Source: Polaromonas sp. SP1 (GTDB lineage Bacteria > Pseudomonadota > Gammaproteobacteria > Burkholderiales > Burkholderiaceae_C). From it: a DNA stretch of 64,000 bases. Below, one piece after another: positions 1-64,000 of this stretch. Under the pieces are notes generated by a model that was given only the letters and a program-made list of their open reading frames with translations, searched no databases and was not told the DNA's origin. The translations under genes were made by a program, and so were the position numbers. How positions within the stretch are numbered: the first letter of the stretch is position 1; the number at the start of each line of letters is the position of its first letter. Where the stretch lies: the NCBI RefSeq assembly GCF_003711205.1, contig NZ_CP031013.1, positions 1-64,000 of the forward strand. Direction: 5' to 3'.

Positions 1-1
1 G

Positions 2-298
2 ATCGATCGCGCTGTCCGTGCCCATTTTGCGAGCGAAATTGAATCGCGCCGGCCAATTAACGCTGCACTGACTGCCGGGATTGTGGCGGCGGCGAAGTAC
101 GAATCTCCGCGAAGCTATCAAAAGAATCTACTACTGCGCTTAAGCCGAGAGGCGCGTATCGCGTCCGGCACGAAGTCGGCCAACGCAAGGCTGATCGAAG
201 AGGCTGAGTCCACACTTCGCGCCGATGACGATCAGCACCCGTCATTGGAATTTATTCAAAAGTTACGCGCAACAAGCGCCAGGGGAGCCGGCAAATGA
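2..298 (+). CDS. C-terminal part of an unknown protein, cut by the left edge
   Basis: The frame is open from base 2 to a TGA at 296-298, so only the last 98 residues are seen and the true start lies to the left. The fragment is charged and probably helical, rich in Arg, Ala and Glu, with no motif I recognise. Its stop overlaps the ATG of the next gene (ATGA at 295-298), which indicates translational coupling with the two lipoprotein genes that follow. It may belong to the same surface or envelope unit, but no function can be assigned. Confidence 0.6.
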   Translation: MDRAVRAHFASEIESRRPINAALTAGIVAAAKYESPRSYQKNLLLRLSREARIASGTKSANARLIEEAESTLRADDDQHPSLEFIQKLRATSARGAGK

Positions 299-1788
299 AG
301 AACAATTACACAAGAGCACTGCTAATTACTGGAACTCTCAGCTTGTCAGCGTGCACAAGCTATGTCGGGCACAAACTAGCGCCTGACGGAGCATTGAATC
401 CGAACATGACCGGCATTCCGTACACGATGACCAAGCCCGAGTACACAGTAGACGTGACGCCCGATAGTGAGGATCCATCCAAAGAGGTTTACACGCTGCA
501 CAAGATTGACGTTCCAGATCCGAACCAGCGATATACGATCGCCCTTGATCCCGCCTTGTTTACAGATGGAAAATTCACCCTAAAGCTCGGCGATAACGGT
601 AACCTGACAGATGCCAATGCGGTGATGAGCAGCCGCGTCGTTGCAACGATCAAGGCCGTAGGTACGCTAGCATTGAACAGCGCAAAAGGAGCGTACGACG
701 AAACCGAAACCCTTGCATTAGAGAGGTATCGCGGTTTTCTAGACAGCTCTACTCAACCGGCTTGTACCGCCCGCGTCAAGCCCGGCGGAAAGGCCTCTGC
801 CAAGATTGATCGCGCGATCATGGCACTGGTGGAAAAGGGCGAGAAGGAGAAGCAAGGGTCTGGCATTGATGCAGCAACCAGCGGCTACTTCTATACAAGT
901 CTCGGTGAAAGAGACTGCTTGACGGCCGTACGAGCCACGATTGAGGGCACCAAACCGGACTACGTCGGGGTAAGTCAGACCGCGTACGACAACGCAAGCG
1001 CGGCTCTCAACTGGCTCGACACCGCTCCCCCCACCGAAAAAACTACGACGTTAAGAAATATCGTGAAGGCCGTCAGGGGCTGGGTCCAAGCCAAAGACGT
1101 AGCGTCCATCTCCAAAGCGACCACGTACACGGGCAAAAATTACCGAGACGTCGCCGGACTCGATAAATTCATGACCTCAGCGCGTAACCACGTCAATGAG
1201 CTCTTGGCCGCTGACCGAGTGAAATCTCTGGCAAAGGCCTTCGACATCAAGCCCGCCGTCTGGCGCGCCAGGGTCGTCAAATCCATCGACCGGGATATCG
1301 ACGCATTACGGCTGGCAAAGGATTTGGCTCCAACGCGTCAATCGCAAATCACCAGCCAAATAGCGATACACGAGAGGCGCCGTGCGGACCTGGTGGGCGG
1401 CATTGCTCTGTATGACCGGATAAAGAAAATCGACGAATTTCTTAAAGAAGTGAAAACGGTCAGGGCTACTTCGGACGGTGGTGTTCGCTACGCAGCCGAT
1501 GAGCACATCAAACTTCGCGAGGAAAGAGACAAACTGGCGGCCCAACTGCAGGGGCTGGTCGCGAGCACCGTATCGTCCGACACCAAGGGCGGCGACAAGG
1601 CAAAGGTTAAACCTCGCACCAGCCAGCAAGTGCGTCTGGCAAACCAGGAGTTCGTGGATAAGGTTAACTCGAATCTAGGCGTGCTATTTGACGAACCACC
1701 GGAGTTCGTTCTGGTCCTTACGCGGAAAGAAGGCGGAAATTTTACAGATGCGCCGATTCTGAAGAGCGCTAAGGAAGGTCAGAAATGA
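295..1788 (+). CDS. Putative outer-membrane lipoprotein, unknown family
   Basis: 497 residues. The N-terminus is a lipoprotein signal: basic MKNNYTR, a short hydrophobic stretch, then a lipobox LSAC with the lipidated Cys near residue 20. The mature part is mostly soluble, helical and Lys/Asp-rich, with a probable coiled region around residues 330-440 and no membrane segment. I recognise no domain. The start is fixed by the signal peptide and by the ATGA overlap with the gene before it; its own stop also overlaps the next start. The three genes are therefore one transcription unit whose last two products both go to the envelope. A paired periplasm-facing complex is a reasonable guess, not shown. 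Confidence 0.75.
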   Translation: MKNNYTRALLITGTLSLSACTSYVGHKLAPDGALNPNMTGIPYTMTKPEYTVDVTPDSEDPSKEVYTLHKIDVPDPNQRYTIALDPALFTDGKFTLKLGDNGNLTDANAVMSSRVVATIKAVGTLALNSAKGAYDETETLALERYRGFLDSSTQPACTARVKPGGKASAKIDRAIMALVEKGEKEKQGSGIDAATSGYFYTSLGERDCLTAVRATIEGTKPDYVGVSQTAYDNASAALNWLDTAPPTEKTTTLRNIVKAVRGWVQAKDVASISKATTYTGKNYRDVAGLDKFMTSARNHVNELLAADRVKSLAKAFDIKPAVWRARVVKSIDRDIDALRLAKDLAPTRQSQITSQIAIHERRRADLVGGIALYDRIKKIDEFLKEVKTVRATSDGGVRYAADEHIKLREERDKLAAQLQGLVASTVSSDTKGGDKAKVKPRTSQQVRLANQEFVDKVNSNLGVLFDEPPEFVLVLTRKEGGNFTDAPILKSAKEGQK

Positions 1789-2438
1789 GAGTCATAACGT
1801 CCAGCACGCTTCGATGCATCCTCGTGGCGGTAGGTATAACCGGTACCGTTGGCTGCTCCACGAATATCCGCGTGACACCGCTCAACGCAGTCCAATCTCC
1901 TGGCACCGAGGTCAAGGGCATTCCCTTTCGTACCAAGGAGCGCTACCAAGCCACGCTATATCGCCTTATCGACGGGAGCTACCATCCCGTGGAAGCAAAA
2001 GACACTGTGGTGACGCTGGCTAACCAGGAACAGCTCTATCTGCTCGGCCTGAACGGGTCCCCGCTGTCGGACTCCACCGTGTCGGTGGCACTCAACCCGG
2101 ACAACACGCTTCAATCTGTAAGCGTGGACTCCAAGTCCAAGGGAGAAGATGCATTGACTGAGTTGAGTAGCCAAGCCAAAGCAATATCTGACGCCAGGGA
2201 CGCTCGCGACACTGCAGGCAAGACCGCGCTGAACACATCCGAAGATGCCCGCTTGGCGGCCATGGATGCCAAGAAAGATGCCGTACTGGCTCAGCTGGCT
2301 TTGGACACACTCTCTGATTCGGCTACGCTCAAGGACCGCACTACAGCCGAATTGACACTGGCTCGAGCCAAACTAGTGGCAAATCAGAAGGCGCGGCGTG
2401 CTGAGCTCCCACTGCCGTATCCGGACGCCGGGCTCTGA
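1785..2438 (+). CDS. Second putative lipoprotein of the pair, unknown family
   Basis: 217 residues with a lipobox TVGC (Cys at about residue 24) after a hydrophobic segment. The first half is predicted beta-rich. The second half (about 125-205) is Ala/Asp/Lys-rich and looks like one long helix or coiled coil. The start overlaps the stop of the upstream lipoprotein gene by four bases, so the two are translated together. The protein ends in a Pro-containing tail (PLPYPDAGL). I cannot name the family. Confidence 0.72.
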   Translation: MRVITSSTLRCILVAVGITGTVGCSTNIRVTPLNAVQSPGTEVKGIPFRTKERYQATLYRLIDGSYHPVEAKDTVVTLANQEQLYLLGLNGSPLSDSTVSVALNPDNTLQSVSVDSKSKGEDALTELSSQAKAISDARDARDTAGKTALNTSEDARLAAMDAKKDAVLAQLALDTLSDSATLKDRTTAELTLARAKLVANQKARRAELPLPYPDAGL

Positions 2439-2741
2439 AGTGCATTGCACCTAAAACGAGAGCGCTTCTGCCGCCATGCTCTAAGATCGATCGCAACGAC
2501 AACTACTTCGTCGTTGTGGTTGGTGTCTCGGTGTCTAGCAGTTTCTGACGACTCCTGAACGGTTAGTCAGCCGGCGATGATCGCAGGAGGCGGCCTTCGA
2601 CACCAGTGACATGGTGAACGAAGCTGCTCTTGAGGCTGCTCCGGCACATCTAGTCCCAGCGGGGCCCGGATGTCTACCGAATACGTGCGCAACTGCTCCG
2701 GGCACGTACCTTGTCGCTTTCGGTCAAAAAAAAGAGAATCC
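2439..2741. other. Gap between convergent genes, no gene supported
   Basis: About 300 bases between the plus-strand lipoprotein pair and the minus-strand MORN lipoprotein. A 7-bp stem (CAACGAC/GTCGTTG near 2495-2517) lies just past the lipoprotein stop but has no T-run, so I do not call it a terminator. A short open frame at 2611-2808 has no coding character and no ribosome site. Nothing else is seen. Confidence 0.5.
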
Positions 2742-2771
2742 AAGTCTGCCCGCCCGGCGGCAGGCAGACTT
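2724..2771 (-). terminator. Rho-independent terminator of the MORN lipoprotein gene
   Basis: A 9-bp stem (AAGTCTGCC at 2742-2750 with GGCAGACTT at 2763-2771) is followed on the minus strand by a run of eight T (the A-run at 2726-2733). It lies just past the stop codon of the minus-strand gene at 2795. The arrangement fits an intrinsic terminator. Confidence 0.7.
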
Positions 2772-2794
2772 GATATTCGAACAAACTGGGGCTT

Positions 2795-3697
2795 TCAGCA
2801 CCGATTGATCCAGTCGATCATCTGGTCGTGATTGATCGCGGCGTCGCGCCCTTTTTCTTTGCGATAAGCGTTCACCTTCAACTCCACGCATGCGTCAGTC
2901 GTCGGATTTCCGGTCACGTATTCAGAGTTACCTTGGCTTAGCCCCTCTTGTGGTTTGGGTACTTCCACATTATTTTTGTAGAAGCGCTCCGTGACCAGTT
3001 TTCCTGCTTCATCCCAGGATCGTGTGGGACCGTCGAAAAGACCGTCTTTAAAGCTGACCTCTGACTCCAGGTAGCGTGAGCCGTCGCCTCTGAATCCAAA
3101 GCGCTTCTGCACCCCGTCCTGCCGGCCGTCTCGGTAGTTCATGCTGTAGCGCTCAGTGTTCTCATAGCCCGTCTTTTTGTCGTTCTTCCACTGAAGTTCG
3201 GACTGTAAGGTTTCGCCGGTGGCGTCCCAGGTCTTGCCCACCCCGTTCTTTCTACCGCCCTCCCACTCGGTTGAGGCGATGAGTTTTCCATTCTCCGGGT
3301 TGAAGCGCTGCTCAAGCCCATGCTGGAGGCCGGCTTTCCATTCGATGCTGGACTTCAGTTTGCCGCTTTTGGCGTCCCAAACCCGTTCCAAGCCGCTTTT
3401 CTTGCCTGCCGTGAACTCGGCCTCAGTCGTTTTGCTTCCTTCATTGGACGTGCAAACCAGTTTGCCGTCGACTAGCCCCTTCTTGACGTCCAGGGTGCAG
3501 GTACCCAGGTTATAGGTATCAAGCACATTGACTTGATACCGCATGACTCGTCCCGAAAACGGTGAGTCATCACCTACTTTGTAGATCAGGCCATCTCGGG
3601 TATAGATTTTGGCCGCGTCTACCTCGCTGGTGCAGCCTTGCAGCGTTAGCGCGCCAAATCCAATCAGGATGGCACTAAATAACTTCAATGTCTTCAC
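2795..3697 (-). CDS. Lipoprotein with MORN-variant (YwqK-like) repeats
   Basis: 300 residues. The signal peptide ends in a lipobox LQGC (Cys near residue 22). The body holds repeated short beta units of the MORN-variant type with the pattern W-x(n)-G-K-L-x-S-x-x-E-W-K-x-G and G-x-x-x-G, from about residue 85 to 235. Proteins of the YwqK family share this layout. That family is often labelled an antitoxin, but the lipid anchor here argues for an envelope role. The last 40 residues are a separate tail with two Cys. It is divergent from an XRE regulator across a region full of palindromes, so the regulator may control it. Confidence 0.75.
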   Translation of the reverse strand: MKTLKLFSAILIGFGALTLQGCTSEVDAAKIYTRDGLIYKVGDDSPFSGRVMRYQVNVLDTYNLGTCTLDVKKGLVDGKLVCTSNEGSKTTEAEFTAGKKSGLERVWDAKSGKLKSSIEWKAGLQHGLEQRFNPENGKLIASTEWEGGRKNGVGKTWDATGETLQSELQWKNDKKTGYENTERYSMNYRDGRQDGVQKRFGFRGDGSRYLESEVSFKDGLFDGPTRSWDEAGKLVTERFYKNNVEVPKPQEGLSQGNSEYVTGNPTTDACVELKVNAYRKEKGRDAAINHDQMIDWINRC

Positions 3698-3732
3698 AAC
3701 TTCTCCCCGTAAAAAATAAGCCGACTTAACTG

Positions 3733-3748
3733 TGGAGGCGCACCTCCA
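3733..3748. promoter_or_regulatory. Inverted repeat TGGAGG-4-CCTCCA in the divergent promoter region
   Basis: Perfect 6-bp arms with a 4-base spacer, between the MORN lipoprotein start (3697) and the XRE gene. It may be an operator or part of a promoter. No protein assignment can be made from sequence alone. Confidence 0.4.
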
Positions 3749-3757
3749 GTCTAATTA

Positions 3758-3778
3758 ACACTAAGGAATCCTTAGTGT
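3758..3778. promoter_or_regulatory. 21-bp perfect palindrome, likely operator of the adjacent XRE regulator
   Basis: Ten-base arms (ACACTAAGGA and its complement) surround one central base. The right arm overlaps the possible GTG start of the XRE gene at 3777. A perfect palindrome of this length next to a helix-turn-helix gene is the usual setting of an autoregulatory operator. It also lies in the promoter region of the divergent lipoprotein gene. Confidence 0.6.
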
Positions 3779-4157
3779 GCGAGGTAAGCATATCTCAGAA
3801 CATCTGAGGATGCCTCGTGTTCAATCTGATCCCAAAATTGATCCTGCGACGCCACTATTTGCCCGTCGCCTCAAGGCGGCCAGGCTTCGTAGTGGTTTGT
3901 CACAGGAGCGTTTAGGGGTAGTTGCCGGAGTGGATGAGTTCTCCGCCAGTGCACGAATCAATCAATACGAACGAGGAAAACATACCCCGGACGTTTTGAC
4001 CGCTTCACACCTGGCAAAGGCGCTCTCCGTCCCACTCGCATATTTCTGGGCGGCAGACGACGACGAAGCCGAGCTTTTGCGGCTTTACCATGGGTTACCC
4101 GTTCGATGGCGAAAGCAAGTGCTGAAATCGGTGGAAGAGATGACGACCGTCAAGTGA
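3777..4157 (+). CDS. XRE-family helix-turn-helix regulator
   Basis: 126 residues from a GTG start that has AAGGA nine bases upstream; an ATG at 3810 (MPRVQSD) is the other option, with a poor ribosome site. An HTH_3 domain covers roughly residues 28-85: RLKAARLRSGLSQERLGVVA, then the second-helix and recognition region ending in INQYERGKHTP and LAKALSVPLAYFWA. The C-terminal 35 residues are acidic then basic. DNA-binding repressors of this kind usually bind palindromes near their own start, and three lie here (3733, 3758, 3794). Another XRE gene follows within 13 bases. Confidence 0.8.
   Translation: MRGKHISEHLRMPRVQSDPKIDPATPLFARRLKAARLRSGLSQERLGVVAGVDEFSASARINQYERGKHTPDVLTASHLAKALSVPLAYFWAADDDEAELLRLYHGLPVRWRKQVLKSVEEMTTVK
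3794..3808. promoter_or_regulatory. Inverted repeat CTCAGA-3-TCTGAG at the XRE start region
   Basis: Perfect 6-bp arms, three-base spacer, ending directly before the alternative ATG at 3810. It could be a second operator half for the XRE protein or a translational hairpin. Confidence 0.35.
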
Positions 4158-4169
4158 GCATTGCTTCGA

Positions 4170-4502
4170 ATGGCGCGATCCAATACCACTTCAGAGAAAT
4201 CACTCTCGTTACGGCTAATTTTTGCGAGAAATGTCCGCTTGGTCAGAATCCATGCGGGTGTTTCTCAAGAGAACATGGCAGCGGAAGCCGGCTTGGATAG
4301 GACGTTTGTTGGAACACTTGAGCGGGGTTTGCGAAATATCTCCATCGATAACATCGAGTTGATAAGCAAGGCAGTGGGAGTACCAGCACATGAGCTCATG
4401 CATCCCAACTTGCCCGAACTCCGTCAACTAGATACCTCGCTAACGCGCGCCCCACGCACAGAGCGCGTTTATCCAGTGGCCCGCAAAAAAGGGAGCCGGT
4501 AG
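4170..4502 (+). CDS. Small XRE-family regulator resembling restriction-modification controller proteins
   Basis: 110 residues from the ATG at 4170; a TTG at 4161 is possible. The HTH covers about residues 14-75: RNVRLVRIHAGVSQENMAAE, then GLDRTFVGTLERGLRNIS, then ISKAVGVPAHELM. The pattern R-T-F-V-x-x-x-E-R-G-x-R-N-I-S is typical of small C-proteins and related XRE repressors. No restriction-modification genes are next to it, so the resemblance says only what DNA-binding type it is. The C-terminal tail is basic. Its 3' end overlaps the convergent YqaJ-like gene by 34 bases. Confidence 0.78.
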   Translation: MARSNTTSEKSLSLRLIFARNVRLVRIHAGVSQENMAAEAGLDRTFVGTLERGLRNISIDNIELISKAVGVPAHELMHPNLPELRQLDTSLTRAPRTERVYPVARKKGSR

Positions 4503-5149
4503 ATCGGGGGGCTATTTCGCTCAACGCACCGCCAGAATCTGGCCTCCGCCGCCTCCAAGTGCCCAATAAAAGCCTCGTCCCGTTCTACACGGAATATCTT
4601 GAGCTCCCGCCCACCCGCCAGGAGGGCGAGATCCACCGCCTTGTGGCCAGTGACAGCCAGCAGGTGCATGACATCCACCCTGACGTTGCCAGGTACCCCT
4701 TTCTCCCAAGTCGAGCCATCGTCCCTGGCGCCATTTAGGCAGTGAAGGTACTGCACTGCCGGCACGCCAAGCACCTGCCATCGGACGCTCGCCAACATCC
4801 ATGGATACCGAGGATGAGTCAGTACGGTGTCGACACGCCGAAGTTTGTGACCCGTACGCCGGCTATAGACCGACGCAACGAGGGGCTCTAGCAACGTACC
4901 CCAGCAAGTGGCTATCGCATCCCCTTCCTCGTTCTTCAGCGCCGGCTTAATGCCCACCCCGACTTTCTCGCGCCAGAGATCTAACGCCGACCGATGAGGG
5001 TCCAGGCCCATGATGGCAGCAGCATCAGAGCTCTCGATGACTTTCCCATCTATCTCAATAAGCTCCTCGGGCCCCGCCTCCAGAAGCTGAGCTTTCGCCC
5101 AAGCTGGAGCGCCTCCAGCAGAGGTAGCATTCGCAAGTTCGTCGCGCAT
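4469..5149 (-). CDS. YqaJ/lambda-exonuclease-like protein with altered catalytic residues
   Basis: 226 residues from an ATG with AAGGAG five bases upstream; the longer open frame before it reads through the DUF932 gene and is not used. The YqaJ fold is recognisable: SSDAAAIMGLDPHRSALDLW (about 40-59), GTLLEPLVASVYSRRTG (84-100), HPRYPWMLAS (112-121), then VDVMHLLAVTGHKAVDLALL and the FRVERDE strand. In active members WMLA is followed by an Asp, and an E-x-K comes next. Here those places read SVRW and YLHCL, so all three metal-binding residues appear replaced. It is the last gene of a minus-strand operon. It may bind DNA ends without cutting, or be decaying. Confidence 0.72.
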   Translation of the reverse strand: MRDELANATSAGGAPAWAKAQLLEAGPEELIEIDGKVIESSDAAAIMGLDPHRSALDLWREKVGVGIKPALKNEEGDAIATCWGTLLEPLVASVYSRRTGHKLRRVDTVLTHPRYPWMLASVRWQVLGVPAVQYLHCLNGARDDGSTWEKGVPGNVRVDVMHLLAVTGHKAVDLALLAGGRELKIFRVERDEAFIGHLEAAEARFWRCVERNSPPIYRLPFLRATG

Positions 5150-5228
5150 GGCAACTCCTTTCGCAATGATTTGGAACCCGACGAACTGCCCCGTCGGGAA
5201 TGAGAATGCCGGCCTAGACCGGCGGCCG

Positions 5229-6191
5229 TTAAACGACCAACTCCAGGGCCTGTGACAGCGCCCTCTCCTTGAGGCTGGCGCCCGCTCCGAACCACGCAGA
5301 GTCCAGGCGGTAATCCTGGTTCCTAGCCCGGCGCTCGTGGTCAACGAACTGGGTACATGCCTGAAGTAGGCCGAACGCAGTTCCTTTGGCCGAAGCCAGA
5401 TCGGCACCACGGCCCTCCCCTGCAAAGAGGTCCAGCATCTTTTTGACGCTACGCCCATTGGCCAGGGGCTCTGCGGGCTTCGCGACATCCTCGGGCAAGC
5501 CCACTAGCTTGCGCATAAACCTCTCGGCCTCCTTGTCAGAGACCTTGCGTTCGGCCAGGTGCTTCATCCTGTAGATAAATTCCGACCACTGCGAGACGGC
5601 GATACCAAGCTGAGATTTCACGAGGGCCGGCTCAAACGTCGTGCTGTGAGGAACCTTGACGGCGCCTTGCGAACTCCCCAGCGCCACAGCTAAAGTGTTT
5701 TGACACACGACGCGGACGGAGGTATGGGTTGCCGTGGTGGCCAGTGTTCCGTCGCACGAGGTTGCCAGAAGGACGAACCCCTCAATTCGATCCTTGCCAC
5801 GGAGGACCGAAGCGTTGCCCGTTCGCGCCAGTGCCCATAACTTTTTCCCGTTTTTTAGGCACCCTCCCGTCTCCAACTCAAATCCCGCAACCTCCGTGAG
5901 ATCGCGGAAAAATTCCAGTACGGCGTGTGGCTGAACAACGCGGTAACGTCTTGCGACGACCGACAGAGCTTTGTGGTTATCGCTGCGGTAGAGGACCTTC
6001 TGGTCTTCAAAGGTCTGAGTGTTGTTGGGGCTGTCCTCTCGAGGCATAAAACGCACTGGGGCTTCGCAGATGGACCAATCCATTCCTGCTGCGCGCGTCC
6101 AGGTTTCAAGAGACTGATTAGCAGGAAGTCGACTCCCCAGCGTATGCCAGGGAGCTTCGCCAACATAGGCCATTTTTTCGATAGCGTGCAT
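5229..6191 (-). CDS. DUF932 (phage/plasmid-like, TIGR03299-type) protein
   Basis: 320 residues. The N-terminus AYVGEAPWHTLGSRLP and the centre (LYRSDNHKALSVVARRYRVV; HTSVRVVCQNTLAVAL) are the hallmark stretches of DUF932, a family carried by plasmids, phages and integrative elements and of unknown biochemistry. Members often sit beside YqaJ-type recombination proteins, as here, which suggests a role in DNA transactions of the element. The C-terminus is basic and helical. It is in an operon with the zinc-ribbon protein upstream and the YqaJ-like gene 79 bases downstream. Confidence 0.82.
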   Translation of the reverse strand: MHAIEKMAYVGEAPWHTLGSRLPANQSLETWTRAAGMDWSICEAPVRFMPREDSPNNTQTFEDQKVLYRSDNHKALSVVARRYRVVQPHAVLEFFRDLTEVAGFELETGGCLKNGKKLWALARTGNASVLRGKDRIEGFVLLATSCDGTLATTATHTSVRVVCQNTLAVALGSSQGAVKVPHSTTFEPALVKSQLGIAVSQWSEFIYRMKHLAERKVSDKEAERFMRKLVGLPEDVAKPAEPLANGRSVKKMLDLFAGEGRGADLASAKGTAFGLLQACTQFVDHERRARNQDYRLDSAWFGAGASLKERALSQALELVV

Positions 6192-6327
6192 GAGATTTCT
6201 TTCGTTGATTGCAAGCGTGACTCGCCCTCTGCGGTGAAGCAGATGGCGTGAGCAGCTTGGGGGTTGGGAGAAGAGAAAAGAGAAGAGACGGAGAGAGGAA
6301 AACCAACAGCCGGAAACCGGCCGTGGT

Positions 6328-6816
6328 TTAAGTCAGGCTAGGCATACCACCCGAGAGTTCACGATCAGGATCGTCGTCATCGCTTTCGGGGTCTATGGGA
6401 AAAGCCATGGCATGAGGCCAGGGCTGCTGCCGAAAGCTCATAGGTTCAGCTTCTTCGGACACATAGCTAAATCCGCAGTGGGGACAGGAGTCGCTTTGCA
6501 AGACGTGCTTGTCAAGCATTGAGCCCAATGCGTGGCCCAGGCCGCCGCCCGCGGTGGCGCCCGCTATGCCTCGGAGGGTGGCCGAAGCAATAGCGGTCAG
6601 CAAAGCGGCGGCTGGCCCTGCAGGCGTACCGACAACCAAGCCCAAACGGGCAGCACTCAGAATGCCAGAGACACCACTGGCGGCGCCTGCGAGCGCGCCA
6701 ATGGTGCACCCGATCTTGCGTGCGAGGTTTTTATGGGTCACGTCTTCCTTGTGGCAGCTCGGGCAGATCAGAGCCATGGGCTTGCCCTTGGGTTTAAACA
6801 TGTTGAAGAGATTCAT
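6328..6816 (-). CDS. Zinc-ribbon protein with a glycine-rich core
   Basis: 162 residues; AGGAG lies six bases before the start. Two Cys pairs, CPSC (about 18-21) and CPHC (about 112-115), bracket an Ala/Gly-rich region of some 75 residues. That region (GALAGAASGVSGILSAARLG and ATAGGGLGHALGSML) looks like a glycine-zipper membrane-associating segment. The C-terminus is acidic (ESDDDDPD). Such a layout suggests a zinc-stabilised protein that inserts or multimerises through glycine zippers. Function unknown. Confidence 0.65.
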   Translation of the reverse strand: MNLFNMFKPKGKPMALICPSCHKEDVTHKNLARKIGCTIGALAGAASGVSGILSAARLGLVVGTPAGPAAALLTAIASATLRGIAGATAGGGLGHALGSMLDKHVLQSDSCPHCGFSYVSEEAEPMSFRQQPWPHAMAFPIDPESDDDDPDRELSGGMPSLT

Positions 6817-6880
6817 AAGGTGCTCCTGTAAAGGTTAAAAATAGAGGTCGGATACTTGGGTGAGGTTTGGTTACGTGCAT

Positions 6881-7021
6881 TCAAGCCGGAGTCAACACAC
6901 GCAGCGCGTCATCACGGATGTATTTGGCGTAGCGAAACAACCCCATGCCGCAAAGAATCCCGACAAAAAATGCAATGGCAAATGCGGCCAATGCGTCGAG
7001 AGGCGAGTTGTTCAGAATCAT
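6881..7021 (-). CDS. Small single-span membrane protein
   Basis: 46 residues from an ATG preceded by AAGGAAA. A hydrophobic helix (about residues 10-28: ALAAFAIAFFVGILCGMGLF) is followed by a basic patch RYAKYIRDD, so the C-terminus is probably cytoplasmic. It sits between the zinc-ribbon gene and the 129-residue gene in the same operon. A longer in-frame start at 7183 has no ribosome site and overlaps the upstream gene, so I prefer the short form. Confidence 0.55.
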   Translation of the reverse strand: MILNNSPLDALAAFAIAFFVGILCGMGLFRYAKYIRDDALRVLTPA

Positions 7022-7061
7022 GGTTTCCTTTGTTGATAAGAAATAACTGGGAGTGACTGGT

Positions 7062-7451
7062 TCAGTGCTGGGGATAGCCAAGACCATGAACAACCATGCG
7101 GTTGGCCAAGGCAAAGGCTGATTCCCGACGACCTTTTGCTGTTCTGGCCTGATCGCCCTGAAGCCAGGCGTGGCAGGAGCCAAGAAGCTCTCCGGCCATG
7201 CCGAGTTGGTCAGTGAGGCTGGCCACTTGTGCGGTCAGATCCGTAATAAGCGCCTGGACGTCTTCACCCAACCCTTCGAGCCTTCCGGCTTCGAAGGCTT
7301 GGGCTTTAAGACGCTCCTGCTCAGTGACATAGCAAGTGTTTTCTTGCTCTAGCGAATTGACGGTTTCGGCCAGCGAAGCGACCAACCCGTCACCAGCCAT
7401 GAAGGCGTAGCGCTCTAGCTCTTGGGGACTTAGGTGCATGGGATAACTCAC
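7062..7451 (-). CDS. Unknown helical protein
   Basis: 129 residues from a GTG start with AAGGAG seven bases upstream (an ATG four codons later is the alternative). The middle (about 30-95) is a predicted coiled coil: SLAETVNSLEQENTCYVTEQ, then a stretch including LITDLTAQVASLTDQLG. There is no enzymatic motif. It is the second gene of the operon that ends in DUF932 and the YqaJ-like gene. A structural or partner role fits the sequence. Confidence 0.55.
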   Translation of the reverse strand: MSYPMHLSPQELERYAFMAGDGLVASLAETVNSLEQENTCYVTEQERLKAQAFEAGRLEGLGEDVQALITDLTAQVASLTDQLGMAGELLGSCHAWLQGDQARTAKGRRESAFALANRMVVHGLGYPQH

Positions 7452-7599
7452 AAGTAATCTCCTTTCGATTGGGTTTAGGTTTGAACGACAGGCGTAACTC
7501 AGCCTCCGCATCGAGCGGATTCAAAGTGGTAGAAGCGCGGTGGAAGAGAAGCAATGCCGACCGCTTCAATGCGGCAGCCGCCAAAACGGCTCGAGGCGA

Positions 7600-8214
7600 T
7601 TACAGGTGTGCAGTGCCCAGCCCCTTTGCTTTTCGGGCAAAGAGAAGACCTTTCCGCATGACCTCGCCGAATGCCTCCGCTTGTTCCTGTCCCGGGAAGT
7701 CGGCAATGGTTTCGATATGACCAATCTCGAGATGCAGCGCCACACTCCAAAAATCCGGATGAGTGGCAACCGAATGCTCATTGGCTTCAAAGCCCTCTAT
7801 CCCCTCCTCCCTTGCTACACAGGGGTACACCTCAACGGCGTCGTATTGATGCAGAGGCATTTGAGGGTTGGAGAGATTGAAAAACTCGGCCGAAGCCTTG
7901 CTCTTCGGAGGAGGAAGTCGGTAAGGTAGTTGCGGCTGCAGTACGGTTGCCCCGCTTGCGGAGTATCGATACTCCAAGCCCAAGCCGCGCAAGAGCGCCG
8001 TATGTTGAGCGTCCGAGACGAAGAAATTTCCTCGGGCCCAGCAAACGGCACCTATCACCGCAGGGGTGACCAGGCCTCTGGGATTAAGGCGCCAACACAG
8101 ATCTCTGTCGACCGACTGCAAGCTTCGGCCCTCATTGGGCGGCGTGTAGGGTGTGAATGTCATAAGCCGATCTCCCGAAGACGGGCACGGCTCGGCCTGA
8201 GTTAAATGACTCAT
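7600..8214 (-). CDS. Unknown protein, first gene of the DUF932 operon
   Basis: 204 residues from an ATG preceded by AAGGA. Soluble, mixed composition with many Pro and aromatic residues, no membrane segment and no motif I know. It heads a run of six minus-strand genes (8214 down to 4469) with gaps of 40-150 bases. A 14-bp palindrome at 8279-8292 and the LexA box at 8427 lie upstream and may control the operon. Confidence 0.55.
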   Translation of the reverse strand: MSHLTQAEPCPSSGDRLMTFTPYTPPNEGRSLQSVDRDLCWRLNPRGLVTPAVIGAVCWARGNFFVSDAQHTALLRGLGLEYRYSASGATVLQPQLPYRLPPPKSKASAEFFNLSNPQMPLHQYDAVEVYPCVAREEGIEGFEANEHSVATHPDFWSVALHLEIGHIETIADFPGQEQAEAFGEVMRKGLLFARKAKGLGTAHL

Positions 8215-8278
8215 GAGTTTTCCTTTTGAGATGAGGGGTAGCTGCTCCTTCGGGTCAATCCCCTCGAGCAGTACTTAC

Positions 8279-8292
8279 GGCAGGTGCCTGCC
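8279..8292. promoter_or_regulatory. 14-bp palindrome GGCAGG-TG-CCTGCC, candidate operator
   Basis: Perfect palindrome in the 247-base divergent region between the minus-strand operon (start 8214) and the plus-strand small gene (8462). Its position about 65 bases before the operon start suits an operator for a regulator not identified here. Confidence 0.35.
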
Positions 8293-8426
8293 GCGCGAGA
8301 GTTCGGTCACGACTAGAGGCGACCGAGGTTGCCGGCATAGCGCCGCTCCGCCCTTAAAGGTACGGAGCAGCGCCACGCCAGTGTTGGAAGACCGAAATTA
8401 CTCGCGGAAATCGGGAACCCGGAATA

Positions 8427-8442
8427 CTGTATATTTATACAG
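8427..8442. promoter_or_regulatory. LexA (SOS) box, CTGTATATTTATACAG
   Basis: The site has the form CTGT-N8-ACAG and forms a perfect inverted repeat, and it is preceded by TA, matching the classical LexA box very closely. It lies 19 bases before the ATG of the small gene at 8462, where LexA would block the promoter. Betaproteobacterial LexA uses this type of box. It implies induction of the gene by DNA damage. Confidence 0.82.
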
Positions 8443-8461
8443 CCACATAAAGGAGTTGAAA

Positions 8462-8758
8462 ATGGACAAACCCTATTCGGTTTCGCTTCAAGGGGTAGAA
8501 GGTCTACCGAGTGCGGAACGGATTTCTGCCGAGCTTCGATTTATTCGAGAGTTAGAGCGCACTTTTGGCAACTCTGAAACGGTCGTTGATGTCTACCGTG
8601 CCTGGCGTGATGCTTGTGACTGCGACGCGAGTGAGTTGAGCGCGGAAACTTCCTCTTTGGCCGTAAGATGGCCCAAGGCCGTTGACGCCGCACAGCGTGC
8701 TGGTCTCAAGAATATTGGCGATAGCGATGCGTACTTCGAACTTCAACTTGAGCAGTAA
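8462..8758 (+). CDS. Small SOS-controlled protein of unknown function
   Basis: 98 residues; AAAGGAG lies five bases before the ATG. The protein is acidic and mostly helical (ERISAELRFIRELERTFGNS and similar stretches), with two adjacent Cys in DACDCDASE. It is not a recognisable DinI, UmuD or excisionase. The LexA box directly upstream makes it a DNA-damage-induced gene of the island. Possible roles are an anti-repressor, an SOS modulator or a toxin-type product; none is shown by the sequence. Confidence 0.62.
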   Translation: MDKPYSVSLQGVEGLPSAERISAELRFIRELERTFGNSETVVDVYRAWRDACDCDASELSAETSSLAVRWPKAVDAAQRAGLKNIGDSDAYFELQLEQ

Positions 8759-8884
8759 AGCGTCGACGTTGACTAGCCAGCGATTTTAAATTGCCATTAC
8801 ATTTTCGATAGAAGATAACTATAGACGTGGGGCGACGAGCGACATACGTTCTATGGTTGCTTTTTTCAGGACCCTTGCCCAGCA

Positions 8885-9103
8885 ATGATCAGAATAGTTA
8901 TTTTTGCCGTCGTCGCCACGATTGTGTCGACGTGTTTCACACTTTTCTCTGAGTGGTGGATGGGGCGGCGCTTACTCGCTTGGGAGATAGTCGTAGCTTT
9001 TTCGAGTGTGTTGCTTGCACTTGTGGTCTGGGAGATTGTTTCGTTTCGCAAGCGACAAGTACGGAACCGGCTACGGGGAATGCGCGACTCTGCGCTCTGG
9101 TAA
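8885..9103 (+). CDS. Small two-helix membrane protein
   Basis: 72 residues. Two hydrophobic helices (about 2-22, IRIVIFAVVATIVSTCFTLF, and 32-53 around IVVAFSSVLLALVVWEIV) are joined by a short WMGRR loop, and the C-terminal tail is strongly basic (FRKRQVRNRLRGMR). The ribosome site is weak (AGGA 14 bases upstream), so the call rests on the membrane pattern. It might be a second gene of the SOS unit. Confidence 0.45.
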   Translation: MIRIVIFAVVATIVSTCFTLFSEWWMGRRLLAWEIVVAFSSVLLALVVWEIVSFRKRQVRNRLRGMRDSALW

Positions 9104-9251
9104 CGCCCATACGAATTTAGTGAGATACATCTTCGCAGTGAACTAACTTCTGCTTCACTTTCGTCATATGTGATTGAAATATTCTAGATTTGCGAAGACT
9201 TTATCGAAGAGGAACGCCGCGCTGAAACTACGCCCCTATCGTTTTACCTAG

Positions 9252-9446
9252 AGGCCGTCTTCTCGCAAAGCAAATGACAGTGAAGAGTCCCCGATGCAAG
9301 AGCGCCTTCGACTGCACTACGTCGCCATGACACGACCGTCGCACCTCCTGTGTCTGGCGATGCGCAGCGACGCTGTCGACACCAAAAGCCGCGATGCGCT
9401 CAGTGCGCGCGGGTGGCACCTGATCGATTGTGGAGACAGCAGCTAA
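9252..9446 (+). pseudogene. Relic of a UvrD/Rep-type helicase C-terminus
   Basis: After a TAG at 9249-9251 the plus-strand frame reads about 64 residues to a TAA, including ERLRLHYVAMTRPSHLLCLA. Y-V-A-M-T-R-P followed by H-L-L-C-L-A is the motif VI region of superfamily 1 UvrD-like helicases, and the tail ALSARGWHLIDCG suits their C-terminus. No start codon, ATPase motif or upstream helicase sequence remains. This is therefore the 3' scrap of a deleted gene, probably an older defence helicase. Confidence 0.55.
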
Positions 9447-9590
9447 GCTAAGTTGCAGTTACGCGAACGCACAGCGAGCAGTTTCCGGTGACACTGTCAT
9501 TGACGGATAGCGCCTCGAGCGGCAGCTCCCGATCTTGACCGGATCATCGTCGCCCCGCTTCCGAGGCGTCACCGAGCCCGAAGCCAATAG

Positions 9591-9629
9591 TGGCTGATCA
9601 TCGACAATGTTCGATTATCGATAACCGGC
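9591..9629. repeat. Island intergenic repeat, copy 1
   Basis: One of three ungapped 39-base copies (others at 14034-14070 and 17611-17649) sharing GCTGA, then GACAA, then ATTATCG and a final GC. All three lie between genes of the island. This copy sits past the helicase relic and before the 3' end of the patatin fusion. Confidence 0.6.
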
Positions 9630-9718
9630 CGCTGCGACGGCTTTCGGGCCAGCTGCTTATGCTGGTGAATTACTGCTTTGGAGAGCCACCTCTCGATTCG
9701 AACTTTTGAGCAATCGGA

Positions 9719-12493
9719 TCAATCGTAATTCTGATGTACCGCGTTCTCGATGGGCCGGTAGGCGGACGCTCTGTAGTTCTGATAGTTCTTAGGAATGGGA
9801 ACCGTTGAGGAAACGAGTCGAAGAGTGCCTAACGGGAAGCGCCCATCGCCGGGAAGTGGTTCCATCACATTCTCGATCACCACGGCGTCAACTTCCTCGA
9901 TTCCGTTTGAGAAGCAATGATGGAGACGAGCGCTTCCGTCGATGACCACGAGGAAGCCTGCGTGTCGCTCAAGGACTGGCGGAGTGACAATCGTGCTGGC
10001 CACTCCCGCGAGCTGAACCTCAAGGTGGCCGAAAGGCCTTTTCCCATACTTTGCAAGATCTGACATGAACAGTCGTGTCTGTAACGCCTTGAACTCCTTG
10101 ACTCGCCTCTGCATCACCACAATTTGCTGATTGACGGATATGCGCTGAAGACTGACGGAAGCGTTTTTATACGCAGGAATCGTTTGGAGACGCTGGATCA
10201 GCTTTTGTGGGTCGCTGGCCGCATACTGCAGCGCTAGCGGCGAAGAGCTGGCGCTGGCTGTGTATCTAACGACTTGCTCAGTCATCATTCCGAGAACGAC
10301 TGGGTCGCTGTCAGCTGTGTAGAAGCGAACCTTCTCATGCGTGTATCGGGCGGCCTTCTGCGATCTGTCGGCAGGAAGGTAGGTGAGGATCGTGCAGGCC
10401 CTATCAGTTCCCAAGTCAAACGCAAACCCCACGAAAGGGAGGTCGTCAACAGCTACCGTTACCGACACGCCGAGAAGCTCAAGCAGTTGCCGGCGACGCT
10501 GCTCCTGAGAGTCCGACTCCGTTCTATCTGCTTGCGGGACTACGGCAGTTACCGAAACCCCGCGGCGTAGAAGAAGCAACAGGCTCGGGAATACGTAATC
10601 AAGCCAGTACGTGTCAGGACCTACGGCAAGAAAAGTGTGCTCGCACGAAGGCATTTGTCGAACAAGAAGCAACATCTTCTCGTCGAAGCCCTGAAACTCA
10701 TGCGCAGTTACGTCTCCGTGTAGCGCGTTCAGTCGCTCCCCCTCAATGAAGTTGCGCACGCATCTCACGCCTCTTCCATACAGAAAACGCTTGGCATCTT
10801 CATTGACCTTACCGAAGTCTGTCGATTGAATTGCACCGGTTTCGATGTTTATCGGATAAACGTTGGGCTGGAGCTGAAGCTGTATTTCAGACGCGCTATC
10901 GATGACCGTGTCAGCAAGCCGTTTGATGAAGTCAGAAAGGTCTGGAACAGACCTGGCGCCCTTGGTGTCTGCGATCAGACGAAACGCGAGGATCCGCGGA
11001 AGAACGTCCCGTTCATCGTTGCTGCCCTTCTGCTTGTTCAAGACATAAGCGGGAAGATTGGAAACGGCGCCACCGTCGAAGAAAATCGACGATCCTGAAG
11101 GGGCCGGCTGGAAGAACATCGGAATCGTGCACGAGTGCCTTACCGCCAGGGTGACGCTTTCCTCGGGTGTCGTCTCAGGAGACCATATCTTGGGTTTCCC
11201 GGTAGAGAAGTCTGTAGCAACAACGTGCAATGGAATCGGCAACTCGGAGAAGAGAACGGGCACCGTGCTGCCGCCCTTCGGGCGCACTAGTTCCACGAGC
11301 CTACTTTCGATCCAATTGCCTAAGCTCGCCGAATTATGTAAGCCACCATATTTGGCAACATCGGCAAGGGTGCGGAAGCGCCCCCAGGTCAAGGGCCGGA
11401 GCGCCCGAGCCCAAAAAGGCAATCGCTTGGTGAAGAAGATCTCTTCCTCGTCCGGCTTATCTAGCAGCGGCACAAAATCAAGCTCTTGAAGATGTTGCCT
11501 GAGATAGCCAGGTGTGGCGCCCGCGGCGACAAGAGCTGCGACGATTGAGCCTCCAGAGGTTCCCGCCACTTTGCCAAAGGTGATGCCCGCTCGCTTCGCC
11601 GCAGCAAATCCACCTGCGTGAGCGGCCGCACGAACCCCACCGCCCTCGAACACTCCCCAGCAGTGGACAAAAAGCTCTGACTTCGGTCTCCCGCCTGATC
11701 CTCCCTGGCGAATCCGCTCAAGCAGACCGCGCGCGCGCTCCTTCAGGCTATCGGGGCAGTAAAGGTCTAGAGCTCCTTCCACCTCGCGAGCCGTTTCCCG
11801 TTTTTCGCAGATGTCTTGTACGAAGTCACATACCGCTTCAGAGGGCTGAAGGGCGAGCCGGGTGGCCAGAATCACGGCCCGAGCTGCCTGGATCTTTGGC
11901 TGGGCCACTACATCGGCCATGAAATCAATTTGCCTCTGCTTGAGCGCCTGCCCAGCGCCTGCATCGACAACCGAAGCGTGACCGTTGCACTGAGCGGGGA
12001 AAAACAATATGGCGTTGACGTCGTAGTCGGCCGTCGCAGGAAGCGCCTCGAACGTTGCTTCCTCATCTCGCAACCTGAAGAGGAACGTTTCCTTTAGGCT
12101 CCAAGCCTCAATTGGCACTCTGGCGCCTCTGATGCCAACACCTCCAAACGGGTTTGTTTTAGCATCCGAAGGGAAGAAGTCAGCGATGGGTTGCGGGCTA
12201 TCGACAACGAAGTCTATGTCGCGAGAGGGCGCCGTTTGTCCGTGAAGAACCTCGAACAATCGATCGCGAGCCCATCCGCCAAATATGGCAACCTTTGCCT
12301 TGGCTTCGCCGATTTTCGAGAAAATCTCGGCAAGCCGGGCATCCTCCTGCAGGAGCTCGTCGAACGCTGTTTGCATTGCGCTCGTAGCACGCTTCAGGTC
12401 TTCTGTATCTAGAGACACGTAGGCGAGACGGGCTCGCTCAGGCGGAAGTTGGACGGTCTCAATGTTCGAATTTTTTTCCGGTGCTACCGTCAT
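9719..12493 (-). CDS. Three-part fusion: nucleotidyltransferase head, patatin phospholipase, PLD-like C-terminal region
   Basis: 924 residues from an ATG with GAGGGAG upstream. (1) Residues about 60-165 resemble the polA/CCA-type nucleotidyltransferase head: FGGWARDRLF with GG 72-73 and RD 76-77, then RDIDFVVD (D92, D94), and ADYDVNAILF in the place of the usual RDFTINALAY. (2) Residues about 277-490 are a patatin lipase: EGGGVRAAAHAGG (oxyanion loop), GTSGGS with nucleophile Ser313, and DGGAVSN with Asp473, so the Ser-Asp dyad is intact. (3) The segment from about 610 (FLAVGPDTYWLDY; LLRRGVSVTAVVP) resembles a PLD-like fold without clear HKD motifs. Patatins are known membrane-degrading effectors in phage defence. 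Joining one to a nucleotidyltransferase in a single chain suggests a self-contained sensor-effector. The substrate of the head is unknown. Confidence 0.8.
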   Translation of the reverse strand: MTVAPEKNSNIETVQLPPERARLAYVSLDTEDLKRATSAMQTAFDELLQEDARLAEIFSKIGEAKAKVAIFGGWARDRLFEVLHGQTAPSRDIDFVVDSPQPIADFFPSDAKTNPFGGVGIRGARVPIEAWSLKETFLFRLRDEEATFEALPATADYDVNAILFFPAQCNGHASVVDAGAGQALKQRQIDFMADVVAQPKIQAARAVILATRLALQPSEAVCDFVQDICEKRETAREVEGALDLYCPDSLKERARGLLERIRQGGSGGRPKSELFVHCWGVFEGGGVRAAAHAGGFAAAKRAGITFGKVAGTSGGSIVAALVAAGATPGYLRQHLQELDFVPLLDKPDEEEIFFTKRLPFWARALRPLTWGRFRTLADVAKYGGLHNSASLGNWIESRLVELVRPKGGSTVPVLFSELPIPLHVVATDFSTGKPKIWSPETTPEESVTLAVRHSCTIPMFFQPAPSGSSIFFDGGAVSNLPAYVLNKQKGSNDERDVLPRILAFRLIADTKGARSVPDLSDFIKRLADTVIDSASEIQLQLQPNVYPINIETGAIQSTDFGKVNEDAKRFLYGRGVRCVRNFIEGERLNALHGDVTAHEFQGFDEKMLLLVRQMPSCEHTFLAVGPDTYWLDYVFPSLLLLLRRGVSVTAVVPQADRTESDSQEQRRRQLLELLGVSVTVAVDDLPFVGFAFDLGTDRACTILTYLPADRSQKAARYTHEKVRFYTADSDPVVLGMMTEQVVRYTASASSSPLALQYAASDPQKLIQRLQTIPAYKNASVSLQRISVNQQIVVMQRRVKEFKALQTRLFMSDLAKYGKRPFGHLEVQLAGVASTIVTPPVLERHAGFLVVIDGSARLHHCFSNGIEEVDAVVIENVMEPLPGDGRFPLGTLRLVSSTVPIPKNYQNYRASAYRPIENAVHQNYD

Positions 12494-12659
12494 TCGGAAA
12501 CTCCCTCGGTTCGTATAAGCTCTCTAGTCTAACGAGTGCTACCAGACGCTCTCAGCGTTTCTGCCGACATCATCCTAAGTTTCCTGCCCGCTTAGCGGGT
12601 CGACCTAGAACGGCCGGAACGCCAGAGGGCACCTAAAACTGTGGTGACAAGCCGAGGAG

Positions 12660-12851
12660 TTAAGGGGCTTTGCCGTGTCCGGGTACGCCAGGAGCGGGTG
12701 AGCGGCCACGACCTGACTCAGCGCCGGTAGTACTGGTTCGCCCGCCCCAGCCTTTGCCACCACCCTGAGGCCCGCTACCCCCACCACCGTTTCCACCTTT
12801 ACCCCCCTGGGCGCCGCCTGTCTTTCCACCGCCTGTGCTACCTTTTGCCAT
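12660..12851 (-). CDS. Small glycine-rich basic protein
   Basis: 63 residues from an ATG with AAGGTG upstream (a GTG three codons earlier is also possible). About 40 per cent Gly with Lys, Ser and Pro (for example GGKTGGAQGGKGGNGGGGSG), so it is probably disordered. It lies 166 bases before the patatin fusion on the same strand and could share its transcript. Low complexity prevents any family call. Confidence 0.45.
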   Translation of the reverse strand: MAKGSTGGGKTGGAQGGKGGNGGGGSGPQGGGKGWGGRTSTTGAESGRGRSPAPGVPGHGKAP

Positions 12852-12920
12852 GAAAATCACCTTTTACGACACCCTGAGCCACCCGAATGGCGGCGTCCTT
12901 GTCGGGCGTCAGGATTAATC

Positions 12921-13991
12921 ATGCAGCCGACGAACTCAACCGACAGAGGAAATGTGGAAATGCATATGCCAACCGTTGGGCAGATTCTTCAAAATGGAAT
13001 GGGCCAGCCATTTGATCTGCTGATCCTGCGTCGGTCGATGAAGTTGTTCCCAACCTCCTTGGGGCTTAAGCCGCTAAAAGCTGGCCTTCCGTCTGACGAG
13101 TTCCTGGCGAATCTGCTGAGCGGGCGCCGGACGCACCTGGCCATAATCCGCAATGGTTTCGGGAAGGATTTCAAGAACTTCCAGAACTATGCGCTGCAAA
13201 GGGTGAAGACGACGCCAGAAATTCGCGATCGGCTTCTCGAAGCCGTGGATGGAAACGAAGAACTGCTGGAATTTCTGGCGAACAGAATGCGTGAAGATGT
13301 CTTAGGCGCGCAACTTGCACAGCTCACTCGGGCTAGTGAAGGTACGCTATATCAAGTGATGCGAACTCTCTCTTCTGGGTCGTTGAAGTGCGAGCACTGC
13401 CAGGCCGAATTGATCTCCAGACCAACGAGGTGGTGGTGTGAACAGCACTGCGAACTAGGTGAGGCGGAGTATCGGTTCGTCGATCGGATGCTGTACGACG
13501 TACTGGCCACTACATTGCTTCCCTTGGTCTTCAGGTCCAACTGGGCCCAAAAGAAAGAGGCCGCAGAGCATCTTGCTTCCCTGTGCAATCCAGGCGCCCA
13601 CGTATTCAAGAATTGGCTCGACCTGGTGCGGCACGACTACCGGGCGAAGGACTTGGCGGCTCTGGCCACCCGGGCGGGCCTCAGCGGTCCGTCCCCAGAC
13701 AGCCACCTGCAGCGATGTGCCCGCGGCGACATGCTTACCGCCGATACGATTCAGGGAGTCACGGCGCGGCTGAAGGACCCAGCGCCGCTGCGAAACCTCG
13801 GCATGCAATCACGTGCTCTAGCATTCGCAATTGACTTCCTTGTCGCAGCAGACAGTGACGCATCTTCCATGGGCTGGCCCGATGCCCAGGCTATTGTGAA
13901 AGCTCGGATTCTTCAGTTGTTTCAGGATCTGCAGCTAAGCTTCCTAGCGGGCGTTCGACTAGCAAAGGCGTCAGCCGAGGTTCCAGTCTGA
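12921..13991 (+). CDS. Unknown protein with an internal zinc-ribbon-like Cys cluster
   Basis: 356 residues, mostly helical. A Cys/His cluster, CEHCQ followed 15 residues later by CEQHC (about 157-177), looks like a zinc knuckle in the middle of the protein. The N-terminal third contains a basic helix pair around LLSGRRTHLAIIRNGFGKDF. The 3' half has a possible helix-turn-helix-like stretch (GDMLTADTIQGVTARL). No catalytic motif is visible. It is transcribed alone, divergent from the glycine-rich gene and the patatin fusion. In a defence island it could be a regulator or a recognition protein, which is inference. Confidence 0.6.
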   Translation: MQPTNSTDRGNVEMHMPTVGQILQNGMGQPFDLLILRRSMKLFPTSLGLKPLKAGLPSDEFLANLLSGRRTHLAIIRNGFGKDFKNFQNYALQRVKTTPEIRDRLLEAVDGNEELLEFLANRMREDVLGAQLAQLTRASEGTLYQVMRTLSSGSLKCEHCQAELISRPTRWWCEQHCELGEAEYRFVDRMLYDVLATTLLPLVFRSNWAQKKEAAEHLASLCNPGAHVFKNWLDLVRHDYRAKDLAALATRAGLSGPSPDSHLQRCARGDMLTADTIQGVTARLKDPAPLRNLGMQSRALAFAIDFLVAADSDASSMGWPDAQAIVKARILQLFQDLQLSFLAGVRLAKASAEVPV

Positions 13992-14033
13992 TTTCTGTCG
14001 GCAAATGACTGCTGCTGCGAAACCGATCAAAAA

Positions 14034-14070
14034 GCTGACTAGCGACAATATTGCATTATCGATAGCTGGC
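14034..14070. repeat. Island intergenic repeat, copy 2
   Basis: Aligned without gaps to the copies at 9591 and 17611. It lies between two convergent genes. Similarity with copy 3 continues upstream for about 40 bases (an AATGAC-GCT-CTG-GAA series), so the element may be longer than the 39-base core. Confidence 0.6.
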
Positions 14071-14152
14071 AAAATTTTGGTATTCATCACCGAACGAATT
14101 ATTTCTAGCGGCGCAGTAGCCAGACCCCACCGATACGCTATTGACTCCAAGG

Positions 14153-14851
14153 TTAGCCTAGGTTCCAGCAGCCACCACGGTATTGATACGTGCCTTGCAG
14201 GATCCCACCAATCCATTCCACCAGCGTTGCGCCCTTACCCAGACCGAATTGAACAGGCACTGGGCTTTCCGCATTCAGCATTGACACCGGTAAACTTGGA
14301 AGCATGCCGGTGCCGATGCCACCTAGGGGAAACTTGTTCCCATATTGCTCTCGCAGAAGCTTGCGCGCAGTAGCCTTTGCCAAGGTCATGAAGGTTTCAT
14401 GTCGGACCAACCAATAACACTCGACCGAAGAAGCCGCGTATCGCTGTTGCCTTCGCTCGAAATCCCGCAAGTGCTGGTAGGAGCGTTGGAGCTCAATCGC
14501 TATTGTTCGATCAGGCATGACAAATAGAATGTCGGCCTCCCACTTGTCACCTACTGGGGTAGAGCCAGGTGCCTCAGTCCGCGCAGTGATGCCCCTGCTT
14601 GCGAGAGCCGCCAATACCGCGGCTTTTCCATCCAAGTGCCACTTCGTTTCCGGTGCAGTTGCGCATTCGTCCGTCAGATGCGAAAAGAACGGCAAGCCGT
14701 TGATGCTCGTCTTTAGAACGGCCGGAGCGCGGCAGCAAGGCATCACGAAGTCCCCTAGCTGTGCCGATTGTTTCAGGGCGTCCCACTGAGGACCAGATAA
14801 CGCACCAGCGTCCACGGGTCGCCCGTCGCGTGTCCATGCCGATTGCGTCAT
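14153..14851 (-). CDS. CoiA-like nuclease-domain protein
   Basis: 232 residues. The N-terminal part has the zinc-binding pattern of CoiA-type proteins (VMPCCRAPA, then GLPFFSHLTDEC), followed by ETKWHLDGK. The nuclease-like core is WEADILFVMPDRTIAIELQR (about 107-126), with Asp and the E-x-Q that replaces E-x-K in this family, then a basic helix and CYWLVRH. CoiA is a competence protein whose relatives are predicted PD-(D/E)XK-type nucleases and often occur on mobile DNA. No competence genes lie beside it, so the role here is probably tied to the island. Confidence 0.72.
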   Translation of the reverse strand: MTQSAWTRDGRPVDAGALSGPQWDALKQSAQLGDFVMPCCRAPAVLKTSINGLPFFSHLTDECATAPETKWHLDGKAAVLAALASRGITARTEAPGSTPVGDKWEADILFVMPDRTIAIELQRSYQHLRDFERRQQRYAASSVECYWLVRHETFMTLAKATARKLLREQYGNKFPLGGIGTGMLPSLPVSMLNAESPVPVQFGLGKGATLVEWIGGILQGTYQYRGGCWNLG

Positions 14852-14886
14852 AGTTCCCCTTGAATGAAAAATGCCGGCGACCCGGT

Positions 14887-15702
14887 TTAGCTCGGCGTCC
14901 AGACCCTAGTGGACCGGCGCAAGGCTCGCTCATTGGGCCAAGCAGCCAGACGCCGCTCTACCGAATCGTGTTTTCGGCGGAACGAGTTGCACCTGACATT
15001 TTCCAGGTCTTCCCAGAAGTCCAAGACCGATTGAATCATTTGCTCAAGCACAGCTTGGGACAAAGTTACCTTGTCAAATGAGGGATGCTTTGGCCAGTCA
15101 GTTGGAATATTGATCTCGAAAGGCCCCGCCTTATACGACTCACCAGGCGGGAACCAGTTCCACCACAATGATGGAGCCAACTCATGCACCCGTTTAGCAG
15201 ATCCACCATCGCCGTGGCGAACTGCGTTTCCGAGGTTCTGCAGCAGATCGAGGTCTCCATAGGAATCAAATGCTTCCATGGGAAGTCCCAAGAGTCTCTC
15301 GAAATGCCATTGCAGCCCTTTGGTGCCAGCATGCTTTGACCAAGTGGCCTTGTACAGGAGCCCCACACACTCAGCACCGCAGAGCTGCTTTTCACGTGTC
15401 ACCAGCAACCTACGCAAACCCCGCTCCCACATAGCTTGAACTGTGAGCAGGTACCCCTGCACAGTGGCATGGTGCAACTCCGCCAGATCACTTTCAAAAA
15501 ATACGGCCCCCTCATCCTCACTTTGGGTGTTGTCGTCGATCTCGCGATCCACGGCCAGTAGTGATGTGCGGACTACGGAGTCGCGGAATAGCTCAAGCGC
15601 ACGAACATGCGCTCCTGGGAAATCCAATGAGTCATGGTCTAGCCAGGCGTATGTACTGATGTCAACGTCGCTTGATTTGCCGCTTCGTGTGGCGTCATCC
15701 AT
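14887..15702 (-). CDS. Unknown protein with a HEPN-like motif
   Basis: 271 residues from the ATG at 15702 (MDDATRSGKS, with GAGGGG upstream); the longer form adds 28 residues without a ribosome site. The protein is helical. It contains LQNLGNAVRHGDGG (about 180-193), which resembles the conserved end of HEPN-type domains (N-x-x-R-H-G-D-G). The usual R-x4-6-H catalytic pair is not clearly present, so an RNase activity is uncertain. N-terminal sequence PGAHVRALELFRDSVVR is also helical. Neighbours are the CoiA-like nuclease and an RNase H, all on the minus strand. Confidence 0.5.
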   Translation of the reverse strand: MDDATRSGKSSDVDISTYAWLDHDSLDFPGAHVRALELFRDSVVRTSLLAVDREIDDNTQSEDEGAVFFESDLAELHHATVQGYLLTVQAMWERGLRRLLVTREKQLCGAECVGLLYKATWSKHAGTKGLQWHFERLLGLPMEAFDSYGDLDLLQNLGNAVRHGDGGSAKRVHELAPSLWWNWFPPGESYKAGPFEINIPTDWPKHPSFDKVTLSQAVLEQMIQSVLDFWEDLENVRCNSFRRKHDSVERRLAAWPNERALRRSTRVWTPS

Positions 15703-15892
15703 ATGTCCCCTCTTTAATAGATTCTGCTTCACTTGGTCTAGTTGAACGCCACCAAAACTCGCAAGCGGGAGCAGGAAAGTCGGCATGACTGTTCTGTAGC
15801 GCCGACATATGGCAGCTCCTAGCCAGCAGCAACCGGTGCGATACGGCTGCCGTTCCTGTCCGCTCTAAGAACGCTGAATGCTATCGACAGAC

Positions 15893-16717
15893 TTAATATC
15901 TGTAGTCGTCAGGGTTCAATTCTTCAATCACTTGATCAATGCCGGGGTGACCTCGATCAGAGTTCAGGCGCACCAGAAGGCACTTGTTGCGACTGAGTGA
16001 GTCTTTGTACCAAACGAAATCTACGTCCTTATAGGATGAGTCCTCCCGGTCAATCACTTCAAATCGATATTCATACTCTCTGACATACCTGTCGTATTTG
16101 GTAGAAATTATTCTGATTTTGACAGCACGACCATCGAATGTGACGCAGCCCCGCTTGGTCTTGCGATCTGACCACTTGCGTGCTGTCTGGCTAACCGACA
16201 GTGGCTTGTGGAACGGCATGGCTGCCGACTTCTTTGCAAGCTTGTCGGCCGCTCTGTTGTAGATGTTCGACTTGTGCCCCTTCACCCACCTTACTTCAAC
16301 GCGAAGCGGGCACGCAGCGACCTCCTTCTTTAAGCGTTTCCAGAGATCAATGTTCTTGACGGGCGTTCCATTCGCGCCCCGCCATGCTCTCTTGGGCCAG
16401 ACGTTCATCGCACTGACGAAGTTATCGGTGACGTACTGGGAATCGGAGAAAAGCAGAATTCTTTTGAACATGCTCAAGTCGGGGAAAAAGCGCATGGCTT
16501 CCTGCAAACCGACTATGCAGGCCTGGATTTCCATCTCATCGATAGTTGCGCTCTGATAGCCAGTTGGTGCGTGCTCGCTGGTCTGGGGATCCCCAGCCTC
16601 GTCCACCCACATTAGAACTACACCCACACCCGACGCTCGCTTTTTTCCGGGGAAAGACGAGCCGTCCGTGTAGATGTTCAAAGCCTCCTCGTCATGAATG
16701 CCGCCTTGAGTGATCAC
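15893..16717 (-). CDS. RNase HI-like protein with an added C-terminal domain
   Basis: 274 residues. RNase H residues are in place: D18 in IYTDGSSFPG, E63 in DEMEIQA, D92 in LFSDSQYV, H148 in WVKGHKS and D158 in NRAADKLAKK, so it should cut RNA in RNA-DNA hybrids. Ordinary RNase HI is about 150 residues. Here about 110 more residues follow (after SVSQTARKWSDRKTKRG), predicted beta-rich, with no family I recognise. It is not the housekeeping gene, given its island position and low similarity in the tail. Such a tail may give substrate or partner specificity. Confidence 0.78.
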   Translation of the reverse strand: MITQGGIHDEEALNIYTDGSSFPGKKRASGVGVVLMWVDEAGDPQTSEHAPTGYQSATIDEMEIQACIVGLQEAMRFFPDLSMFKRILLFSDSQYVTDNFVSAMNVWPKRAWRGANGTPVKNIDLWKRLKKEVAACPLRVEVRWVKGHKSNIYNRAADKLAKKSAAMPFHKPLSVSQTARKWSDRKTKRGCVTFDGRAVKIRIISTKYDRYVREYEYRFEVIDREDSSYKDVDFVWYKDSLSRNKCLLVRLNSDRGHPGIDQVIEELNPDDYRY

Positions 16718-16869
16718 AATTCCTCCGCCGAGCTTCTGGGTTCTGTACCTTAATGCCCTGTCCTGCTTAAATCAAGGGTTCACCTATGGGCAAACACAAT
16801 CAATCGCCACCGCGCGCCGCTCTGGCTTTAAGCTTGGCGGAAAGGCGTGCCCTTCATTCATGTTTATCA

Positions 16870-16930
16870 CGCGCCCGTTGGACGCCTGCTTCTGGCCCGA
16901 CTGCCGCTGTCGAGACACAGGAGTCGTTCA
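16870..16930. repeat. Degenerate intergenic repeat (GCTTCTGGCCC type)
   Basis: The block around 16880-16915 shares GCTTCTGGCCCGA with the sequence at 17579-17591. It lies between two minus-strand genes and has no coding character. It appears to be another member, or a fragment, of the element that includes the 39-base island repeat. Confidence 0.35.
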
Positions 16931-17410
16931 ATAAACTCGTAGCACCTCAAACTGCTGTCGGATTAGAGCGACCTGTATCGACACCTCATCACCCTCGCAT
17001 TTGCCCAGAATGGCTCTGCCCAAAGGGGCTTCGCTGCTGATGACCTGAACGAGCTGAGTGCCGCTGACCAACTTCATGCTGCCCCCATCCGGCCCGAGAA
17101 AGAGCAGTTGCTGCTTGTCGTCGGAATCGACTAGGCAGACCAGCGCGCCGAGCTGTATACCTTTGCTGGAGTCGTAGGGGCTCGGGCGGAATTGGCGCCA
17201 ATTGGCCATCGCCTGGCGGATGCCTTCGGCGCGCCGAGCTTGGCCGGTGGCCAGGTATGCGGCTTCGAGTCCCAATGTGTCGTATTTGTTTTCGGCGATG
17301 TTTTCTTCGTGAGTCGCCGTTTCATGGGCCGCCCGCATTGCCTCTTCGGCTTGCAGCAGGTCTTCGGCGAGCCTTTTAAGCACCTGCTGCTGCAGCAAGA
17401 ATTTATCCAT
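16928..17410 (-). CDS. GreA/GreB-family transcription factor-like protein
   Basis: 160 residues. The N-terminal half (1-80) is a coiled coil rich in Gln, Glu and Ala (QQVLKRLAEDLLQAEEAMRA). The C-terminal half fits the GreA/GreB FKBP-like domain: LGALVCLVDSD, then SEAPLGRAILGKCEGDEVSI, which matches the P-L-G-R-A-L-L-G-K-x-x-G-D-E-V signature. Gre factors rescue backtracked RNA polymerase through the coiled-coil tip. The acidic tip residues cannot be confirmed here. Island-borne Gre-like proteins may act on transcription of the element; that is inference. Confidence 0.75.
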   Translation of the reverse strand: MDKFLLQQQVLKRLAEDLLQAEEAMRAAHETATHEENIAENKYDTLGLEAAYLATGQARRAEGIRQAMANWRQFRPSPYDSSKGIQLGALVCLVDSDDKQQLLFLGPDGGSMKLVSGTQLVQVISSEAPLGRAILGKCEGDEVSIQVALIRQQFEVLRVY

Positions 17411-18130
17411 GATGAAAGGTAGGCATCTCGAAAAAGCGGGGGCAGGTCCTGATTATGAAGGGCTCCATCGAGCCGCCGACCAGATAGCACTTTCGACAGC
17501 GCGCCGTAAATCTTTCAAACGGCCAGTACGATCCGGCAAGGAAGACTTTTTACGCGGTTTAACTTGCGCGAATGACCGCTTCTGGCCCGAAGGCAGTCGG
17601 TCGGCCAAGTCGGCTGACTAATGACAACGTTCGATTATCGCTAGCTCGCCAAGTGCGAGCACTGCAGCACTTGCACTCAGATAGTTCAAGGCGGGAGATT
17701 CGGTGCACGTTCGCCTGCTCCACTTCGGCGACATCAGCGTGCGTCCGGAAAAGGGAGCGCAACCGGCCGGCGAGCCCACCGCAATCAAGACCAAGCCCTA
17801 GTCGAACCGGACGTGAAGGAGGCTACCTGGTGAAGCGCTGGTACCTTGAGCAATGTGCTTCGACCCTGGCCCAACTTGGTTGTGGGTTATGGGCCAAACT
17901 CCTCAACAAGCCGGGCAGGACGTCATGAACCAGATTTTCAGACTTATGATTTTCGTGTCCCTTTTGGGTCTTCTAGATCTAGCAAATGCCCTATGACGCC
18001 GCCTCCAATACGTAGGCGAAGATGCGCAAGGTCGACGAAATTGGACATTTATCGATCTCTCCACCATTACGGCATGGGGCGTCGTCGCCCGAATGACCGG
18101 ACGGCCTGACTTGTACGAGGGCTTTCACCG
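17411..18130. other. 720-base region without a convincing gene
   Basis: It contains repeat copy 3 (17611-17649) and the GCTTCTGGCCC block before it. A 33-residue open stretch (GTG at 17702 to a TAG at 17801) has plausible coding character but no known match and only a weak ribosome site. The rest has no long frame on either strand. It separates the GreA-like gene from the ATPase cassette and may be a graveyard of deleted genes. Confidence 0.45.
17611..17649. repeat. Island intergenic repeat, copy 3
   Basis: Third ungapped copy of the 39-base repeat (see 9591 and 14034). It shares CGGCTGACTA, GACAA, TTCGATTATCG and TAGCT with the other two. It lies upstream of the ATPase cassette. Confidence 0.6.
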
Positions 18131-18136
18131 TACAAG

Positions 18137-18179
18137 AAATCCGTCAGACTCTTAGATCAGATCCATATTTCTTGAGGAA
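18137..18179. repeat. Left imperfect direct repeat flanking the ATPase cassette
   Basis: Starts with AAATCCGTCA and ends with TTGAGGAA. A similar segment in the same orientation lies at 22897-22945, directly after the cassette. Both end blocks are identical between the copies; the middle is diverged and differs in length (43 against 49 bases). Confidence 0.5.
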
Positions 18180-18273
18180 TGTACGCGACTCCCCGCTCGC
18201 TAACAACTGCAGACTCACTTATCATCCAGGGAAACAGCTTGGCTCATCAATGCTAGGCATTCAGGGGGAACCT

Positions 18274-18927
18274 GTGGGACATTCGCTCGATCACACCACA
18301 CGCAGGCGCGATGCGGTACGAATCTTGTTCATTCTTGACCAAGCTGGCTCGGCCCCGGGGAGCGGCGCACCGGCTGACGCTATTTCCGTCATAAAGGCCG
18401 AGAAGCGGCTTCAGGCGCTCGATTTTTGGGTGAGAAGCCCTGACTACCTAGCCGCAGAGCTGATGCATCTGCATGTACAGCATCCGGACGAGGGATTCTT
18501 GGACGAGGCTTTTAAGGTGATGCAGGGGGACGAGCCGGATGTTCGTCGCATGCAGATGATGCGCTTCTTGTTCGGCGCCTGGGAGCAAATCGACGACTCA
18601 ATGTCGCAGTTGATTTCCCTGGGTCTTGCAACCATTAAGCGGACCATAAAGTCGGACGGAAAGGTCGGCCGAACTGATTTCTTTCTCTTGGATGCGGGCC
18701 GCACACGAGCAGTGGAACTTGCAGCCTATTCATCCCATCTCGCCTGGTATAGAGACCGCGCTGCTTTGGTGGCGCGTGTGGCTGGCTCTGGCTCGGGCGA
18801 CGATCTAAAGACCAGACAGTATGCCCAGGCCGAGTACCAAGGTGCTCGGTGGGGACATGTGATTGGCCCCATCAAGCATCGAGTACTGAAGCGCCTTGAA
18901 GAACTCAAACAGGGAGTAAATCCGTGA
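18274..18927 (+). CDS. Small component of an ABC-type defence cassette (middle-component-like, winged-helix)
   Basis: 217 residues from a GTG with GGGGG five bases upstream; ATG 18250 or TTG 18172 would add residues without a better ribosome site. The sequence DAVRILFILDQAG, then RLQALDFWVRSPDYLAAEL, then GLATIKRTI and TDFFLLDAGRTRAVELA, fits the small middle component of ABC three-component (ABC-3C) systems, which carry a winged-helix-like fold and pair with an SMC-like ATPase. Its stop overlaps the ATPase GTG start (GTGA), so the two are made in step. The assignment is from pattern memory and gene order; a profile search would decide it. Confidence 0.6.
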   Translation: MGHSLDHTTRRRDAVRILFILDQAGSAPGSGAPADAISVIKAEKRLQALDFWVRSPDYLAAELMHLHVQHPDEGFLDEAFKVMQGDEPDVRRMQMMRFLFGAWEQIDDSMSQLISLGLATIKRTIKSDGKVGRTDFFLLDAGRTRAVELAAYSSHLAWYRDRAALVARVAGSGSGDDLKTRQYAQAEYQGARWGHVIGPIKHRVLKRLEELKQGVNP

Positions 18928-20852
18928 CCACCACATTTGCTGCGAAGGTTGCCCAACGGGCAGGACGCTCTCTAGATGAGGTGCGAGCCGTGCTCGCAGA
19001 CCGGCACGTCGTCGATGCGCCTACCCCTGCCGTTTCCCGCCCGTTGCGATTGAAGAAGCTGCATTTCAGCGGTAACAAGCATGTGCACCAGCGCGTTGAG
19101 CCGTTCAGCTTCGAATGGGAGCCTGAGCAGCAGGGAGTGAATGTGATAGCTAGCGATGGGAACCTCGTTGGAAAGTCCAGCATTCTTCAGACCGCGCTCT
19201 GGGCGATCCGGGGCGAGCCAAAGGCTCTGACTGCGACGGTACAGGGCTGGATCGAGCATGTAGTCGTGGAGCTCCACGCCGGCGACCGGCATGTTCGGGT
19301 GGATTTCAACGTCGAGGAAGGAGTTCCACGAGGAGCGATAGAACTTCTTGGCAAGGATGGAAACTCCGTCCATTCGATGCCCTTCCTTACCGGGGACATG
19401 TTCAAGTCCCAAATGAATAGCGTGATGCTTGAGGCACTGGCTCTGGAGCCGATTGCGACCTCCCGCGATGTGCCGTCGCTAGAAAAGACCGTCATGTACA
19501 CCGACGGGTGGCTTGCATATACCGGTGCCTTTTTGTTCGACAGCGACAGCAATGCGCTCATCGGCGAGCACGTTGGTAACGACCTCGCGCAGCGCCTGCT
19601 TCAAGTCTTCCTGGGCATCCCCTGGGCGACGACCCTGTTCCAAGCCAGAGCAGCGAAGCGAGTTACGGAAGCGCTGGTTCAGTCTCGCAAGCGACGCCTG
19701 GCACAGCTTGGTGACCGCTCGGTCGAGGATTTGAGGGCGAGGTTGTTGGCCATTGAGCAGCAGATTCTGGATGGATCGGCTCAGCAAAGGGCCTTGGCCG
19801 ATTTGGAGACAGCGCGCAGAAAGTTTGACGCATTCTCGGACAGCGTCTCTCGATTGAAGTCCACCACGACCGTCCTCGACGCTGAGATCATTGCTGGTAA
19901 TGAAGAGCTAAACAATAAGAAGCGCGCCCTCTTGGAGATCGAGGAAGAGATGGCGGCCACGCGGTTCTTCGGGCGCTTATCTCCCACATGTTGCCCTCGG
20001 TGCACTCGTTCCTTCGACAAGAGGCGGCTCGACAACGAAAAGACATCTGGAGACTGTTCGGTCTGTCTCACCCACGTCGAACAGGAAGCCGAGATTGACT
20101 ATGAGGCCTTGAAAGAAAGCTTAGCCAAAGACGTTGCGAAGATGGAGAAGCTTCTCAAGGCGGTCACAGTGAAAGCTGAGGAGTTGAGAGGCGAGTTTGA
20201 ACAGGCACGCAAAGACCAGGAGGGCGCGGCACGAGACATGTCCCGTCTGGCCGCTGGTGGGACTGCACAGGAGGAGCAAAAACTGCGGCTCGAAGCCGCC
20301 CGTATTGAGGGCATGCTAGAGGCTGTCTCCCGACTTGTTCAGACTGACTCCGGGGAAGAGTCCGATTTGGCGATTCTCGACGCCGCTACCGACGTAGCTT
20401 CTGAAGAAGTAAAGGCAGCGGCAGAAGCGATGCTCGAGCGAAGTGGAGAGCTGATCTGCATCTTGGTGAGGCGGCTCGGCATGGGCGACGTCGAGAAGGT
20501 TGTCCTAAAGCGTAACGGGAATGTCGAGATACACAAGGGCGGCGGCATTTCGTACTTTGGCCGACTCTCTCCGGGTGAGCGTCTTCGTGTACGAATTGCT
20601 ACTGTGGTTGCGCTACTACAGGCTGCCCAGCAGTTCGGCGCTGGGTGCCACCCGGGGTTCCTCATCATCGACTCGCCTGCCAAGGAGGAAATGGCCGATG
20701 CAAACGTTGAGGAGATGCTTGAGGCACTTGCTGAGCTGTCGCGCTCGGTAAACATTCAGCTGTTCGTGGCTTTCCGCGGAACTGAGCGGGCGCTCAAGCA
20801 CTTCCCTGAGGATCACTGCCTCCTCGCTCGCGAGGGCGAGACGCTCTGGTGA
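18924..20852 (+). CDS. SMC/Rad50-like ABC ATPase of the defence cassette
   Basis: 642 residues from a GTG with GGGAG upstream. Walker A is GNLVGKSS (about 79-86), the signature is GRLSPGERLRVR (about 546), and Walker B is FLIIDSPAKEE (about 579). Between them are long coiled coils interrupted by a four-Cys cluster (CCPRC, then CSVC, about 355-380) that may bind zinc like a hook. A 40-residue N-terminal extension precedes the first strand. This is the layout of the RecF/Rad50/SMC-type ATPases in ABC-3C and Lamassu-like anti-phage systems, which sense unusual DNA ends and license an effector nuclease. The next two genes supply a helical protein and a PD-(D/E)XK nuclease. Confidence 0.82.
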   Translation: MTTTFAAKVAQRAGRSLDEVRAVLADRHVVDAPTPAVSRPLRLKKLHFSGNKHVHQRVEPFSFEWEPEQQGVNVIASDGNLVGKSSILQTALWAIRGEPKALTATVQGWIEHVVVELHAGDRHVRVDFNVEEGVPRGAIELLGKDGNSVHSMPFLTGDMFKSQMNSVMLEALALEPIATSRDVPSLEKTVMYTDGWLAYTGAFLFDSDSNALIGEHVGNDLAQRLLQVFLGIPWATTLFQARAAKRVTEALVQSRKRRLAQLGDRSVEDLRARLLAIEQQILDGSAQQRALADLETARRKFDAFSDSVSRLKSTTTVLDAEIIAGNEELNNKKRALLEIEEEMAATRFFGRLSPTCCPRCTRSFDKRRLDNEKTSGDCSVCLTHVEQEAEIDYEALKESLAKDVAKMEKLLKAVTVKAEELRGEFEQARKDQEGAARDMSRLAAGGTAQEEQKLRLEAARIEGMLEAVSRLVQTDSGEESDLAILDAATDVASEEVKAAAEAMLERSGELICILVRRLGMGDVEKVVLKRNGNVEIHKGGGISYFGRLSPGERLRVRIATVVALLQAAQQFGAGCHPGFLIIDSPAKEEMADANVEEMLEALAELSRSVNIQLFVAFRGTERALKHFPEDHCLLAREGETLW

Positions 20853-20869
20853 GGTAGAGTATTCCTTCC

Positions 20870-22033
20870 ATGTCTCAGGTACCGAAGATCGTTCAACAGC
20901 GCATGATTGAAGCGCTAGAGATGGGTCGCGGCTTGGCGGCTCGAGACTTCCCCGAAGCTGAGCTTATGGGGGAGGCCGGCGCTCTGGGTTCGTCCGTCCT
21001 GTTTGGAGACTTCGTAGACCTCCTGCTCCTTCAATGGGGAGATCTGGACAATCAAAACGCCGCGGCGAATGCGATTTGTGAGGGTTTCAAGCGCAACTCC
21101 CATCGTGAGGCATTCATCCACGCCGTTGACGCGCTGGTAGAGGCGGACATCAACGATTTCGCGCCGTTTGCAAAAGCGCTCGATTCACGCGCGGGAGACG
21201 GCAGCACCTCGATGCACATCCGTGTCGAGGCCGTGGCCGGTCTTACCCGACTCGCGCTCCGGTCGTCAAGGTGGACAACGTATGCCGGCGCTGGAGTTCT
21301 TCGTCTCCTTGATGAAGAGGATGACTGGGTGAAGGCTAAGCTTTGCAGGCTAACGTCGATCCTGCACGATCAGCTTGCCTGGGACCAGGCTGTTGAATCG
21401 CTGAAAACGCTGACGAGTTGCACAGCCTGTGCTGCAGAAGCACGGCAAGAATTGGGGTTCGTAGAGATGTCCGCCGCGTTCCAAAGCGACAACCTTCTAT
21501 CCATGGTCGCCCATCTTGCCCAGTCAGCGACATGGTTCGAACAGTGTGCACGCTTTGCAGAGGACGCGCCGAGGGCTCGCATGTACGGAGTTGTGGCGGG
21601 TGCCCTATCTAAGTCACTCAATGGCGACTTGACTGCCGCCTTGGATGTCGGCGAACTGGGTAACGATGCTCAATGGGTCGTCAACTACGGCCCGCCAAGG
21701 GCAGGGGCGTCTTGGCTCGCACCACCAGTCGAAGCTGAGCTTGAGTGGATACCGTTGCTTGCTCCTCACGACGGTTCGGCCGCAGTTGATCCGTTTTCAC
21801 TATTCGCTAGCGCTGTGCAAGTATTTGAGAAAGTCCGCGCGGTCCAGGTCACTATCAACGGTAAGCGGGAGTACCGAGCGCCGTCTTTCAGTACATTGAC
21901 TGAGCGTGCGAGGGCGATGGGACTTGGCCGCACTTGGCTTGGCAACCCCACAGCCTCTAACTTATCCTCAGAAGGCCGAGCTCGCCTTGAAGCTGTTTTT
22001 AGGCCGCCGGGAGCATCGCCGGGAAAACATTAG
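20870..22033 (+). CDS. Helical-repeat-like protein of the defence cassette
   Basis: 387 residues, start ATG 17 bases after the ATPase stop. The first 260 residues are regular amphipathic helices (for example FVDLLLLQWGDLDNQNAAAN; RVEAVAGLTRLALRSS), which looks like a HEAT or TPR-like solenoid. An SCTACAAEA Cys pair lies near residue 185. The C-terminal part is less regular. No enzyme motif is visible. Between an ATPase and a nuclease gene, a scaffold or recognition role is plausible. It ends 38 bases before the nuclease start. Confidence 0.6.
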   Translation: MSQVPKIVQQRMIEALEMGRGLAARDFPEAELMGEAGALGSSVLFGDFVDLLLLQWGDLDNQNAAANAICEGFKRNSHREAFIHAVDALVEADINDFAPFAKALDSRAGDGSTSMHIRVEAVAGLTRLALRSSRWTTYAGAGVLRLLDEEDDWVKAKLCRLTSILHDQLAWDQAVESLKTLTSCTACAAEARQELGFVEMSAAFQSDNLLSMVAHLAQSATWFEQCARFAEDAPRARMYGVVAGALSKSLNGDLTAALDVGELGNDAQWVVNYGPPRAGASWLAPPVEAELEWIPLLAPHDGSAAVDPFSLFASAVQVFEKVRAVQVTINGKREYRAPSFSTLTERARAMGLGRTWLGNPTASNLSSEGRARLEAVFRPPGASPGKH

Positions 22034-22071
22034 AGGAGTCTGGTACACGGTCAGCCGATCTCCTCGAATCT

Positions 22072-22746
22072 GTGATGACCGGGCTTTCAGATGCTGATCA
22101 AGAGCAGGTCGTCCGCTTTCAGGATTCCTGCGCCATCGTTCAGCTCCCCATGACCGTGGTCGAGCAGGAGATGGTGAGCAAGGTCCTCCATCAACTCGCT
22201 AGATCCCCGGATTACAAAGGCAAGGTCAAGGCGTGGTTTGACCTCCTCGTGGTCCGGCTGTGCAAGTTCTTGACTTCGCGCGCAGACCTGGCGGTCATCA
22301 AAGGTCATTACAAGTATCTGTCTAAAGTGAAGGACCGATCAAAACTTCCCCACGAATCTGAATTGCAGCTGGACCTAGCCAACTATTTGACAAGCGCATT
22401 GGCCACCGTACTGATGGAGGTGCCTTCTGTCGGGGGTGGCCGGACTGACATTTACGTTCCAATGGACGGATTCCGCTTCATCATCGAAGTAAAGCGCACG
22501 ACCGCTACCGAGTGGTCCTGCTTCAGCGTCCGCCCGCACTCGCTACAGGCAAGTGCATACAGTGTCGCCGACGTTAGGCTAGGCGTGCTTGCAACTCTCG
22601 ACCTCTCTGTGCGACCACCGGGCACCCCACACGTGATGGAGTGTTTTGGCGTCATCCGACGTCGGCCCTCGCGGACCGACGAGAGGACGATTGTGTTTAT
22701 GCGAGTAGGGGGAAATCGATCCACGCCGTCTTCGGTGTCCCATTAA
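22072..22746 (+). CDS. PD-(D/E)XK nuclease, probable effector of the cassette
   Basis: 224 residues from a GTG (an ATG is the next codon); no strong ribosome site, so translation may depend on the gene before it. The nuclease core is ESELQLDLANYL, then GGRTDIYVPMDG (D126) and FRFIIEVKR (E139, K141), then a Gln/Tyr-rich helix (HSLQASAYSVADVRLGVL). The D...E-x-K set is intact, unlike in the YqaJ-like gene of this island. The first 100 residues are helical and may bind the partner proteins. This should be the cutting subunit. Confidence 0.75.
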   Translation: MMTGLSDADQEQVVRFQDSCAIVQLPMTVVEQEMVSKVLHQLARSPDYKGKVKAWFDLLVVRLCKFLTSRADLAVIKGHYKYLSKVKDRSKLPHESELQLDLANYLTSALATVLMEVPSVGGGRTDIYVPMDGFRFIIEVKRTTATEWSCFSVRPHSLQASAYSVADVRLGVLATLDLSVRPPGTPHVMECFGVIRRRPSRTDERTIVFMRVGGNRSTPSSVSH

Positions 22747-22977
22747 CCATGGAAACCGTACGCCAGCGGTGTGGAAGCTCCTCCAACGCTGCCAAAGCCT
22801 CGTGAATGTTGCAGGAGGTCGAAGCTGCAAGCCACTTTGATAGCGCCCCCGCAGATGGGTATGCGTCAGTTCATTTAGTTGACGTGCGGTAGACACAAAT
22901 CCGTCAAATTCGATTGAGGTCTGATTATCGTTTTCTCTTGAGGAAACTTCTCAGTTTGGTTTACGGAGGTCGCGGGG
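22747..22977. other. Short gap after the cassette
   Basis: No gene. It holds the right flanking repeat (22897-22945). The sequence before it shows no terminator with a T-run. Confidence 0.4.
22897..22945. repeat. Right imperfect direct repeat flanking the ATPase cassette
   Basis: Matches the left copy at 18137-18179 in the blocks AAATCCGTCA and TTGAGGAA and partly in between. The two lie just outside the four cassette genes. Confidence 0.5.
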
Positions 22978-23526
22978 TGTTGAATTCCGTCGAAATCTGA
23001 CCCACTTAGCGCAGTAATTTCCATCCAAAACTGACCCACGTAGGCACTACCCTGCTTGTTTTAAAAGCAGGGGGAAATTAGGAGTGATAGACGTGGCGAC
23101 ATTGAATGTCATCAGACGTTGGGCATTGCGGGATCAGATGTCCATCCGCGAGATCTCAAGGCGTACAGGCCTGGCTCGCAACACAGTGAAGAAGCACCTG
23201 CGATCGGAGGAGAGCGAGCCCAGCTACCAACGGCGGGCAACCCCAAGCAAGCTCGATCCCTACGCCGAGAAGCTGGCCACCTGGCTGGTAATCGAGGCAA
23301 CAAAATCGCGGAAACAGCGGCGCACTTTGAGGCAGATCCACACACACAGATGTCATATCCTTGAGACTGGAAACGACAGCTATCGGTTCAAAAACAGCTC
23401 TGCAAAGACTCAGCCCAAAAAGGAGAAAACCAAGAACTTATCCACATCGTGAGCACCTTCTGCTCACAAAGAGTGTGGGTCAAAATTCGATGGAAAACTC
23501 GGGTCAGACTTCGGTGCAATTCAACA
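22978..23526. mobile_element. Deletion relic of an IS21-family element
   Basis: Both ends begin with TGTTGAATT (22978 on the plus strand, 23526 read inward on the minus strand), followed by repeated TCTGACCC / CTGACCCA blocks, as in the multiple terminal repeats of IS21-type elements. Only 549 bases remain, against the 2 kb or more usual for IS21. The N-terminal part of istA survives and istB is missing. I see no matching target duplication outside the ends. Confidence 0.75.
23084..23452 (+). pseudogene. IstA transposase N-terminal fragment
   Basis: The first 86 residues read as an IS21 IstA helix-turn-helix start: MSIREISRRTGLARNTVKKH, then PYAEKLATWL and SRKQRRTLRQIH, ending about 23341. 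After that the frame runs 36 codons through unrelated sequence into the right end of the element. The DDE catalytic core is absent, so the protein cannot transpose. If made, it could still bind the element ends. Confidence 0.75.
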
Positions 23527-23815
23527 GTCAAATCTGGCTGTTCGGCATGCGAAAGCTTGATTCGACACCTAATTTTAATGGCCTGCCCACGCCAGGGGGC
23601 CACTAAATGACTTTGCCAGGGCGCGAAAAACTGCAGCCATTTCATTGAGGCTGCGATAAAAATAGTTCTGCTTTACCCATCGCACCCGTTAGAAAACGGG
23701 TGAATGTACGTTGCAAGTAAGTCGATCAAGCTTTACGATGACAAGCTTTTATTTGAAATCAACGACTTACGTCCGAACTTATGGCGGAGAGGGTGGAATG
23801 TGCAGTGATCCACTG
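23527..23815. other. Region between IS relic and integrase 3' end
   Basis: About 290 bases with no gene. A perfect 8-bp hairpin with a 4-base loop (CACCCGTT/AACGGGTG, 23693-23712) lacks a T-run on either side, so it is not a standard terminator. Confidence 0.4.
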
Positions 23816-25027
23816 CTAAATGGACCTAAGGCTATCAAGATAATCTGCCCACTTTTGCATCATCAATACTCTATGCGTCAGGTACTGTGTTCGGTTGTAC
23901 GCCCTACCGTTCGCATCTTTTACTGCATGAGCTAATTGCGCTTCAATGATCAAGGGATCGCAATCTAGACGCTCGGCTAACATTGTTCTCGCCGTTGCTC
24001 GGAATCCGTGCCAAGTCTGTAGCTCCGAGGAGTATCCAAGCGATATCAGAGCAGTACGAACGGAATTTTCAGAAATAGGCCGCTCATGATTTCGCTCGCC
24101 TGGAAACACGAGCTTGCTATGCCCTGTAAATGGATGCAGGCCGCGCAAAACTTCGACGGCCTGCCTTGCAAGCGGTACGAGGTGAGGCTCACCGTTTTCC
24201 TTGCCCTCCACCCCTCGCTTCATCCTGGCAGCTGGAACTGTCCACAAAGCACCCTCCAGATCGATTTCTGCCCAGGCAGCACCCCTGAGCTCACCAGGGC
24301 GCTGAAAAACCAATGGAGCCAATTCCAAAGCTGCCTTCACGATCACACCGCCACGGTAGCCCTTTATCGCCCGAAGCAACACCCCAAATTCCTCAGGATC
24401 GGTGATGGCGGCGAAATGCTTGCCTCGATAGGGAGTTAGGGCACCCTTGAGACTAGAGGTGATGTCCTGCAAGACCCGGCCGGTTGCCACAGCGTATTGC
24501 CAGACCTGCCGGCACAGCATCAACTCTCGATCGGCAGTCTCCACCGCACCACGCGCCTCTACTTTGCGCAAGGTAGCCAGCAACTCAATAGGCTCGATCT
24601 CCTGCATGCGCCGATCACCTAGCCAAGGAAACAGATCACGCTCAAATTGGCGCAATGACCTATCCGCGTGAGCCGGGCTCCACTGCGGCAGCTGCTTGGC
24701 GTACCACTCCAGAGCCACTGCGCGGAACGTGTCACCCGTCGGATTCGTTGCCCGCAGCTTGGCAATTTTTCTGACCTCTACTGGATTCTGGCCACTAGCC
24801 TTTTGAAGCCTAGCGGTGTCCCGCGCCTTGCGGGCCTCAGCCAAGCTAATTGCCGGATAACTGCCGAGCGCGAGGCGCCCTTCTTTGCCGTTAGCGTACG
24901 TCTTCCAGAACCAGCGCTTGGAACCAGCAGGACTGACTTCTAGGTACAAACCGTTGGCGTCGGTAAACCGCGCACGCTTCTTTTCAGGCGGGCACAAAGC
25001 GTTCTTGCAGTGCTTGTCGGTCAGCAT
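23816..25027 (-). CDS. int: P4-type tyrosine integrase of the ssrA-associated island
   Basis: 403 residues. The N-terminal DUF4102 arm-binding domain (LTDKHCKNA, then TDANGLYLEVSPAGSKRW and LGSYPAISLAEARKARD, 1-90) is followed by a core-binding domain (100-200). The catalytic domain has R243 (FQRPGEL), H340-x-x-R343 (WHGFRATART), H367 (QLAHAV) and Tyr377 (RAYNRTQYL), so the protein appears active. The start at 25027 lies 214 bases from the end of ssrA, on the side of the island. P4-like integrases commonly insert at tRNA and tmRNA 3' ends, which fits the location. Confidence 0.9.
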   Translation of the reverse strand: MLTDKHCKNALCPPEKKRARFTDANGLYLEVSPAGSKRWFWKTYANGKEGRLALGSYPAISLAEARKARDTARLQKASGQNPVEVRKIAKLRATNPTGDTFRAVALEWYAKQLPQWSPAHADRSLRQFERDLFPWLGDRRMQEIEPIELLATLRKVEARGAVETADRELMLCRQVWQYAVATGRVLQDITSSLKGALTPYRGKHFAAITDPEEFGVLLRAIKGYRGGVIVKAALELAPLVFQRPGELRGAAWAEIDLEGALWTVPAARMKRGVEGKENGEPHLVPLARQAVEVLRGLHPFTGHSKLVFPGERNHERPISENSVRTALISLGYSSELQTWHGFRATARTMLAERLDCDPLIIEAQLAHAVKDANGRAYNRTQYLTHRVLMMQKWADYLDSLRSI

Positions 25028-25189
25028 CGGGATTCGGCGTAAAACGGGGTACTTTTCAGAGGGAAACCGGGGAACAACTTTGAATTATGCAGTACTTTTC
25101 GATTTTGCTCCCCGGTTTGTTCCCCGGTTTTGCGTTGGCTACCCTTGAATTTCGTTAAATCGTGTTGGACGCAAAAATGGCGATTTACC

Positions 25190-25229
25190 AATGAAAAAGG
25201 CCGTTTACTGAGCTTCAGTAAACGGCCTT
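25190..25229 (-). terminator. Intrinsic terminator past ssrA
   Basis: A perfect 14-bp stem (AAGGCCGTTTACTG at 25197-25210 with its complement at 25216-25229, 5-base loop) is followed on the minus strand by TTTTT. It starts 12 bases past the tmRNA 3' end. Its position between ssrA and int means it either is the original ssrA terminator or was brought in by the island. Confidence 0.85.
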
Positions 25230-25240
25230 GGACGTTATAG

Positions 25241-25627
25241 TGGTGGAGCTGGGGGGATTTGAACCCCCGTCCGCAAGCCTTGTTCGGGCAGATCTACATG
25301 TTTAGCGGTCTGATTTGAGTCTCGCCACCTGTGTCGCGCAGTCGCACGCTACACAGGACGCCAGCACCCTATTTTCTTGCCCCAGGTTAAGGTACCCAGC
25401 CCGGAGCCAGCCGATGAAATTATCTTTACAGCCGGGAGCGTTTAACTTGCGCTAAACACCCCTTGCCCAGCCCATCGGCCTGCTGTTGTAAAGCTCACTG
25501 GCAATTAAGCAGCGAGTGCGAAACGTTCGTCGTTTGCAGTTAGTTTGTTTGAATCTGTTTTACGAGCGCACTCAGCTCGACATGCACCACACCGCGTCCG
25601 AACCCACGTCGAAACCAATGCAGCCCC
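25241..25627 (-). ncRNA. ssrA: tmRNA (transfer-messenger RNA); island attachment site at its 3' end
   Basis: The minus strand reads from GGGGCTGCATTGG (5', 25627) to GGGTTCAAATCCC and CAGCTCCACCA (3', 25241). The two ends pair as a tRNA-like acceptor stem and the T-arm is intact. The tag frame (25537 to 25505) encodes ANDERFALAA after the resume GCA and ends in TAA. tmRNA frees stalled ribosomes and tags their peptides for proteolysis. It follows gph by 12 bases on the same strand. The integrase gene and island lie just beyond its 3' end, so the 3' end is the probable attB-derived site. No second copy of the 3' sequence is visible in the window. Confidence 0.95.
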
Positions 25628-25639
25628 AGGAGGCCTAGT

Positions 25640-26305
25640 TTACGCCATTCGCAGCAAATTCAAGAGCGCGGCGGGTGCAGCGATCGTGGCATCGGCCTTC
25701 CAGCCCGCGGTATCGGCGGTTTTGCCGAGGTAGCCGTAGGCGGCAGCCACGGTCGGCATGCCCGCGGCGCGGCCCGCGACGATGTCGCGCTCGTCATCGC
25801 CGACGTAAATGCAGCGCTCCGGCGCCAGGTCGAGCTGGCGCGCAGCCTCCAGCAAGGGGGCCGGGTGCGGCTTGGCGTGCGGGGTGGTGTCGCCGCTGAT
25901 GATGGTCTGGGCGGTGTTGAAGAGCGGCATGGCTTTGGTGAGCGGCACCGTGAACCGGGCCGACTTGTTGGTCACCACCCCCCATTTGAGGCCAGCCTGG
26001 CTGATATAGGCGATGAGTTCGGCCACGCCGTCAAACACCGAAGTGTTCTCGGTCATGCGCGATTCGTAATTGCGGAAAAACTCTTCCTTGAGATCGGCGA
26101 AGCGTTCATCGTCGGGTGTAAGACCAAAGGCCACGGCGATCATGCCGCGCGCGCCGGCGCCGGCCATCGGGCGGTAAAGCGCCAGGGGAAACGATTCGAG
26201 GCCCCGGTCGGTGCGCATTTTGTCGGCGGCGGCGCCCAGGTCGGGTGCACTGTCGATCAGCGTTCCATCCAGGTCGAACAGGACGGCGGCTATGTTGTTG
26301 AACAT
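25640..26305 (-). CDS. gph: Phosphoglycolate phosphatase (HAD family)
   Basis: 221 residues from the ATG at 26305 (MFNNIAAVLF). Haloacid dehalogenase motifs: DLDGTLIDSAPDL (D11 nucleophile, D13 acid), VVTNKSA (motif II), K in PHAKPHPAPL (motif III) and VGDDERDIVAGRAAG (motif IV). This matches Gph/CbbZ-type enzymes that hydrolyse 2-phosphoglycolate, a product of DNA-repair and oxygenase side reactions. In betaproteobacteria gph commonly follows ubiG, as here. The longer open frame upstream lacks conserved residues. Confidence 0.9.
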   Translation of the reverse strand: MFNNIAAVLFDLDGTLIDSAPDLGAAADKMRTDRGLESFPLALYRPMAGAGARGMIAVAFGLTPDDERFADLKEEFFRNYESRMTENTSVFDGVAELIAYISQAGLKWGVVTNKSARFTVPLTKAMPLFNTAQTIISGDTTPHAKPHPAPLLEAARQLDLAPERCIYVGDDERDIVAGRAAGMPTVAAAYGYLGKTADTAGWKADATIAAPAALLNLLRMA

Positions 26306-26384
26306 GTGGTTGCTCAATGAGAGTAAGAAGAAAGACAGAAAAAAGACGGGAGCGCCGGTACTTCGATGGAAATCGGCCCGGAGC

Positions 26385-27092
26385 TCAGCTTTTCTGCGTG
26401 GCCAACATGTAATTGACGCTGGTGTCAGCACTCAGCCAGTAGTGGCGCGTCAGCGGGTTGTATTCCATCCCTCGCGTTTGCTCAAGCGAGAGGCCCGACG
26501 CGCGGCAATAGCCGGCCAATTCACTGGGTCTGATGAGCTTGGCGTACTCGTGGGTGCCGCGAGGCAGCATGTTCAGCACGTATTCGGCACCGACGATGGC
26601 GAACAGGAAGGCCTTGGCGTTGCGGTTGATGGTAGAGAAAAACACATGTCCGCCGGGTTTAACCAGCGCCGCACAGGCCTTCACGATGGACGATGGATCG
26701 GGCACATGCTCCAGCATTTCCATGCAGGTCACCACATCAAAACTGCCGGGCTGCTCGGCCGCGAGGGCTTCGGCGCTGATTTCACGGTACTGGACGCCCT
26801 CGGTTTGGGCCTCAAGTGCGTGAAGCTGGGCGACTTTGAGTGCTTTGGTGGCCAGATCGATACCCAAAACGTCGGCACCTTTGCGCGCCATGGCGTCGGC
26901 CAGAATACCGCCACCGCAGCCGACATCCAGCACCCTCAGCCCTTTCAGGGGGATCAGGCCTTCTATCCACCCCAGTCGGAGCGGGTTGATCTGATGCAAG
27001 GGACGGAATTCGCTCTCGGTATCCCACCAGCGGTGGGCGAGGTCGGAAAACTTGGCCAGTTCGGCGGGATCAAAGTTATCGCTTGTAGACAT
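26385..27092 (-). CDS. ubiG: Ubiquinone biosynthesis O-methyltransferase
   Basis: 235 residues. SAM-binding motif I is [20 protein letters not shown] (about 54-73). The UbiG-typical stretches [20 protein letters not shown] (19-38), [11 protein letters not shown] and [19 protein letters not shown] are present. The enzyme carries out both O-methylation steps of ubiquinone synthesis at the inner membrane. It is transcribed with gph (79 bases apart) and separated from ompA by a terminator. Confidence 0.95.
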
Positions 27093-27113
27093 GAGGCATT
27101 ATCGTTGAGGCAT

Positions 27114-27142
27114 AAAAAAACCGCGCCGTAGCGCGGTTTTTT
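27114..27142 (-). terminator. Intrinsic terminator of ompA
   Basis: GC-rich stem (CCGCGC/GCGCGG) bordered by A-runs on one side and T-runs on the other, so it could end transcription from either direction. It lies 17 bases past the ompA stop and before the ubiG start. Confidence 0.85.
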
Positions 27143-27158
27143 AAGTAATCCGGAAGGA

Positions 27159-27794
27159 TTACTTGTTGGCGCGGGTGCCAACCACTTCGATTTCCACGCG
27201 ACGGTTCTTCGCGCGGCCTTCGGCGGTCTTGTTGTCAGCAACTGGCTGTTTCTCGCCCTTGCCTTCAGTGTAGACACGGTTTTTCTCGATGCCCTTGGAC
27301 ACGAGATATGCCTTGACGGCTTCCGAACGGCGAACCGACAGCTTCTGGTTGTAAGCATCGCTACCGACGGAGTCGGTGTGACCCACGGCAATGATGACTT
27401 CCAGGTTGATGTCCTTGATCTTGCCGACCAGGTCATCCAGCTTGGCTTTGCCTTCTGGCTTGATCACAGACTTGTTGAAGTCAAAGAATGCGTCAGCAGC
27501 GTACGTAACTTTCGTTGCGGCAGGAGGAGCAACCGGAGCGGCAGCGGCGGGAGCAGCGGCAGGAGCAGCAGCGGGAGCAGGAGCACCGGCAACAGCAGGA
27601 GCAATTGCACCATCGCAACCTGGAGCTGCCGTAGCAGGCGTCCAGTTAGCATCGCGCCAGCACAGTTCGTTGGTGCCGTTTTTCCAGACCAGTTCGTTGT
27701 TGCCGTTTTTCCAGTTGTCGATAGTTTGTGCACCAGCGGCGGTAACAAGCGCTGCGGAAGCAAACAACATTGCCACTTTGTTGAGTTTCTTCAT
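27159..27794 (-). CDS. ompA: OmpA-family outer-membrane protein
   Basis: 211 residues. A signal peptide (MKKLNKVAMLFASAALVTAA, cleavage after AGA) leads to a short region with repeated WKNG-NNELVW motifs and then an Ala/Pro linker (about 60-95). The C-terminal OmpA domain (TYAADAFFDFNKSVIKPEGK; VGHTDSVGSDAYNQKLSVRR; EGRAKNRRVEIEV) binds peptidoglycan. There is no large beta-barrel, so this is the small type seen in Comamonadaceae that links the outer membrane to the wall. Confidence 0.9.
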   Translation of the reverse strand: MKKLNKVAMLFASAALVTAAGAQTIDNWKNGNNELVWKNGTNELCWRDANWTPATAAPGCDGAIAPAVAGAPAPAAAPAAAPAAAAPVAPPAATKVTYAADAFFDFNKSVIKPEGKAKLDDLVGKIKDINLEVIIAVGHTDSVGSDAYNQKLSVRRSEAVKAYLVSKGIEKNRVYTEGKGEKQPVADNKTAEGRAKNRRVEIEVVGTRANK

Positions 27795-28046
27795 GGTTCT
27801 CCTCTAGAGAAAAGCCGCAGACTTGCTGCGATTAATAATTTACACGCCTTGAGTGACCATCACTCAAAGCGTTACATCGATTGTGCCACACCTGTCTGAA
27901 CCATCAAGCGGGGTATCGGCTTCGTCTGACAGAGACTCGAGATTCTTCAGCATTTGTTGCTACCCCGCCACAAGTGGCCACTATAAACTCAAGCCTTAAA
28001 ATTGAGGGCTTCCCTCAAGCATCCCGAAATCCCAACCAGGCCGCTC
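27795..28046. promoter_or_regulatory. Divergent promoter region of ompA and gyrA
   Basis: 252 bases between the two starts. A TATAAA at 27983-27988 is a plausible -10 for gyrA, but no good -35 is spaced correctly. Nothing else is recognisable. Confidence 0.4.
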
Positions 28047-30695
28047 ATGACCCAGTTCGCTAAAGAAACCCTGCCCATCAGTCTTGAAGAGGAAATGCGG
28101 CGAAGCTATCTCGACTACGCCATGAGCGTCATCGTGGGGCGGGCCCTCCCCGATGCAAGGGATGGCCTGAAGCCGGTGCACCGGCGCGTGCTGTTTGCGA
28201 TGCATGAGCTGAACAACGACTGGAATCGCCCTTACAAGAAGTCGGCACGTATTGTTGGCGACGTGATCGGCAAGTACCACCCGCACGGGGACCAGTCGGT
28301 TTATGACACCATCGTCCGCATGGCCCAGGATTTTTCCTTGCGCCACTTGCTGGTCGATGGCCAGGGCAACTTCGGTTCGGTTGACGGCGACAACGCTGCC
28401 GCGATGCGTTACACGGAAATCCGCCTGTCGAAAATCGCCCATGAACTGCTGGCCGACCTGGACAAGGAAACTGTCGACTTCGGGCCGAACTACGACGGCA
28501 GCGAACAGGAACCGCTGGTCATGCCGACCCGCCTGCCTAACCTGCTGGTCAACGGATCCGGCGGCATCGCGGTGGGTATGGCAACCAACATCCCGCCCCA
28601 CAACCTGAACGAAGTGGTGGATGCCTGCCTTCATATGCTCAAGAACCCCGAGGCTTCCATTGACGAGCTGATGGAGATCGTGCCGGCACCGGACTTCCCC
28701 ACAGGCGGCATCATCTACGGCATCAACGGCGTCAAGGACGGCTACCGCACCGGCCGCGGCAAGGTCGTAATGCGCGCCAAATGCCACTTCGAGGACATCG
28801 ACAAGGGCCAGCGCCAGTCCATCATCGTTGACGAGCTCCCCTACCAGGTCAACAAAAAGACGCTGCAAGAGCGCATGGCCGAACTCGTGCATGAGAAAAA
28901 AATCGAGGGCATCAGCCACATCCAGGACGAGAGCGACAAATCCGGCATGCGCCTGGTCATCGAGCTCAAGCGCGGTGAAGTGCCCGAGGTCGTGCTGAAC
29001 AACCTCTACAAGCAGACCCAGCTGCAGGACACCTTCGGCATCAATATGGTGGCACTGGTCAACGGCCAGCCCAAGCTCTGCAACCTGAAGGATTTGATCC
29101 AGGTGTTTTTGTCGCACCGCCGCGAGGTGGTGACACGCCGCACGGTGTTCACGCTGCGCAAGGCGCGGGAACGCGGTCACGTGCTGGAAGGCCTGGCTGT
29201 GGCCCTGGCCAACATTGACGACTTCATTGCCATCATCCGCAATGCGCCAACGCCGCCGGTAGCCAAGGCTGAATTGATGCTGCGCCCCTGGGACAGCAGC
29301 CTGGTGCGCGAGATGCTCACGCGCACGCGCGCCGACGGCGGTGTGGTCAACGCAGACGACTACCGTCCCGACGGCCTCGAAAAGGCCTTCGGCATGGGCA
29401 GCGACGGCCTGTACCGCCTCTCGGAAACGCAGGCCCAGGAAATCCTGCAGATGCGCCTGCAGCGCCTGACAGGTCTTGAGCAGGACAAGATCGTGGCCGA
29501 GTACAAGGAAGTCATGGCCGAAATCGACGACCTGCTCGACATCCTGGCCAAACCCGAGCGCGTGTCCATCATCATTGGCGAAGAACTCACCGCAATCAAG
29601 CTGGAGTTCGGCCAGACCAAGCTGGGCGCGCGGCGCAGCCAGATCGAACACAGCTCCTTCGACCTCAGCACCGAAGACCTGATCACTCCCACCGATATGG
29701 TGGTGACGCTTTCGCACACAGGCTATATCAAAAGCCAGCCCCTGTCAGAGTACCGTGCGCAAAAACGCGGCGGGCGCGGCAAGCAGGCCACGGCCACCAA
29801 GGAAGACGACTGGGTTGACCAGCTCTTCATCGCCAATACACACGACTACATTCTGTGCTTTTCCAACCGCGGCCGCCTGTACTGGCTCAAGGTGTGGGAG
29901 GTGCCGGCAGGCTCTCGCGGCTCGCGCGGCCGGCCCATCGTCAACATGTTTCCCCTGCAGGAAGGCGAAAAGATCACCGTGGTCCTGCCACTGACGGGCG
30001 AAAAACGCAGCTTCCCGGCCGACCAGTATGTCTTTATGGCCACCTCCATGGGCACCGTGAAGAAGACCGCCCTGGACGAGTTCAGCAACCCGCGTAAAGC
30101 CGGCATCATCGCCGTGGACCTGGACGCGGGCGACTATCTGATCGGCGCGTCGCTGACCGACGGCAAGCATGACGTGATGCTGTTCAGTGATGGCGGCAAG
30201 GCTGTGCGATTTGACGAAAACGATGTGCGCCCCATGGGCCGCAACGCCCGCGGCGTGCGCGGCATGACGCTGGAAGACGGCCAGGGCGTCATCGCCATGC
30301 TGGTAGCCGAGGACGAGCAGCAAAGCGTGCTGACGGCCACTCAGAACGGCTTCGGCAAACGCACTTCCATCACCGAATACACACGCCACGGCCGCGGCAC
30401 CAAAGGCATGATCGCGATCCAGCAGAGCGAGCGCAACGGCAAGGTCGTGGCGGCAACGCTGGTCCACGTGGACGACGAAATCATGCTGATTACTGACAAG
30501 GGCGTACTCGTTCGCACACGCGTCAGCGAAATCCGTGAGATGGGCAGGGCGACACAGGGTGTTACGCTGATCGGCCTCGATGAGGGCTCACAATTAAGCG
30601 GTCTCCAGCGCATTGTCGAAAACGATGCCACGCTGGACGATATCGACCCAGAAACCGACACCGGCACAGACACCCCCAACACGGAAAGCAATTAA
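28047..30695 (+). CDS. gyrA: DNA gyrase subunit A
   Basis: 882 residues from the ATG at 28047 ([10 protein letters not shown]); an upstream in-frame start lacks conservation. The catalytic Tyr is in [15 protein letters not shown], and the beta-pinwheel C-terminal domain has the GyrA-box QKRGGRG. The subunit cuts and rejoins DNA with GyrB to make negative supercoils. The quinolone-binding stretch reads [10 protein letters not shown], so the place of E. coli Ser83 is Gln and Ala84 is Ser; Asp87 is kept. Its stop overlaps the start of the next gene by one base. Confidence 0.97.
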
Positions 30696-31264
30696 TGAAA
30701 AAACTGATCACCGCCATCGCGATCGCCGGCATGGCCTGCGCAGCCACTGTCCATGCCCAGACAGACCCCAAAACCGAGCTGGCAAAAAAAGTTGTCGCCT
30801 TGCAGCAGGGACCCGAGCTTGACCGGCTGGTCAGCCAGCTTGCAGGCAGCACGGCCCAGGACCTGATCGTCAAATGGGGCCCCCAGCTGGAGGCCAACGT
30901 TCCCAAGGCCAAGCAGCAAAAGGCCTCGGAAGACCTCAATGCCGAACTCAAGAAATATGCCGACGACGCCGGCAAGCTGATCAGCAAACAGGTCAGCAAG
31001 GTCAGCGCCGAGTCGCTGGTGCCCGCCTATGCGGAGCGCTTCACGGCGGAAGAACTGCAGCAGCTCGCTGCCTTCTTTGAATCCCCCGCCGTCAAAAAAT
31101 ACCAGGCTGCCGCGCCGGAATTGGGAAGTCTCTTTGTGCAAAAACTGGTCGATGCTTCCCGCGCCGATGTCGTTGCACGCATCAAGCAATTCGACGACGC
31201 CGCAGTGAAAATCGTCGGTGCCGGCCCGGCCCCAGGAGCGGCCAAGCCACCCGCGAAGAAATGA
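30695..31264 (+). CDS. Periplasmic DUF2059 protein
   Basis: 189 residues. The signal peptide ([21 protein letters not shown], cleaved before QTD) is followed by a helical DUF2059 domain (about 85-160, with [20 protein letters not shown]) and a Pro/Ala-rich tail. DUF2059 is of unknown function. It begins at the gyrA stop and overlaps serC by four bases, so it is expressed as part of the gyrA-serC operon. Confidence 0.85.
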
Positions 31265-32367
31265 CCCGGCCCTTCAACTTTTCCCCCGGCCCGGCCAACC
31301 TCCCCGAGGAGGTTCTGCGACAGGCGGCGGACGAAATGCTGGACTGGCACGGTAGCGGCATGAGCGTGATGGAGATGAGCCATCGCGGCAAGGAGTTCAT
31401 CTCCATTTATGAAGCCGCCGAAGCTGATTTTCGCGAACTCATGGCGGTTCCAGCCCACTTCAAAATTCTCTTCATGCAAGGCGGCGGTCTGGCTGAGAAC
31501 GCCATCGTTCCGCTGAATCTTTCACGCGGACATTCCGCCGATTTTGTGGTGACCGGCAGCTGGAGCGACAAGTCGCAAAAAGAAGCCCGCAAATACTGCA
31601 ATGTGCAGATTGCCGCCAGCAACGCAGAAAACGGGCATACCCTTCTGCCCGAGCCTTCCAGCTGGCAGTTGCGGTCCGATGCAGCCTATGTGCACCTGTG
31701 CACCAACGAAACCATCCACGGCGTGGAGTTTCAGGGCCTGCCGGATCTCAAGGCGTTGGGCAGCGACGCCCCCCTGGTGACTGATTTTTCTTCCCACGTG
31801 GCGTCCAGGCCTGTTGACTGGTCCCGCGTGGGCCTGGCCTTCGGCGGGGCGCAGAAAAACCTCGGCACCGCCGGAGTCACGCTAGTGGTGATTCGGGAAG
31901 ACCTGATAGGTCATGCCATGGCGGCATGCCCCAGCGCCTTTGACTACAAGACGGTGGCAGACAACCAGTCCATGTACAACACGCCGCCGACTTATGCGAT
32001 CTATGTCGCGGGCCTTACCTTTCAATGGCTCAAGCGCCAGACAGAAGGCGGCGCAAGCGGCATTGCCGCCATGGAAAAGCGCAATCTCGCCAAGGCAGAG
32101 CTGCTTTACAACGCCATTGACGGCTCGCAGCTCTACCTGAACAAGGTGGGCAAGGACTGCCGCTCACGCATGAACGTGCCGTTCTTCCTGCGCGACGAAT
32201 CGCGCAACGACGCGTTTCTGGCTGGCGCCAAGGCCCGGGGCCTTCTGCAGCTCAAGGGACACAAGTCCGTAGGCGGCATGCGCGCCAGCATTTACAACGC
32301 CATGCCGCTAGCCGGCGTGCAGGCGTTGGTGGCGTACATGCGAGAATTCGAAGAAAAACACGCCTAG
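31261..32367 (+). CDS. serC: Phosphoserine aminotransferase
   Basis: 368 residues. [19 protein letters not shown] at the start, SHRGKEF and [15 protein letters not shown] with the PLP lysine K199 are diagnostic. The enzyme converts 3-phosphohydroxypyruvate to phosphoserine with glutamate, and also works in vitamin B6 synthesis. Its ATGA overlap with the DUF2059 gene and position before pheA and tyrA put serine and aromatic synthesis in one transcript. Confidence 0.95.
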
Positions 32368-32368
32368 G

Positions 32369-32449
32369 ATTAAATACCCCCATGTTCACCTCGTTCGCCG
32401 CCCCTGAGTGGGTGTTCAGTGCTGTTCGGGTGGCCGGGCGGCCGCTGAT
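32369..32449. repeat. Possible dispersed repeat in the serC-pheA gap
   Basis: The block TAAATACCCCCATG recurs after lapB (40143) and starts the same type of element that reappears near 45526, 51519 and 60266. Only the first part is clearly shared, so this copy may be degenerate. Confidence 0.35.
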
Positions 32450-33532
32450 ATGACTGCCAACCTTGCTGATTTACGCGTCCAGATCGACGCCCTGGACAGG
32501 GAACTGCTCACCCTGCTGAACCGCCGCGCCCAGGTGGCCGAACAGGTCGGGGAAGTCAAAAAGCGTGAAGGTACCCCCTTCTTTCGCCCTGACCGCGTCG
32601 CACAGGTCATTGAACAGATCCAGCAGGCCAACCAGGGCCCGCTCAAAAACGAACACGTCGCGGCTGTCTGGCGTGAAATCATGTCGGCCTGCCTGGCCCT
32701 TGAGTCTCCCGTGCGGGTCGCGTACCTGGGCCCTGCCGGTACTTTCAGCGAACAGGCTGCCTTGCAGTTCTTTGGCGCCAGCATCGAACACGTCCCGTGC
32801 ATCAGCATCGACGAAGTCTTTCGCTCCACAGGGGCCGGCAGCGCCAGCTACGGCGTGGTTCCGGTTGAAAATTCCACCGAAGGCGTGGTGTCGCGTTCGC
32901 TCGACCTGTTTCTGAATTCGCCCCTGCACATCGTGGGCGAAATCAGCCTGATGGTGCGCCACAACCTGTTGCGCCTCTCGGAATCCCTCGAAGGCATCGA
33001 AGCCGTCTATGCGCACCCTCAGGCGCTGGCGCAATGCCAGGGATGGCTGACCACGCATTTACCCCAAGTAGACCGCCGCACCGCCTCCAGCAATGCCGAA
33101 GGCGCGCGCTTGGCCACCACCAACCCCGCCTGGGCGGGCATCGCGAGCGACCGCGCTGCCACGCAGTTCGGCCTGTATACGGCAGCCCACGCCATCCAGG
33201 ACGATGCGTTTAATCGCACGCGTTTTGCGGTGGTATGCCTGCCGCAGACGCTGCCCTCGCCACCGGCTTCCGGCAAGGATTGCGTCAGCCTCGTGGTGTC
33301 GGTGCCCAACCGTCCGGGCGCCGTGCATGACATCCTCATGCCGCTCAAAGCCCACGGCGTCTCCATGACCCGCTTTGAATCGCGCCCGGCGCGCTCAGGG
33401 CAGTGGGAGTACTATTTTTATATCGACCTGCAGGGGCATCCGTCGCAGGACCATGTCAAAGCGGCGCTGGCCGACCTCCAGCAACTGTGCGCCTTCTACA
33501 AGGTCCTCGGAACCTACCCCGTCAGCGATTAA
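32450..33532 (+). CDS. pheA: Bifunctional chorismate mutase / prephenate dehydratase (P-protein)
   Basis: 360 residues from the ATG at 32450. The N-terminal chorismate mutase (about 1-90: LRVQIDALDRELLTLLNRRA) is followed by the dehydratase (AYLGPAGTFSEQAALQFFG; VPVENSTEGVVSRSLDLF) and a C-terminal ACT domain (SLVVSVPNRPGAVHDIL; FESRPARSGQWEYYFYIDL). ESRP is the phenylalanine-binding loop, so feedback inhibition is expected. It performs the two steps from chorismate to phenylpyruvate. Confidence 0.95.
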   Translation: MTANLADLRVQIDALDRELLTLLNRRAQVAEQVGEVKKREGTPFFRPDRVAQVIEQIQQANQGPLKNEHVAAVWREIMSACLALESPVRVAYLGPAGTFSEQAALQFFGASIEHVPCISIDEVFRSTGAGSASYGVVPVENSTEGVVSRSLDLFLNSPLHIVGEISLMVRHNLLRLSESLEGIEAVYAHPQALAQCQGWLTTHLPQVDRRTASSNAEGARLATTNPAWAGIASDRAATQFGLYTAAHAIQDDAFNRTRFAVVCLPQTLPSPPASGKDCVSLVVSVPNRPGAVHDILMPLKAHGVSMTRFESRPARSGQWEYYFYIDLQGHPSQDHVKAALADLQQLCAFYKVLGTYPVSD

Positions 33533-33565
33533 TGCAACGATTCACACAACCTTTGGTATCACGAC

Positions 33566-34444
33566 ATGTTTGAACAATTGGGTCTCATTGGATGCGGCCT
33601 GATGGGTGGCTCTTTTGCGCTGGCGCTCAAGCGCGCTGGCCTGGTCAAGCGCGTCGTCGGTTACAGCAAATCCCCGTCCACGACCGAGCGTGCGCGCCAG
33701 ATGGGCGTGATCGACGTGGAGGCGCCCTCGGCATTGCTGGCGGTCTCAGGGGCGGATATCGTGTTGCTCGCCGTGCCGGTGTCGGCCACGGAAGCGACTT
33801 TCAAGGCCATCCGGCACCTTGTCGGCCCCAACACGCTGATCATGGATGTGGGCTCGACCAAGCGCGATGTGGTCGATGCCGCGCGGCGTGTTCTGCGCGA
33901 CAACGTCGGCTCTTTTGTGCCTTGCCACCCCATAACCGGCAAGGAAGTCTCGGGTGTTGAACATGCCGACGTGGACCTGTACGCCGGCAAGCAGGTCATC
34001 CTGACGCCGATTGAGCGCACCTTCACCGTCCAGCTTCAAAAAGCCACCGACCTGTGGACGGCCCTCGGCTGCCATGTCCTCAAGATGTCGCCGCAGGCCC
34101 ATGACGCCGCCTACGCAGCCGTCAGCCACCTCCCCCACCTGATTGCCTTTGCATTGATCAACGGCATCACCGGGCAGGAGCACGGCAGAGACTACATGTC
34201 GCTGGCCGGCCCGGGCTTTCGGGACTTCACGCGCATCGCAGCCAGCGACCCGAAGATGTGGCGCGACATCCTGATCGCCAACCGCGAAGAACTGCTGGCG
34301 CAGTCGAAAATCTTCCAGGAAACCCTGCAGTCTCTTGAGCAACTGATTTCCACCAGCAGCGGCGACGTCCTGGAAGCGCTGATCGAAAAGGCCAGCGAAA
34401 CCCGCGCCACCTGGCGGATCTCTTCACAGAAATCGCACAAATAA
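33566..34444 (+). CDS. tyrA: Prephenate dehydrogenase
   Basis: 292 residues. The NAD(P)-binding fingerprint [16 protein letters not shown] is at 6-21. [25 protein letters not shown] and [20 protein letters not shown] are TyrA/PDH motifs, the last with the catalytic-region His. It oxidises prephenate (or arogenate) toward tyrosine. No ACT domain is present. Its stop is 10 bases before the aroA-cmk start. Confidence 0.93.
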
Positions 34445-34454
34445 ACCGCGATCC

Positions 34455-36437
34455 ATGTTCGATACCGAGTTCCTGGATCTTCCGCCACTGAGCAGAGCGG
34501 GCGGCGCCGTTCGCCTGCCCGGCTCCAAAAGCATTTCCAACCGCGTCCTGCTGCTGGCGGCCCTGAGCCACGGCGAAACCACCGTCCATGACCTGCTGGC
34601 CTCGGACGACACGGCTGTGATGCTGACCGCACTGCGGCAGCTCGGCTGCACTGTCAGGCAGGACGCAAATACGGCCGTGATCGCCGGCCTGGGTGGGCGC
34701 CCCGTGCAGACGCCGGCCAAGCTCTTCATGGGCAATGCCGGCACGGCCATGCGCCCGCTGACCGCCGCCCTCGCCCTGCTGGGCGGAGAGTTCGAGCTCT
34801 CCGGCGTTCCGCGCATGCACGAAAGGCCCATCGGCGACCTGGTCGATGCGCTCCGCCAGCTGGGCTGCGCCATCGATTACCTGGGCAACGAAGGCTTCCC
34901 CCCTCTCAAACTGCGGCCGGGCCAGTTGAAGCTGGATGAGCCCATCAAGGTGCGCGGCGACGTTTCCAGCCAGTTCCTCACGGCCCTGCTGATGGCCTTG
35001 CCGCTGGTCGCCAGCCGCGACATCCACATTGACGTGGTGGGCGAGCTGATTTCCCGGCCCTATATCGAAATCACCCTCAAGCTGCTTCAGCGCTTCGGCA
35101 TCGATGTGCAACGCCAGGGCTGGGAGCGGTTTACGATTCCTGCCGGCAGCCAGTACCAGTCGCCGGGCGACATCCATGTTGAAGGCGACGCCTCATCTGC
35201 TAGCTATTTCATAGCACTAGGTGCAATAGCGACGCCGGCTGGAGGCCAAAAACACATAGAAATCCTGGGGGTGGGCGCCGACTCCATCCAGGGCGACATC
35301 CGCTTTGTCGAGGCGGCCCGGATGATGGGCGCGCAGATCGAAAGCACGCCGAACTCGCTGCGCATTTCGCGGGGTTCATGGCCGCTCAAGGCCATTGACC
35401 TGGACTGCAACCACATCCCCGACGCCGCCATGACGCTGGCCGCCATGGCGCTGTATGCCGACGGCACCACCACCTTGCGCAACATCGCCAGCTGGCGCGT
35501 CAAGGAAACCGACCGCATCGCCGCCATGGCCTGCGAGCTGCAAAAACTGGGCGCCACGGTCGAAGAAGGCGCCGACTACCTCAAGGTCACCCCGCCCGAC
35601 CGGTGGAAGGCCGCGGCCATCCATACCTACGACGACCACCGCATCGCCATGTGCTTTTCGCTGGCCGCCTTCAACCCGGCCCAGTTACCAGTGCGGATTC
35701 TTGACCCGAAATGCGTGGCCAAAACCTTCCCGGACTACTTCGAGACATTGTTTGAAGTGGCCGAAGCCGAAACTGCCCATATCCCGGTCATCTGCATCGA
35801 CGGCCCGACCGCGTCCGGCAAGGGAACGCTGGCGTCCCAGGCGGCGCACCGGCTGGGCTACCACTACCTGGATTCCGGCGCCCTGTACCGGTTGAGCGCC
35901 CACGCCGCCTCGCTGGCCGGCATCTCGCTGGACGACGGCGCCGGCGTCGCTGGCGTGGCCCGCACCATGCCGGTGCGTTTTCAGGGCGACCGCATCTTCC
36001 TCGGCGCCGACGACGTTTCCGACGCCATTCGCACCGAGGCCGCGGGCATGGCGGCCTCCCGGGTATCGGCCCATCCGGAAGTCCGGGCGGCCCTGCTGGA
36101 GCTGCAGCACAGCTTTCGGCGCCTGCCCGGCCTGGTCGCCGACGGCCGGGACATGGGAACTGTCATTTTTCCGGCGGCGCCACTCAAAATCTTCCTGACG
36201 GCCAGCGCCCTGCACCGGGCCGAACGCCGGCATAAGCAGTTGATTTCAAAGGGAAATTCGGCTACAATAGCCGCAATTCAGCAAGATTTAGAGGCACGCG
36301 ATGCCCGCGATTCGTCGCGAAAAGCCGCCCCTTTAAAACCTGCTGATGACGCCCGCCCCCTGGACAACTCCTATTTGTCGATTGAAGAATCGGTAAAGCA
36401 GGTGCTTGACTGGTGGCAAGGCACCCGGCCCTTCTGA
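34455..36437 (+). CDS. aroA-cmk: Fused EPSP synthase and cytidylate kinase
   Basis: 660 residues. Residues 1 to about 437 are EPSP synthase: [43 protein letters not shown] and [13 protein letters not shown]. Residues about 441-660 are CMP kinase: [14 protein letters not shown] (Walker A), [12 protein letters not shown] and [11 protein letters not shown]. In most bacteria these are two genes; the fusion makes 3-phosphoshikimate and CMP/dCMP phosphate transfers in one polypeptide. Near residues 247-265 the coding sequence shifts to rare codons (ATA, CTA, TCA) and matches a dispersed repeat. The AroA motif SSASYF is nonetheless kept. Confidence 0.95.
35197..35251. repeat. Dispersed Comamonadaceae-type repeat inside aroA
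   Basis: On the minus strand the segment reads GGCCTCCAGC, then CGCTATTGCAC and GTGCTATGAAATAGC. This follows the pattern of copies at 42911, 53403 and 55845. It is in frame and AT-richer than the gene around it. Confidence 0.45.
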
Positions 36438-36527
36438 CCCCCGACGCGCACCCTGCGCATGGTGAGCAGGTTCATTAACGTAACCCGCGGTCTTATTCGA
36501 CGTTTGACCGCACAAAACCGCCGCATG

Positions 36528-36560
36528 CAGCTATAAAAACAATAGCAATCCCGCTATTGG
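36528..36560. repeat. Partial dispersed repeat upstream of rpsA
   Basis: GCTATAAAAACAATAGC followed by a second CCCGCTATTG. It resembles the GCTAT/ATAGC half of the family at 42911 and 53403. It lies in the leader of rpsA. Confidence 0.4.
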
Positions 36561-36587
36561 AACCCTGTTGTGTGGACTAGGAAAATC

Positions 36588-38273
36588 ATGTCTGAATCTT
36601 TTGCCGATCTATTTAACGAATCGCTCCAGCGCTCTGAAATGCGCACCGGTGAAGTCATCACCGCTGAAGTCGTTCGTATCGACCACAACCATGTCGTCGT
36701 CAACGCCGGACTGAAGTCCGAGGCCTATGTGCCGCTCGAAGAATTCAAGAACGACCAGGGCGAACTCGAAGTCCAGGTCGGAGATTTCGTTTCCGTCGCC
36801 ATCGACTCCGTCGAAAACGGCTACGGCGACACCCTGCTGTCGCGCGACAAGGCCAAGCGCCTGGCTTCGTGGATGAGCCTGGAAAAAGCCCTGGAATCCG
36901 GCGAATTCGTCACCGGTCAGACCAGCGGCAAAGTCAAGGGCGGCCTCACCGTCCTCGTCAACGGCATCCGCGCCTTCCTGCCCGGCTCGCTCATCGACAC
37001 CCGCCCCATCAAGGACTTGTCTCCGTACGAGAACAAGACCATGGAATTCAAGGTCATCAAGCTCGACCGCAAGCGCAACAACGTGGTTCTGAGCCGCCGC
37101 GCCGTTGTCGAAGCATCGATGGGCGAAGAACGCGCCAAGCTGATGGAAACCCTGAAAGAAGGCACTGCCGTCAAGGGCGTCGTCAAGAACATCACCGAAT
37201 ACGGTGCGTTCGTTGACCTCGGCGGCATCGACGGCCTGCTGCACATCACCGACATGGCATGGCGCCGCGTGCGTCACCCAAGCGAAGTGGTGACGGCCGG
37301 CCAGGAAATCGTTGCCAAGATCCTGAAGTTCGACACCGAAAAGAACCGTGTCTCGCTGGGTCTGAAGCAAATGGGCGACGACCCATGGATGGGCGTGAAC
37401 CGCCGCTACCCGCAAGGCACGCGCCTGTTCGGCAAGATCACCAACATCGCCGACTACGGCGCGTTTGTGGAACTCGAACCCGGCATCGAAGGTCTGGTCC
37501 ACGTGTCCGAAATGGACTGGACCAACAAGAACGTGGCCCCGAGCAAGCTCGTGGCGCTGGGCGACGAAGTCGAAGTCATGGTCCTCGAGATCGACGAAGA
37601 CAAGCGCCGCATCAGCCTGGGCATGAAGCAGTGCAAGGCCAACCCATGGCAAGAGTTCGCACAGGAAACCAAGCGCGGCGACCGCGTCAAGGGCCCGATC
37701 AAGTCGATCACCGACTTCGGCGTCTTTGTGGGCCTGGCTGCCGGTATCGACGGCCTGGTGCACCTGTCCGACCTCTCGTGGAACGAACCCGGCGAAGCCG
37801 CAGTCCGTAACTACAAAAAGGGCCAGGAAGTCGAAGCGATCGTGCTGGCTGTCGACGTCGACCGCGAGCGCATCTCCCTGGGCATCAAGCAGCTGGATTC
37901 CGATCCGTTCACCACGTTCGTGTCGATCAACGACAAGGGCGCGATCGTGACCGGCAAGGTCAAGACTGTTGACGCCAAGGGCGCCGAGATCGACCTGGGC
38001 GAAGACATCATTGGCTACCTGCGCGCCAGCGAAATCAGCCGTGACCGCGTTGAAGACGCGCGCAACGTGCTGAAAGAAGGCGACGAAGTGTCCGCAGTCG
38101 TGGTGAACGTGGATCGCAAGACCCGCAACATCCAGCTGTCGGTCAAGGCCAAGGACAACGCTGACCAGCAGGAAGCCATGGCTAACCTGAGCCAGCAGTC
38201 CTCGCGTGAAAACGCCGGCACGACCAGCCTGGGCGCACTGCTGCGCGCCAAGCTGGACAACAACGAGAAGTAA
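36588..38273 (+). CDS. rpsA: 30S ribosomal protein S1
   Basis: 561 residues from the ATG at 36588 ([18 protein letters not shown]). Six S1 (OB-fold) repeats of about 70-85 residues are visible, for example [40 protein letters not shown] and [21 protein letters not shown]1 recruits mRNA to the ribosome. The gene lies after cmk, the conserved order in proteobacteria, and before ihfB. Confidence 0.97.
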
Positions 38274-38342
38274 GAAGGCAACCGTATGGCGGTGTGATGC
38301 GCCCCAGGCGGATCGCATCGCTGTACAGCTACTTTTGCACCT

Positions 38343-38657
38343 ATGACCCGAAGCGACCTTGTTGAAGAACTGGCGGCCCGATTCAGCCAGCTGACACACC
38401 GCGACGCCGAATATGCCGTCAAGACGATTCTTGACGCCATGAGCGACGCGCTGGTGCGCGGCCACCGGATTGAAATCAGGGGTTTCGGCAGCTTCTCCAT
38501 CAACCGCCGCCCGCCCCGCATGGGGCGCAACCCGCGGTCCGGCGAAAGCGTGGCCATCCCGGAAAAACGGGTGCCGCATTTCAAGCCCGGAAAAGCATTG
38601 CGCGAAGCCGTCGATGCCCGGACCCAAGAGTTGCTGGCGGTCACCGAACCCAAGTAA
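38343..38657 (+). CDS. ihfB: Integration host factor subunit beta
   Basis: 104 residues. [16 protein letters not shown] and [20 protein letters not shown], then [20 protein letters not shown], are the IHF/HU signature, with the DNA-bending Pro in the beta-arm. It forms IHF with IhfA and bends DNA at specific sites. It follows rpsA, as in E. coli. Confidence 0.95.
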
Positions 38658-38730
38658 ATCCAAGTAAGTACTTCCTGTTGCTCCACGGTGGGCTGGCTAC
38701 AATCGCCAGACCACTACGGGGGATCTTCCA

Positions 38731-39009
38731 GTGAAATACCTCATGTGGCTGCTCAAGGCAGCCATTTTTTTTACCCTGTTTGCTTTTGCACTGAATAACC
38801 AGCAGACGGTTTCGGTGTATTTCTTTTTTGGCACCATGTGGCAGGCGCCTTTGGTGCTCGTTGTTCTGGCGGCCTTCGCCTGCGGGCTGGCGCTCGGCAT
38901 CTTTGTGATGATGCCGCGCTGGTGGAAGAAACGCAAAGCCGCCAAACACGCATCCGGCGGCCCCCATACCGTGACCGACGACCCCTCTACGCTCCACCAT
39001 GGAATTTGA
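38731..39009 (+). CDS. lapA: LPS assembly protein A (DUF1049)
   Basis: 92 residues from a GTG with GGGGGAT upstream. Two transmembrane helices (about 5-22 and 40-60) flank NNQQTVSVYFFFG, the DUF1049 motif. A basic tail (RWWKKRKAAKH) lies in the cytosol. LapA acts with LapB in control of lipopolysaccharide synthesis. Its end overlaps lapB by 11 bases. Confidence 0.88.
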   Translation: MKYLMWLLKAAIFFTLFAFALNNQQTVSVYFFFGTMWQAPLVLVVLAAFACGLALGIFVMMPRWWKKRKAAKHASGGPHTVTDDPSTLHHGI

Positions 39010-40144
39010 TTTCACCTGGGTCCTGCTTGGTTTCCCGATTGCTTTCACGCTGGGCTGGCTCGCTTCGAGGCTGGACTTGCGGCAACTGCGCATCGAAAAC
39101 CGCCAGGCGCCCAAGGCCTATTTCAAAGGCCTGAATTTCCTGCTCAACGAGCAGCAGGACCAGGCCATCGATGCCTTTATCGAAGCCGTACAAAACGATC
39201 CCGACACCTCCGAGTTGCATTTCGCCCTGGGCAACCTGTTTCGCCGCCGCGGTGAATACGAGCGCGCCGTGCGTGTGCACGAGCACCTGATGTCGCGCGG
39301 CGACCTCACGCAGCCCGAGCGCGACCGCGCGCAGCACGCACTGGCGCTGGACTTCCTCAAGGCCGGCTTGCTGGACCGCGCCGAGATCGCCTTGCGCAAG
39401 CTGGAAGGCACGCCGTTTGAAGAAGAGGCGCGGCTGGCGCTGCTGTCCATTTACGAACGCTCGCGCGACTGGGCCAACGCCACCGAAATCGCCGCAAGGC
39501 TGGGCACCTCCAGCCACGGCAGCTTCAGCACCCGCCAGGCACATTACCTGTGCGAACAGGCCGGCGCCTCCATCGCATCGGGCGACACCGGCAAGGCGCT
39601 CAGCGACCTGCGCGAAGCCGTCGCCATGGCGCCCGCCGCGGCGCGACCTCTGATTGACCTGGCCAAGCTGCAAAACCAGCTCGGCCGGTCTGAAGACGCC
39701 TTGAAGACACTGCTCAAGCTGGAAGAGCTTGCACCCCAGGGTTTGCCGCTGGCCGCAGGCTTGCTGGCCAACATCGCGCAGGTCAGCGGCCAAAAGGCGG
39801 CTGCCCTCGAGCTGCTGAAAACCAGCTACGCCAACATGCCGTCCATCGACGTGGTCGAGGCCATTGTCAAACTCGAGGAAGACCCCGCATCCGCACGCCA
39901 GTGGTATGCCAGGCATATGGAGCGCCAGGCGTCTTTGGTGGCCGCCGGCAAGTGGATAGACGGCGAAAAGCTGCAGGACGAGCACCACCACACGCTGGTG
40001 CAACGCGCGCTGGGCCAGGCGACCAAACCCCTGATGCGTTACCGCTGTGCGGCTTGCGGTTTTGAGGCCACCCAGCATTTCTGGCACTGCCCGGGCTGCC
40101 AGGCCTGGGACAGCTACCCGACGCGCCGAATCGAAGAGTTGTAA
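38999..40144 (+). CDS. lapB: LPS assembly protein B (TPR protein with rubredoxin-like zinc site)
   Basis: 381 residues. One N-terminal membrane helix (WVLLGFPIAFTLGWLAS) is followed by several TPR units (YFKGLNFLLNEQQDQAIDAF; LHFALGNLFRRRGEYERAV) and a C-terminal zinc ribbon (CAACGFEATQHFWHCPGC). LapB controls LpxC breakdown by FtsH and organises LPS synthesis at the inner membrane. It is next to heptose genes (hldE-type kinase, hldD), so the whole section serves LPS. Confidence 0.92.
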   Translation: MEFDFTWVLLGFPIAFTLGWLASRLDLRQLRIENRQAPKAYFKGLNFLLNEQQDQAIDAFIEAVQNDPDTSELHFALGNLFRRRGEYERAVRVHEHLMSRGDLTQPERDRAQHALALDFLKAGLLDRAEIALRKLEGTPFEEEARLALLSIYERSRDWANATEIAARLGTSSHGSFSTRQAHYLCEQAGASIASGDTGKALSDLREAVAMAPAAARPLIDLAKLQNQLGRSEDALKTLLKLEELAPQGLPLAAGLLANIAQVSGQKAAALELLKTSYANMPSIDVVEAIVKLEEDPASARQWYARHMERQASLVAAGKWIDGEKLQDEHHHTLVQRALGQATKPLMRYRCAACGFEATQHFWHCPGCQAWDSYPTRRIEEL

Positions 40145-40240
40145 ATACCCCCATGGCTACGCTTCGCTCCGCCTTCCCCCTTGCAGGGGGCGACACCTTC
40201 GGCCCGGCAAAGCCGGTTCCGTGGTGTCTGCTGGTAAAGA
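40145..40240. repeat. Dispersed GC-rich repeat, family B, copy after lapB
   Basis: CCCCTTGCAGGGGG stem and CGGCCCGGCAAAGCCGGTTCC are shared with the element at 51519-51634; other members at 45526-45618 and 60266-60420 have the CTACACGCAGTGAGC end. It has no coding role. Confidence 0.5.
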
Positions 40241-40284
40241 AAGAATTCGTTAGTCGACGTTGAGCCGTTTAGAACAAGCAAAGC

Positions 40285-41232
40285 ATGACAACAGCAGCAA
40301 AACTATCCCCTGAACAAATCGGTAAGGCCCGCGTCCTGGTCGTCGGTGACGCCATGCTGGACCGCTACTGGTACGGCGCGGTGGACCGGATATCTCCCGA
40401 GGCGCCTGTGCCTGTGGTGCGCGTGACGCGAACCGAAGAGCGCATAGGGGCAGCGGCCAACGTGGCCTACAACATCGTCACCTTGGGCGCACAAGCCTCT
40501 TTGCTGACCGTGGTGGGCGACGATGAAGCCAGCCACCAGCTGGAAGCGCTGGTCGCCAAGACCGGCATCGCGCCTTACTTCGGCCGCGATGCACAACTCA
40601 AGACGACCGTGAAACTGCGCGTCATCGGCCGCCAGCAGCAGCTCATCCGCCTCGATTTTGAAAACACGCCTGAAAACGAAGTGCTGGCTTCCCAGTCCGC
40701 CACCTTCGAGAAGCTGCACCTGCAGCATGACGCGGTGCTGTTCTCCGACTACGGCAAGGGCGGCCTGGCGCACATCGTGTTGATGATCGCCCAGGCGCGC
40801 GCCGCGGGCAAAGTCGTGCTGGTAGACCCGAAAGGCTCCGACTACGCGCGCTACAAAAACGCCAGCGTCATCACGCCCAACCGTGCCGAGCTCGAACACG
40901 TGATCGGCACCTGGAGCAGCGAAGCCGAGCTGCGCACCAAGGCCCACAACCTGCGTACCTCGCTCAACCTCGACGCCTTGCTGCTGACGCGCAGCGAAGA
41001 AGGCATGACGCTGTTTGACGCGGATGGCGAGCTGAATGTGCCCGCCGTCGCGCGTGAAGTGTTTGATGTCACCGGTGCGGGCGACACCGTGATCGCCACC
41101 CTCGCCGCCATGACCGCCACCGGCATGAGCCTGCGCGACGCCGTGCCCATCGCCAACCGCGCCGGCGGCATTGTGGTGGGCAAGTTCGGTACCGCCACCG
41201 TGAACTACGGCGAGCTGTTCGCCGCGCACTGA
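40285..41232 (+). CDS. rfaE1: D-glycero-beta-D-manno-heptose-7-phosphate kinase
   Basis: 315 residues, PfkB family. VVGDAMLDRYWYGAVDRISP (19-38), EERIGAAANVAYNIVTLG and the catalytic FDVTGAGDTVIATLA (Asp as base) are present. It is the kinase half of HldE; the adenylyltransferase half is absent here, so that step must come from another gene. It makes heptose 1,7-bisphosphate for LPS core. Confidence 0.92.
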   Translation: MTTAAKLSPEQIGKARVLVVGDAMLDRYWYGAVDRISPEAPVPVVRVTRTEERIGAAANVAYNIVTLGAQASLLTVVGDDEASHQLEALVAKTGIAPYFGRDAQLKTTVKLRVIGRQQQLIRLDFENTPENEVLASQSATFEKLHLQHDAVLFSDYGKGGLAHIVLMIAQARAAGKVVLVDPKGSDYARYKNASVITPNRAELEHVIGTWSSEAELRTKAHNLRTSLNLDALLLTRSEEGMTLFDADGELNVPAVAREVFDVTGAGDTVIATLAAMTATGMSLRDAVPIANRAGGIVVGKFGTATVNYGELFAAH

Positions 41233-41262
41233 CCACCGCGCCCCCCCAATCAAGGACCCATC

Positions 41263-42270
41263 ATGAAAATCGTAGTCACCGGCGCGGCCGGCTTCATCGG
41301 CAGCAACATCATCAAGGGTCTCAACGCCCGCGGCATCGACGACATCATCGCCGTCGACGACCTGACCCACGGCGACAAATTCCGCAACCTGGCCGACCTG
41401 CAGATTGCCGACTATGTCGACGCCGACGACTTCTACGACCTCTTTGCCGAAGGCGCTTACGGCCAGGTCGAGGCCGTCTTCCACGAGGGTGCCTGCAGCG
41501 ACACCATGGAGCTTGACGGCAAGTACATGATGGACAACAACTACACGCTGTCGTGCGAGCTGTTCCATGCCTGCCAGGACCAGGGCACACGCCTGATCTA
41601 TGCGTCTTCCGCGGCGACTTACGGCGGCTCGGACACTTTCCGTGAATCCCCCGAGTTCGAAAAACCGCTGAACGTCTACGGCTACTCCAAGCTGCTGTTT
41701 GACCAGCGCCTGCGCCGTGAACTCGGCGCCAAATTTGAAGGCACCGCCACGCAGGTGGCCGGCTTCAGGTACTTCAATGTCTATGGCCCGCGTGAGCAGC
41801 ACAAGGGCCGCATGGCCAGCGTCGCCTTCCACCAGTTCAACCAGTTCCAGGCCGAAGGCAAGGTCAAGCTGTTTGGCGAATACGGCGGCTACGGCCCCGG
41901 CGGCCAGATGCGCGACTTCGTCTTCATCGACGATGTGGTTGCCGTGAACCTCTGGTTCCTCGACCACCCAGAGAAGTCCGGCATCTTCAACCTCGGCACC
42001 GGCAAGGCGCAGCCTTTCAACGACGTGGCCATCGCCGTCGTGAACACCTTGCGCAAGGGCCAGAACGCCGCGGCCCTGAGCCTGGAAGACGCCGCGCGCG
42101 GCGGGCTGATCGACTACATCGACTTCCCGCCTGCACTGGTGGGCAAATACCAGAGCTACACCCAGGCCGACCTCGGCGCCTTGCGCGCTGCGGGTTGCGA
42201 CCATGCCTTTGCCGATGTGCAAACGGGTGTGACTGCTTACATGCAGTGGTTGAACGCCACCAAGGGCTGA
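41263..42270 (+). CDS. hldD: ADP-L-glycero-D-manno-heptose 6-epimerase
   Basis: 335 residues, extended SDR. NADP-binding [20 protein letters not shown] and the catalytic [10 protein letters not shown] (Tyr-x3-Lys) are present. [20 protein letters not shown] and [19 protein letters not shown] are HldD-specific. It supplies ADP-heptose for the LPS core together with the kinase before it. A terminator follows. Confidence 0.95.
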
Positions 42271-42342
42271 ATCCCCGGCGCGTTCGCGCGCCCAAAACTC
42301 CGCTGAGGGTCAACCTCGATTGAACCAGGCCGTTATAAATCT

Positions 42343-42377
42343 GGCCCATCCCTGTTCACAAGGATGGGCCAATTTTT
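42343..42377 (+). terminator. Intrinsic terminator after hldD
   Basis: Nine-base stem GGCCCATCC/GGATGGGCC (42343-42351 and 42362-42370) followed by AATTTTT. It probably ends the long upstream operon. Confidence 0.8.
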
Positions 42378-42422
42378 CAAGTCAGTTCAATCCAATTAAT
42401 CCAATCATCAGGGAGTTCTTTC

Positions 42423-42833
42423 ATGTTTAAAAAATTGCTGGCCTTTATTGCGGCCATGTACATGGCGGCGTCGTTTGCCGCTGTCGACGTCAACAAGGCC
42501 ACGGCCGCCGAGCTGGACGGCATCAAGGGCATCGGCCCCGCCATCTCCGGCAAGATCCTTGAAGAACGCAAAAGGGGTGGCAACTTCAAGGACTGGGACA
42601 ATTTGATTGAGCGCGTCAACAATGTCGGGGAAGGCAATGCCGCCAAGTTCTCCGCCCAGGGCATGACAGTCGACGGCTCCAGTTTCGTCGCCACAAAGCC
42701 GCCAGCCAAAAAGAAAAAAGAGAAACCTGCTGCCAGGGCAGAAGAGAAAAAAGCCCAAGCCAAACCAGCCGCCCCAACGGCAACGGCCACTCCAGCAGTT
42801 GCCAAACCCGCTGCCAGCGCAGCCAGGAAGTAA
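42423..42833 (+). CDS. ComEA-like helix-hairpin-helix protein
   Basis: 136 residues. A short signal peptide (MFKKLLAFIAAMYMAASFA) is followed by two HhH motifs (VDVNKATAAELDGIKGIGPA; NNVGEGNAAKF) of the ComEA type, which bind DNA non-specifically. The last 60 residues are Lys/Ala/Pro-rich and probably disordered, with a strongly basic stretch KPPAKKKKEK. A role in periplasmic DNA binding or uptake is likely. It has its own terminator. Confidence 0.83.
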   Translation: MFKKLLAFIAAMYMAASFAAVDVNKATAAELDGIKGIGPAISGKILEERKRGGNFKDWDNLIERVNNVGEGNAAKFSAQGMTVDGSSFVATKPPAKKKKEKPAARAEEKKAQAKPAAPTATATPAVAKPAASAARK

Positions 42834-42853
42834 GCCCAGTACGCCGATACCGC

Positions 42854-42879
42854 AAAACCCGCCTCCTGGCGGGTTTTTT
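42854..42879 (+). terminator. Intrinsic terminator after the ComEA-like gene
   Basis: AAAACCCGCC, 4-base loop, GGCGGGTTTTTT. A classical stem with a T-run, 20 bases past the stop. Confidence 0.85.
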
Positions 42880-42910
42880 ACGTTCCCCAGAATAATTTCA
42901 GGTGTTTTAC

Positions 42911-42960
42911 GGCTCTAGCCCATATGGAACATGGGTTTATAGCTATCAAAACAATAGCAC
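42911..42960. repeat. Dispersed repeat, family A, intergenic copy
   Basis: Reads GGCTCTAGCCCATAT, then GCTATCAAAACAATAGC. The minus strand of the crcB-end copy (53403-53461) has GGCCTCTAGCCCATAT and CGCTATCAAAATCATAG. This copy lies between two convergent genes and serves as the reference for the family. Confidence 0.6.
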
Positions 42961-42973
42961 CAAGGGTGCGTCA

Positions 42974-43519
42974 TCAAACCAGTGCGATGAGGTCCGTCAC
43001 ACCCACCGTGCCGCCCGCCTGCGTGATCAGCGTGGTCACCTGGCCCCGGTGATGGGTCTGGTGGTTAAAGAAATGGGTGATCGCCATCCAGGCCGCATGT
43101 TCGCGCTGCACCCCTTTTGAATTGCCGTAGCGCATGGTGAGCTGCGGATAGGCCTCGGGCATGTCCGCCGTCCACTGCTCGATCGCGGCGTCAAGCCGCT
43201 CCCGCTTGGTTTTCAAGCCGGACCAATCCTCAAACAGCACCATGTCCAGCGTGTAGGCATCGGGCAAGTCCAGAACATCGGCGCCCAGCGACGGGAAGGG
43301 CATGCCATTGTCGGCGCCGCACTTCGCAAAGCGTTTGAGCCAGACCTGGTCTGCCACCACCAGGTGGTTGAGCGTGTGATGCAGGGAGCCGAAAAACGCA
43401 CCGCGATCCTGCTTGCGGGCCTCGTCCGTCAAGGCCTCACTCGCTTCATACAGCTTGCCGTTCATCCAGCGGTTGTAGCGGGCCAGAAAGCGGTAATTGC
43501 CTGAAAACCCGTCGGCCAT
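42974..43519 (-). CDS. DinB-family protein
   Basis: 181 residues, a four-helix bundle of the DinB/YfiT type. Metal-binding histidines are in GSLHHTLNHLVVADQVW and THFFNHQTHHRGQV. Family members bind a divalent metal and some act as thiol-dependent S-transferases; the name comes from a damage-inducible gene of Bacillus, not from the DNA polymerase DinB. No neighbours suggest its substrate. Confidence 0.85.
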   Translation of the reverse strand: MADGFSGNYRFLARYNRWMNGKLYEASEALTDEARKQDRGAFFGSLHHTLNHLVVADQVWLKRFAKCGADNGMPFPSLGADVLDLPDAYTLDMVLFEDWSGLKTKRERLDAAIEQWTADMPEAYPQLTMRYGNSKGVQREHAAWMAITHFFNHQTHHRGQVTTLITQAGGTVGVTDLIALV

Positions 43520-43695
43520 GAATATGCTCCTGAATTGATCGCTGAAAGCCCATGCTGCATCTTGGCTGCAGCCTCATTTGATCAAAATTTTTCAGCTGGC
43601 CTGCTGGTGCACGCCGGGCCGCCCACGCCGCATTTTGCATCCGCTTTCACCTTCGGGTTGCGGCAGGGCAGCCAGCCGCTACGATAAGGCTCACC

Positions 43696-44565
43696 ATGAA
43701 AGAACGCCTCTTTCTGCGCCTTGCCGGCGACGCCACCTGCGGCCCGGAGACCACCGTGCCCGCCGGCACGCTCAAAAGTTTCCCGGTCGCCGGATCCATG
43801 CGCGGCCATGTTTCACAAATCCTGTCTTACCGCGAAACACTGCCGCAAGGGCAAACGCTGACGGAGCGCGTTCTTCCGGATGGCGCCGTGCGCCTGATGT
43901 TTGATTTTGCCGAGGTGCCATCCGCTGGTGCCTCCGCAGGCCCGGCTATGCGTGTGGCGGGCGCTTCGGCAGCGCCCACCGTGCTGCAGCTGGGCGGCCG
44001 GCTGGAGGGCGTGTCGCTGGCTTTGCGCCCTGGCGCCGCTGCCGCGGTGCTGGGCATGCCCGCCGGGGCAATCGAGAACAGCGCCGTATCGCTGGACGCA
44101 CTGTGGGGCCAGGACGCTTGCGCGTTGATCGAACAGATGGCGAGCACCCAGGACGATGCCGCGCGGGTCGCGCTTTTGACGGCCGCGCTGCAACGGCGGA
44201 TTTCCGGCGAGGCCACACTCAACCAGCAAAGAGCAAGCCACGCCGCGCACCTGGTGTCACACGCCGCGGGACGCCTGCCGCTTCGTCAGGTGGCGGAGGC
44301 GGTCAACGTCGGTGAACGCCGGCTGCAGCAACTGTTTTTTGAGCATATCGGCATGTCATTTCGCGCCTGGGCCCGGCTCTCGCGCCTGCACACCTGCTTG
44401 CGCCTGATCCGCCGGCAACAGGGCCCGGCGTGGGCCGACGTGGCAGTGGAAGCCGGCTTTTACGACCAGGCGCACCTGGCCAACGAATTCCGCGCCCTGT
44501 GCGGGCTCTCGCCCACCGCTTTTGTGCAGCACGGCATTGCGCAATCTTCCAAGACAAGCCACTGA
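43696..44565 (+). CDS. AraC-family transcriptional regulator
   Basis: 289 residues. The N-terminal domain (about 25-150, with RETLPQGQTLTERVLPDGAV) resembles the DUF6597 ligand-binding region. The C-terminal AraC DNA-binding domain has LRQVAEAVNVGERRLQQLFF and WADVAVEAGFYDQAHLANEF, then RALCGLSPTAFVQH. It lies 48 bases before an SDR gene on the same strand and may control it. Confidence 0.88.
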   Translation: MKERLFLRLAGDATCGPETTVPAGTLKSFPVAGSMRGHVSQILSYRETLPQGQTLTERVLPDGAVRLMFDFAEVPSAGASAGPAMRVAGASAAPTVLQLGGRLEGVSLALRPGAAAAVLGMPAGAIENSAVSLDALWGQDACALIEQMASTQDDAARVALLTAALQRRISGEATLNQQRASHAAHLVSHAAGRLPLRQVAEAVNVGERRLQQLFFEHIGMSFRAWARLSRLHTCLRLIRRQQGPAWADVAVEAGFYDQAHLANEFRALCGLSPTAFVQHGIAQSSKTSH

Positions 44566-44613
44566 CGCGCAGGTATCTTCGCCCTTCATCAAAGTTAAAA
44601 AGGAAGGCGGTTC

Positions 44614-45522
44614 ATGGAACAACGTCAAAGCAGCACCTACAAAGCGCCCGCGCTCAAAGGGTGTATCGCGGTGGTCACCGGCGGCAGCCGCGGCGCCGGC
44701 CGGGGCATTGCGATGGAACTGGGCGCCGCGGGCGCCACGGTGTATGTCACCGGGCGCAGCACACGCGGGCACCCCGCCCCGGGCTATGACAGCCTGCTCG
44801 CCCTGTCGAAGCTGCCCGCCGTCCCGGGCACGATCGACGACACCGCCGATGAGGTGACGCGCCTGGGCGGCAAAGGCATTGCGGCGCAGTGCGACCACAC
44901 CGATGAAAGCGACGTGGCTGCGCTTTTCGCTCGGGTGCAAAAAGAGCAGGGCCGGCTCGACCTGCTGGTCAACAACGCCTGGGGCGGCCATGAAAGTTTT
45001 GACGGCGTTTTCGACGCCCCTTTCTGGGAGCACCCGCTGAAACACTGGGACACCATGTTCGACCGCGGCGTGCGCAACCACCTGCTCTCAAGCCGCCTGG
45101 CGGTGCCGCTCATGCTCGGCCAGGGCAAGGGCCTCTTCGTCACCACCACCTTCTGGGACCGTGGCCACTACCTCAAGGGCAACCTGTTCTACGACCTGGC
45201 CAAGGCATCGATGACGCGCCTGGCATTCGGCATGGCCGAGGAGTTGCGCCCGCACGGCATCGCGTCGCTGGCCGTGTCGCCGGGATGGATGCGCACCGAG
45301 TTCGTGCTGGCCGGCCACCAGACCGACGAAGCGCACTGGCATGAGCGGCCTGCCCTGACCCGCACCGAATCGCCGCGCTACCTGGGGCGCGCCGTGGCGG
45401 CGCTGGCGGCTGATCTGCAAGTGATGGCCAAGAGCGGAGGTGTTCACCTAGTGGCCCATCTGGCCCGCGAATACGGCTTCACAGACATCGACGGCCGCCA
45501 GCCAGCAGCCTTCGAGGTGTAG
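44614..45522 (+). CDS. Short-chain dehydrogenase/reductase
   Basis: 302 residues. The Rossmann motif TGGSRGAGRGIAMEL (about 22-36) and LLVNNAWGG are present. The catalytic pair is in FYDLAKASM (Tyr-x3-Lys), and PGWMRTEFV follows. The spacing suits the classical SDR fold; substrate unknown. Together with the AraC gene it may form a small inducible unit. A family B repeat follows. Confidence 0.85.
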   Translation: MEQRQSSTYKAPALKGCIAVVTGGSRGAGRGIAMELGAAGATVYVTGRSTRGHPAPGYDSLLALSKLPAVPGTIDDTADEVTRLGGKGIAAQCDHTDESDVAALFARVQKEQGRLDLLVNNAWGGHESFDGVFDAPFWEHPLKHWDTMFDRGVRNHLLSSRLAVPLMLGQGKGLFVTTTFWDRGHYLKGNLFYDLAKASMTRLAFGMAEELRPHGIASLAVSPGWMRTEFVLAGHQTDEAHWHERPALTRTESPRYLGRAVAALAADLQVMAKSGGVHLVAHLAREYGFTDIDGRQPAAFEV

Positions 45523-45525
45523 GCT

Positions 45526-45618
45526 CCCCAACCAGCAGGGGCCGCAGAACTGGCTTCGCCAGACCGCTGACCCCGTCCCCTGAGGGGAGAACAGGCTACA
45601 CGCAGTGAGCCTGGACAG
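45526..45618. repeat. Dispersed GC-rich repeat, family B
   Basis: CAGCAGGGGCCGCAGAACTG, then GCTTCGCCAGACCGCTGACC and CTACACGCAGTGAGCCTGG. Nearly the same sequence occurs at 60266-60420. Located between convergent genes. Confidence 0.6.
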
Positions 45619-45626
45619 GGGTGGGT

Positions 45627-48600
45627 CTACAGTTTTCCGAAACCGCCGCCACCTGGGGTGTGAATCTCAAACACATCGCCAGGCTGCATATCCGCTTGGC
45701 CGATGTGATCCAGTGCCTCGACTTGCCCCTGCGCCCGCACAACCAGGTTGCGCCCCACCTGCCCGGCCTCACCGCCCGCCATGCCAAAGGCGCCATGCTT
45801 GCGGCCATTGGACAAAATGCTCGCCGTCATGGCTTCAAGAAACCGCACACGCCGTACACCCCCATTGCCGCCGCGCCAGCGCCCCGCGCCGCCCGAGCCT
45901 TCACGGATCTCATAACTTTCCAGCCGCACCGGGAAGCGGAACTCCAGCACTTCGGGATCGGTCAGGCGCGAGTTGGTCATGTGCGTCTGCACCACCGAGG
46001 TGCCGTCAAAGCCCGACACCAGCTTGCCAGCCTCATCGAGCTTGCCGCCGGCGCCCGAACCGCCCGAGATGGTTTCGTAATACTGGTGGCGCGCATTGCC
46101 AAAAGTGAAGTTGTTCATGGTGCACTGGCTGGCCGCCATCACGCCCAACGCGCCATACAGCGTGTTGGTGATGCAGGTCGAGGTCTCCACATTGCCGGCC
46201 ACCACCGACGCCGGCGGATTCGGGTTGAGCATGGAGCCCGGCGGGATGATGACCTTGAGCGGCTTCAGGCAACCGGCGTTCAGCGGAATGTCGTCGTCCA
46301 CCAGCGTGCGGAAGACATACAGCACCGCCGCCATGCACACCGCCGTCGGTGCGTTGAAGTTGTTGGTTTGCTGCGGCGAGGTGCCGGTGAAATCAATCTC
46401 GGCGCTGCGGTTTTTCGCATCAACGCGGATCGCCACCTTGATCTGCGCGCCGTTGTCCAGCGGCAGCGTGAACTCGCTGTCTTTCAGGCGCGTGATCACG
46501 CGGCGCACGGATTCCTCGGCGTTGTCCTGCACATGGCGCATATAGGCCAGCACCACGTCCAGGCTGAACTGCTCGACCATCTTGCGCAGCTCCTGCACGC
46601 CTTTTTCGTTGGCGGCAATCTGCGCCTTCAAGTCAGCCATGTTCTGCTGCGGATTGCGGCTCGGGTACTTGCCACTTTTCAGCAGCGCAATCATCTCGGC
46701 CTCACGCAGCACACCGCGCTCCACCAGCTTGACGTTGTTGATCTGCACGCCCTCTTCCTCGATCAGCGTCGAGAACGGCGGCATGGAGCCCGGCGTGATG
46801 CCGCCGATGTCGGCGTGGTGTCCGCGCGAGCCCACATAAAACGTCGGCTGCGTGGATGTGCCCAGGTACACCGGCGTGATCACCGTGATATCGGGCAAGT
46901 GTGTACCGCCGTGGTACGGGTCATTCAGCACATACACATCGCCCGGCTGCATCTTGCCCGCGTTCTCGCGGATCACCGTCTTGATGCTCTCGCCCATGGA
47001 GCCCAAATGCACCGGCATGTGCGGCGCATTCGCAATCAGGTTGCCTTCGGTGTCAAAGAGCGCGCAGCTGAAGTCCAGGCGCTCTTTGATGTTGACCGAA
47101 TAAGCGGTGTTCTGCAGCTGCAGGCCCATCTGCTCGGCGATGTTCATGAAGAGGTTGTTGAACACCTCCAGCAGCACCGGGTCGACCGTGGTGCCGGCCG
47201 CAAACTTGATGGCGCGCTCGGCGCGGCGGTCCAGCACCAGGTGGTCCAGTGCCGTCAACGCCGCTTCCCAGCCGGGTTCAACGACCGTTGTCGCGTTTTT
47301 CTCGGCAATGATGGCCGGGCCCGAAATGATGTCGCCGGGCCGCAAATCTTCACGCACCACCAGGGCCGCGTCGTGCCACTGGCCGCCCGAATACATGCGC
47401 ACGGTTTCGCGGCGCGGCACTTCGCGCGGCTCATGCGTGGCGTGGCGCGGCTCGGCGGGCGCATCACCCGCCACCACGGCCTCGACCGACACCGCCTCCA
47501 CCACCAGGCCCTTGCCCTGCATCAGGAAGGCAAAGCGCTGGCGATAAGCGGCCTCAAAGCCGGCCTCAATCTGGTCCAGCGTGCCGAAGGGAACAATCAG
47601 CGCGGCGTCGCTGCCCTCATAACGCACATGCACACGCTGGTGTGTGGTGATGTTGCCGGTGCTGACCTGCTGGCGCTGCAGCTCGGCCTCGGCCTGACCC
47701 GCGAGGTCCTTCAGCTTGCCCGCAATCTCGGGCAATGCCGCATCAGAAAGTTTGAGCTCCACCGCCTGCTCGCGAATCACATTCTGGTCGGCCAGGCCCA
47801 TGCCATAGGCGCTCAGCACACCGGCCAGCGGGTGCACAAACACCTTGGTCATGCCCAGCGCATCGGCGACCAGGCAGGCGTGCTGCCCGCCCGCGCCGCC
47901 AAAGCATTGCAGCGTGTAGCGCGTCACGTCGTAACCGCGGGCGACGGAGATTTTCTTGATGGCGTTGGCCATCTGCTGCACTGCGATGTTGATAAAACCC
48001 TCCGCCACCACCTCGGCGCTCCGGCCGGTCTGGCCGGCCAGCTCGTTGAACTGGGTCTGGACGGCCTCGTAACTCAGCGGCTCGTCGGCGTTGGGGCCGA
48101 AAACTTTCGGGAAGTAGCGCGGCTGCACCTTGCCGACCATCACGTTGGCATCCGTCACCGCCAGGCGCCCGCCGCGCCGGTAGCTGGCCGGGCCGGGGTT
48201 GGCGCCGGCGCTTTGCGGGCCGACGCGAAAACGCTCACCGTCAAACTTCAGGATGGAGCCGCCGCCCGCCGCCACGGTGTGGATGCTCATCATGGGCGCG
48301 CGCATGCGCACGCCGGCCACCTGGGTTTCAAATTCGCGCTCAAACTCGCCGGCGTAATGCGAGACATCGGTCGACGTGCCGCCCATGTCAAAACCGATGA
48401 CCTTGGTGTGGCCGGCAATCGCCGCCGTGCGGGCCATGCCGACGATGCCGCCGGCCGGGCCGCTGAGGATCGCGTCCTTGCCCTGGAACACATGCGCATC
48501 CGTCAGCCCGCCCGAGGACTGCATGAAGAAGAGCCGCACGCCCGGCATCTCGCTGGCCACCTGCTCCACATAGCGGCGCAGGATGGGCGAGAGATAGGCG

Positions 48601-49238
48601 TCCACCACGGTGGTGTCGCCGCGGCTCACAAACTTCATCATCGGGCTGGTTTCGTGCGAGGTGCTGATCTGCGTGAAACCCACTTCGGCCGCAATGCGCC
48701 GGGCGGCCTTTTCATGCGCCGTAAACCGGTAGCCGTGCATAAAAACAATCGCAAGGCTTCGCAGCCCTTGCTGGTATTTGGCAAGCAGCTCCTTTTTTAA
48801 TAGCGCCTCGTCCAGCGCCTGGAGCACCTCGCCCTGCGCGCCCACACGCTCTTGGGCTTCAACCACCGCGCTGTACAGCAGCTCGGGCAACACGATGTTG
48901 CGGTCAAACAGCCGCGGCCGGTTCTGGTAGGCGATGCGCAGCGCATCGCGAAAGCCGCGCGTGGTCACCAGCAGCGTCGGCTCGCCCTTGCGCTCCAGCA
49001 GGGCGTTGGTGGCCACCGTGGTGCCCATCTTCACGCAGTCGACCACATCGGCGCGGATTGGCTCGCCGGGCTTCAAGCCCAGCAGGTGGCGTATGCCGGC
49101 CACGGCGGCATCGCGGTATTGCTCGGGGTTTTCCGACAGCAGCTTGTGCGTGACGAGCGAGCCGTCGGGTTTTTTCGCCACGATGTCAGTGAATGTGCCG
49201 CCGCGGTCTATCCAGAATTGCCAGAGTTTTTGGGTCAT
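45627..49238 (-). CDS. 5-oxoprolinase / hydantoinase (fused HyuA-HyuB type)
   Basis: 1203 residues from the ATG at 49238 ([18 protein letters not shown]). The HyuA-like half (1 to about 690) has the GGTFTD nucleotide-binding start, [10 protein letters not shown] and [10 protein letters not shown]. The HyuB-like half begins with [20 protein letters not shown] and contains [20 protein letters not shown]. Enzymes of this length hydrolyse 5-oxoproline with ATP to glutamate, or hydantoin-type rings. It faces a winged-helix regulator and a TRAP transporter, so a substrate-uptake link is likely. A repeat-like segment at 48742-48806 is read through in frame. Confidence 0.88.
48742..48806. repeat. Family A-like repeat in the oxoprolinase gene
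   Basis: On the coding strand: GGCGCTATTAAAAAAGGAGC, then TGCTTGCC, CCAGCAAGGGCTGCG and TTGCG. The order follows the family A pattern, but identity is partial. It encodes [19 protein letters not shown]. Confidence 0.35.
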
Positions 49239-49254
49239 TGCTTGAGCTTTGTGT

Positions 49255-49821
49255 TTAGAGTGAGGCCGCGGCGCGCGCGGCCTGGTCGTACATGCCGGAG
49301 AGCACGCGCAGCAGGCGTGCCAGTTCACCGATATCCCGGTTCAGGCCCTCATCGGCGTTCATCGCGTCGATGAGGCAGGACTCACGGATTTCACGGTAGC
49401 GCTGCACATAGGCCCGGCCCGATTCGGTCGAGGCGTAAGTGACTTCCTTGCCGTTTTTGCTGGAACCGACAACGCCCATGTTCTGCAGCTTCTTGAGCGA
49501 GTAGTTGATCAGGTGGGTGTCTTCCACATTCATGATGAAGCAGATGTCGGCCAGGCGCTTGTCGCGCGCGCGGTGCGTGACGTGGTGCAGCACCAGCACG
49601 TCCAGCGGCGTCAAATCCTTCAGGCCTGCCGCACTCATGCAGTGCGCAATCCAGCGGTGAAAGGCGTTGCCGGCCACGATCAAACCAAATTCGAACTCGC
49701 TCATCTCCGAGCTTTGCGGCGAGACGAGGTGTGCTGAGGACACGATGGGCGAGCGGTCTGCCGGAGCAGCCCGGTCACCCTTTGCAGCCCTGTCAGCTTT
49801 ATCCAGCGGTTTTGGGGACAC
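49255..49821 (-). CDS. Winged-helix (MarR-like) regulator
   Basis: 188 residues from a GTG with GGAG seven bases upstream (start [10 protein letters not shown]); a longer upstream frame has no good start. The core is [20 protein letters not shown], then [20 protein letters not shown] and a recognition helix region [20 protein letters not shown]. Proteins of this type commonly sit beside catabolic genes in Comamonadaceae. It is 16 bases upstream of the oxoprolinase start on the same strand and divergent from dctP. Confidence 0.78.
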
Positions 49822-49996
49822 AGTTCGGCTCCGGTTGGCATTGTTGTTGCATGCGCCAGATTGTAGGCAGATGAATAACGATTTATCAACAAAATGTTGA
49901 CATTTAGGGAAAACACCGATCATCATTGCCCACCGGCGGCTTACAGTCCATCCACTTTCTGCATTCTGCTTTTCTGAATAACCCCTGGAGTTCCCC

Positions 49997-50980
49997 ATGA
50001 AGCTTCGTCCTTTCGCCCTCGCCGCCCTTGCCGCCTCCACCCTGCTGGCGGCCGGCGCCTCCCTGGCCCAGACCAAATGGGACCTGCCGACGGCCTACCC
50101 CGCCACCAACTTCCACACGGAAAACATCACCCAGTTCGCCAAAGACGTGGACACGGCCACCGGCGGCAAGCTCAAGATTTCGGTGCATGCCAACGCGTCG
50201 CTGTTCAAGGCGCCCGAAATCAAGCGCGCGGTGCAAAGCAGCCAGGCGCAGGCCGGTGAAATTTTGCTGGCCAACTACGCCAACGAAAACCCCCTCTACG
50301 CGCTGGATGGCGTGCCCTTTGTCGCCGCCAGCTACCCCGAAGCACGCCGCCTGTATGAAGCCTCCAAGCCTGCGATGGAAAAACTGCTGGCCGCCCAAGG
50401 CATCAAGCTGCTGTTCTCGGTGCCGTGGGCGCCGCAAGGCATCTTCACCAAACGCGAAATCAATTCCGTCGGCGACCTGCGCGGCATCAAATGGCGCGCC
50501 TACAGCCCCGCCACCGCCAAGATTGCAGAGCTGATCGGCGCGCAGCCGGTGCAGATCCAGCAGGCCGAGCTGAGCGCGGCCATGGCCACCGGCGTGATCG
50601 AAAGTTACATGAGCTCGGGCTCCACCGGTTATGACACCAAGACCTACGAGCACATCAAGAACTTCTACGACACCCAGGCCTGGATCCCCAAGAACGCGGT
50701 GCTCGTCAATCTGAAGGCTTTCAACGCGCTGGAGCCGGCCACGCAGGCCGCGCTGCTGAAGACCGCTGCCGAAGCGGAAACCCGCGGCTGGAAGGTTGCC
50801 GAAGAGAAAAACGCCGAATACAAGCGCCTGCTGGCCGAGCGCGGCATGAAGATCCACAAGCCTTCGGCCAAGCTGGACGCCGACATGCGCCAGGTGGGTG
50901 CGATCATGCAGGCCGACTGGCTCAAGGCAGCCGGCGCTGATGGCGCCGCCATCCTGGACGCCTACAAGGCCAAGAAGTAA
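49997..50980 (+). CDS. dctP: TRAP transporter substrate-binding protein
   Basis: 327 residues. The signal peptide (MKLRPFALAALAASTLLAAG) is cleaved around ASLAQ. The DctP fold is visible: FHTENITQFAKDVDTATGGK, KAPEIKRAVQSSQAQAGEIL, then the Arg/Asp-containing REINSVGDLRGIKWRAY, whose Arg would bind a carboxylate. This suits an organic-acid ligand such as oxoproline, but the ligand is inferred from context. It begins a dctPQM unit. Confidence 0.9.
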   Translation: MKLRPFALAALAASTLLAAGASLAQTKWDLPTAYPATNFHTENITQFAKDVDTATGGKLKISVHANASLFKAPEIKRAVQSSQAQAGEILLANYANENPLYALDGVPFVAASYPEARRLYEASKPAMEKLLAAQGIKLLFSVPWAPQGIFTKREINSVGDLRGIKWRAYSPATAKIAELIGAQPVQIQQAELSAAMATGVIESYMSSGSTGYDTKTYEHIKNFYDTQAWIPKNAVLVNLKAFNALEPATQAALLKTAAEAETRGWKVAEEKNAEYKRLLAERGMKIHKPSAKLDADMRQVGAIMQADWLKAAGADGAAILDAYKAKK

Positions 50981-50983
50981 GCC

Positions 50984-51517
50984 ATGCGCCGCGTTCTGGA
51001 ACGTGTCCTTGACGCGGCGGGCGCCCTCGGCGCCTTCTGCGTCTTCCTGATCTTCGTGCTGATGATCGTCGCCGGCGTCGGCCGGCAGTTGAACCTGGCG
51101 GTCAGCGGCGTCAACGACGTGGTGTCGTGGCTGTGCGCCGCCGCCGCATTCTTTGCGATGGCGCATGCCTTCCGTCACGGCGACTTCGTGCGCGTCACGC
51201 TGCTGCTCGACTCGGTCTCGCCGCGCGTGCGCCGCATCCTCGACGTCACCTGCCTGCTGATTGCGGCGGTGTCGGTGGGCTACCTCACCTACTCGGCCAC
51301 CGCCTTCACCTATGAAAGCTGGGAGTTCAACGAAATGGCCACCGGCCTGGTCGTGATCCCGATCTGGATTCCGCAATCCACGTTTGTGATTGGCTGCTGG
51401 TTGTTGCTGGCCGCCATGGTCGACGAGCTTGTTACCGTGCTGCAGGGTGGCAAGCCCAGTTACCAGCGCTCCATCGAAGAACGCCACGCAAAAGGCGACT
51501 TCTCTTCAGATATATGA
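50984..51517 (+). CDS. dctQ: TRAP transporter small permease
   Basis: 177 residues with four predicted membrane helices (about 13-35, 50-68, 85-105, 130-155), as is standard for DctQ. The N-terminus is basic and the C-terminus cytosolic and charged. It starts three bases after the dctP stop. It anchors the large permease. Confidence 0.88.
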   Translation: MRRVLERVLDAAGALGAFCVFLIFVLMIVAGVGRQLNLAVSGVNDVVSWLCAAAAFFAMAHAFRHGDFVRVTLLLDSVSPRVRRILDVTCLLIAAVSVGYLTYSATAFTYESWEFNEMATGLVVIPIWIPQSTFVIGCWLLLAAMVDELVTVLQGGKPSYQRSIEERHAKGDFSSDI

Positions 51518-51518
51518 C

Positions 51519-51634
51519 ACACCCCGTTGCGGGCTCACTTCGTGTAGCCGCCTCCCCCTCAAGGGGCAACACCAGCGGCCCGGCCTTTCGACGGGCTCAG
51601 GACAGGCCAAGGCCGGTTCCACGGTGTTCCTCGC
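51519..51634. repeat. Dispersed GC-rich repeat, family B, between dctQ and dctM
   Basis: GTGTAGCCGCCTCCCCCTCA, then GGCCCGGCC and AGGCCGGTTCCACGGTGTTC. It resembles the copy after lapB. It splits dctQ and dctM by 167 bases inside one operon. Confidence 0.5.
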
Positions 51635-51684
51635 TAGAAGTCCAGTAAAAAAACCGCTGCGTACAAGCGAAAGATAACAACACC

Positions 51685-52995
51685 ATGGATATCCTCCTCA
51701 TGGGCGGCATGCTGCTCATCATCATGCTGGTGCTGCTGGCCGGCGGCGTCTGGATTGCGATGACGCTGGCCATCGTCGGCTGGGTCGGGCAGGCGTTTTT
51801 TACCAACACGCTGCCGGGCAAAAATTTGTTCTCCGCGTTCTGGGAATCAAATGCATCGTGGGAGCTGGCCGCGCTGCCGCTGTTTATCTGGATGGGCGAA
51901 ATCCTGTTTCGCACCAAGCTCAGCGAAGAAATGTTCGACGGCCTGCGCCCCTGGCTGAACCGCGTGCCGGGCCGGCTGATGCACACCACCATCATCGGCT
52001 GCGGGGTGTTCGGCTCGGTGTCGGGCTCGTCCGCCGCGACCTGCGCGACGATTGCCAAAGTCGCGCTGCCCGAGCTCAAACGCCGCGGCTACAACGAAAA
52101 ACTCGCCATCGGCTCGCTGGCCTCGGCCGGCACGCTGGGCATTTTGATTCCGCCGTCCATCACCATGGTGGTGTATGCCGTGGCGGCCGACGCGTCCATC
52201 ATCCGCATCTTCCTGGCCGGTTTCCTGCCTGGCTTTTTGCTGATGCTGCTGTTCTCGGGCTACATCGGCTGGTGGAGCCTGCGCAACCCCGACCAAGTGC
52301 CGCCGGCCGACCCGCCGACCACCTTCATGGAAAAGATCCGGCTGTCAGGCAACCTGATTCCCTGCGGCCTGCTGATCGTGTTCATCGTCTGGGTGCTGGT
52401 GGCCGGCTGGGCCACCGCGACTGAATGCGCGGCCTTCGGCGTGCTGGGCTCACTGGCCATCGCCGCCTGGGGGCGGTGCCTGACGTGGAAGAACTTCACC
52501 GAAGGCCTGATGGGCGCCACGCGCACCAGTTGCATGATCATGTTCATCCTGGCGGGCGCCGCCTTCCTGACCAAGACCATGGCTTTCACCGGCATCCCGC
52601 GCGAGCTGGCCGAGTGGGTCGACGCCATGCACCTCTCGCCCTACGCGCTGATAGGCGCGCTGGTGCTGGTCTACCTGGTGCTGGGCACCGCGCTCGACGG
52701 CATTTCGATGATTGTGCTGACCAGTGCGGTGGTGCTGCCCATGATCCAGAAAGCCGGGTTCGATTTGATCTGGTTCGGCATTTTTATCGTGCTGCTGGTC
52801 GAGATCGCCGAAGTCACACCGCCCGTCGGCTTTAACCTCTTTGTGCTTCAGAACATGACCGGCAAAGACAGCAACGTGATCGCACGCGCCGCCATTCCTT
52901 TCTTTATCTGCATGGTGATCTGCATCGCGCTGATCACGCTGTTCCCGCAGATCGTGACCATCCTGCCCGACCTGGTCATGGGCACGCAAAAATAG
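51685..52995 (+). CDS. dctM: TRAP transporter large permease
   Basis: 436 residues with about 12 membrane helices. Typical DctM stretches are GVFGSVSGSSAATCATIAKV, then LASAGTLGILIPPSITMVVY and the later GTALDGISMIVLTSAVVLPM and EVTPPVGFNLFVL. It carries the substrate with sodium. It works with DctP and DctQ encoded just before it. Confidence 0.92.
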   Translation: MDILLMGGMLLIIMLVLLAGGVWIAMTLAIVGWVGQAFFTNTLPGKNLFSAFWESNASWELAALPLFIWMGEILFRTKLSEEMFDGLRPWLNRVPGRLMHTTIIGCGVFGSVSGSSAATCATIAKVALPELKRRGYNEKLAIGSLASAGTLGILIPPSITMVVYAVAADASIIRIFLAGFLPGFLLMLLFSGYIGWWSLRNPDQVPPADPPTTFMEKIRLSGNLIPCGLLIVFIVWVLVAGWATATECAAFGVLGSLAIAAWGRCLTWKNFTEGLMGATRTSCMIMFILAGAAFLTKTMAFTGIPRELAEWVDAMHLSPYALIGALVLVYLVLGTALDGISMIVLTSAVVLPMIQKAGFDLIWFGIFIVLLVEIAEVTPPVGFNLFVLQNMTGKDSNVIARAAIPFFICMVICIALITLFPQIVTILPDLVMGTQK

Positions 52996-53048
52996 CCACA
53001 GTCGGCGCAAGTCCGGCAACAATGGCGTTTTGACTGCGGAACCGGACC

Positions 53049-53435
53049 ATGCTGCCTGTCATTGCGATTTCCATAGGCGCCTCGCTGGGCGCGCTGGCCC
53101 GCTGGGGCCTCGGCCTCTGGCTCACGCCGGGCGGGCTGATCCCTTGGGGCACGCTGGCGGCCAACCTGGTCGGCGGTTTTCTGATCGGCGTCTGCATCGC
53201 CGCCTTTGAAGCCATGCCCAACCTGGACCCGGTGTGGCGCCTGGCGCTGGTCACCGGCTTCCTGGGCGGGCTGACGACCTTCTCCTCGTTTTCAGCCGAG
53301 GTGGTGATCTTTTTGATGGACGAGCGCTACGGCCTGGCCGCGCTGACGGCCCTGGTGCATGTGACGGGCTCGCTGCTGATGACGGTGACCGGCCTCAAGA
53401 TCACTATGATTTTGATAGCGAACTATGCACGCTGA
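53049..53435 (+). CDS. crcB: Fluoride ion channel CrcB/Fluc
   Basis: 128 residues, four membrane helices. The fingerprints [31 protein letters not shown] and [17 protein letters not shown] (with the Phe box) are complete. It exports fluoride as a dimer. No fluoride riboswitch is visible in the 53 bases before it. The last ten codons ([11 protein letters not shown]) come from a family A dispersed repeat. Confidence 0.93.
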
Positions 53436-53461
53436 ATATGGGCTAGAGGCCTATTTCTTAT
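53403..53461. repeat. Dispersed repeat, family A, at the crcB end
   Basis: ATGATTTTGATAGCG, then GAATATGGGCTAGAGGCC and TATTTCTTAT. It is the reverse orientation of the copy at 42911. The crcB stop codon lies inside it. Confidence 0.6.
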
Positions 53462-53574
53462 AAATTCTCTCGATAGGGGATGCGGCAGCCGGCGCAATCT
53501 CCCGCTTGCCACAGCAGCGCAGTCAACCAAAGCCGCCGCCGCCCGCAAACCGGCTGAATTGGCCACAATGCGCC

Positions 53575-54759
53575 ATGGCCTCCATGACAACCCCGATGAG
53601 CTCCGTCTACCCTGCCCCTGCCTACGGCGGGCAGGACCGGCTGGCACGCATAGGGCAGGCACGGCAGGCGGTTCTCTACGGCGAGCAGCTGGTTGGCGAG
53701 GCGACCGCATCGGTTGAAAGCTGGATCGAGCGCTCCTGGCGGCGCTGCCTGGACGGCGGCCACCGGCCCGAGCAAACGCCTTCTTTCGACATGGTGCCGG
53801 CTGCAGCGCTGCGCCGCACGCTGGAGGCGAATCACCAGCTGGTGCGCGCCGCGCGGCCTGTGCTGCAGGAGCTGGGCCGCACCATTGCCGACACGCGCTA
53901 CTTCGCCATCCTGACCAACCAGGCCGGTGTCGTCGTCGATACGGACGGGCCCATAGACCGGCAAGACCGCCGCGCCGACCTGATCACGCGCATCGGCATC
54001 GACCTGTCGGAGTCGCAGGTGGGCACCACCGCCATCGGTGCCGCACTGGCCGAGTTGCAACCCGTTTGGCTGCACCGCGGTGAACATTTTTTTGACGCGA
54101 CGTCGGTCTACAGCTGCGCCGGCGCGCCGCTGTTCGGCCCCGACGGGCGCTGCGTCGGCATGCTGGACCTGACGGGCATTGAAGCGGCCGAACGGCCCGA
54201 ACTCAAACACCTGGTGAGCCAGTCAGCGCGCAGCATTGAAAACGCCCTGATGCTGTGGCAGCCGCACGCGCTGCTCATCCGCCTGAACTGGCCGGGCCGC
54301 ACGCTGGGTGATGACAGCGACGGGCTGGTGTGTGTGGATGCCGACGGTTGCGTCACCGGCGCCAACCCCGCGGCGCGGCAAATGGTCTCGCAGCTGGGCC
54401 AGACTGACGACAGGGCCGGCGCGCCCTTGCATTGCAGCGACCTCTTTGCCATGCCGTTCGAGATGCTGTTTGACGCGGCGCGCCGGCAAGACCCGCTGCA
54501 AGGCGGCGTGCTGGAGGCGCCGCTGTGGAGCGGCCTGCGCCTGCACGCGCTGCCGCAGCTGCCCGGCCACACCGGCCAGCCGGCGCCGCTTCAGCTGCCG
54601 CCCGCAGAAAGCTCGCGCCGGCCGCTCCGGGAACTGGAAACCGCCCTGATCCGCAAGGCGGTCGACGACGCGCGGGGCAATGTGGTGCAGGCGGCGAAAG
54701 CGCTGGGCGTGAGCCGCGCCACGGTGTACCGCCGGCTGGGGTCGGGCAAGCGCGGCTGA
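53575..54759 (+). CDS. GAF/Fis-type regulator lacking the sigma-54 AAA+ domain
   Basis: 394 residues from ATG 53575 (MASMTTPM); the exact start is uncertain. The N-terminal half (about 50-210) matches the AcoR-like region: SWIERSWRRCLDGG, then a GAF-type ligand domain with GIDLSESQVGTTAIGAALAE and the HFFDATSVYSCAGAPLFGPD stretch. A central PAS-like segment follows. The C-terminus is a Fis helix-turn-helix (ARGNVVQAAKALGVSRATVY). The AAA+ domain of sigma-54 activators is absent, so it cannot open sigma-54 promoters and may act as a simple DNA-binding sensor. Confidence 0.78.
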   Translation: MASMTTPMSSVYPAPAYGGQDRLARIGQARQAVLYGEQLVGEATASVESWIERSWRRCLDGGHRPEQTPSFDMVPAAALRRTLEANHQLVRAARPVLQELGRTIADTRYFAILTNQAGVVVDTDGPIDRQDRRADLITRIGIDLSESQVGTTAIGAALAELQPVWLHRGEHFFDATSVYSCAGAPLFGPDGRCVGMLDLTGIEAAERPELKHLVSQSARSIENALMLWQPHALLIRLNWPGRTLGDDSDGLVCVDADGCVTGANPAARQMVSQLGQTDDRAGAPLHCSDLFAMPFEMLFDAARRQDPLQGGVLEAPLWSGLRLHALPQLPGHTGQPAPLQLPPAESSRRPLRELETALIRKAVDDARGNVVQAAKALGVSRATVYRRLGSGKRG

Positions 54760-54762
54760 AAA

Positions 54763-55269
54763 TCAGTGCTTGTGCTCGGCCGCAGCACCGGTTGAGCCCG
54801 CGGCGGCGCCCGGTGCAGTGGTGGCCACCGGCAGCTTCAACTCCAGTTTGCTTTCAACACCCCTGGCGTCCTTGAACAGCAGGGTCACGGGAACGGTGCT
54901 GTCCTTGGCCAGCGGCGCTTTCAGGTCCATCAGCATGACATGGTAGCCGCCGGGTTTGAGGTCCACCTTTTTGCCGGCGGGCAAATCCAGCAGGGGCAAG
55001 GCGCGCATCTTCATCACGTCGCCCTCCATCTTCATTTCATGCACTTCGGCCACGCCGGCCACGGGCGACGTCACGCCCACCAGTTGGGTGGCGTCTTTCG
55101 CCGTCAGGCTCATGAAAGCGCCGGTGCCTTTTTGCCCCTGCACGGTGGCGCGCGCCCAGGCGCCTTCGACCTTGACCGGCGTGGTTTGGGCTACAGCGGC
55201 GAGGCAAGCCGACGCAATCGACAACGCCATGGCGGTTTTTGAGAATATTGAGAAGTTTGGGAATGGCAT
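54763..55269 (-). CDS. Periplasmic copper chaperone PCu(A)C
   Basis: 168 residues from the ATG at 55269 (MPFPNFSIF). The signal peptide ends near AAVAQ. The copper site H(M)x10Mx21HxM is visible: AEVHEMKMEGDVMKM and later GGYHVMLMDL. A His-containing tail (AAAEHKH) may add copper binding. It delivers Cu(I), usually to cytochrome oxidase assembly. It is the last gene of the copper operon. Confidence 0.9.
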   Translation of the reverse strand: MPFPNFSIFSKTAMALSIASACLAAVAQTTPVKVEGAWARATVQGQKGTGAFMSLTAKDATQLVGVTSPVAGVAEVHEMKMEGDVMKMRALPLLDLPAGKKVDLKPGGYHVMLMDLKAPLAKDSTVPVTLLFKDARGVESKLELKLPVATTAPGAAAGSTGAAAEHKH

Positions 55270-55340
55270 GTGAATGGGTGCTTTCAATCGGTGATTAAGG
55301 AATGGAGTCGGGAAATGAAAAACAGTTCGGCTTTTCAATC

Positions 55341-55916
55341 TCAATGGTTGTGTTCGCCACCGCCGCCGGCAGGCATCAGCTCCAGGGCGGCGGCCGGGCT
55401 TTTCAGCTCAGACAGCTTTTGGCCCGGCTGGGGCACTTCCGCCCAGTCAACCTTGCCTTCTTCACAGACCTGCAGGACCGGCCAGTAGAGCATGCCGGCC
55501 CTGGCGGGCAACCTGGCCTGCAACACGAATTCGTCGTACCAGTCGTTCTGCAAATAGTCGGCCGGTGTTTTGGCCGTCCAGCTGATGCGTGACACCTCTT
55601 CGGTGATGGTTTTGCCGTGGTCCTGCCGCGGCTGGGCCAGCTTCTCGCGGGTCACCTCCAGCGTCCAGCCGGCTTTGGGCATGGGCTTGGCGCCCTGCAC
55701 ACCGGCCGGGATGGTCACCACGATCTGCTTGACGGGCGAGCTGCCGCAGCCGTGCCCGACCTTGAAGCTGCCTTTGTAATAGCTGCCTGCATTGGCCACC
55801 TGGTATTCCAGCGTGACGTGTGCGGCGGCCGGTAGCGATGCAGCAATAAATAGGGCTCCAGCCCAATAAGGACGTGCACTGGCAGCTATGGTTTTAATAG
55901 CGTTGAGGGGTTTCAT
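55341..55916 (-). CDS. YcnI-like copper-binding protein (DUF1775)
   Basis: 191 residues from the ATG at 55916. The mature domain begins at AAAHVTLEYQVANAGSYYKG (His after cleavage is the copper ligand), with GHGCGSSPVKQIVVTIPAGV and WTAKTPADYLQNDWYDEFVL, and ends in GGGGEHNH. The signal peptide coding region (55845-55901) matches a dispersed family A repeat, so the leader IAASARPYWAGALF is repeat-derived. It is between the TonB receptor and PCu(A)C. Confidence 0.9.
   Translation of the reverse strand: MKPLNAIKTIAASARPYWAGALFIAASLPAAAHVTLEYQVANAGSYYKGSFKVGHGCGSSPVKQIVVTIPAGVQGAKPMPKAGWTLEVTREKLAQPRQDHGKTITEEVSRISWTAKTPADYLQNDWYDEFVLQARLPARAGMLYWPVLQVCEEGKVDWAEVPQPGQKLSELKSPAAALELMPAGGGGEHNH
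55845..55901. repeat. Dispersed repeat, family A, encoding a signal peptide
   Basis: AATAAATAGGGCTCCAGCCC, then AATAAGG, GTGCACTGGCAGCTATGG and TTTTAATAGCG. The order TAGG-GCTC-CAGCCCA ... GCTAT ... AATAGC follows the copy at 42911. It is read in frame by the ycnI-like gene. Confidence 0.55.
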
Positions 55917-55959
55917 GGTTTGATCCTTTGATTCAAAAAAATAGGGAAGAAGCGCGACA

Positions 55960-58305
55960 TCACAGGCTGAAATTGAGTTCAGCCATGAAGGTGCGCTGCG
56001 GATACGGGTGGAAATTCCAGTACTGGTAGTTGTTGAGGTTGTCGATGCCGACCGCCGCGCTCCACTGCTTGTTGACCTGGTAACGCACGCGCACATCGGT
56101 GGTGAAGTACTTGCTGGTGCCCTGGTAGGCAAAGCCGTTTACGTCGGCGTTGTCGAGGCTGGAAAACTGCTTGCCGCTGTAGCGCGCGCCGAACGTCGCC
56201 GTCCAGGCCGGGTCAAACCGGTAGCTGGCCAGGGCCGTGGCGCGCCACACCGGCACGCGCGGCTGGTACTTGCCCACCGTGTCGCCTGGTGTCGCCACAA
56301 AACCGCCGTTCTCCTTGATGCGCGAATCGGCATAGGTCACGCTGCCGCTCAGGTCCAGGCCTTTTTTGAACACGTCGTTGCCGCTGAAGGCGACTTCCAC
56401 ACCTTGCGTCTTGATGCGGCCGACGTTTTGCACGCGGCTGATGTTGGCGTTGGCCACCGGGTCAAACGTGGTTTGCGAATACAGCGAGTCGCGCACGTTC
56501 TCGGTAAAAAAGGTCACGCGCAGCAGGCTGTTGCCCAGGTCCTTCTCCGCCGTCAGCTCGGTCGTCCACGACTTTTCGGGCCGCAGCTTGGGGTCGTTGA
56601 TGTACTGCGAATTGACGGTGGCCGTCGCGCCGTACAGCTCGCCCACCGTCGGAAAGCGCACCGCGCGCCCCGCCGAGGCCTTGAGCACCGTGTCAGACGA
56701 CCATTGGTACGAGAGCGCCGCCTTGGGCGAGATGGCGTTGTCGCTGCGCGCCGCATAGCCGGTATTGGCGGCGTTGCCCGCGCCAAAGCTGGTAAACCCG
56801 CTGGAGGCCGTCCAGTTCTCCAGCCGCGCGCCCAACACCGTTTTCCACTTCGGCGCAAAGGCCCAGGCGTCTTGCGCATACACGCTGCGCAAACGCGTCT
56901 TGCCGCCCACATCGCTCACCACCGTGCCCGGCCCGCTGGTCAGCCAGTTGGCGGCATTGGATTTGAGGATGCGCAGCTCGTAGCTGTCTTGCTGAAAGCC
57001 GAAGTCCACAATGTGTGCGCCCTTGATGCCGTCAGGCCGCCAGGTGCCCTTGAAGGCCAGCGTGTTCCAGCCGGTGCCATCCTGGTCTTGCAGGGTGCCG
57101 GCGCCGCCGTTCAATGCGCCCGGCTGCGGGGTGGTGGCGGCGCGGGCCTGGTCCTTCTGGTAGTCGTACAAACTGCCCGCCACTTCCCAGTCCCACACCC
57201 CCTGCGTGTTGGACTTGACCGACAGGCCGTGCATCACGTGGGTCAGCGCCTCATTGCTCACGCCGAAATCACTGGCCGCCAGCGTGTAGCCGCGGCCGTT
57301 GATGTTGACATTGCCGCTGTACACCGGCGCACCGGCTGCATTGCGCAAAAAGCTTTGCGAACGGTTCTCCGCTGTGTTCTTCCAGTAGCCCAGTGTGTAG
57401 CTGGCGCGCACCGTCGATGAAAAATCGTAGGCGACCTTGAACTTGAGGTGCTCCTGCCCGGTCTCGTACTGCGTGGCGCCGCCCAGCAGCAGCCAGGGGA
57501 CATTGCGTGTGTTGAAGCCGGGGACCGCGCCGCTCACCACGGTTGCGCCGGGCGCCGGCGCGGTGGCGCTCAAGGTGCGTGTCGCAAAGGTCAGCGGCTG
57601 GCCCGCGCTTTGGGTGCGGTTGGCATTGATAAACCACGACCAGTCGCCATTGCGGCTGCCCAGCGAGGCGCTGGCCTGGCTGCCGCTGAAGCTGCTGTCG
57701 GTGCCGTAGAGCTTGAAGTTTTGCGTGAAGCCGCTGAGTTTGGCGTGCGCCTCAAATCTCGTCGGCATGCGCGTGACGTAATCGACCACCGCGCCGACCG
57801 AGTTGCCTGGATAGGCGGCAGAAAACGGGCCATACAGAACATCGACACGCTCGATTTCTTCCGGTGTGACCAGGCCCCAGCGCGGCGCGTAGTTGGTGCC
57901 GTTGGCAATGCCGTTGCCCAAATAGTTGGACAGCAAAATGCCGTCGGCATACACCGCCGAGCGCGCGCTGTTGCCAGTGCCCGAGGCGCGGCTGGAAAGA
58001 ATGGCGTGGTTGTAGTCGCCGATATAGCGCTTGCGCACTAGCAGGCTCGGGAAGTACTTGAGCGCATCTTCGCTGTCGGTCGCGTTGATGGTTTGCTCGA
58101 TCTGCTCGCGCGTGATGCCTTCGAGCGTGGTCGGGATCTGCGTGGGCAGGGAGGTCGGCTGGCCGCTGTTGACGGTCACCACGCCCAGGGATCTGGCGGG
58201 GGCATCAGAAGGAGAAGGCGCGGATTGGGCAAAGCTTGCTGCCGGCCACGCGAGCGCGACAGCGCCATGCAGGGCCAGCGCAGCAGGTGCGCGGAAATGT
58301 TTCAT
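55960..58305 (-). CDS. TonB-dependent outer-membrane receptor, probably for copper
   Basis: 781 residues. A signal peptide leads to a plug domain (about 60-190, with TDSEDALKYFPSLLVRKRYI and NYAPRWGLVTPEEIERVDVL), then a 22-strand barrel ending in the aromatic RTFMAELNFSL. No clear TonB-box is named. Its partners (DUF2946 upstream; YcnI-like and PCu(A)C downstream) point to copper import across the outer membrane, as in OprC-type receptors. The ligand is inferred from neighbours only. Confidence 0.85.
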   Translation of the reverse strand: MKHFRAPAALALHGAVALAWPAASFAQSAPSPSDAPARSLGVVTVNSGQPTSLPTQIPTTLEGITREQIEQTINATDSEDALKYFPSLLVRKRYIGDYNHAILSSRASGTGNSARSAVYADGILLSNYLGNGIANGTNYAPRWGLVTPEEIERVDVLYGPFSAAYPGNSVGAVVDYVTRMPTRFEAHAKLSGFTQNFKLYGTDSSFSGSQASASLGSRNGDWSWFINANRTQSAGQPLTFATRTLSATAPAPGATVVSGAVPGFNTRNVPWLLLGGATQYETGQEHLKFKVAYDFSSTVRASYTLGYWKNTAENRSQSFLRNAAGAPVYSGNVNINGRGYTLAASDFGVSNEALTHVMHGLSVKSNTQGVWDWEVAGSLYDYQKDQARAATTPQPGALNGGAGTLQDQDGTGWNTLAFKGTWRPDGIKGAHIVDFGFQQDSYELRILKSNAANWLTSGPGTVVSDVGGKTRLRSVYAQDAWAFAPKWKTVLGARLENWTASSGFTSFGAGNAANTGYAARSDNAISPKAALSYQWSSDTVLKASAGRAVRFPTVGELYGATATVNSQYINDPKLRPEKSWTTELTAEKDLGNSLLRVTFFTENVRDSLYSQTTFDPVANANISRVQNVGRIKTQGVEVAFSGNDVFKKGLDLSGSVTYADSRIKENGGFVATPGDTVGKYQPRVPVWRATALASYRFDPAWTATFGARYSGKQFSSLDNADVNGFAYQGTSKYFTTDVRVRYQVNKQWSAAVGIDNLNNYQYWNFHPYPQRTFMAELNFSL

Positions 58306-58400
58306 GAAAACTCACACGATGAATGGAACGGACAGGCGCGCCAGGCCGCAAGGGCCGCGCACGGCAATGCCTCACGCCCCGGGGCGAGAAGCGGTTCAGT

Positions 58401-58751
58401 TCAAAGTGCAGGGGGCCCGCGGCTGAAAGGCAGCCCGGGTATGGCGGCGCTGGTGGCCGCAGGGAAGTCGGCGGCAACCACTTCGTTGCCGGCAAAGCAC
58501 GGTTCCGCCGCTTCGGGCAGCGCCGGCAACACCAGCGCGAGGGAGCCGCAGAGGTCGCAGCGCATGCCCGACTGCCCGGCATCGTTGCCGGCGGCGCCGC
58601 TGCCGTCGGCGGAAGCCGCCTCAAAGGTGTTGACGCTGCAAACACCACCCAGCTTGCCGGTGCGCACATCCTGCGCCAGCATGGACACCGGCGCCCACAA
58701 GGCCGCCGCCACGGCGAGGAAACTCAGCCAGGTGGCGAGGCGAGTCCACAT
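58401..58751 (-). CDS. DUF2946 protein, first gene of the copper operon
   Basis: 116 residues from the ATG at 58751 (MWTRLATWLSFLAVAAALWA). One membrane helix or signal anchor is followed by a region with the Cys pair CDLCGSLALVLPALP, the conserved DUF2946 feature. The family often precedes TonB receptors and copper proteins. Function is unknown; the Cys pair could bind copper. Confidence 0.8.
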   Translation of the reverse strand: MWTRLATWLSFLAVAAALWAPVSMLAQDVRTGKLGGVCSVNTFEAASADGSGAAGNDAGQSGMRCDLCGSLALVLPALPEAAEPCFAGNEVVAADFPAATSAAIPGLPFSRGPPAL

Positions 58752-59447
58752 CGTGAGTGATGGGCGGGTTGAGGGATGGTGCGGCACAGCGAGATTATAT
58801 GTACACGGTTTTTTGGCCGATTCATGTTCTGTCGTTGTGTTTTTTGCTGAGGGCTGCTGGCCGGGGATTGCCCGGCGGCAACTCACTTTTCTTTTGCTTC
58901 GCCAAAAGTAAAGTAAGCAAAAGAAAAGGCGACCCTGGTTCCTGCGTCCCTTCGCTTCGCTACGGGCAACCTGCGGTGCTCAGCCCAGCCGGGGTCAAAA
59001 ACAACTCGCCTTCGGCTCAAACAAGTTTTTGCCCTGATCCGTCTGGCCCTCCGCTCCTCGGCGCATCCACAAGGGGCAATCGGGAGCGGGGACAAATACC
59101 AAAGACAAATACAACAAGGACTCGCCGTGGCGAGTCCTTGTTTCTTCAGGTATTCGGCTGTTGGGTATTTTTTTTCCCCACCCCCTTCTGGATGTGCCGA
59201 GGAGCGGAGATTCAGGCGGATCAGGGATCGTGTTGTTTGAGCCGAAGGCGAGTTTAGCGAGACCCCGCCTGAATCGAGCACCGCAGGTTGCCCGTAGCGA
59301 AGCGTAGGGACACAGCCAGCAGGGTCGCCTTTTCTTTGGTGACTTTCTTTTGGCGAAGCAAAAGAAAGTTACTTGCCGCCGGGCAACCCCCGGCCAGCCA
59401 GCCTCAGCAAAAAGCAAACCGCCAGAACATAACCAGGCTCATGGATT
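58752..59447. other. Gene-free 700-base region holding a long inverted repeat
   Basis: No gene is supported. The short open frames on both strands come from the inverted-repeat element at 58824-59430 and mirror each other. It lies between the copper operon promoter and the 3' end of the ModA-like gene. Confidence 0.7.
58824..59430. repeat. 607-bp element with long imperfect inverted-repeat arms and a central hairpin
   Basis: The left arm (ATGTTCTG, TTTTTGCTGAGG, TTTTGCTTCGCCAAAAG, CGCTACGGGCAACCTGCGGT) is repeated in reverse on the right, out to 59430. Arms are over 200 bases. In the centre is a 14-bp stem AACAAGGACTCGCC (59113-59126) with a two-base loop. It encodes no transposase. Transcription through it would make a very long hairpin. 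Confidence 0.8.
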
Positions 59448-60428
59448 TCAAGGCGCCCCAAACCCAAACCGCCGAAACACGTCTTGTGCTTCCGGCGTCA
59501 GAAGATAAGCAGCAAACTTCGCAGCCGCCTCATCACCACGGCGCGCCGTCAACCCATAAGCAGCACTCACCTGCAAGGCGACCGGCATCTGCACGATGTT
59601 CACACTGGGCACGTCTTTGCGAACCGCCACCGCATTGGTGCAGTAAGTCAGGAAAAGATCCGCCCGCCCTTCGCTGATCAGCCACTCATACACTCCCCGG
59701 CCGGCCGGAGGCTGGGGTGTCTCGGGCGAACCGGTGAGCTTGAGCGCCTTGGCGTCCAGCGCCGCGTAGGCGCCGGGCTTGAGCGCCTCGGCCTTGCGGA
59801 ACACTTCCCAGGCGTAGTCGCCTGACGGATCGGCCTTGGGCGTGGAAGTACCGAGCTTGACGGCCGGGTCCAGCATCAGCGCAAGCAGCTTGCCCGAATC
59901 GGCCTTGAGCTGCGGCACGGCCAGCGCGCACAACTGGTTGCGCACAAACATCGTGGGTTGTGCCCACGCACTGCCCGCCGCGTCAAACAGGCGCTCGGGA
60001 TGCTGCGTATCGGCCGAAGCAAACACCTGCGCCGGTTCGCCTTTTTCAATGCGTTCGCGCAGCAGGCCCGAGGCACCGAAGGTCAGCTGGGTTTTGATGC
60101 CCGTGCGGGTTTCGTAGGCGCGTGCTGTTTCGGTGAGCGCCTCGCGCAGGCTGCCCGCCGCGTACACGCGCAGCGGCGCGGGATCGGCGGAAGCTGGTGC
60201 GGACGACTGGGCGTGCGCCATATTCAAGCCTCCTGAAAAAACAACCACCGCCGAAGCAACCCATACCAGCAGGCGCCGCGGGACTGGCTTGGCCAGACCG
60301 CTAGCGCCGCCCCCTCGAGGGGGGAACAAGCTACACGCAGTGAGCTTGGACGGGGGTGTGCCAATATCACCGTCCCCCCGGGGGGAGGACAGGCTACACG
60401 CAGTGAGCCTGGGCAGGGGGGAGCTCAT
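59448..60428 (-). CDS. ModA-like molybdate/tungstate-type substrate-binding protein
   Basis: 326 residues if the ATG at 60428 is used. This start overlaps the tupA stop (ATGA), so coupling is possible, but its first 55-60 residues are translated family B repeat (60261-60428). A signal peptide core LLVWVASAVVVFSGGLNMAH with an AHA cleavage site follows. No other ATG lies between; the ATG of MAHAQSS has a perfect AGGAGG but would remove the leader. Mature protein: PLRVYAAGSLREALTETARA (ModA start), FGASGLLRERIEKGEPAQVF (oxyanion loop) and the DLFLTYCTNAVAV region. It probably captures molybdate, tungstate or a related anion. Confidence 0.75.
   Translation of the reverse strand: MSSPLPRLTACSLSSPRGDGDIGTPPSKLTACSLFPPRGGGASGLAKPVPRRLLVWVASAVVVFSGGLNMAHAQSSAPASADPAPLRVYAAGSLREALTETARAYETRTGIKTQLTFGASGLLRERIEKGEPAQVFASADTQHPERLFDAAGSAWAQPTMFVRNQLCALAVPQLKADSGKLLALMLDPAVKLGTSTPKADPSGDYAWEVFRKAEALKPGAYAALDAKALKLTGSPETPQPPAGRGVYEWLISEGRADLFLTYCTNAVAVRKDVPSVNIVQMPVALQVSAAYGLTARRGDEAAAKFAAYLLTPEAQDVFRRFGFGAP
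60266..60420. repeat. Dispersed GC-rich repeat, family B, tandem double copy
   Basis: CAGGCGCCGCGGGACTGG, then CTACACGCAGTGAGCTTGG, followed at once by a second CTACACGCAGTGAGCCTGG. It runs into the 5' part of the ModA-like coding region. Confidence 0.65.
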
Positions 60429-61273
60429 TTCGTGGCATTTGGAAAGAAGAGCTGCTCGCCGTTAATTTTGTAGCCCGCAATCACGTTCTGGCCGGCGGGC
60501 GAAATCACCCAGTCCACAAACTTCTGCGCTTCCACCACTTTGGTCTGCGGGTGCTTGGCGGGGTTCACCACCATCACGCCGTATTGGTTGAACAGCTTGG
60601 TGTCGCCTTCGACCAGCACGGCCAGGTCGCCGCGGTTCTTGAAGGAGAGCCAGGTGCCGCGATCGGCCAGCACATAGCCGCCGCTGCTGGCCGCGATGTT
60701 GAGGGCCGGACCCATGCCGCAGCCGCAGGCCTTGTAGTTGGCAAATGCGGGTTTGTCGCCGGGCGTTTCAACACCGGCTGCTTTCCAGTAACGCAGCTCG
60801 GCGGCGTGCGTACCGCTCTTGTCGCCGCGCGAGACGAAATTGGCATTCGCCGCGTTGAGCTTTTTCAGCGCCTCCACGATGTCCTTGCCTTTGGTTTTGG
60901 CGGGGTCGGCGGCGGGGCCGATCAGTACGAAGTCGTTGTACATGACCGGAAAGCGTTTGACGGCAAAACCTTCGGCCACGACTTTTTCTTCGGCCACCTG
61001 GTCGTGCACAAAGAGCACGTCGGCGTCGCCGCGGCGGCCCATGTCGATGGCCTGGCCGGTGCCGACCGCCACCACCTTGATGTCGATGCCGGCGGCCTTT
61101 TTGAACTCGGGCAACAAGTAGGTGAAGAGGCCGGACTGCTCGGTCGAGGTGGTCGAAGCCATCACGATCGGATTTGTTTGTGCTATCGAAAACGTAGCAC
61201 AAAGTGCAAGCGGGACAAGGGCCATAGCCCTGATTTGTCTCAAAATTCTGGACATGGCATTCAGGCTGTTCAT
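60425..61273 (-). CDS. tupA: Tungstate ABC transporter substrate-binding protein
   Basis: 282 residues from the ATG at 61273 with AAGGAG upstream. A signal peptide (about 1-32, ALVPLALCATFSIAQ) is followed by the TupA motif MASTTSTEQSGLFTYLLPEF, then FVSRGDKSGTHAAELRYW. TTSTxxSGL is characteristic of TupA, which binds tungstate very tightly. Its start overlaps tupC by four bases. The leader contains a short GCTAT-like repeat trace (61179-61200). Confidence 0.92.
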   Translation of the reverse strand: MNSLNAMSRILRQIRAMALVPLALCATFSIAQTNPIVMASTTSTEQSGLFTYLLPEFKKAAGIDIKVVAVGTGQAIDMGRRGDADVLFVHDQVAEEKVVAEGFAVKRFPVMYNDFVLIGPAADPAKTKGKDIVEALKKLNAANANFVSRGDKSGTHAAELRYWKAAGVETPGDKPAFANYKACGCGMGPALNIAASSGGYVLADRGTWLSFKNRGDLAVLVEGDTKLFNQYGVMVVNPAKHPQTKVVEAQKFVDWVISPAGQNVIAGYKINGEQLFFPNATK

Positions 61274-61959
61274 GCAAGCTCTCCTTTTAAAAATGCTTCC
61301 GCTTCCGCGGGAATGGGGCCGTTGAAAAAATCCGCTGTCGGCAAGTCGGCCAGCAGCCGGCCTTGCTCCAGGTAAATCACGCGGCTGGCCAGGCGCTTGA
61401 CCTGGCCCAGGTTGTGGCTGCTGAAAATCAGCGTCATGCCGGCATCCGCAAACTCGGCCATCAGGCGCTCGACCTCGCGTTTGGCCGTCGGATCCAGGCT
61501 GGCGGTGGGCTCGTCGAGCAGCAGCACCTGCGGCTTCAGCGCCCAGGCCCGCGCCAGCGCCACACGCTGCTGCTGGCCGCCCGACAGGGCCTTGGCGTTG
61601 CGCGTGGCCAGGTGCTCCAGCCCCACACGCTCCAGCGCGGCCAACGCGCTCGCCTTCGCATCCGCCCAGCGCACACCGCCCAGCCACAGGCCCAGGGCGA
61701 CGTTGTTGAGCACGCTGGTGCGCAGCATGTAGGGCCGCTGGAACAGCATGGCCTGCCGCGCCTGGACGTCATGCTGGAAGCTGCCGGCCGCGGGCCGCAC
61801 CAGGCCGTTGAGGGTTCTGAGCAGCGTGCTTTTGCCGCTGCCGTTGGCGCCCACCAGCGCCAGCCGTTCCCCGGCCTTGATGCGCAGCGAACAATCGCTG
61901 AGCGCATGCACCTGGCCGAATCGCACGTCGATGCCGTGCAGGTTGAAGACCTGCGTCAT
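61270..61959 (-). CDS. tupC: Tungstate ABC transporter ATP-binding protein
   Basis: 229 residues. Walker A VGANGSGKSTLLRTLNG (about 36-52), signature ALSGGQQQRVALARAWAL and Walker B VLLLDEPTASLDPT are complete; the switch His is in FSSHNLGQ. It powers TupB. The start overlaps the tupB stop by four bases and its stop overlaps the tupA start, so all three are coupled. Confidence 0.92.
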   Translation of the reverse strand: MTQVFNLHGIDVRFGQVHALSDCSLRIKAGERLALVGANGSGKSTLLRTLNGLVRPAAGSFQHDVQARQAMLFQRPYMLRTSVLNNVALGLWLGGVRWADAKASALAALERVGLEHLATRNAKALSGGQQQRVALARAWALKPQVLLLDEPTASLDPTAKREVERLMAEFADAGMTLIFSSHNLGQVKRLASRVIYLEQGRLLADLPTADFFNGPIPAEAEAFLKGELA

Positions 61960-62708
61960 GCCGGGCCTCCGCGCGTGGCAATGCCGGCGGCCATCTCGGG
62001 CACGCGGTCGTCGAATCGCTCGCGCCAGCGCCGCACCCCCGCGATCAGGATGTTCAGCACCAGCACCACGCCCAGCAAGACGATGCCCAGGGCCAGCGCC
62101 AGCGGCAAATCGCCCTTGCTGGTTTCCAGCGCGATGGAGGTGGTCATCACGCGCGTGAAGCCGTCGATATTGCCGCCCACCACCATCACCGCGCCGACTT
62201 CTGAAATGGCGCGGCCGAAGGCGGCGATCAGCACCGTGAGCAAGGCGTAACGCTCGTCCCACAAAAGAATCAGGCCGCGCACAAAACGGCCCGCGCCCAG
62301 CGACTGGAATTGCTCGCCATGGGATCGTTCGGCGTCTTCAATCGTCTGGCGCACCAGCGCGGTGACGACCGGCAGCACCAGGACGGCTTGCGCCAGCACC
62401 ATGGCCTTGAAGGAAAACAGCCAGCCCAGAAAACCCAGCGGCCCGCTTCGCGACAGCAGCAGGTACACCACCAGCCCGACCACCACCGACGGCAGGGCCA
62501 GCGCGGTGTTGAGCAACGCCAGCACGGCGCCCCGGCCGCGAAAGCGCGACACGCCCAGCCATGCGCCCAGCAGCAGGCCGGCGCCGCAGGCGATCACGCA
62601 GGCGGAGGCGCTCACGGCCAGCGACCGGGCGACGATGCTGGCCAGCATGGGATCAAGCGAGGTGATGAGGGTGAGGGCCGTGGCGGCGCTGTCGGAGAAG
62701 GTGTTCAT
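61956..62708 (-). CDS. tupB: Tungstate ABC transporter permease
   Basis: 250 residues from the ATG at 62708 (MNTFSDSAATALTLI). Six predicted membrane helices. The EAA-type loop is AGRFVRGLILLWDERYALLT. FGRAISEVGAVMVVGGNIDG, typical of tungstate and molybdate permeases, is present. It is the first gene of tupBCA and divergent from the regulator at 62881. Confidence 0.92.
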   Translation of the reverse strand: MNTFSDSAATALTLITSLDPMLASIVARSLAVSASACVIACGAGLLLGAWLGVSRFRGRGAVLALLNTALALPSVVVGLVVYLLLSRSGPLGFLGWLFSFKAMVLAQAVLVLPVVTALVRQTIEDAERSHGEQFQSLGAGRFVRGLILLWDERYALLTVLIAAFGRAISEVGAVMVVGGNIDGFTRVMTTSIALETSKGDLPLALALGIVLLGVVLVLNILIAGVRRWRERFDDRVPEMAAGIATRGGPA

Positions 62709-62848
62709 GGGGGGAGCGGTTGCGCAGGACTGTAGCCTAGGGCCTAAGTCCTTGATTTGCATTGGGAATCATCGCTATGAATCGGTTTGCATAGGTTGGC
62801 AAACCCATCCTTCGCGGCATATCGCCGGCCCTTCCCTGCTGACCGATG

Positions 62849-62867
62849 CACTCATAATCAGTGCACT
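62849..62867. promoter_or_regulatory. Inverted repeat TGCACT-7-AGTGCA between tupB and its regulator
   Basis: Perfect 6-bp arms with a 7-base spacer, 14 bases before the regulator start and 141 before tupB. A likely operator for the ModE-like protein, which would repress both directions when oxyanion is present. Confidence 0.5.
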
Positions 62868-62880
62868 TACTGTCTTTGCC

Positions 62881-63996
62881 ATGCATAAAGTAGAACTCTC
62901 TTACCTGCTCACACCACAGCGCGGCAAAAACACCCTGATACGCAACCCGCTGATGGATTTGCTCCATGCCGTACGCGAACAGGGCTCGATCTCCAAAGCG
63001 GCCAAGGCGCTTGATCTCTCGTACCGGCATGTGTGGGGCGCGCTCAAGGGCTGGGAGCAGACGCTGGGACGCACGCTGATCGTCTGGGACAAGGGCCAGC
63101 GCGCGCGGCTCACCGAATTCGGCGAGAAGCTGCTGTGGGCCGAGCGGCAGGCGCAGGCCCGGCTGGCGCCGCAGATCGAGGCCTTGCGCGGCGACATCGA
63201 ACGCGCGTTTTCCACCGCCTTCGACGACAACGCCCACGTGCTCACGATGTACGCCAGCCACGACGCGGCGCTCACGGCCCTGCGCGACCAGGCCAGCCCG
63301 CGCGGGCTGCACCTGGACATCCGCTTCATGGGCAGCGTCGACGCCATCGCGGCGCTGAACGCGGGGCGCTGCATGATGGCCGGCTTTCACACACTGGACC
63401 AGCCCGGCAGCCAATCCGTTACCGCACAGACTTACCGCAACCTGCTCAAGCCCGGGCTGCACAAGCTGATCGGCTTTGCCCATCGCACGCAGGGCCTCAT
63501 CGTTGCCAAAAACAATCCGCTGGGCATTGCCGGCATCGCCGATCTGGCGCGGCCCGGCGTGCGCTACGTCAACCGGGCCGAGGGCACCGGCACGCGCGTG
63601 CTGCTGGACGAACTGCTGGGCAAGGCCGGTGTAGAAGCCTCCGGCATCCAGGGATACGAGAGCCAGGAGCCGTCGCACTCGGCCGTCGCGCAAGCGATTG
63701 CCGGCAATGCGGCGGATGCGGGCCTGGGCATTGAAACGGCGGCGCGCGAAAAAGGCTTGAGCTTCATCCCGCTGGCCCAGGAGCGTTACCACCTGGTGTG
63801 CCTGAAGTCCGAGCTGCCCACGCCGCAGGTGCAGGCGCTGCTCAAGGAGCTGCAAAGCCGCGACTGGCAAACCACGCTGGAAGGATTGCCCGGCTACAGC
63901 GGCGAGCTGGCGCAAGGCGGCAAGGTGCTGTCATTGCGCGCCACCCTGCCGTGGTGGACCTACCGCAAGGAAAAATCAGACAAAAACGTGCTCTAG
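62881..63996 (+). CDS. ModE-like regulator with a periplasmic-binding-protein-type sensor domain
   Basis: 371 residues from the ATG at 62881. A LysR/ModE-type winged helix is at 18-85 (NPLMDLLHAVREQGSISKAA, then SYRHVWGALKGWEQTLGR and LTEFGEKLL). The rest is a PBP-like domain (about 110-355, with MASHD-like MYASHDAALTAL, YVNRAEGTGTRVLLDELLGK and GLGIETAAREKGLSFIPL). Proteins of this composition regulate molybdate or tungstate uptake. Its divergent position fits control of tupBCA. The last codon ends four bases before the window edge. Confidence 0.87.
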   Translation: MHKVELSYLLTPQRGKNTLIRNPLMDLLHAVREQGSISKAAKALDLSYRHVWGALKGWEQTLGRTLIVWDKGQRARLTEFGEKLLWAERQAQARLAPQIEALRGDIERAFSTAFDDNAHVLTMYASHDAALTALRDQASPRGLHLDIRFMGSVDAIAALNAGRCMMAGFHTLDQPGSQSVTAQTYRNLLKPGLHKLIGFAHRTQGLIVAKNNPLGIAGIADLARPGVRYVNRAEGTGTRVLLDELLGKAGVEASGIQGYESQEPSHSAVAQAIAGNAADAGLGIETAAREKGLSFIPLAQERYHLVCLKSELPTPQVQALLKELQSRDWQTTLEGLPGYSGELAQGGKVLSLRATLPWWTYRKEKSDKNVL

Positions 63997-64000
63997 CCCA

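Follow-up and report, generated by a model that had tools for sequence, protein, structure and literature searches.

Two kinds of described pairing between a nucleotidyltransferase (NTase) and an effector provide precedents for control by restraint. MntA restrains HepT by modifying it, and the motif of MNT proteins reads GSx10DxD (both according to excerpts of PMC7641770), while in Hailong and Panoptes it is the product of the NTase that suppresses the effector, the suppressing product of Hailong being single-stranded DNA (according to excerpts of PMC12657230). By contrast, the patatin CapV serves CBASS as an effector that cGAMP activates, as the title of its PDB entry states. In the system described here, an NTase is coupled to a patatin phospholipase. 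The titles and abstracts searched contained no report of an NTase–patatin pair, although one may already have been described together with the iHKD and ParB-CE families discussed below.

The gene lies in the window – the whole stretch of 64,000 nucleotides of Polaromonas sp. SP1 DNA that was analysed – and had initially been annotated as a single chain joining an NTase, a patatin and a PLD-like region. The single fused chain is confirmed: the 924-aa open reading frame (ORF) is real, starts with ATG according to ORF analysis, and has a likely ribosome-binding site 7 bases upstream of that ATG (Table 1). It is single-copy in the 4.5-Mb genome, the sole extra hit being a weak match over patatin residues 282–344.

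Table 1. Features of the fused NTase–patatin gene, in window coordinates.
Feature	Coordinates	Strand	Residues	Basis
Whole gene: NTase – patatin – iHKD – C-terminal (perhaps ParB-like) region	9719..12493	(-)	924 aa	
GAGGGAG, likely ribosome-binding site	12501..12507	(-)		read by eye
Class II (CCA/poly(A)-polymerase-type) NTase, head and neck	11669..12493	(-)	1-275	hhalign, PDB matches
GGWxRD...SRDID motif (G72 G73 R76 D77 D92 D94)	12212..12280	(-)	72-94	40/40 rows
Glu129, third active-site acid	12107..12109	(-)	129	D/E in 40/40; aligned to an acid of the A-adding enzymes
Patatin phospholipase domain	11042..11653	(-)	281-484	Pfam PF01734, E 2.4e-27; PDB PlpD, 3.1e-14
Ser313, nucleophile (GTSGG)	11555..11557	(-)	313	121/121 among matches listed
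Asp473 (DGG)	11075..11077	(-)	473	121/121 among matches listed
iHKD, PLD-like, without conserved HxK	10265..10606	(-)	630-743	Pfam PF24402, E 2.1e-35
C-terminal region, perhaps ParB-like	9722..10186	(-)	about 770-924	P838 P839 E842 G853 R856 invariant

That the N-terminal segment has an NTase fold is supported by profile comparison and by its motifs rather than by a direct domain match. Searched against Pfam at E up to 0.1, the window protein gives no NTase match, PolyA_pol included. The 40 sequences of our NTase profile (36 stand-alone and 4 fused) fare somewhat better: PolyA_pol matches 20 of them at E up to 1 (best 3.1e-4; 14.3 bits, against a curated cut-off of 23, in the row for which bits are shown), and six match an aminoglycoside adenylyltransferase family and five DUF6099. 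Compared by hhalign with PolyA_pol sequences (21 loci, of which 18 gave usable sequence), the profile reaches a probability of 96.6% (E 6.7e-10, 187 columns); seven other comparisons (two with CD-NTases, one each with an MNT-like protein and ParB, and three with the remaining parts of the same protein) do not exceed 1.9%. As the CD-NTase controls (1.9% and 0.2%) and the MNT-like control (0.2%) are single sequences, the fair contrast is that between 5.9–36.2%, obtained with five single PolyA_pol sequences, and 0.2–1.9%. The best PDB matches of the profile, over head and neck, are A-adding enzymes under entries named 'poly A polymerase' (4wby, 1vfg and 4wbz, E 0.0085–0.017), and 10 of the 13 matches at E up to 10 are to poly A polymerase, tRNA nucleotidyltransferase or polynucleotide adenylyltransferase, the remaining three being unrelated.

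Judged by these comparisons, the N-terminal part is a head and neck of the class II type, that of the CCA/poly(A)-polymerase enzymes, and not a CD-NTase. GGxxRD and DxD, both features of class II heads, are present in all 40 rows; the glycines, arginine and aspartates named in the initial annotation (G72, G73, R76, D77, D92 and D94) are invariant in this set, as are W131, T136 and R205. The same annotation had misplaced the third acid: position 156 is D in 29 rows and V in 11, and the acid is instead found at position 129, which holds D in 36 rows and E in the other 4. The D of the DFTINA motif is missing in 11 of the 40. The tRNA-binding body and tail of class II enzymes are absent, for the stand-alone forms stop after the neck and, in the fused ones, the patatin comes next. 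Membership of CBASS was rejected on the ground that the NTase is not a CD-NTase; with the low CD-NTase scores and no match to SMODS (the CD-NTase synthase) in the organism's own genome, the early judgement that this is no ordinary CBASS stands. The same genome also encodes two ordinary PolyA_pol proteins.

The effector part was followed through 121 aligned rows of at least 600 aa, drawn from a first search and from a second one (the best 120 of 248 relatives). Among the matches listed, the Ser313/Asp473 dyad, rightly described as intact, is present in every effector, the GGG oxyanion loop in 118 of 121 (with three gaps) and the last G of DGG in 119. The PDB matches include PlpD (3.1e-14) and the CapV structure (E 0.2), and PADLOC phospholipase effector profiles match the patatin weakly (1.6e-4). 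The PLD-like part proposed for the C-terminal side proved to be Pfam iHKD, which was found in all 24 relatives scanned; what that proposal overlooked is a further conserved region beyond it (residues about 770–924). An active iHKD was considered and rejected: although 20 of 46 rows contain an HxK at some point in this region, none of its near-invariant columns is an H or a K, and the domain is predicted to be dead. The five C-terminal residues of Table 1 are invariant in all 121 effectors among the matches listed and align with the ParB box when the region is compared by hhalign with 12 ParB sequences, a comparison with a probability of only 2.6%. Pfam ParB-CE matches the window protein below threshold (E 0.055; 13.9 bits against a cut-off of 23), as it does 3 of 24 relatives (best 0.015), so that the region is perhaps ParB-like – a lead, not a finding. 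Both the iHKD and the ParB-CE families reportedly come first from Nicastro et al. 2023.

A one-gene system, as first proposed, is an apt description of the window gene but not of its family. The first search returned 25 long and 21 short proteins, together with one unrelated patatin, and the short ones begin at, or slightly ahead of, the patatin motif. Of the 123 relatives with known contig sizes, 31 have the fused form and the other 92 lack the NTase part. Where the missing half may reside is illustrated by a plasmid of Kovacikia minuta, on which a separate NTase ORF (262 aa, 11914–12702 of the inspected locus) comes first and overlaps by 4 bp an effector ORF of 668 aa (12699–14705), the two matching the window protein at 32% and 37%, respectively. 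A search with NTase sequences gave 53 matches, of which 47 are apparently complete and end after the neck; stand-alone NTases of 240–285 aa number 43 (47 complete, 51 in the set). Retained among the 51 are P0049, P0089 and P0096, likely pieces of fused proteins, and the shortened P0098, none of which enters a matched pair. Two more of the 53 hits, P0099 and P0100, derive from fused proteins of which they are fragments; the former is labelled eukaryotic, which looks like contamination.

For 12 of the 92 effectors of two-gene size, the contig size exactly equals that of the longest contig of one of the 51 NTases, compared with a chance expectation of 0.2 on average and 3 at most in 2000 jitters; Kovacikia is among the 12, and none of the 31 fused rows pairs in this way. 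The pairing uses the longest contig of each cluster, and may therefore miss pairs or, rarely, invent them; six pairs were first spotted by script and six by eye, and all 12 were confirmed by script. Effector and NTase distances are correlated over the 12 pairs (r = 0.915, P = 1e-5), over the first seven (r = 0.974, P = 0.0004) and over 17 rows, 10 of them fused (r = 0.97, P = 1e-4). In 9 of the 12 pairs, though not in all, effector and NTase point to the same nearest relative. These correlations support the pairing by equal contig size; on their own, they show joint inheritance, not joint action. None of the 11 two-gene-size effectors of one clade, three of them named Klebsiella or Pantoea, was paired with an NTase that we found, so some members may have no NTase, or one too divergent.

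The fused state changed at least twice on a careful tree of 47 effectors, with a single change in none of 200 bootstrap trees, and three times on a quick tree of 115 rows, where the third change depends solely on P0145, a long branch with GGWVRD in its head and a GTSGG of its own in its patatin. Two or three changes are most simply read as repeated fusion, because fused rows are the minority, with fusion followed by fission as a possible alternative history.

Among the genomes sampled, the family is seldom met, although one cluster named Klebsiella pneumoniae comprises 133 sequences. The iHKD cut-off is passed only by the query genome among 369 genomes, and only the query genome matches in sets of 398 and of 399 genomes. 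Of 399 genomes of the host's family, none but the query matches beyond the patatin, and two others match the patatin part alone. No phage record was found, nor any viral contig in searches each limited to a few peptide patterns, and one plasmid match, that of Kovacikia, is full-length; the gene was rejected as phage or plasmid cargo. An E. coli collection gave no DNA match.

Its surroundings had been read as an ssrA island with a helicase relic and nuclease genes nearby. A tyrosine integrase (23816–25027) does adjoin ssrA (25241–25627), but searches for a duplicate of the ssrA end found none: the window was scanned with a 25-base pattern allowing 3 mismatches and the genome with a 20-base pattern allowing 1. 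The nuclease genes were recovered, with CoiA nuclease and RNase H domains in Pfam, and the helicase relic was not identified. The same window carries LmuC, LmuB and LmuA of Lamassu (18172–22033). In Limnohabitans, an MmeI-type IIG restriction-modification gene lies 41 bases upstream and a SoFic-like gene is also present; the Caballeronia locus has genes for a type ISP enzyme, an HNH nuclease and type III restriction and methylation; and that of Kovacikia has cas6 and a gene matching the PADLOC candidate PDC-S09, read as MNT, to which inspection by eye added HEPN, cas4 and cas1, the HEPN-like ORF having no PADLOC match. Defence matches at the Ramlibacter locus are all weak, namely a partial mad2-like methylase (9.1e-11) and a viperin-like match (2.3e-6). 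Recognised defence genes thus occur at four of the five loci inspected, among the neighbours scanned and without a random-locus background; in the only control, 0 of 10 ORFs from the rest of the same window gave a defence match. A conserved partner gene near the fused form was sought and rejected: at E 1e-4 the five loci share no neighbour, which makes the fused form look self-contained.

The coupling of NTase and patatin is, from the sequences compared, well supported: parts that are linked, that change together and that in some lineages are fused very likely act together. The proposal of a non-CD-NTase joined to a patatin, as a candidate defence system, stands and gains from the separate-gene relatives and the correlated change; its defence side draws on the neighbouring genes at four of the five loci, and the idea that a sensor shares the chain with the effector is a hypothesis. 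Because neither active site is broken and a patatin left free could harm membranes, something should hold the patatin. Our leading reading, which we regard as evenly poised between right and wrong, is that of a suicide phospholipase controlled by a class II NTase, that is, an NTase–effector conflict module present in this window as a fusion of its two genes; both its anti-phage role and the direction of control are what we infer. If the NTase is in control, restraint seems somewhat the better bet over activation, given the precedents of restraint by NTases and a fusion that favours action in cis. The NTase would add nucleotides to the effector, or join them into a short product retained nearby; iHKD together with the C-terminal region would read the state of this modification or product, and in healthy cells the patatin would be held off. 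A phage that strips away either of these, or that depletes the nucleotide pool, would free the patatin, which would then attack membrane lipids and kill the cell before the phage matures. More tentatively, and with somewhat less confidence than in the conflict module as such, the family could form a class of anti-phage signalling systems, with a CCA/poly(A)-polymerase-type NTase, in place of a CD-NTase, Cas10 or MNT, supplying a nucleotide signal or protein modification, a ParB-like, nucleotide-binding region and the dead PLD reading it and the patatin executing. One chain would then hold synthase, receptor and effector, and an ancestor with two genes would have given rise to it on more than one occasion.

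Activation in the manner of CBASS, whereby infection would switch the NTase on and its product would activate the patatin through the C-terminal region or iHKD, is the strongest competitor, though still an unlikely one. The CapV precedent, the weak PADLOC phospholipase match and the intact NTase active site all suit it; yet the NTase is of another kind, the neighbours scanned contain no CBASS gene beyond that weak patatin match, and a diffusible messenger would give little reason to fuse. Less probable again is a plain toxin–antitoxin or addiction module that keeps mobile islands and has no anti-phage role, with the NTase neutralising the patatin as MntA does HepT (excerpts of PMC7641770). The NTase-first order and overlap of the two Kovacikia genes and the integrase–ssrA island are what such a module might show, but the halves of a single chain could not decay apart, which would weaken simple addiction. 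We give little credence to a housekeeping role as a lipid enzyme or an RNA-tailing one: the superfamilies of the two catalytic parts do include housekeeping members, and the genome has its two ordinary PolyA_pol proteins, but the distribution is patchy, down to the query alone beyond the patatin part in the host's family, and the island setting and the defence genes at most of the loci argue otherwise. A secreted or injected patatin effector like ExoU, VipD or VpdC is scarcely credible and was rejected, for although NCBIfam VpdC matches at 6.9e-12 (44 bits against a cut-off of 1000) and ExoU and VipD are among the PDB matches, all three span the patatin motifs only, and a partner NTase and cyanobacterial members do not fit.

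If the suicide-phospholipase reading is right, the class II NTase fold, familiar otherwise from tRNA and RNA tailing, would join the controllers of bacterial suicide effectors. The fused gene, apparently equipped with every part, would be an unusually simple object for studying the gating of a phospholipase by an NTase: a single protein, with two active sites that can be killed and one lipid assay.

Set beside known systems, the NTase shares GGxxRD, DxD, the third acid and the neck arginine with the class II CCA-adding, poly(A) polymerase and A-adding enzymes, but it lacks the body and tail of the CCA-adding and poly(A) polymerase enzymes. The relatives share a domain with Pfam iHKD proteins, whereas the ParB-CE match, unlike those of Pfam ParB-CE proteins, stays below threshold. 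Hailong is likewise described as an NTase–effector pair, and its effector is not known to be a patatin. In MntA/HepT, too, a small NTase gene neighbours that of an enzyme which is potentially toxic and which the NTase could restrain by nucleotidylation; here, however, the motif is GGWxRD...DxD and the partner is a lipase rather than a HEPN RNase, Pfam giving no HEPN match in the window protein. CBASS with CapV, finally, also combines an NTase with a patatin in what is, in our case, a candidate membrane-killing defence, but the present system differs from it in having a class II NTase instead of a CD-NTase, an additional iHKD and C-terminal region and, in a quarter of its relatives with known contig sizes (31/123), all of these parts fused into one chain.

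The fused gene, which joins a class II nucleotidyltransferase (NTase) head to a patatin, lies between the YqaJ recombinase and DUF932 open reading frames and the tyrosine integrase adjoining ssrA. The tag encoded by this ssrA is ANDERFALAA. No second copy of the ssrA end was found either in the window (25-base pattern, up to three mismatches) or in the genome (20-base pattern, up to one mismatch), and the window begins at contig base 1.

Two neighbouring products are without a Pfam match: that of the divergent 356-aa reading frame, which also has no counterpart in the other four loci compared, and the 299-aa member of the CoiA-nuclease/RNase H trio. The reading frame next after the Lamassu genes, of 224 aa, likewise has no Pfam match.

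Features of the window and of two other loci
Locus	Coordinates	Feature	Remarks
Window	4469-6191	YqaJ recombinase, DUF932	
Window	12921-13991	356-aa ORF	Divergent from fused gene
Window	14153-16717	CoiA nuclease, 299-aa ORF, RNase H	All minus strand; Pfam
Window	18172-22033	Lamassu LmuC, LmuB, LmuA, consecutive	E 1.4e-69, 4.4e-167 and 1.4e-34, the last limited to the first half of the profile
Window	23816-25627	Tyrosine integrase, ssrA	Adjoining
L009 (Kovacikia)	14894-18698	MNT-like gene, probable HEPN, cas6, probable cas4, probable cas1	Directly 3' of two-gene form
L037 (SMODS sample)	871-2704	Patatin-like ORF, then immediately ORF taken by eye for CD-NTase	

Among the relatives, the protein records P0113, P0114 and P0126, labelled Klebsiella pneumoniae and Pantoea ananatis, are effectors of two-gene size, and one cluster among them holds 133 member sequences. 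In their clade of 11, no effector lies on a contig equal in length to that of any NTase found. A record labelled eukaryotic (P0099) contains a fragment of the fused protein, near the Limnohabitans sequence as judged by eye, and is probably contamination.

Finally, the patatin-like gene pair of L037 is apparently ordinary CBASS.
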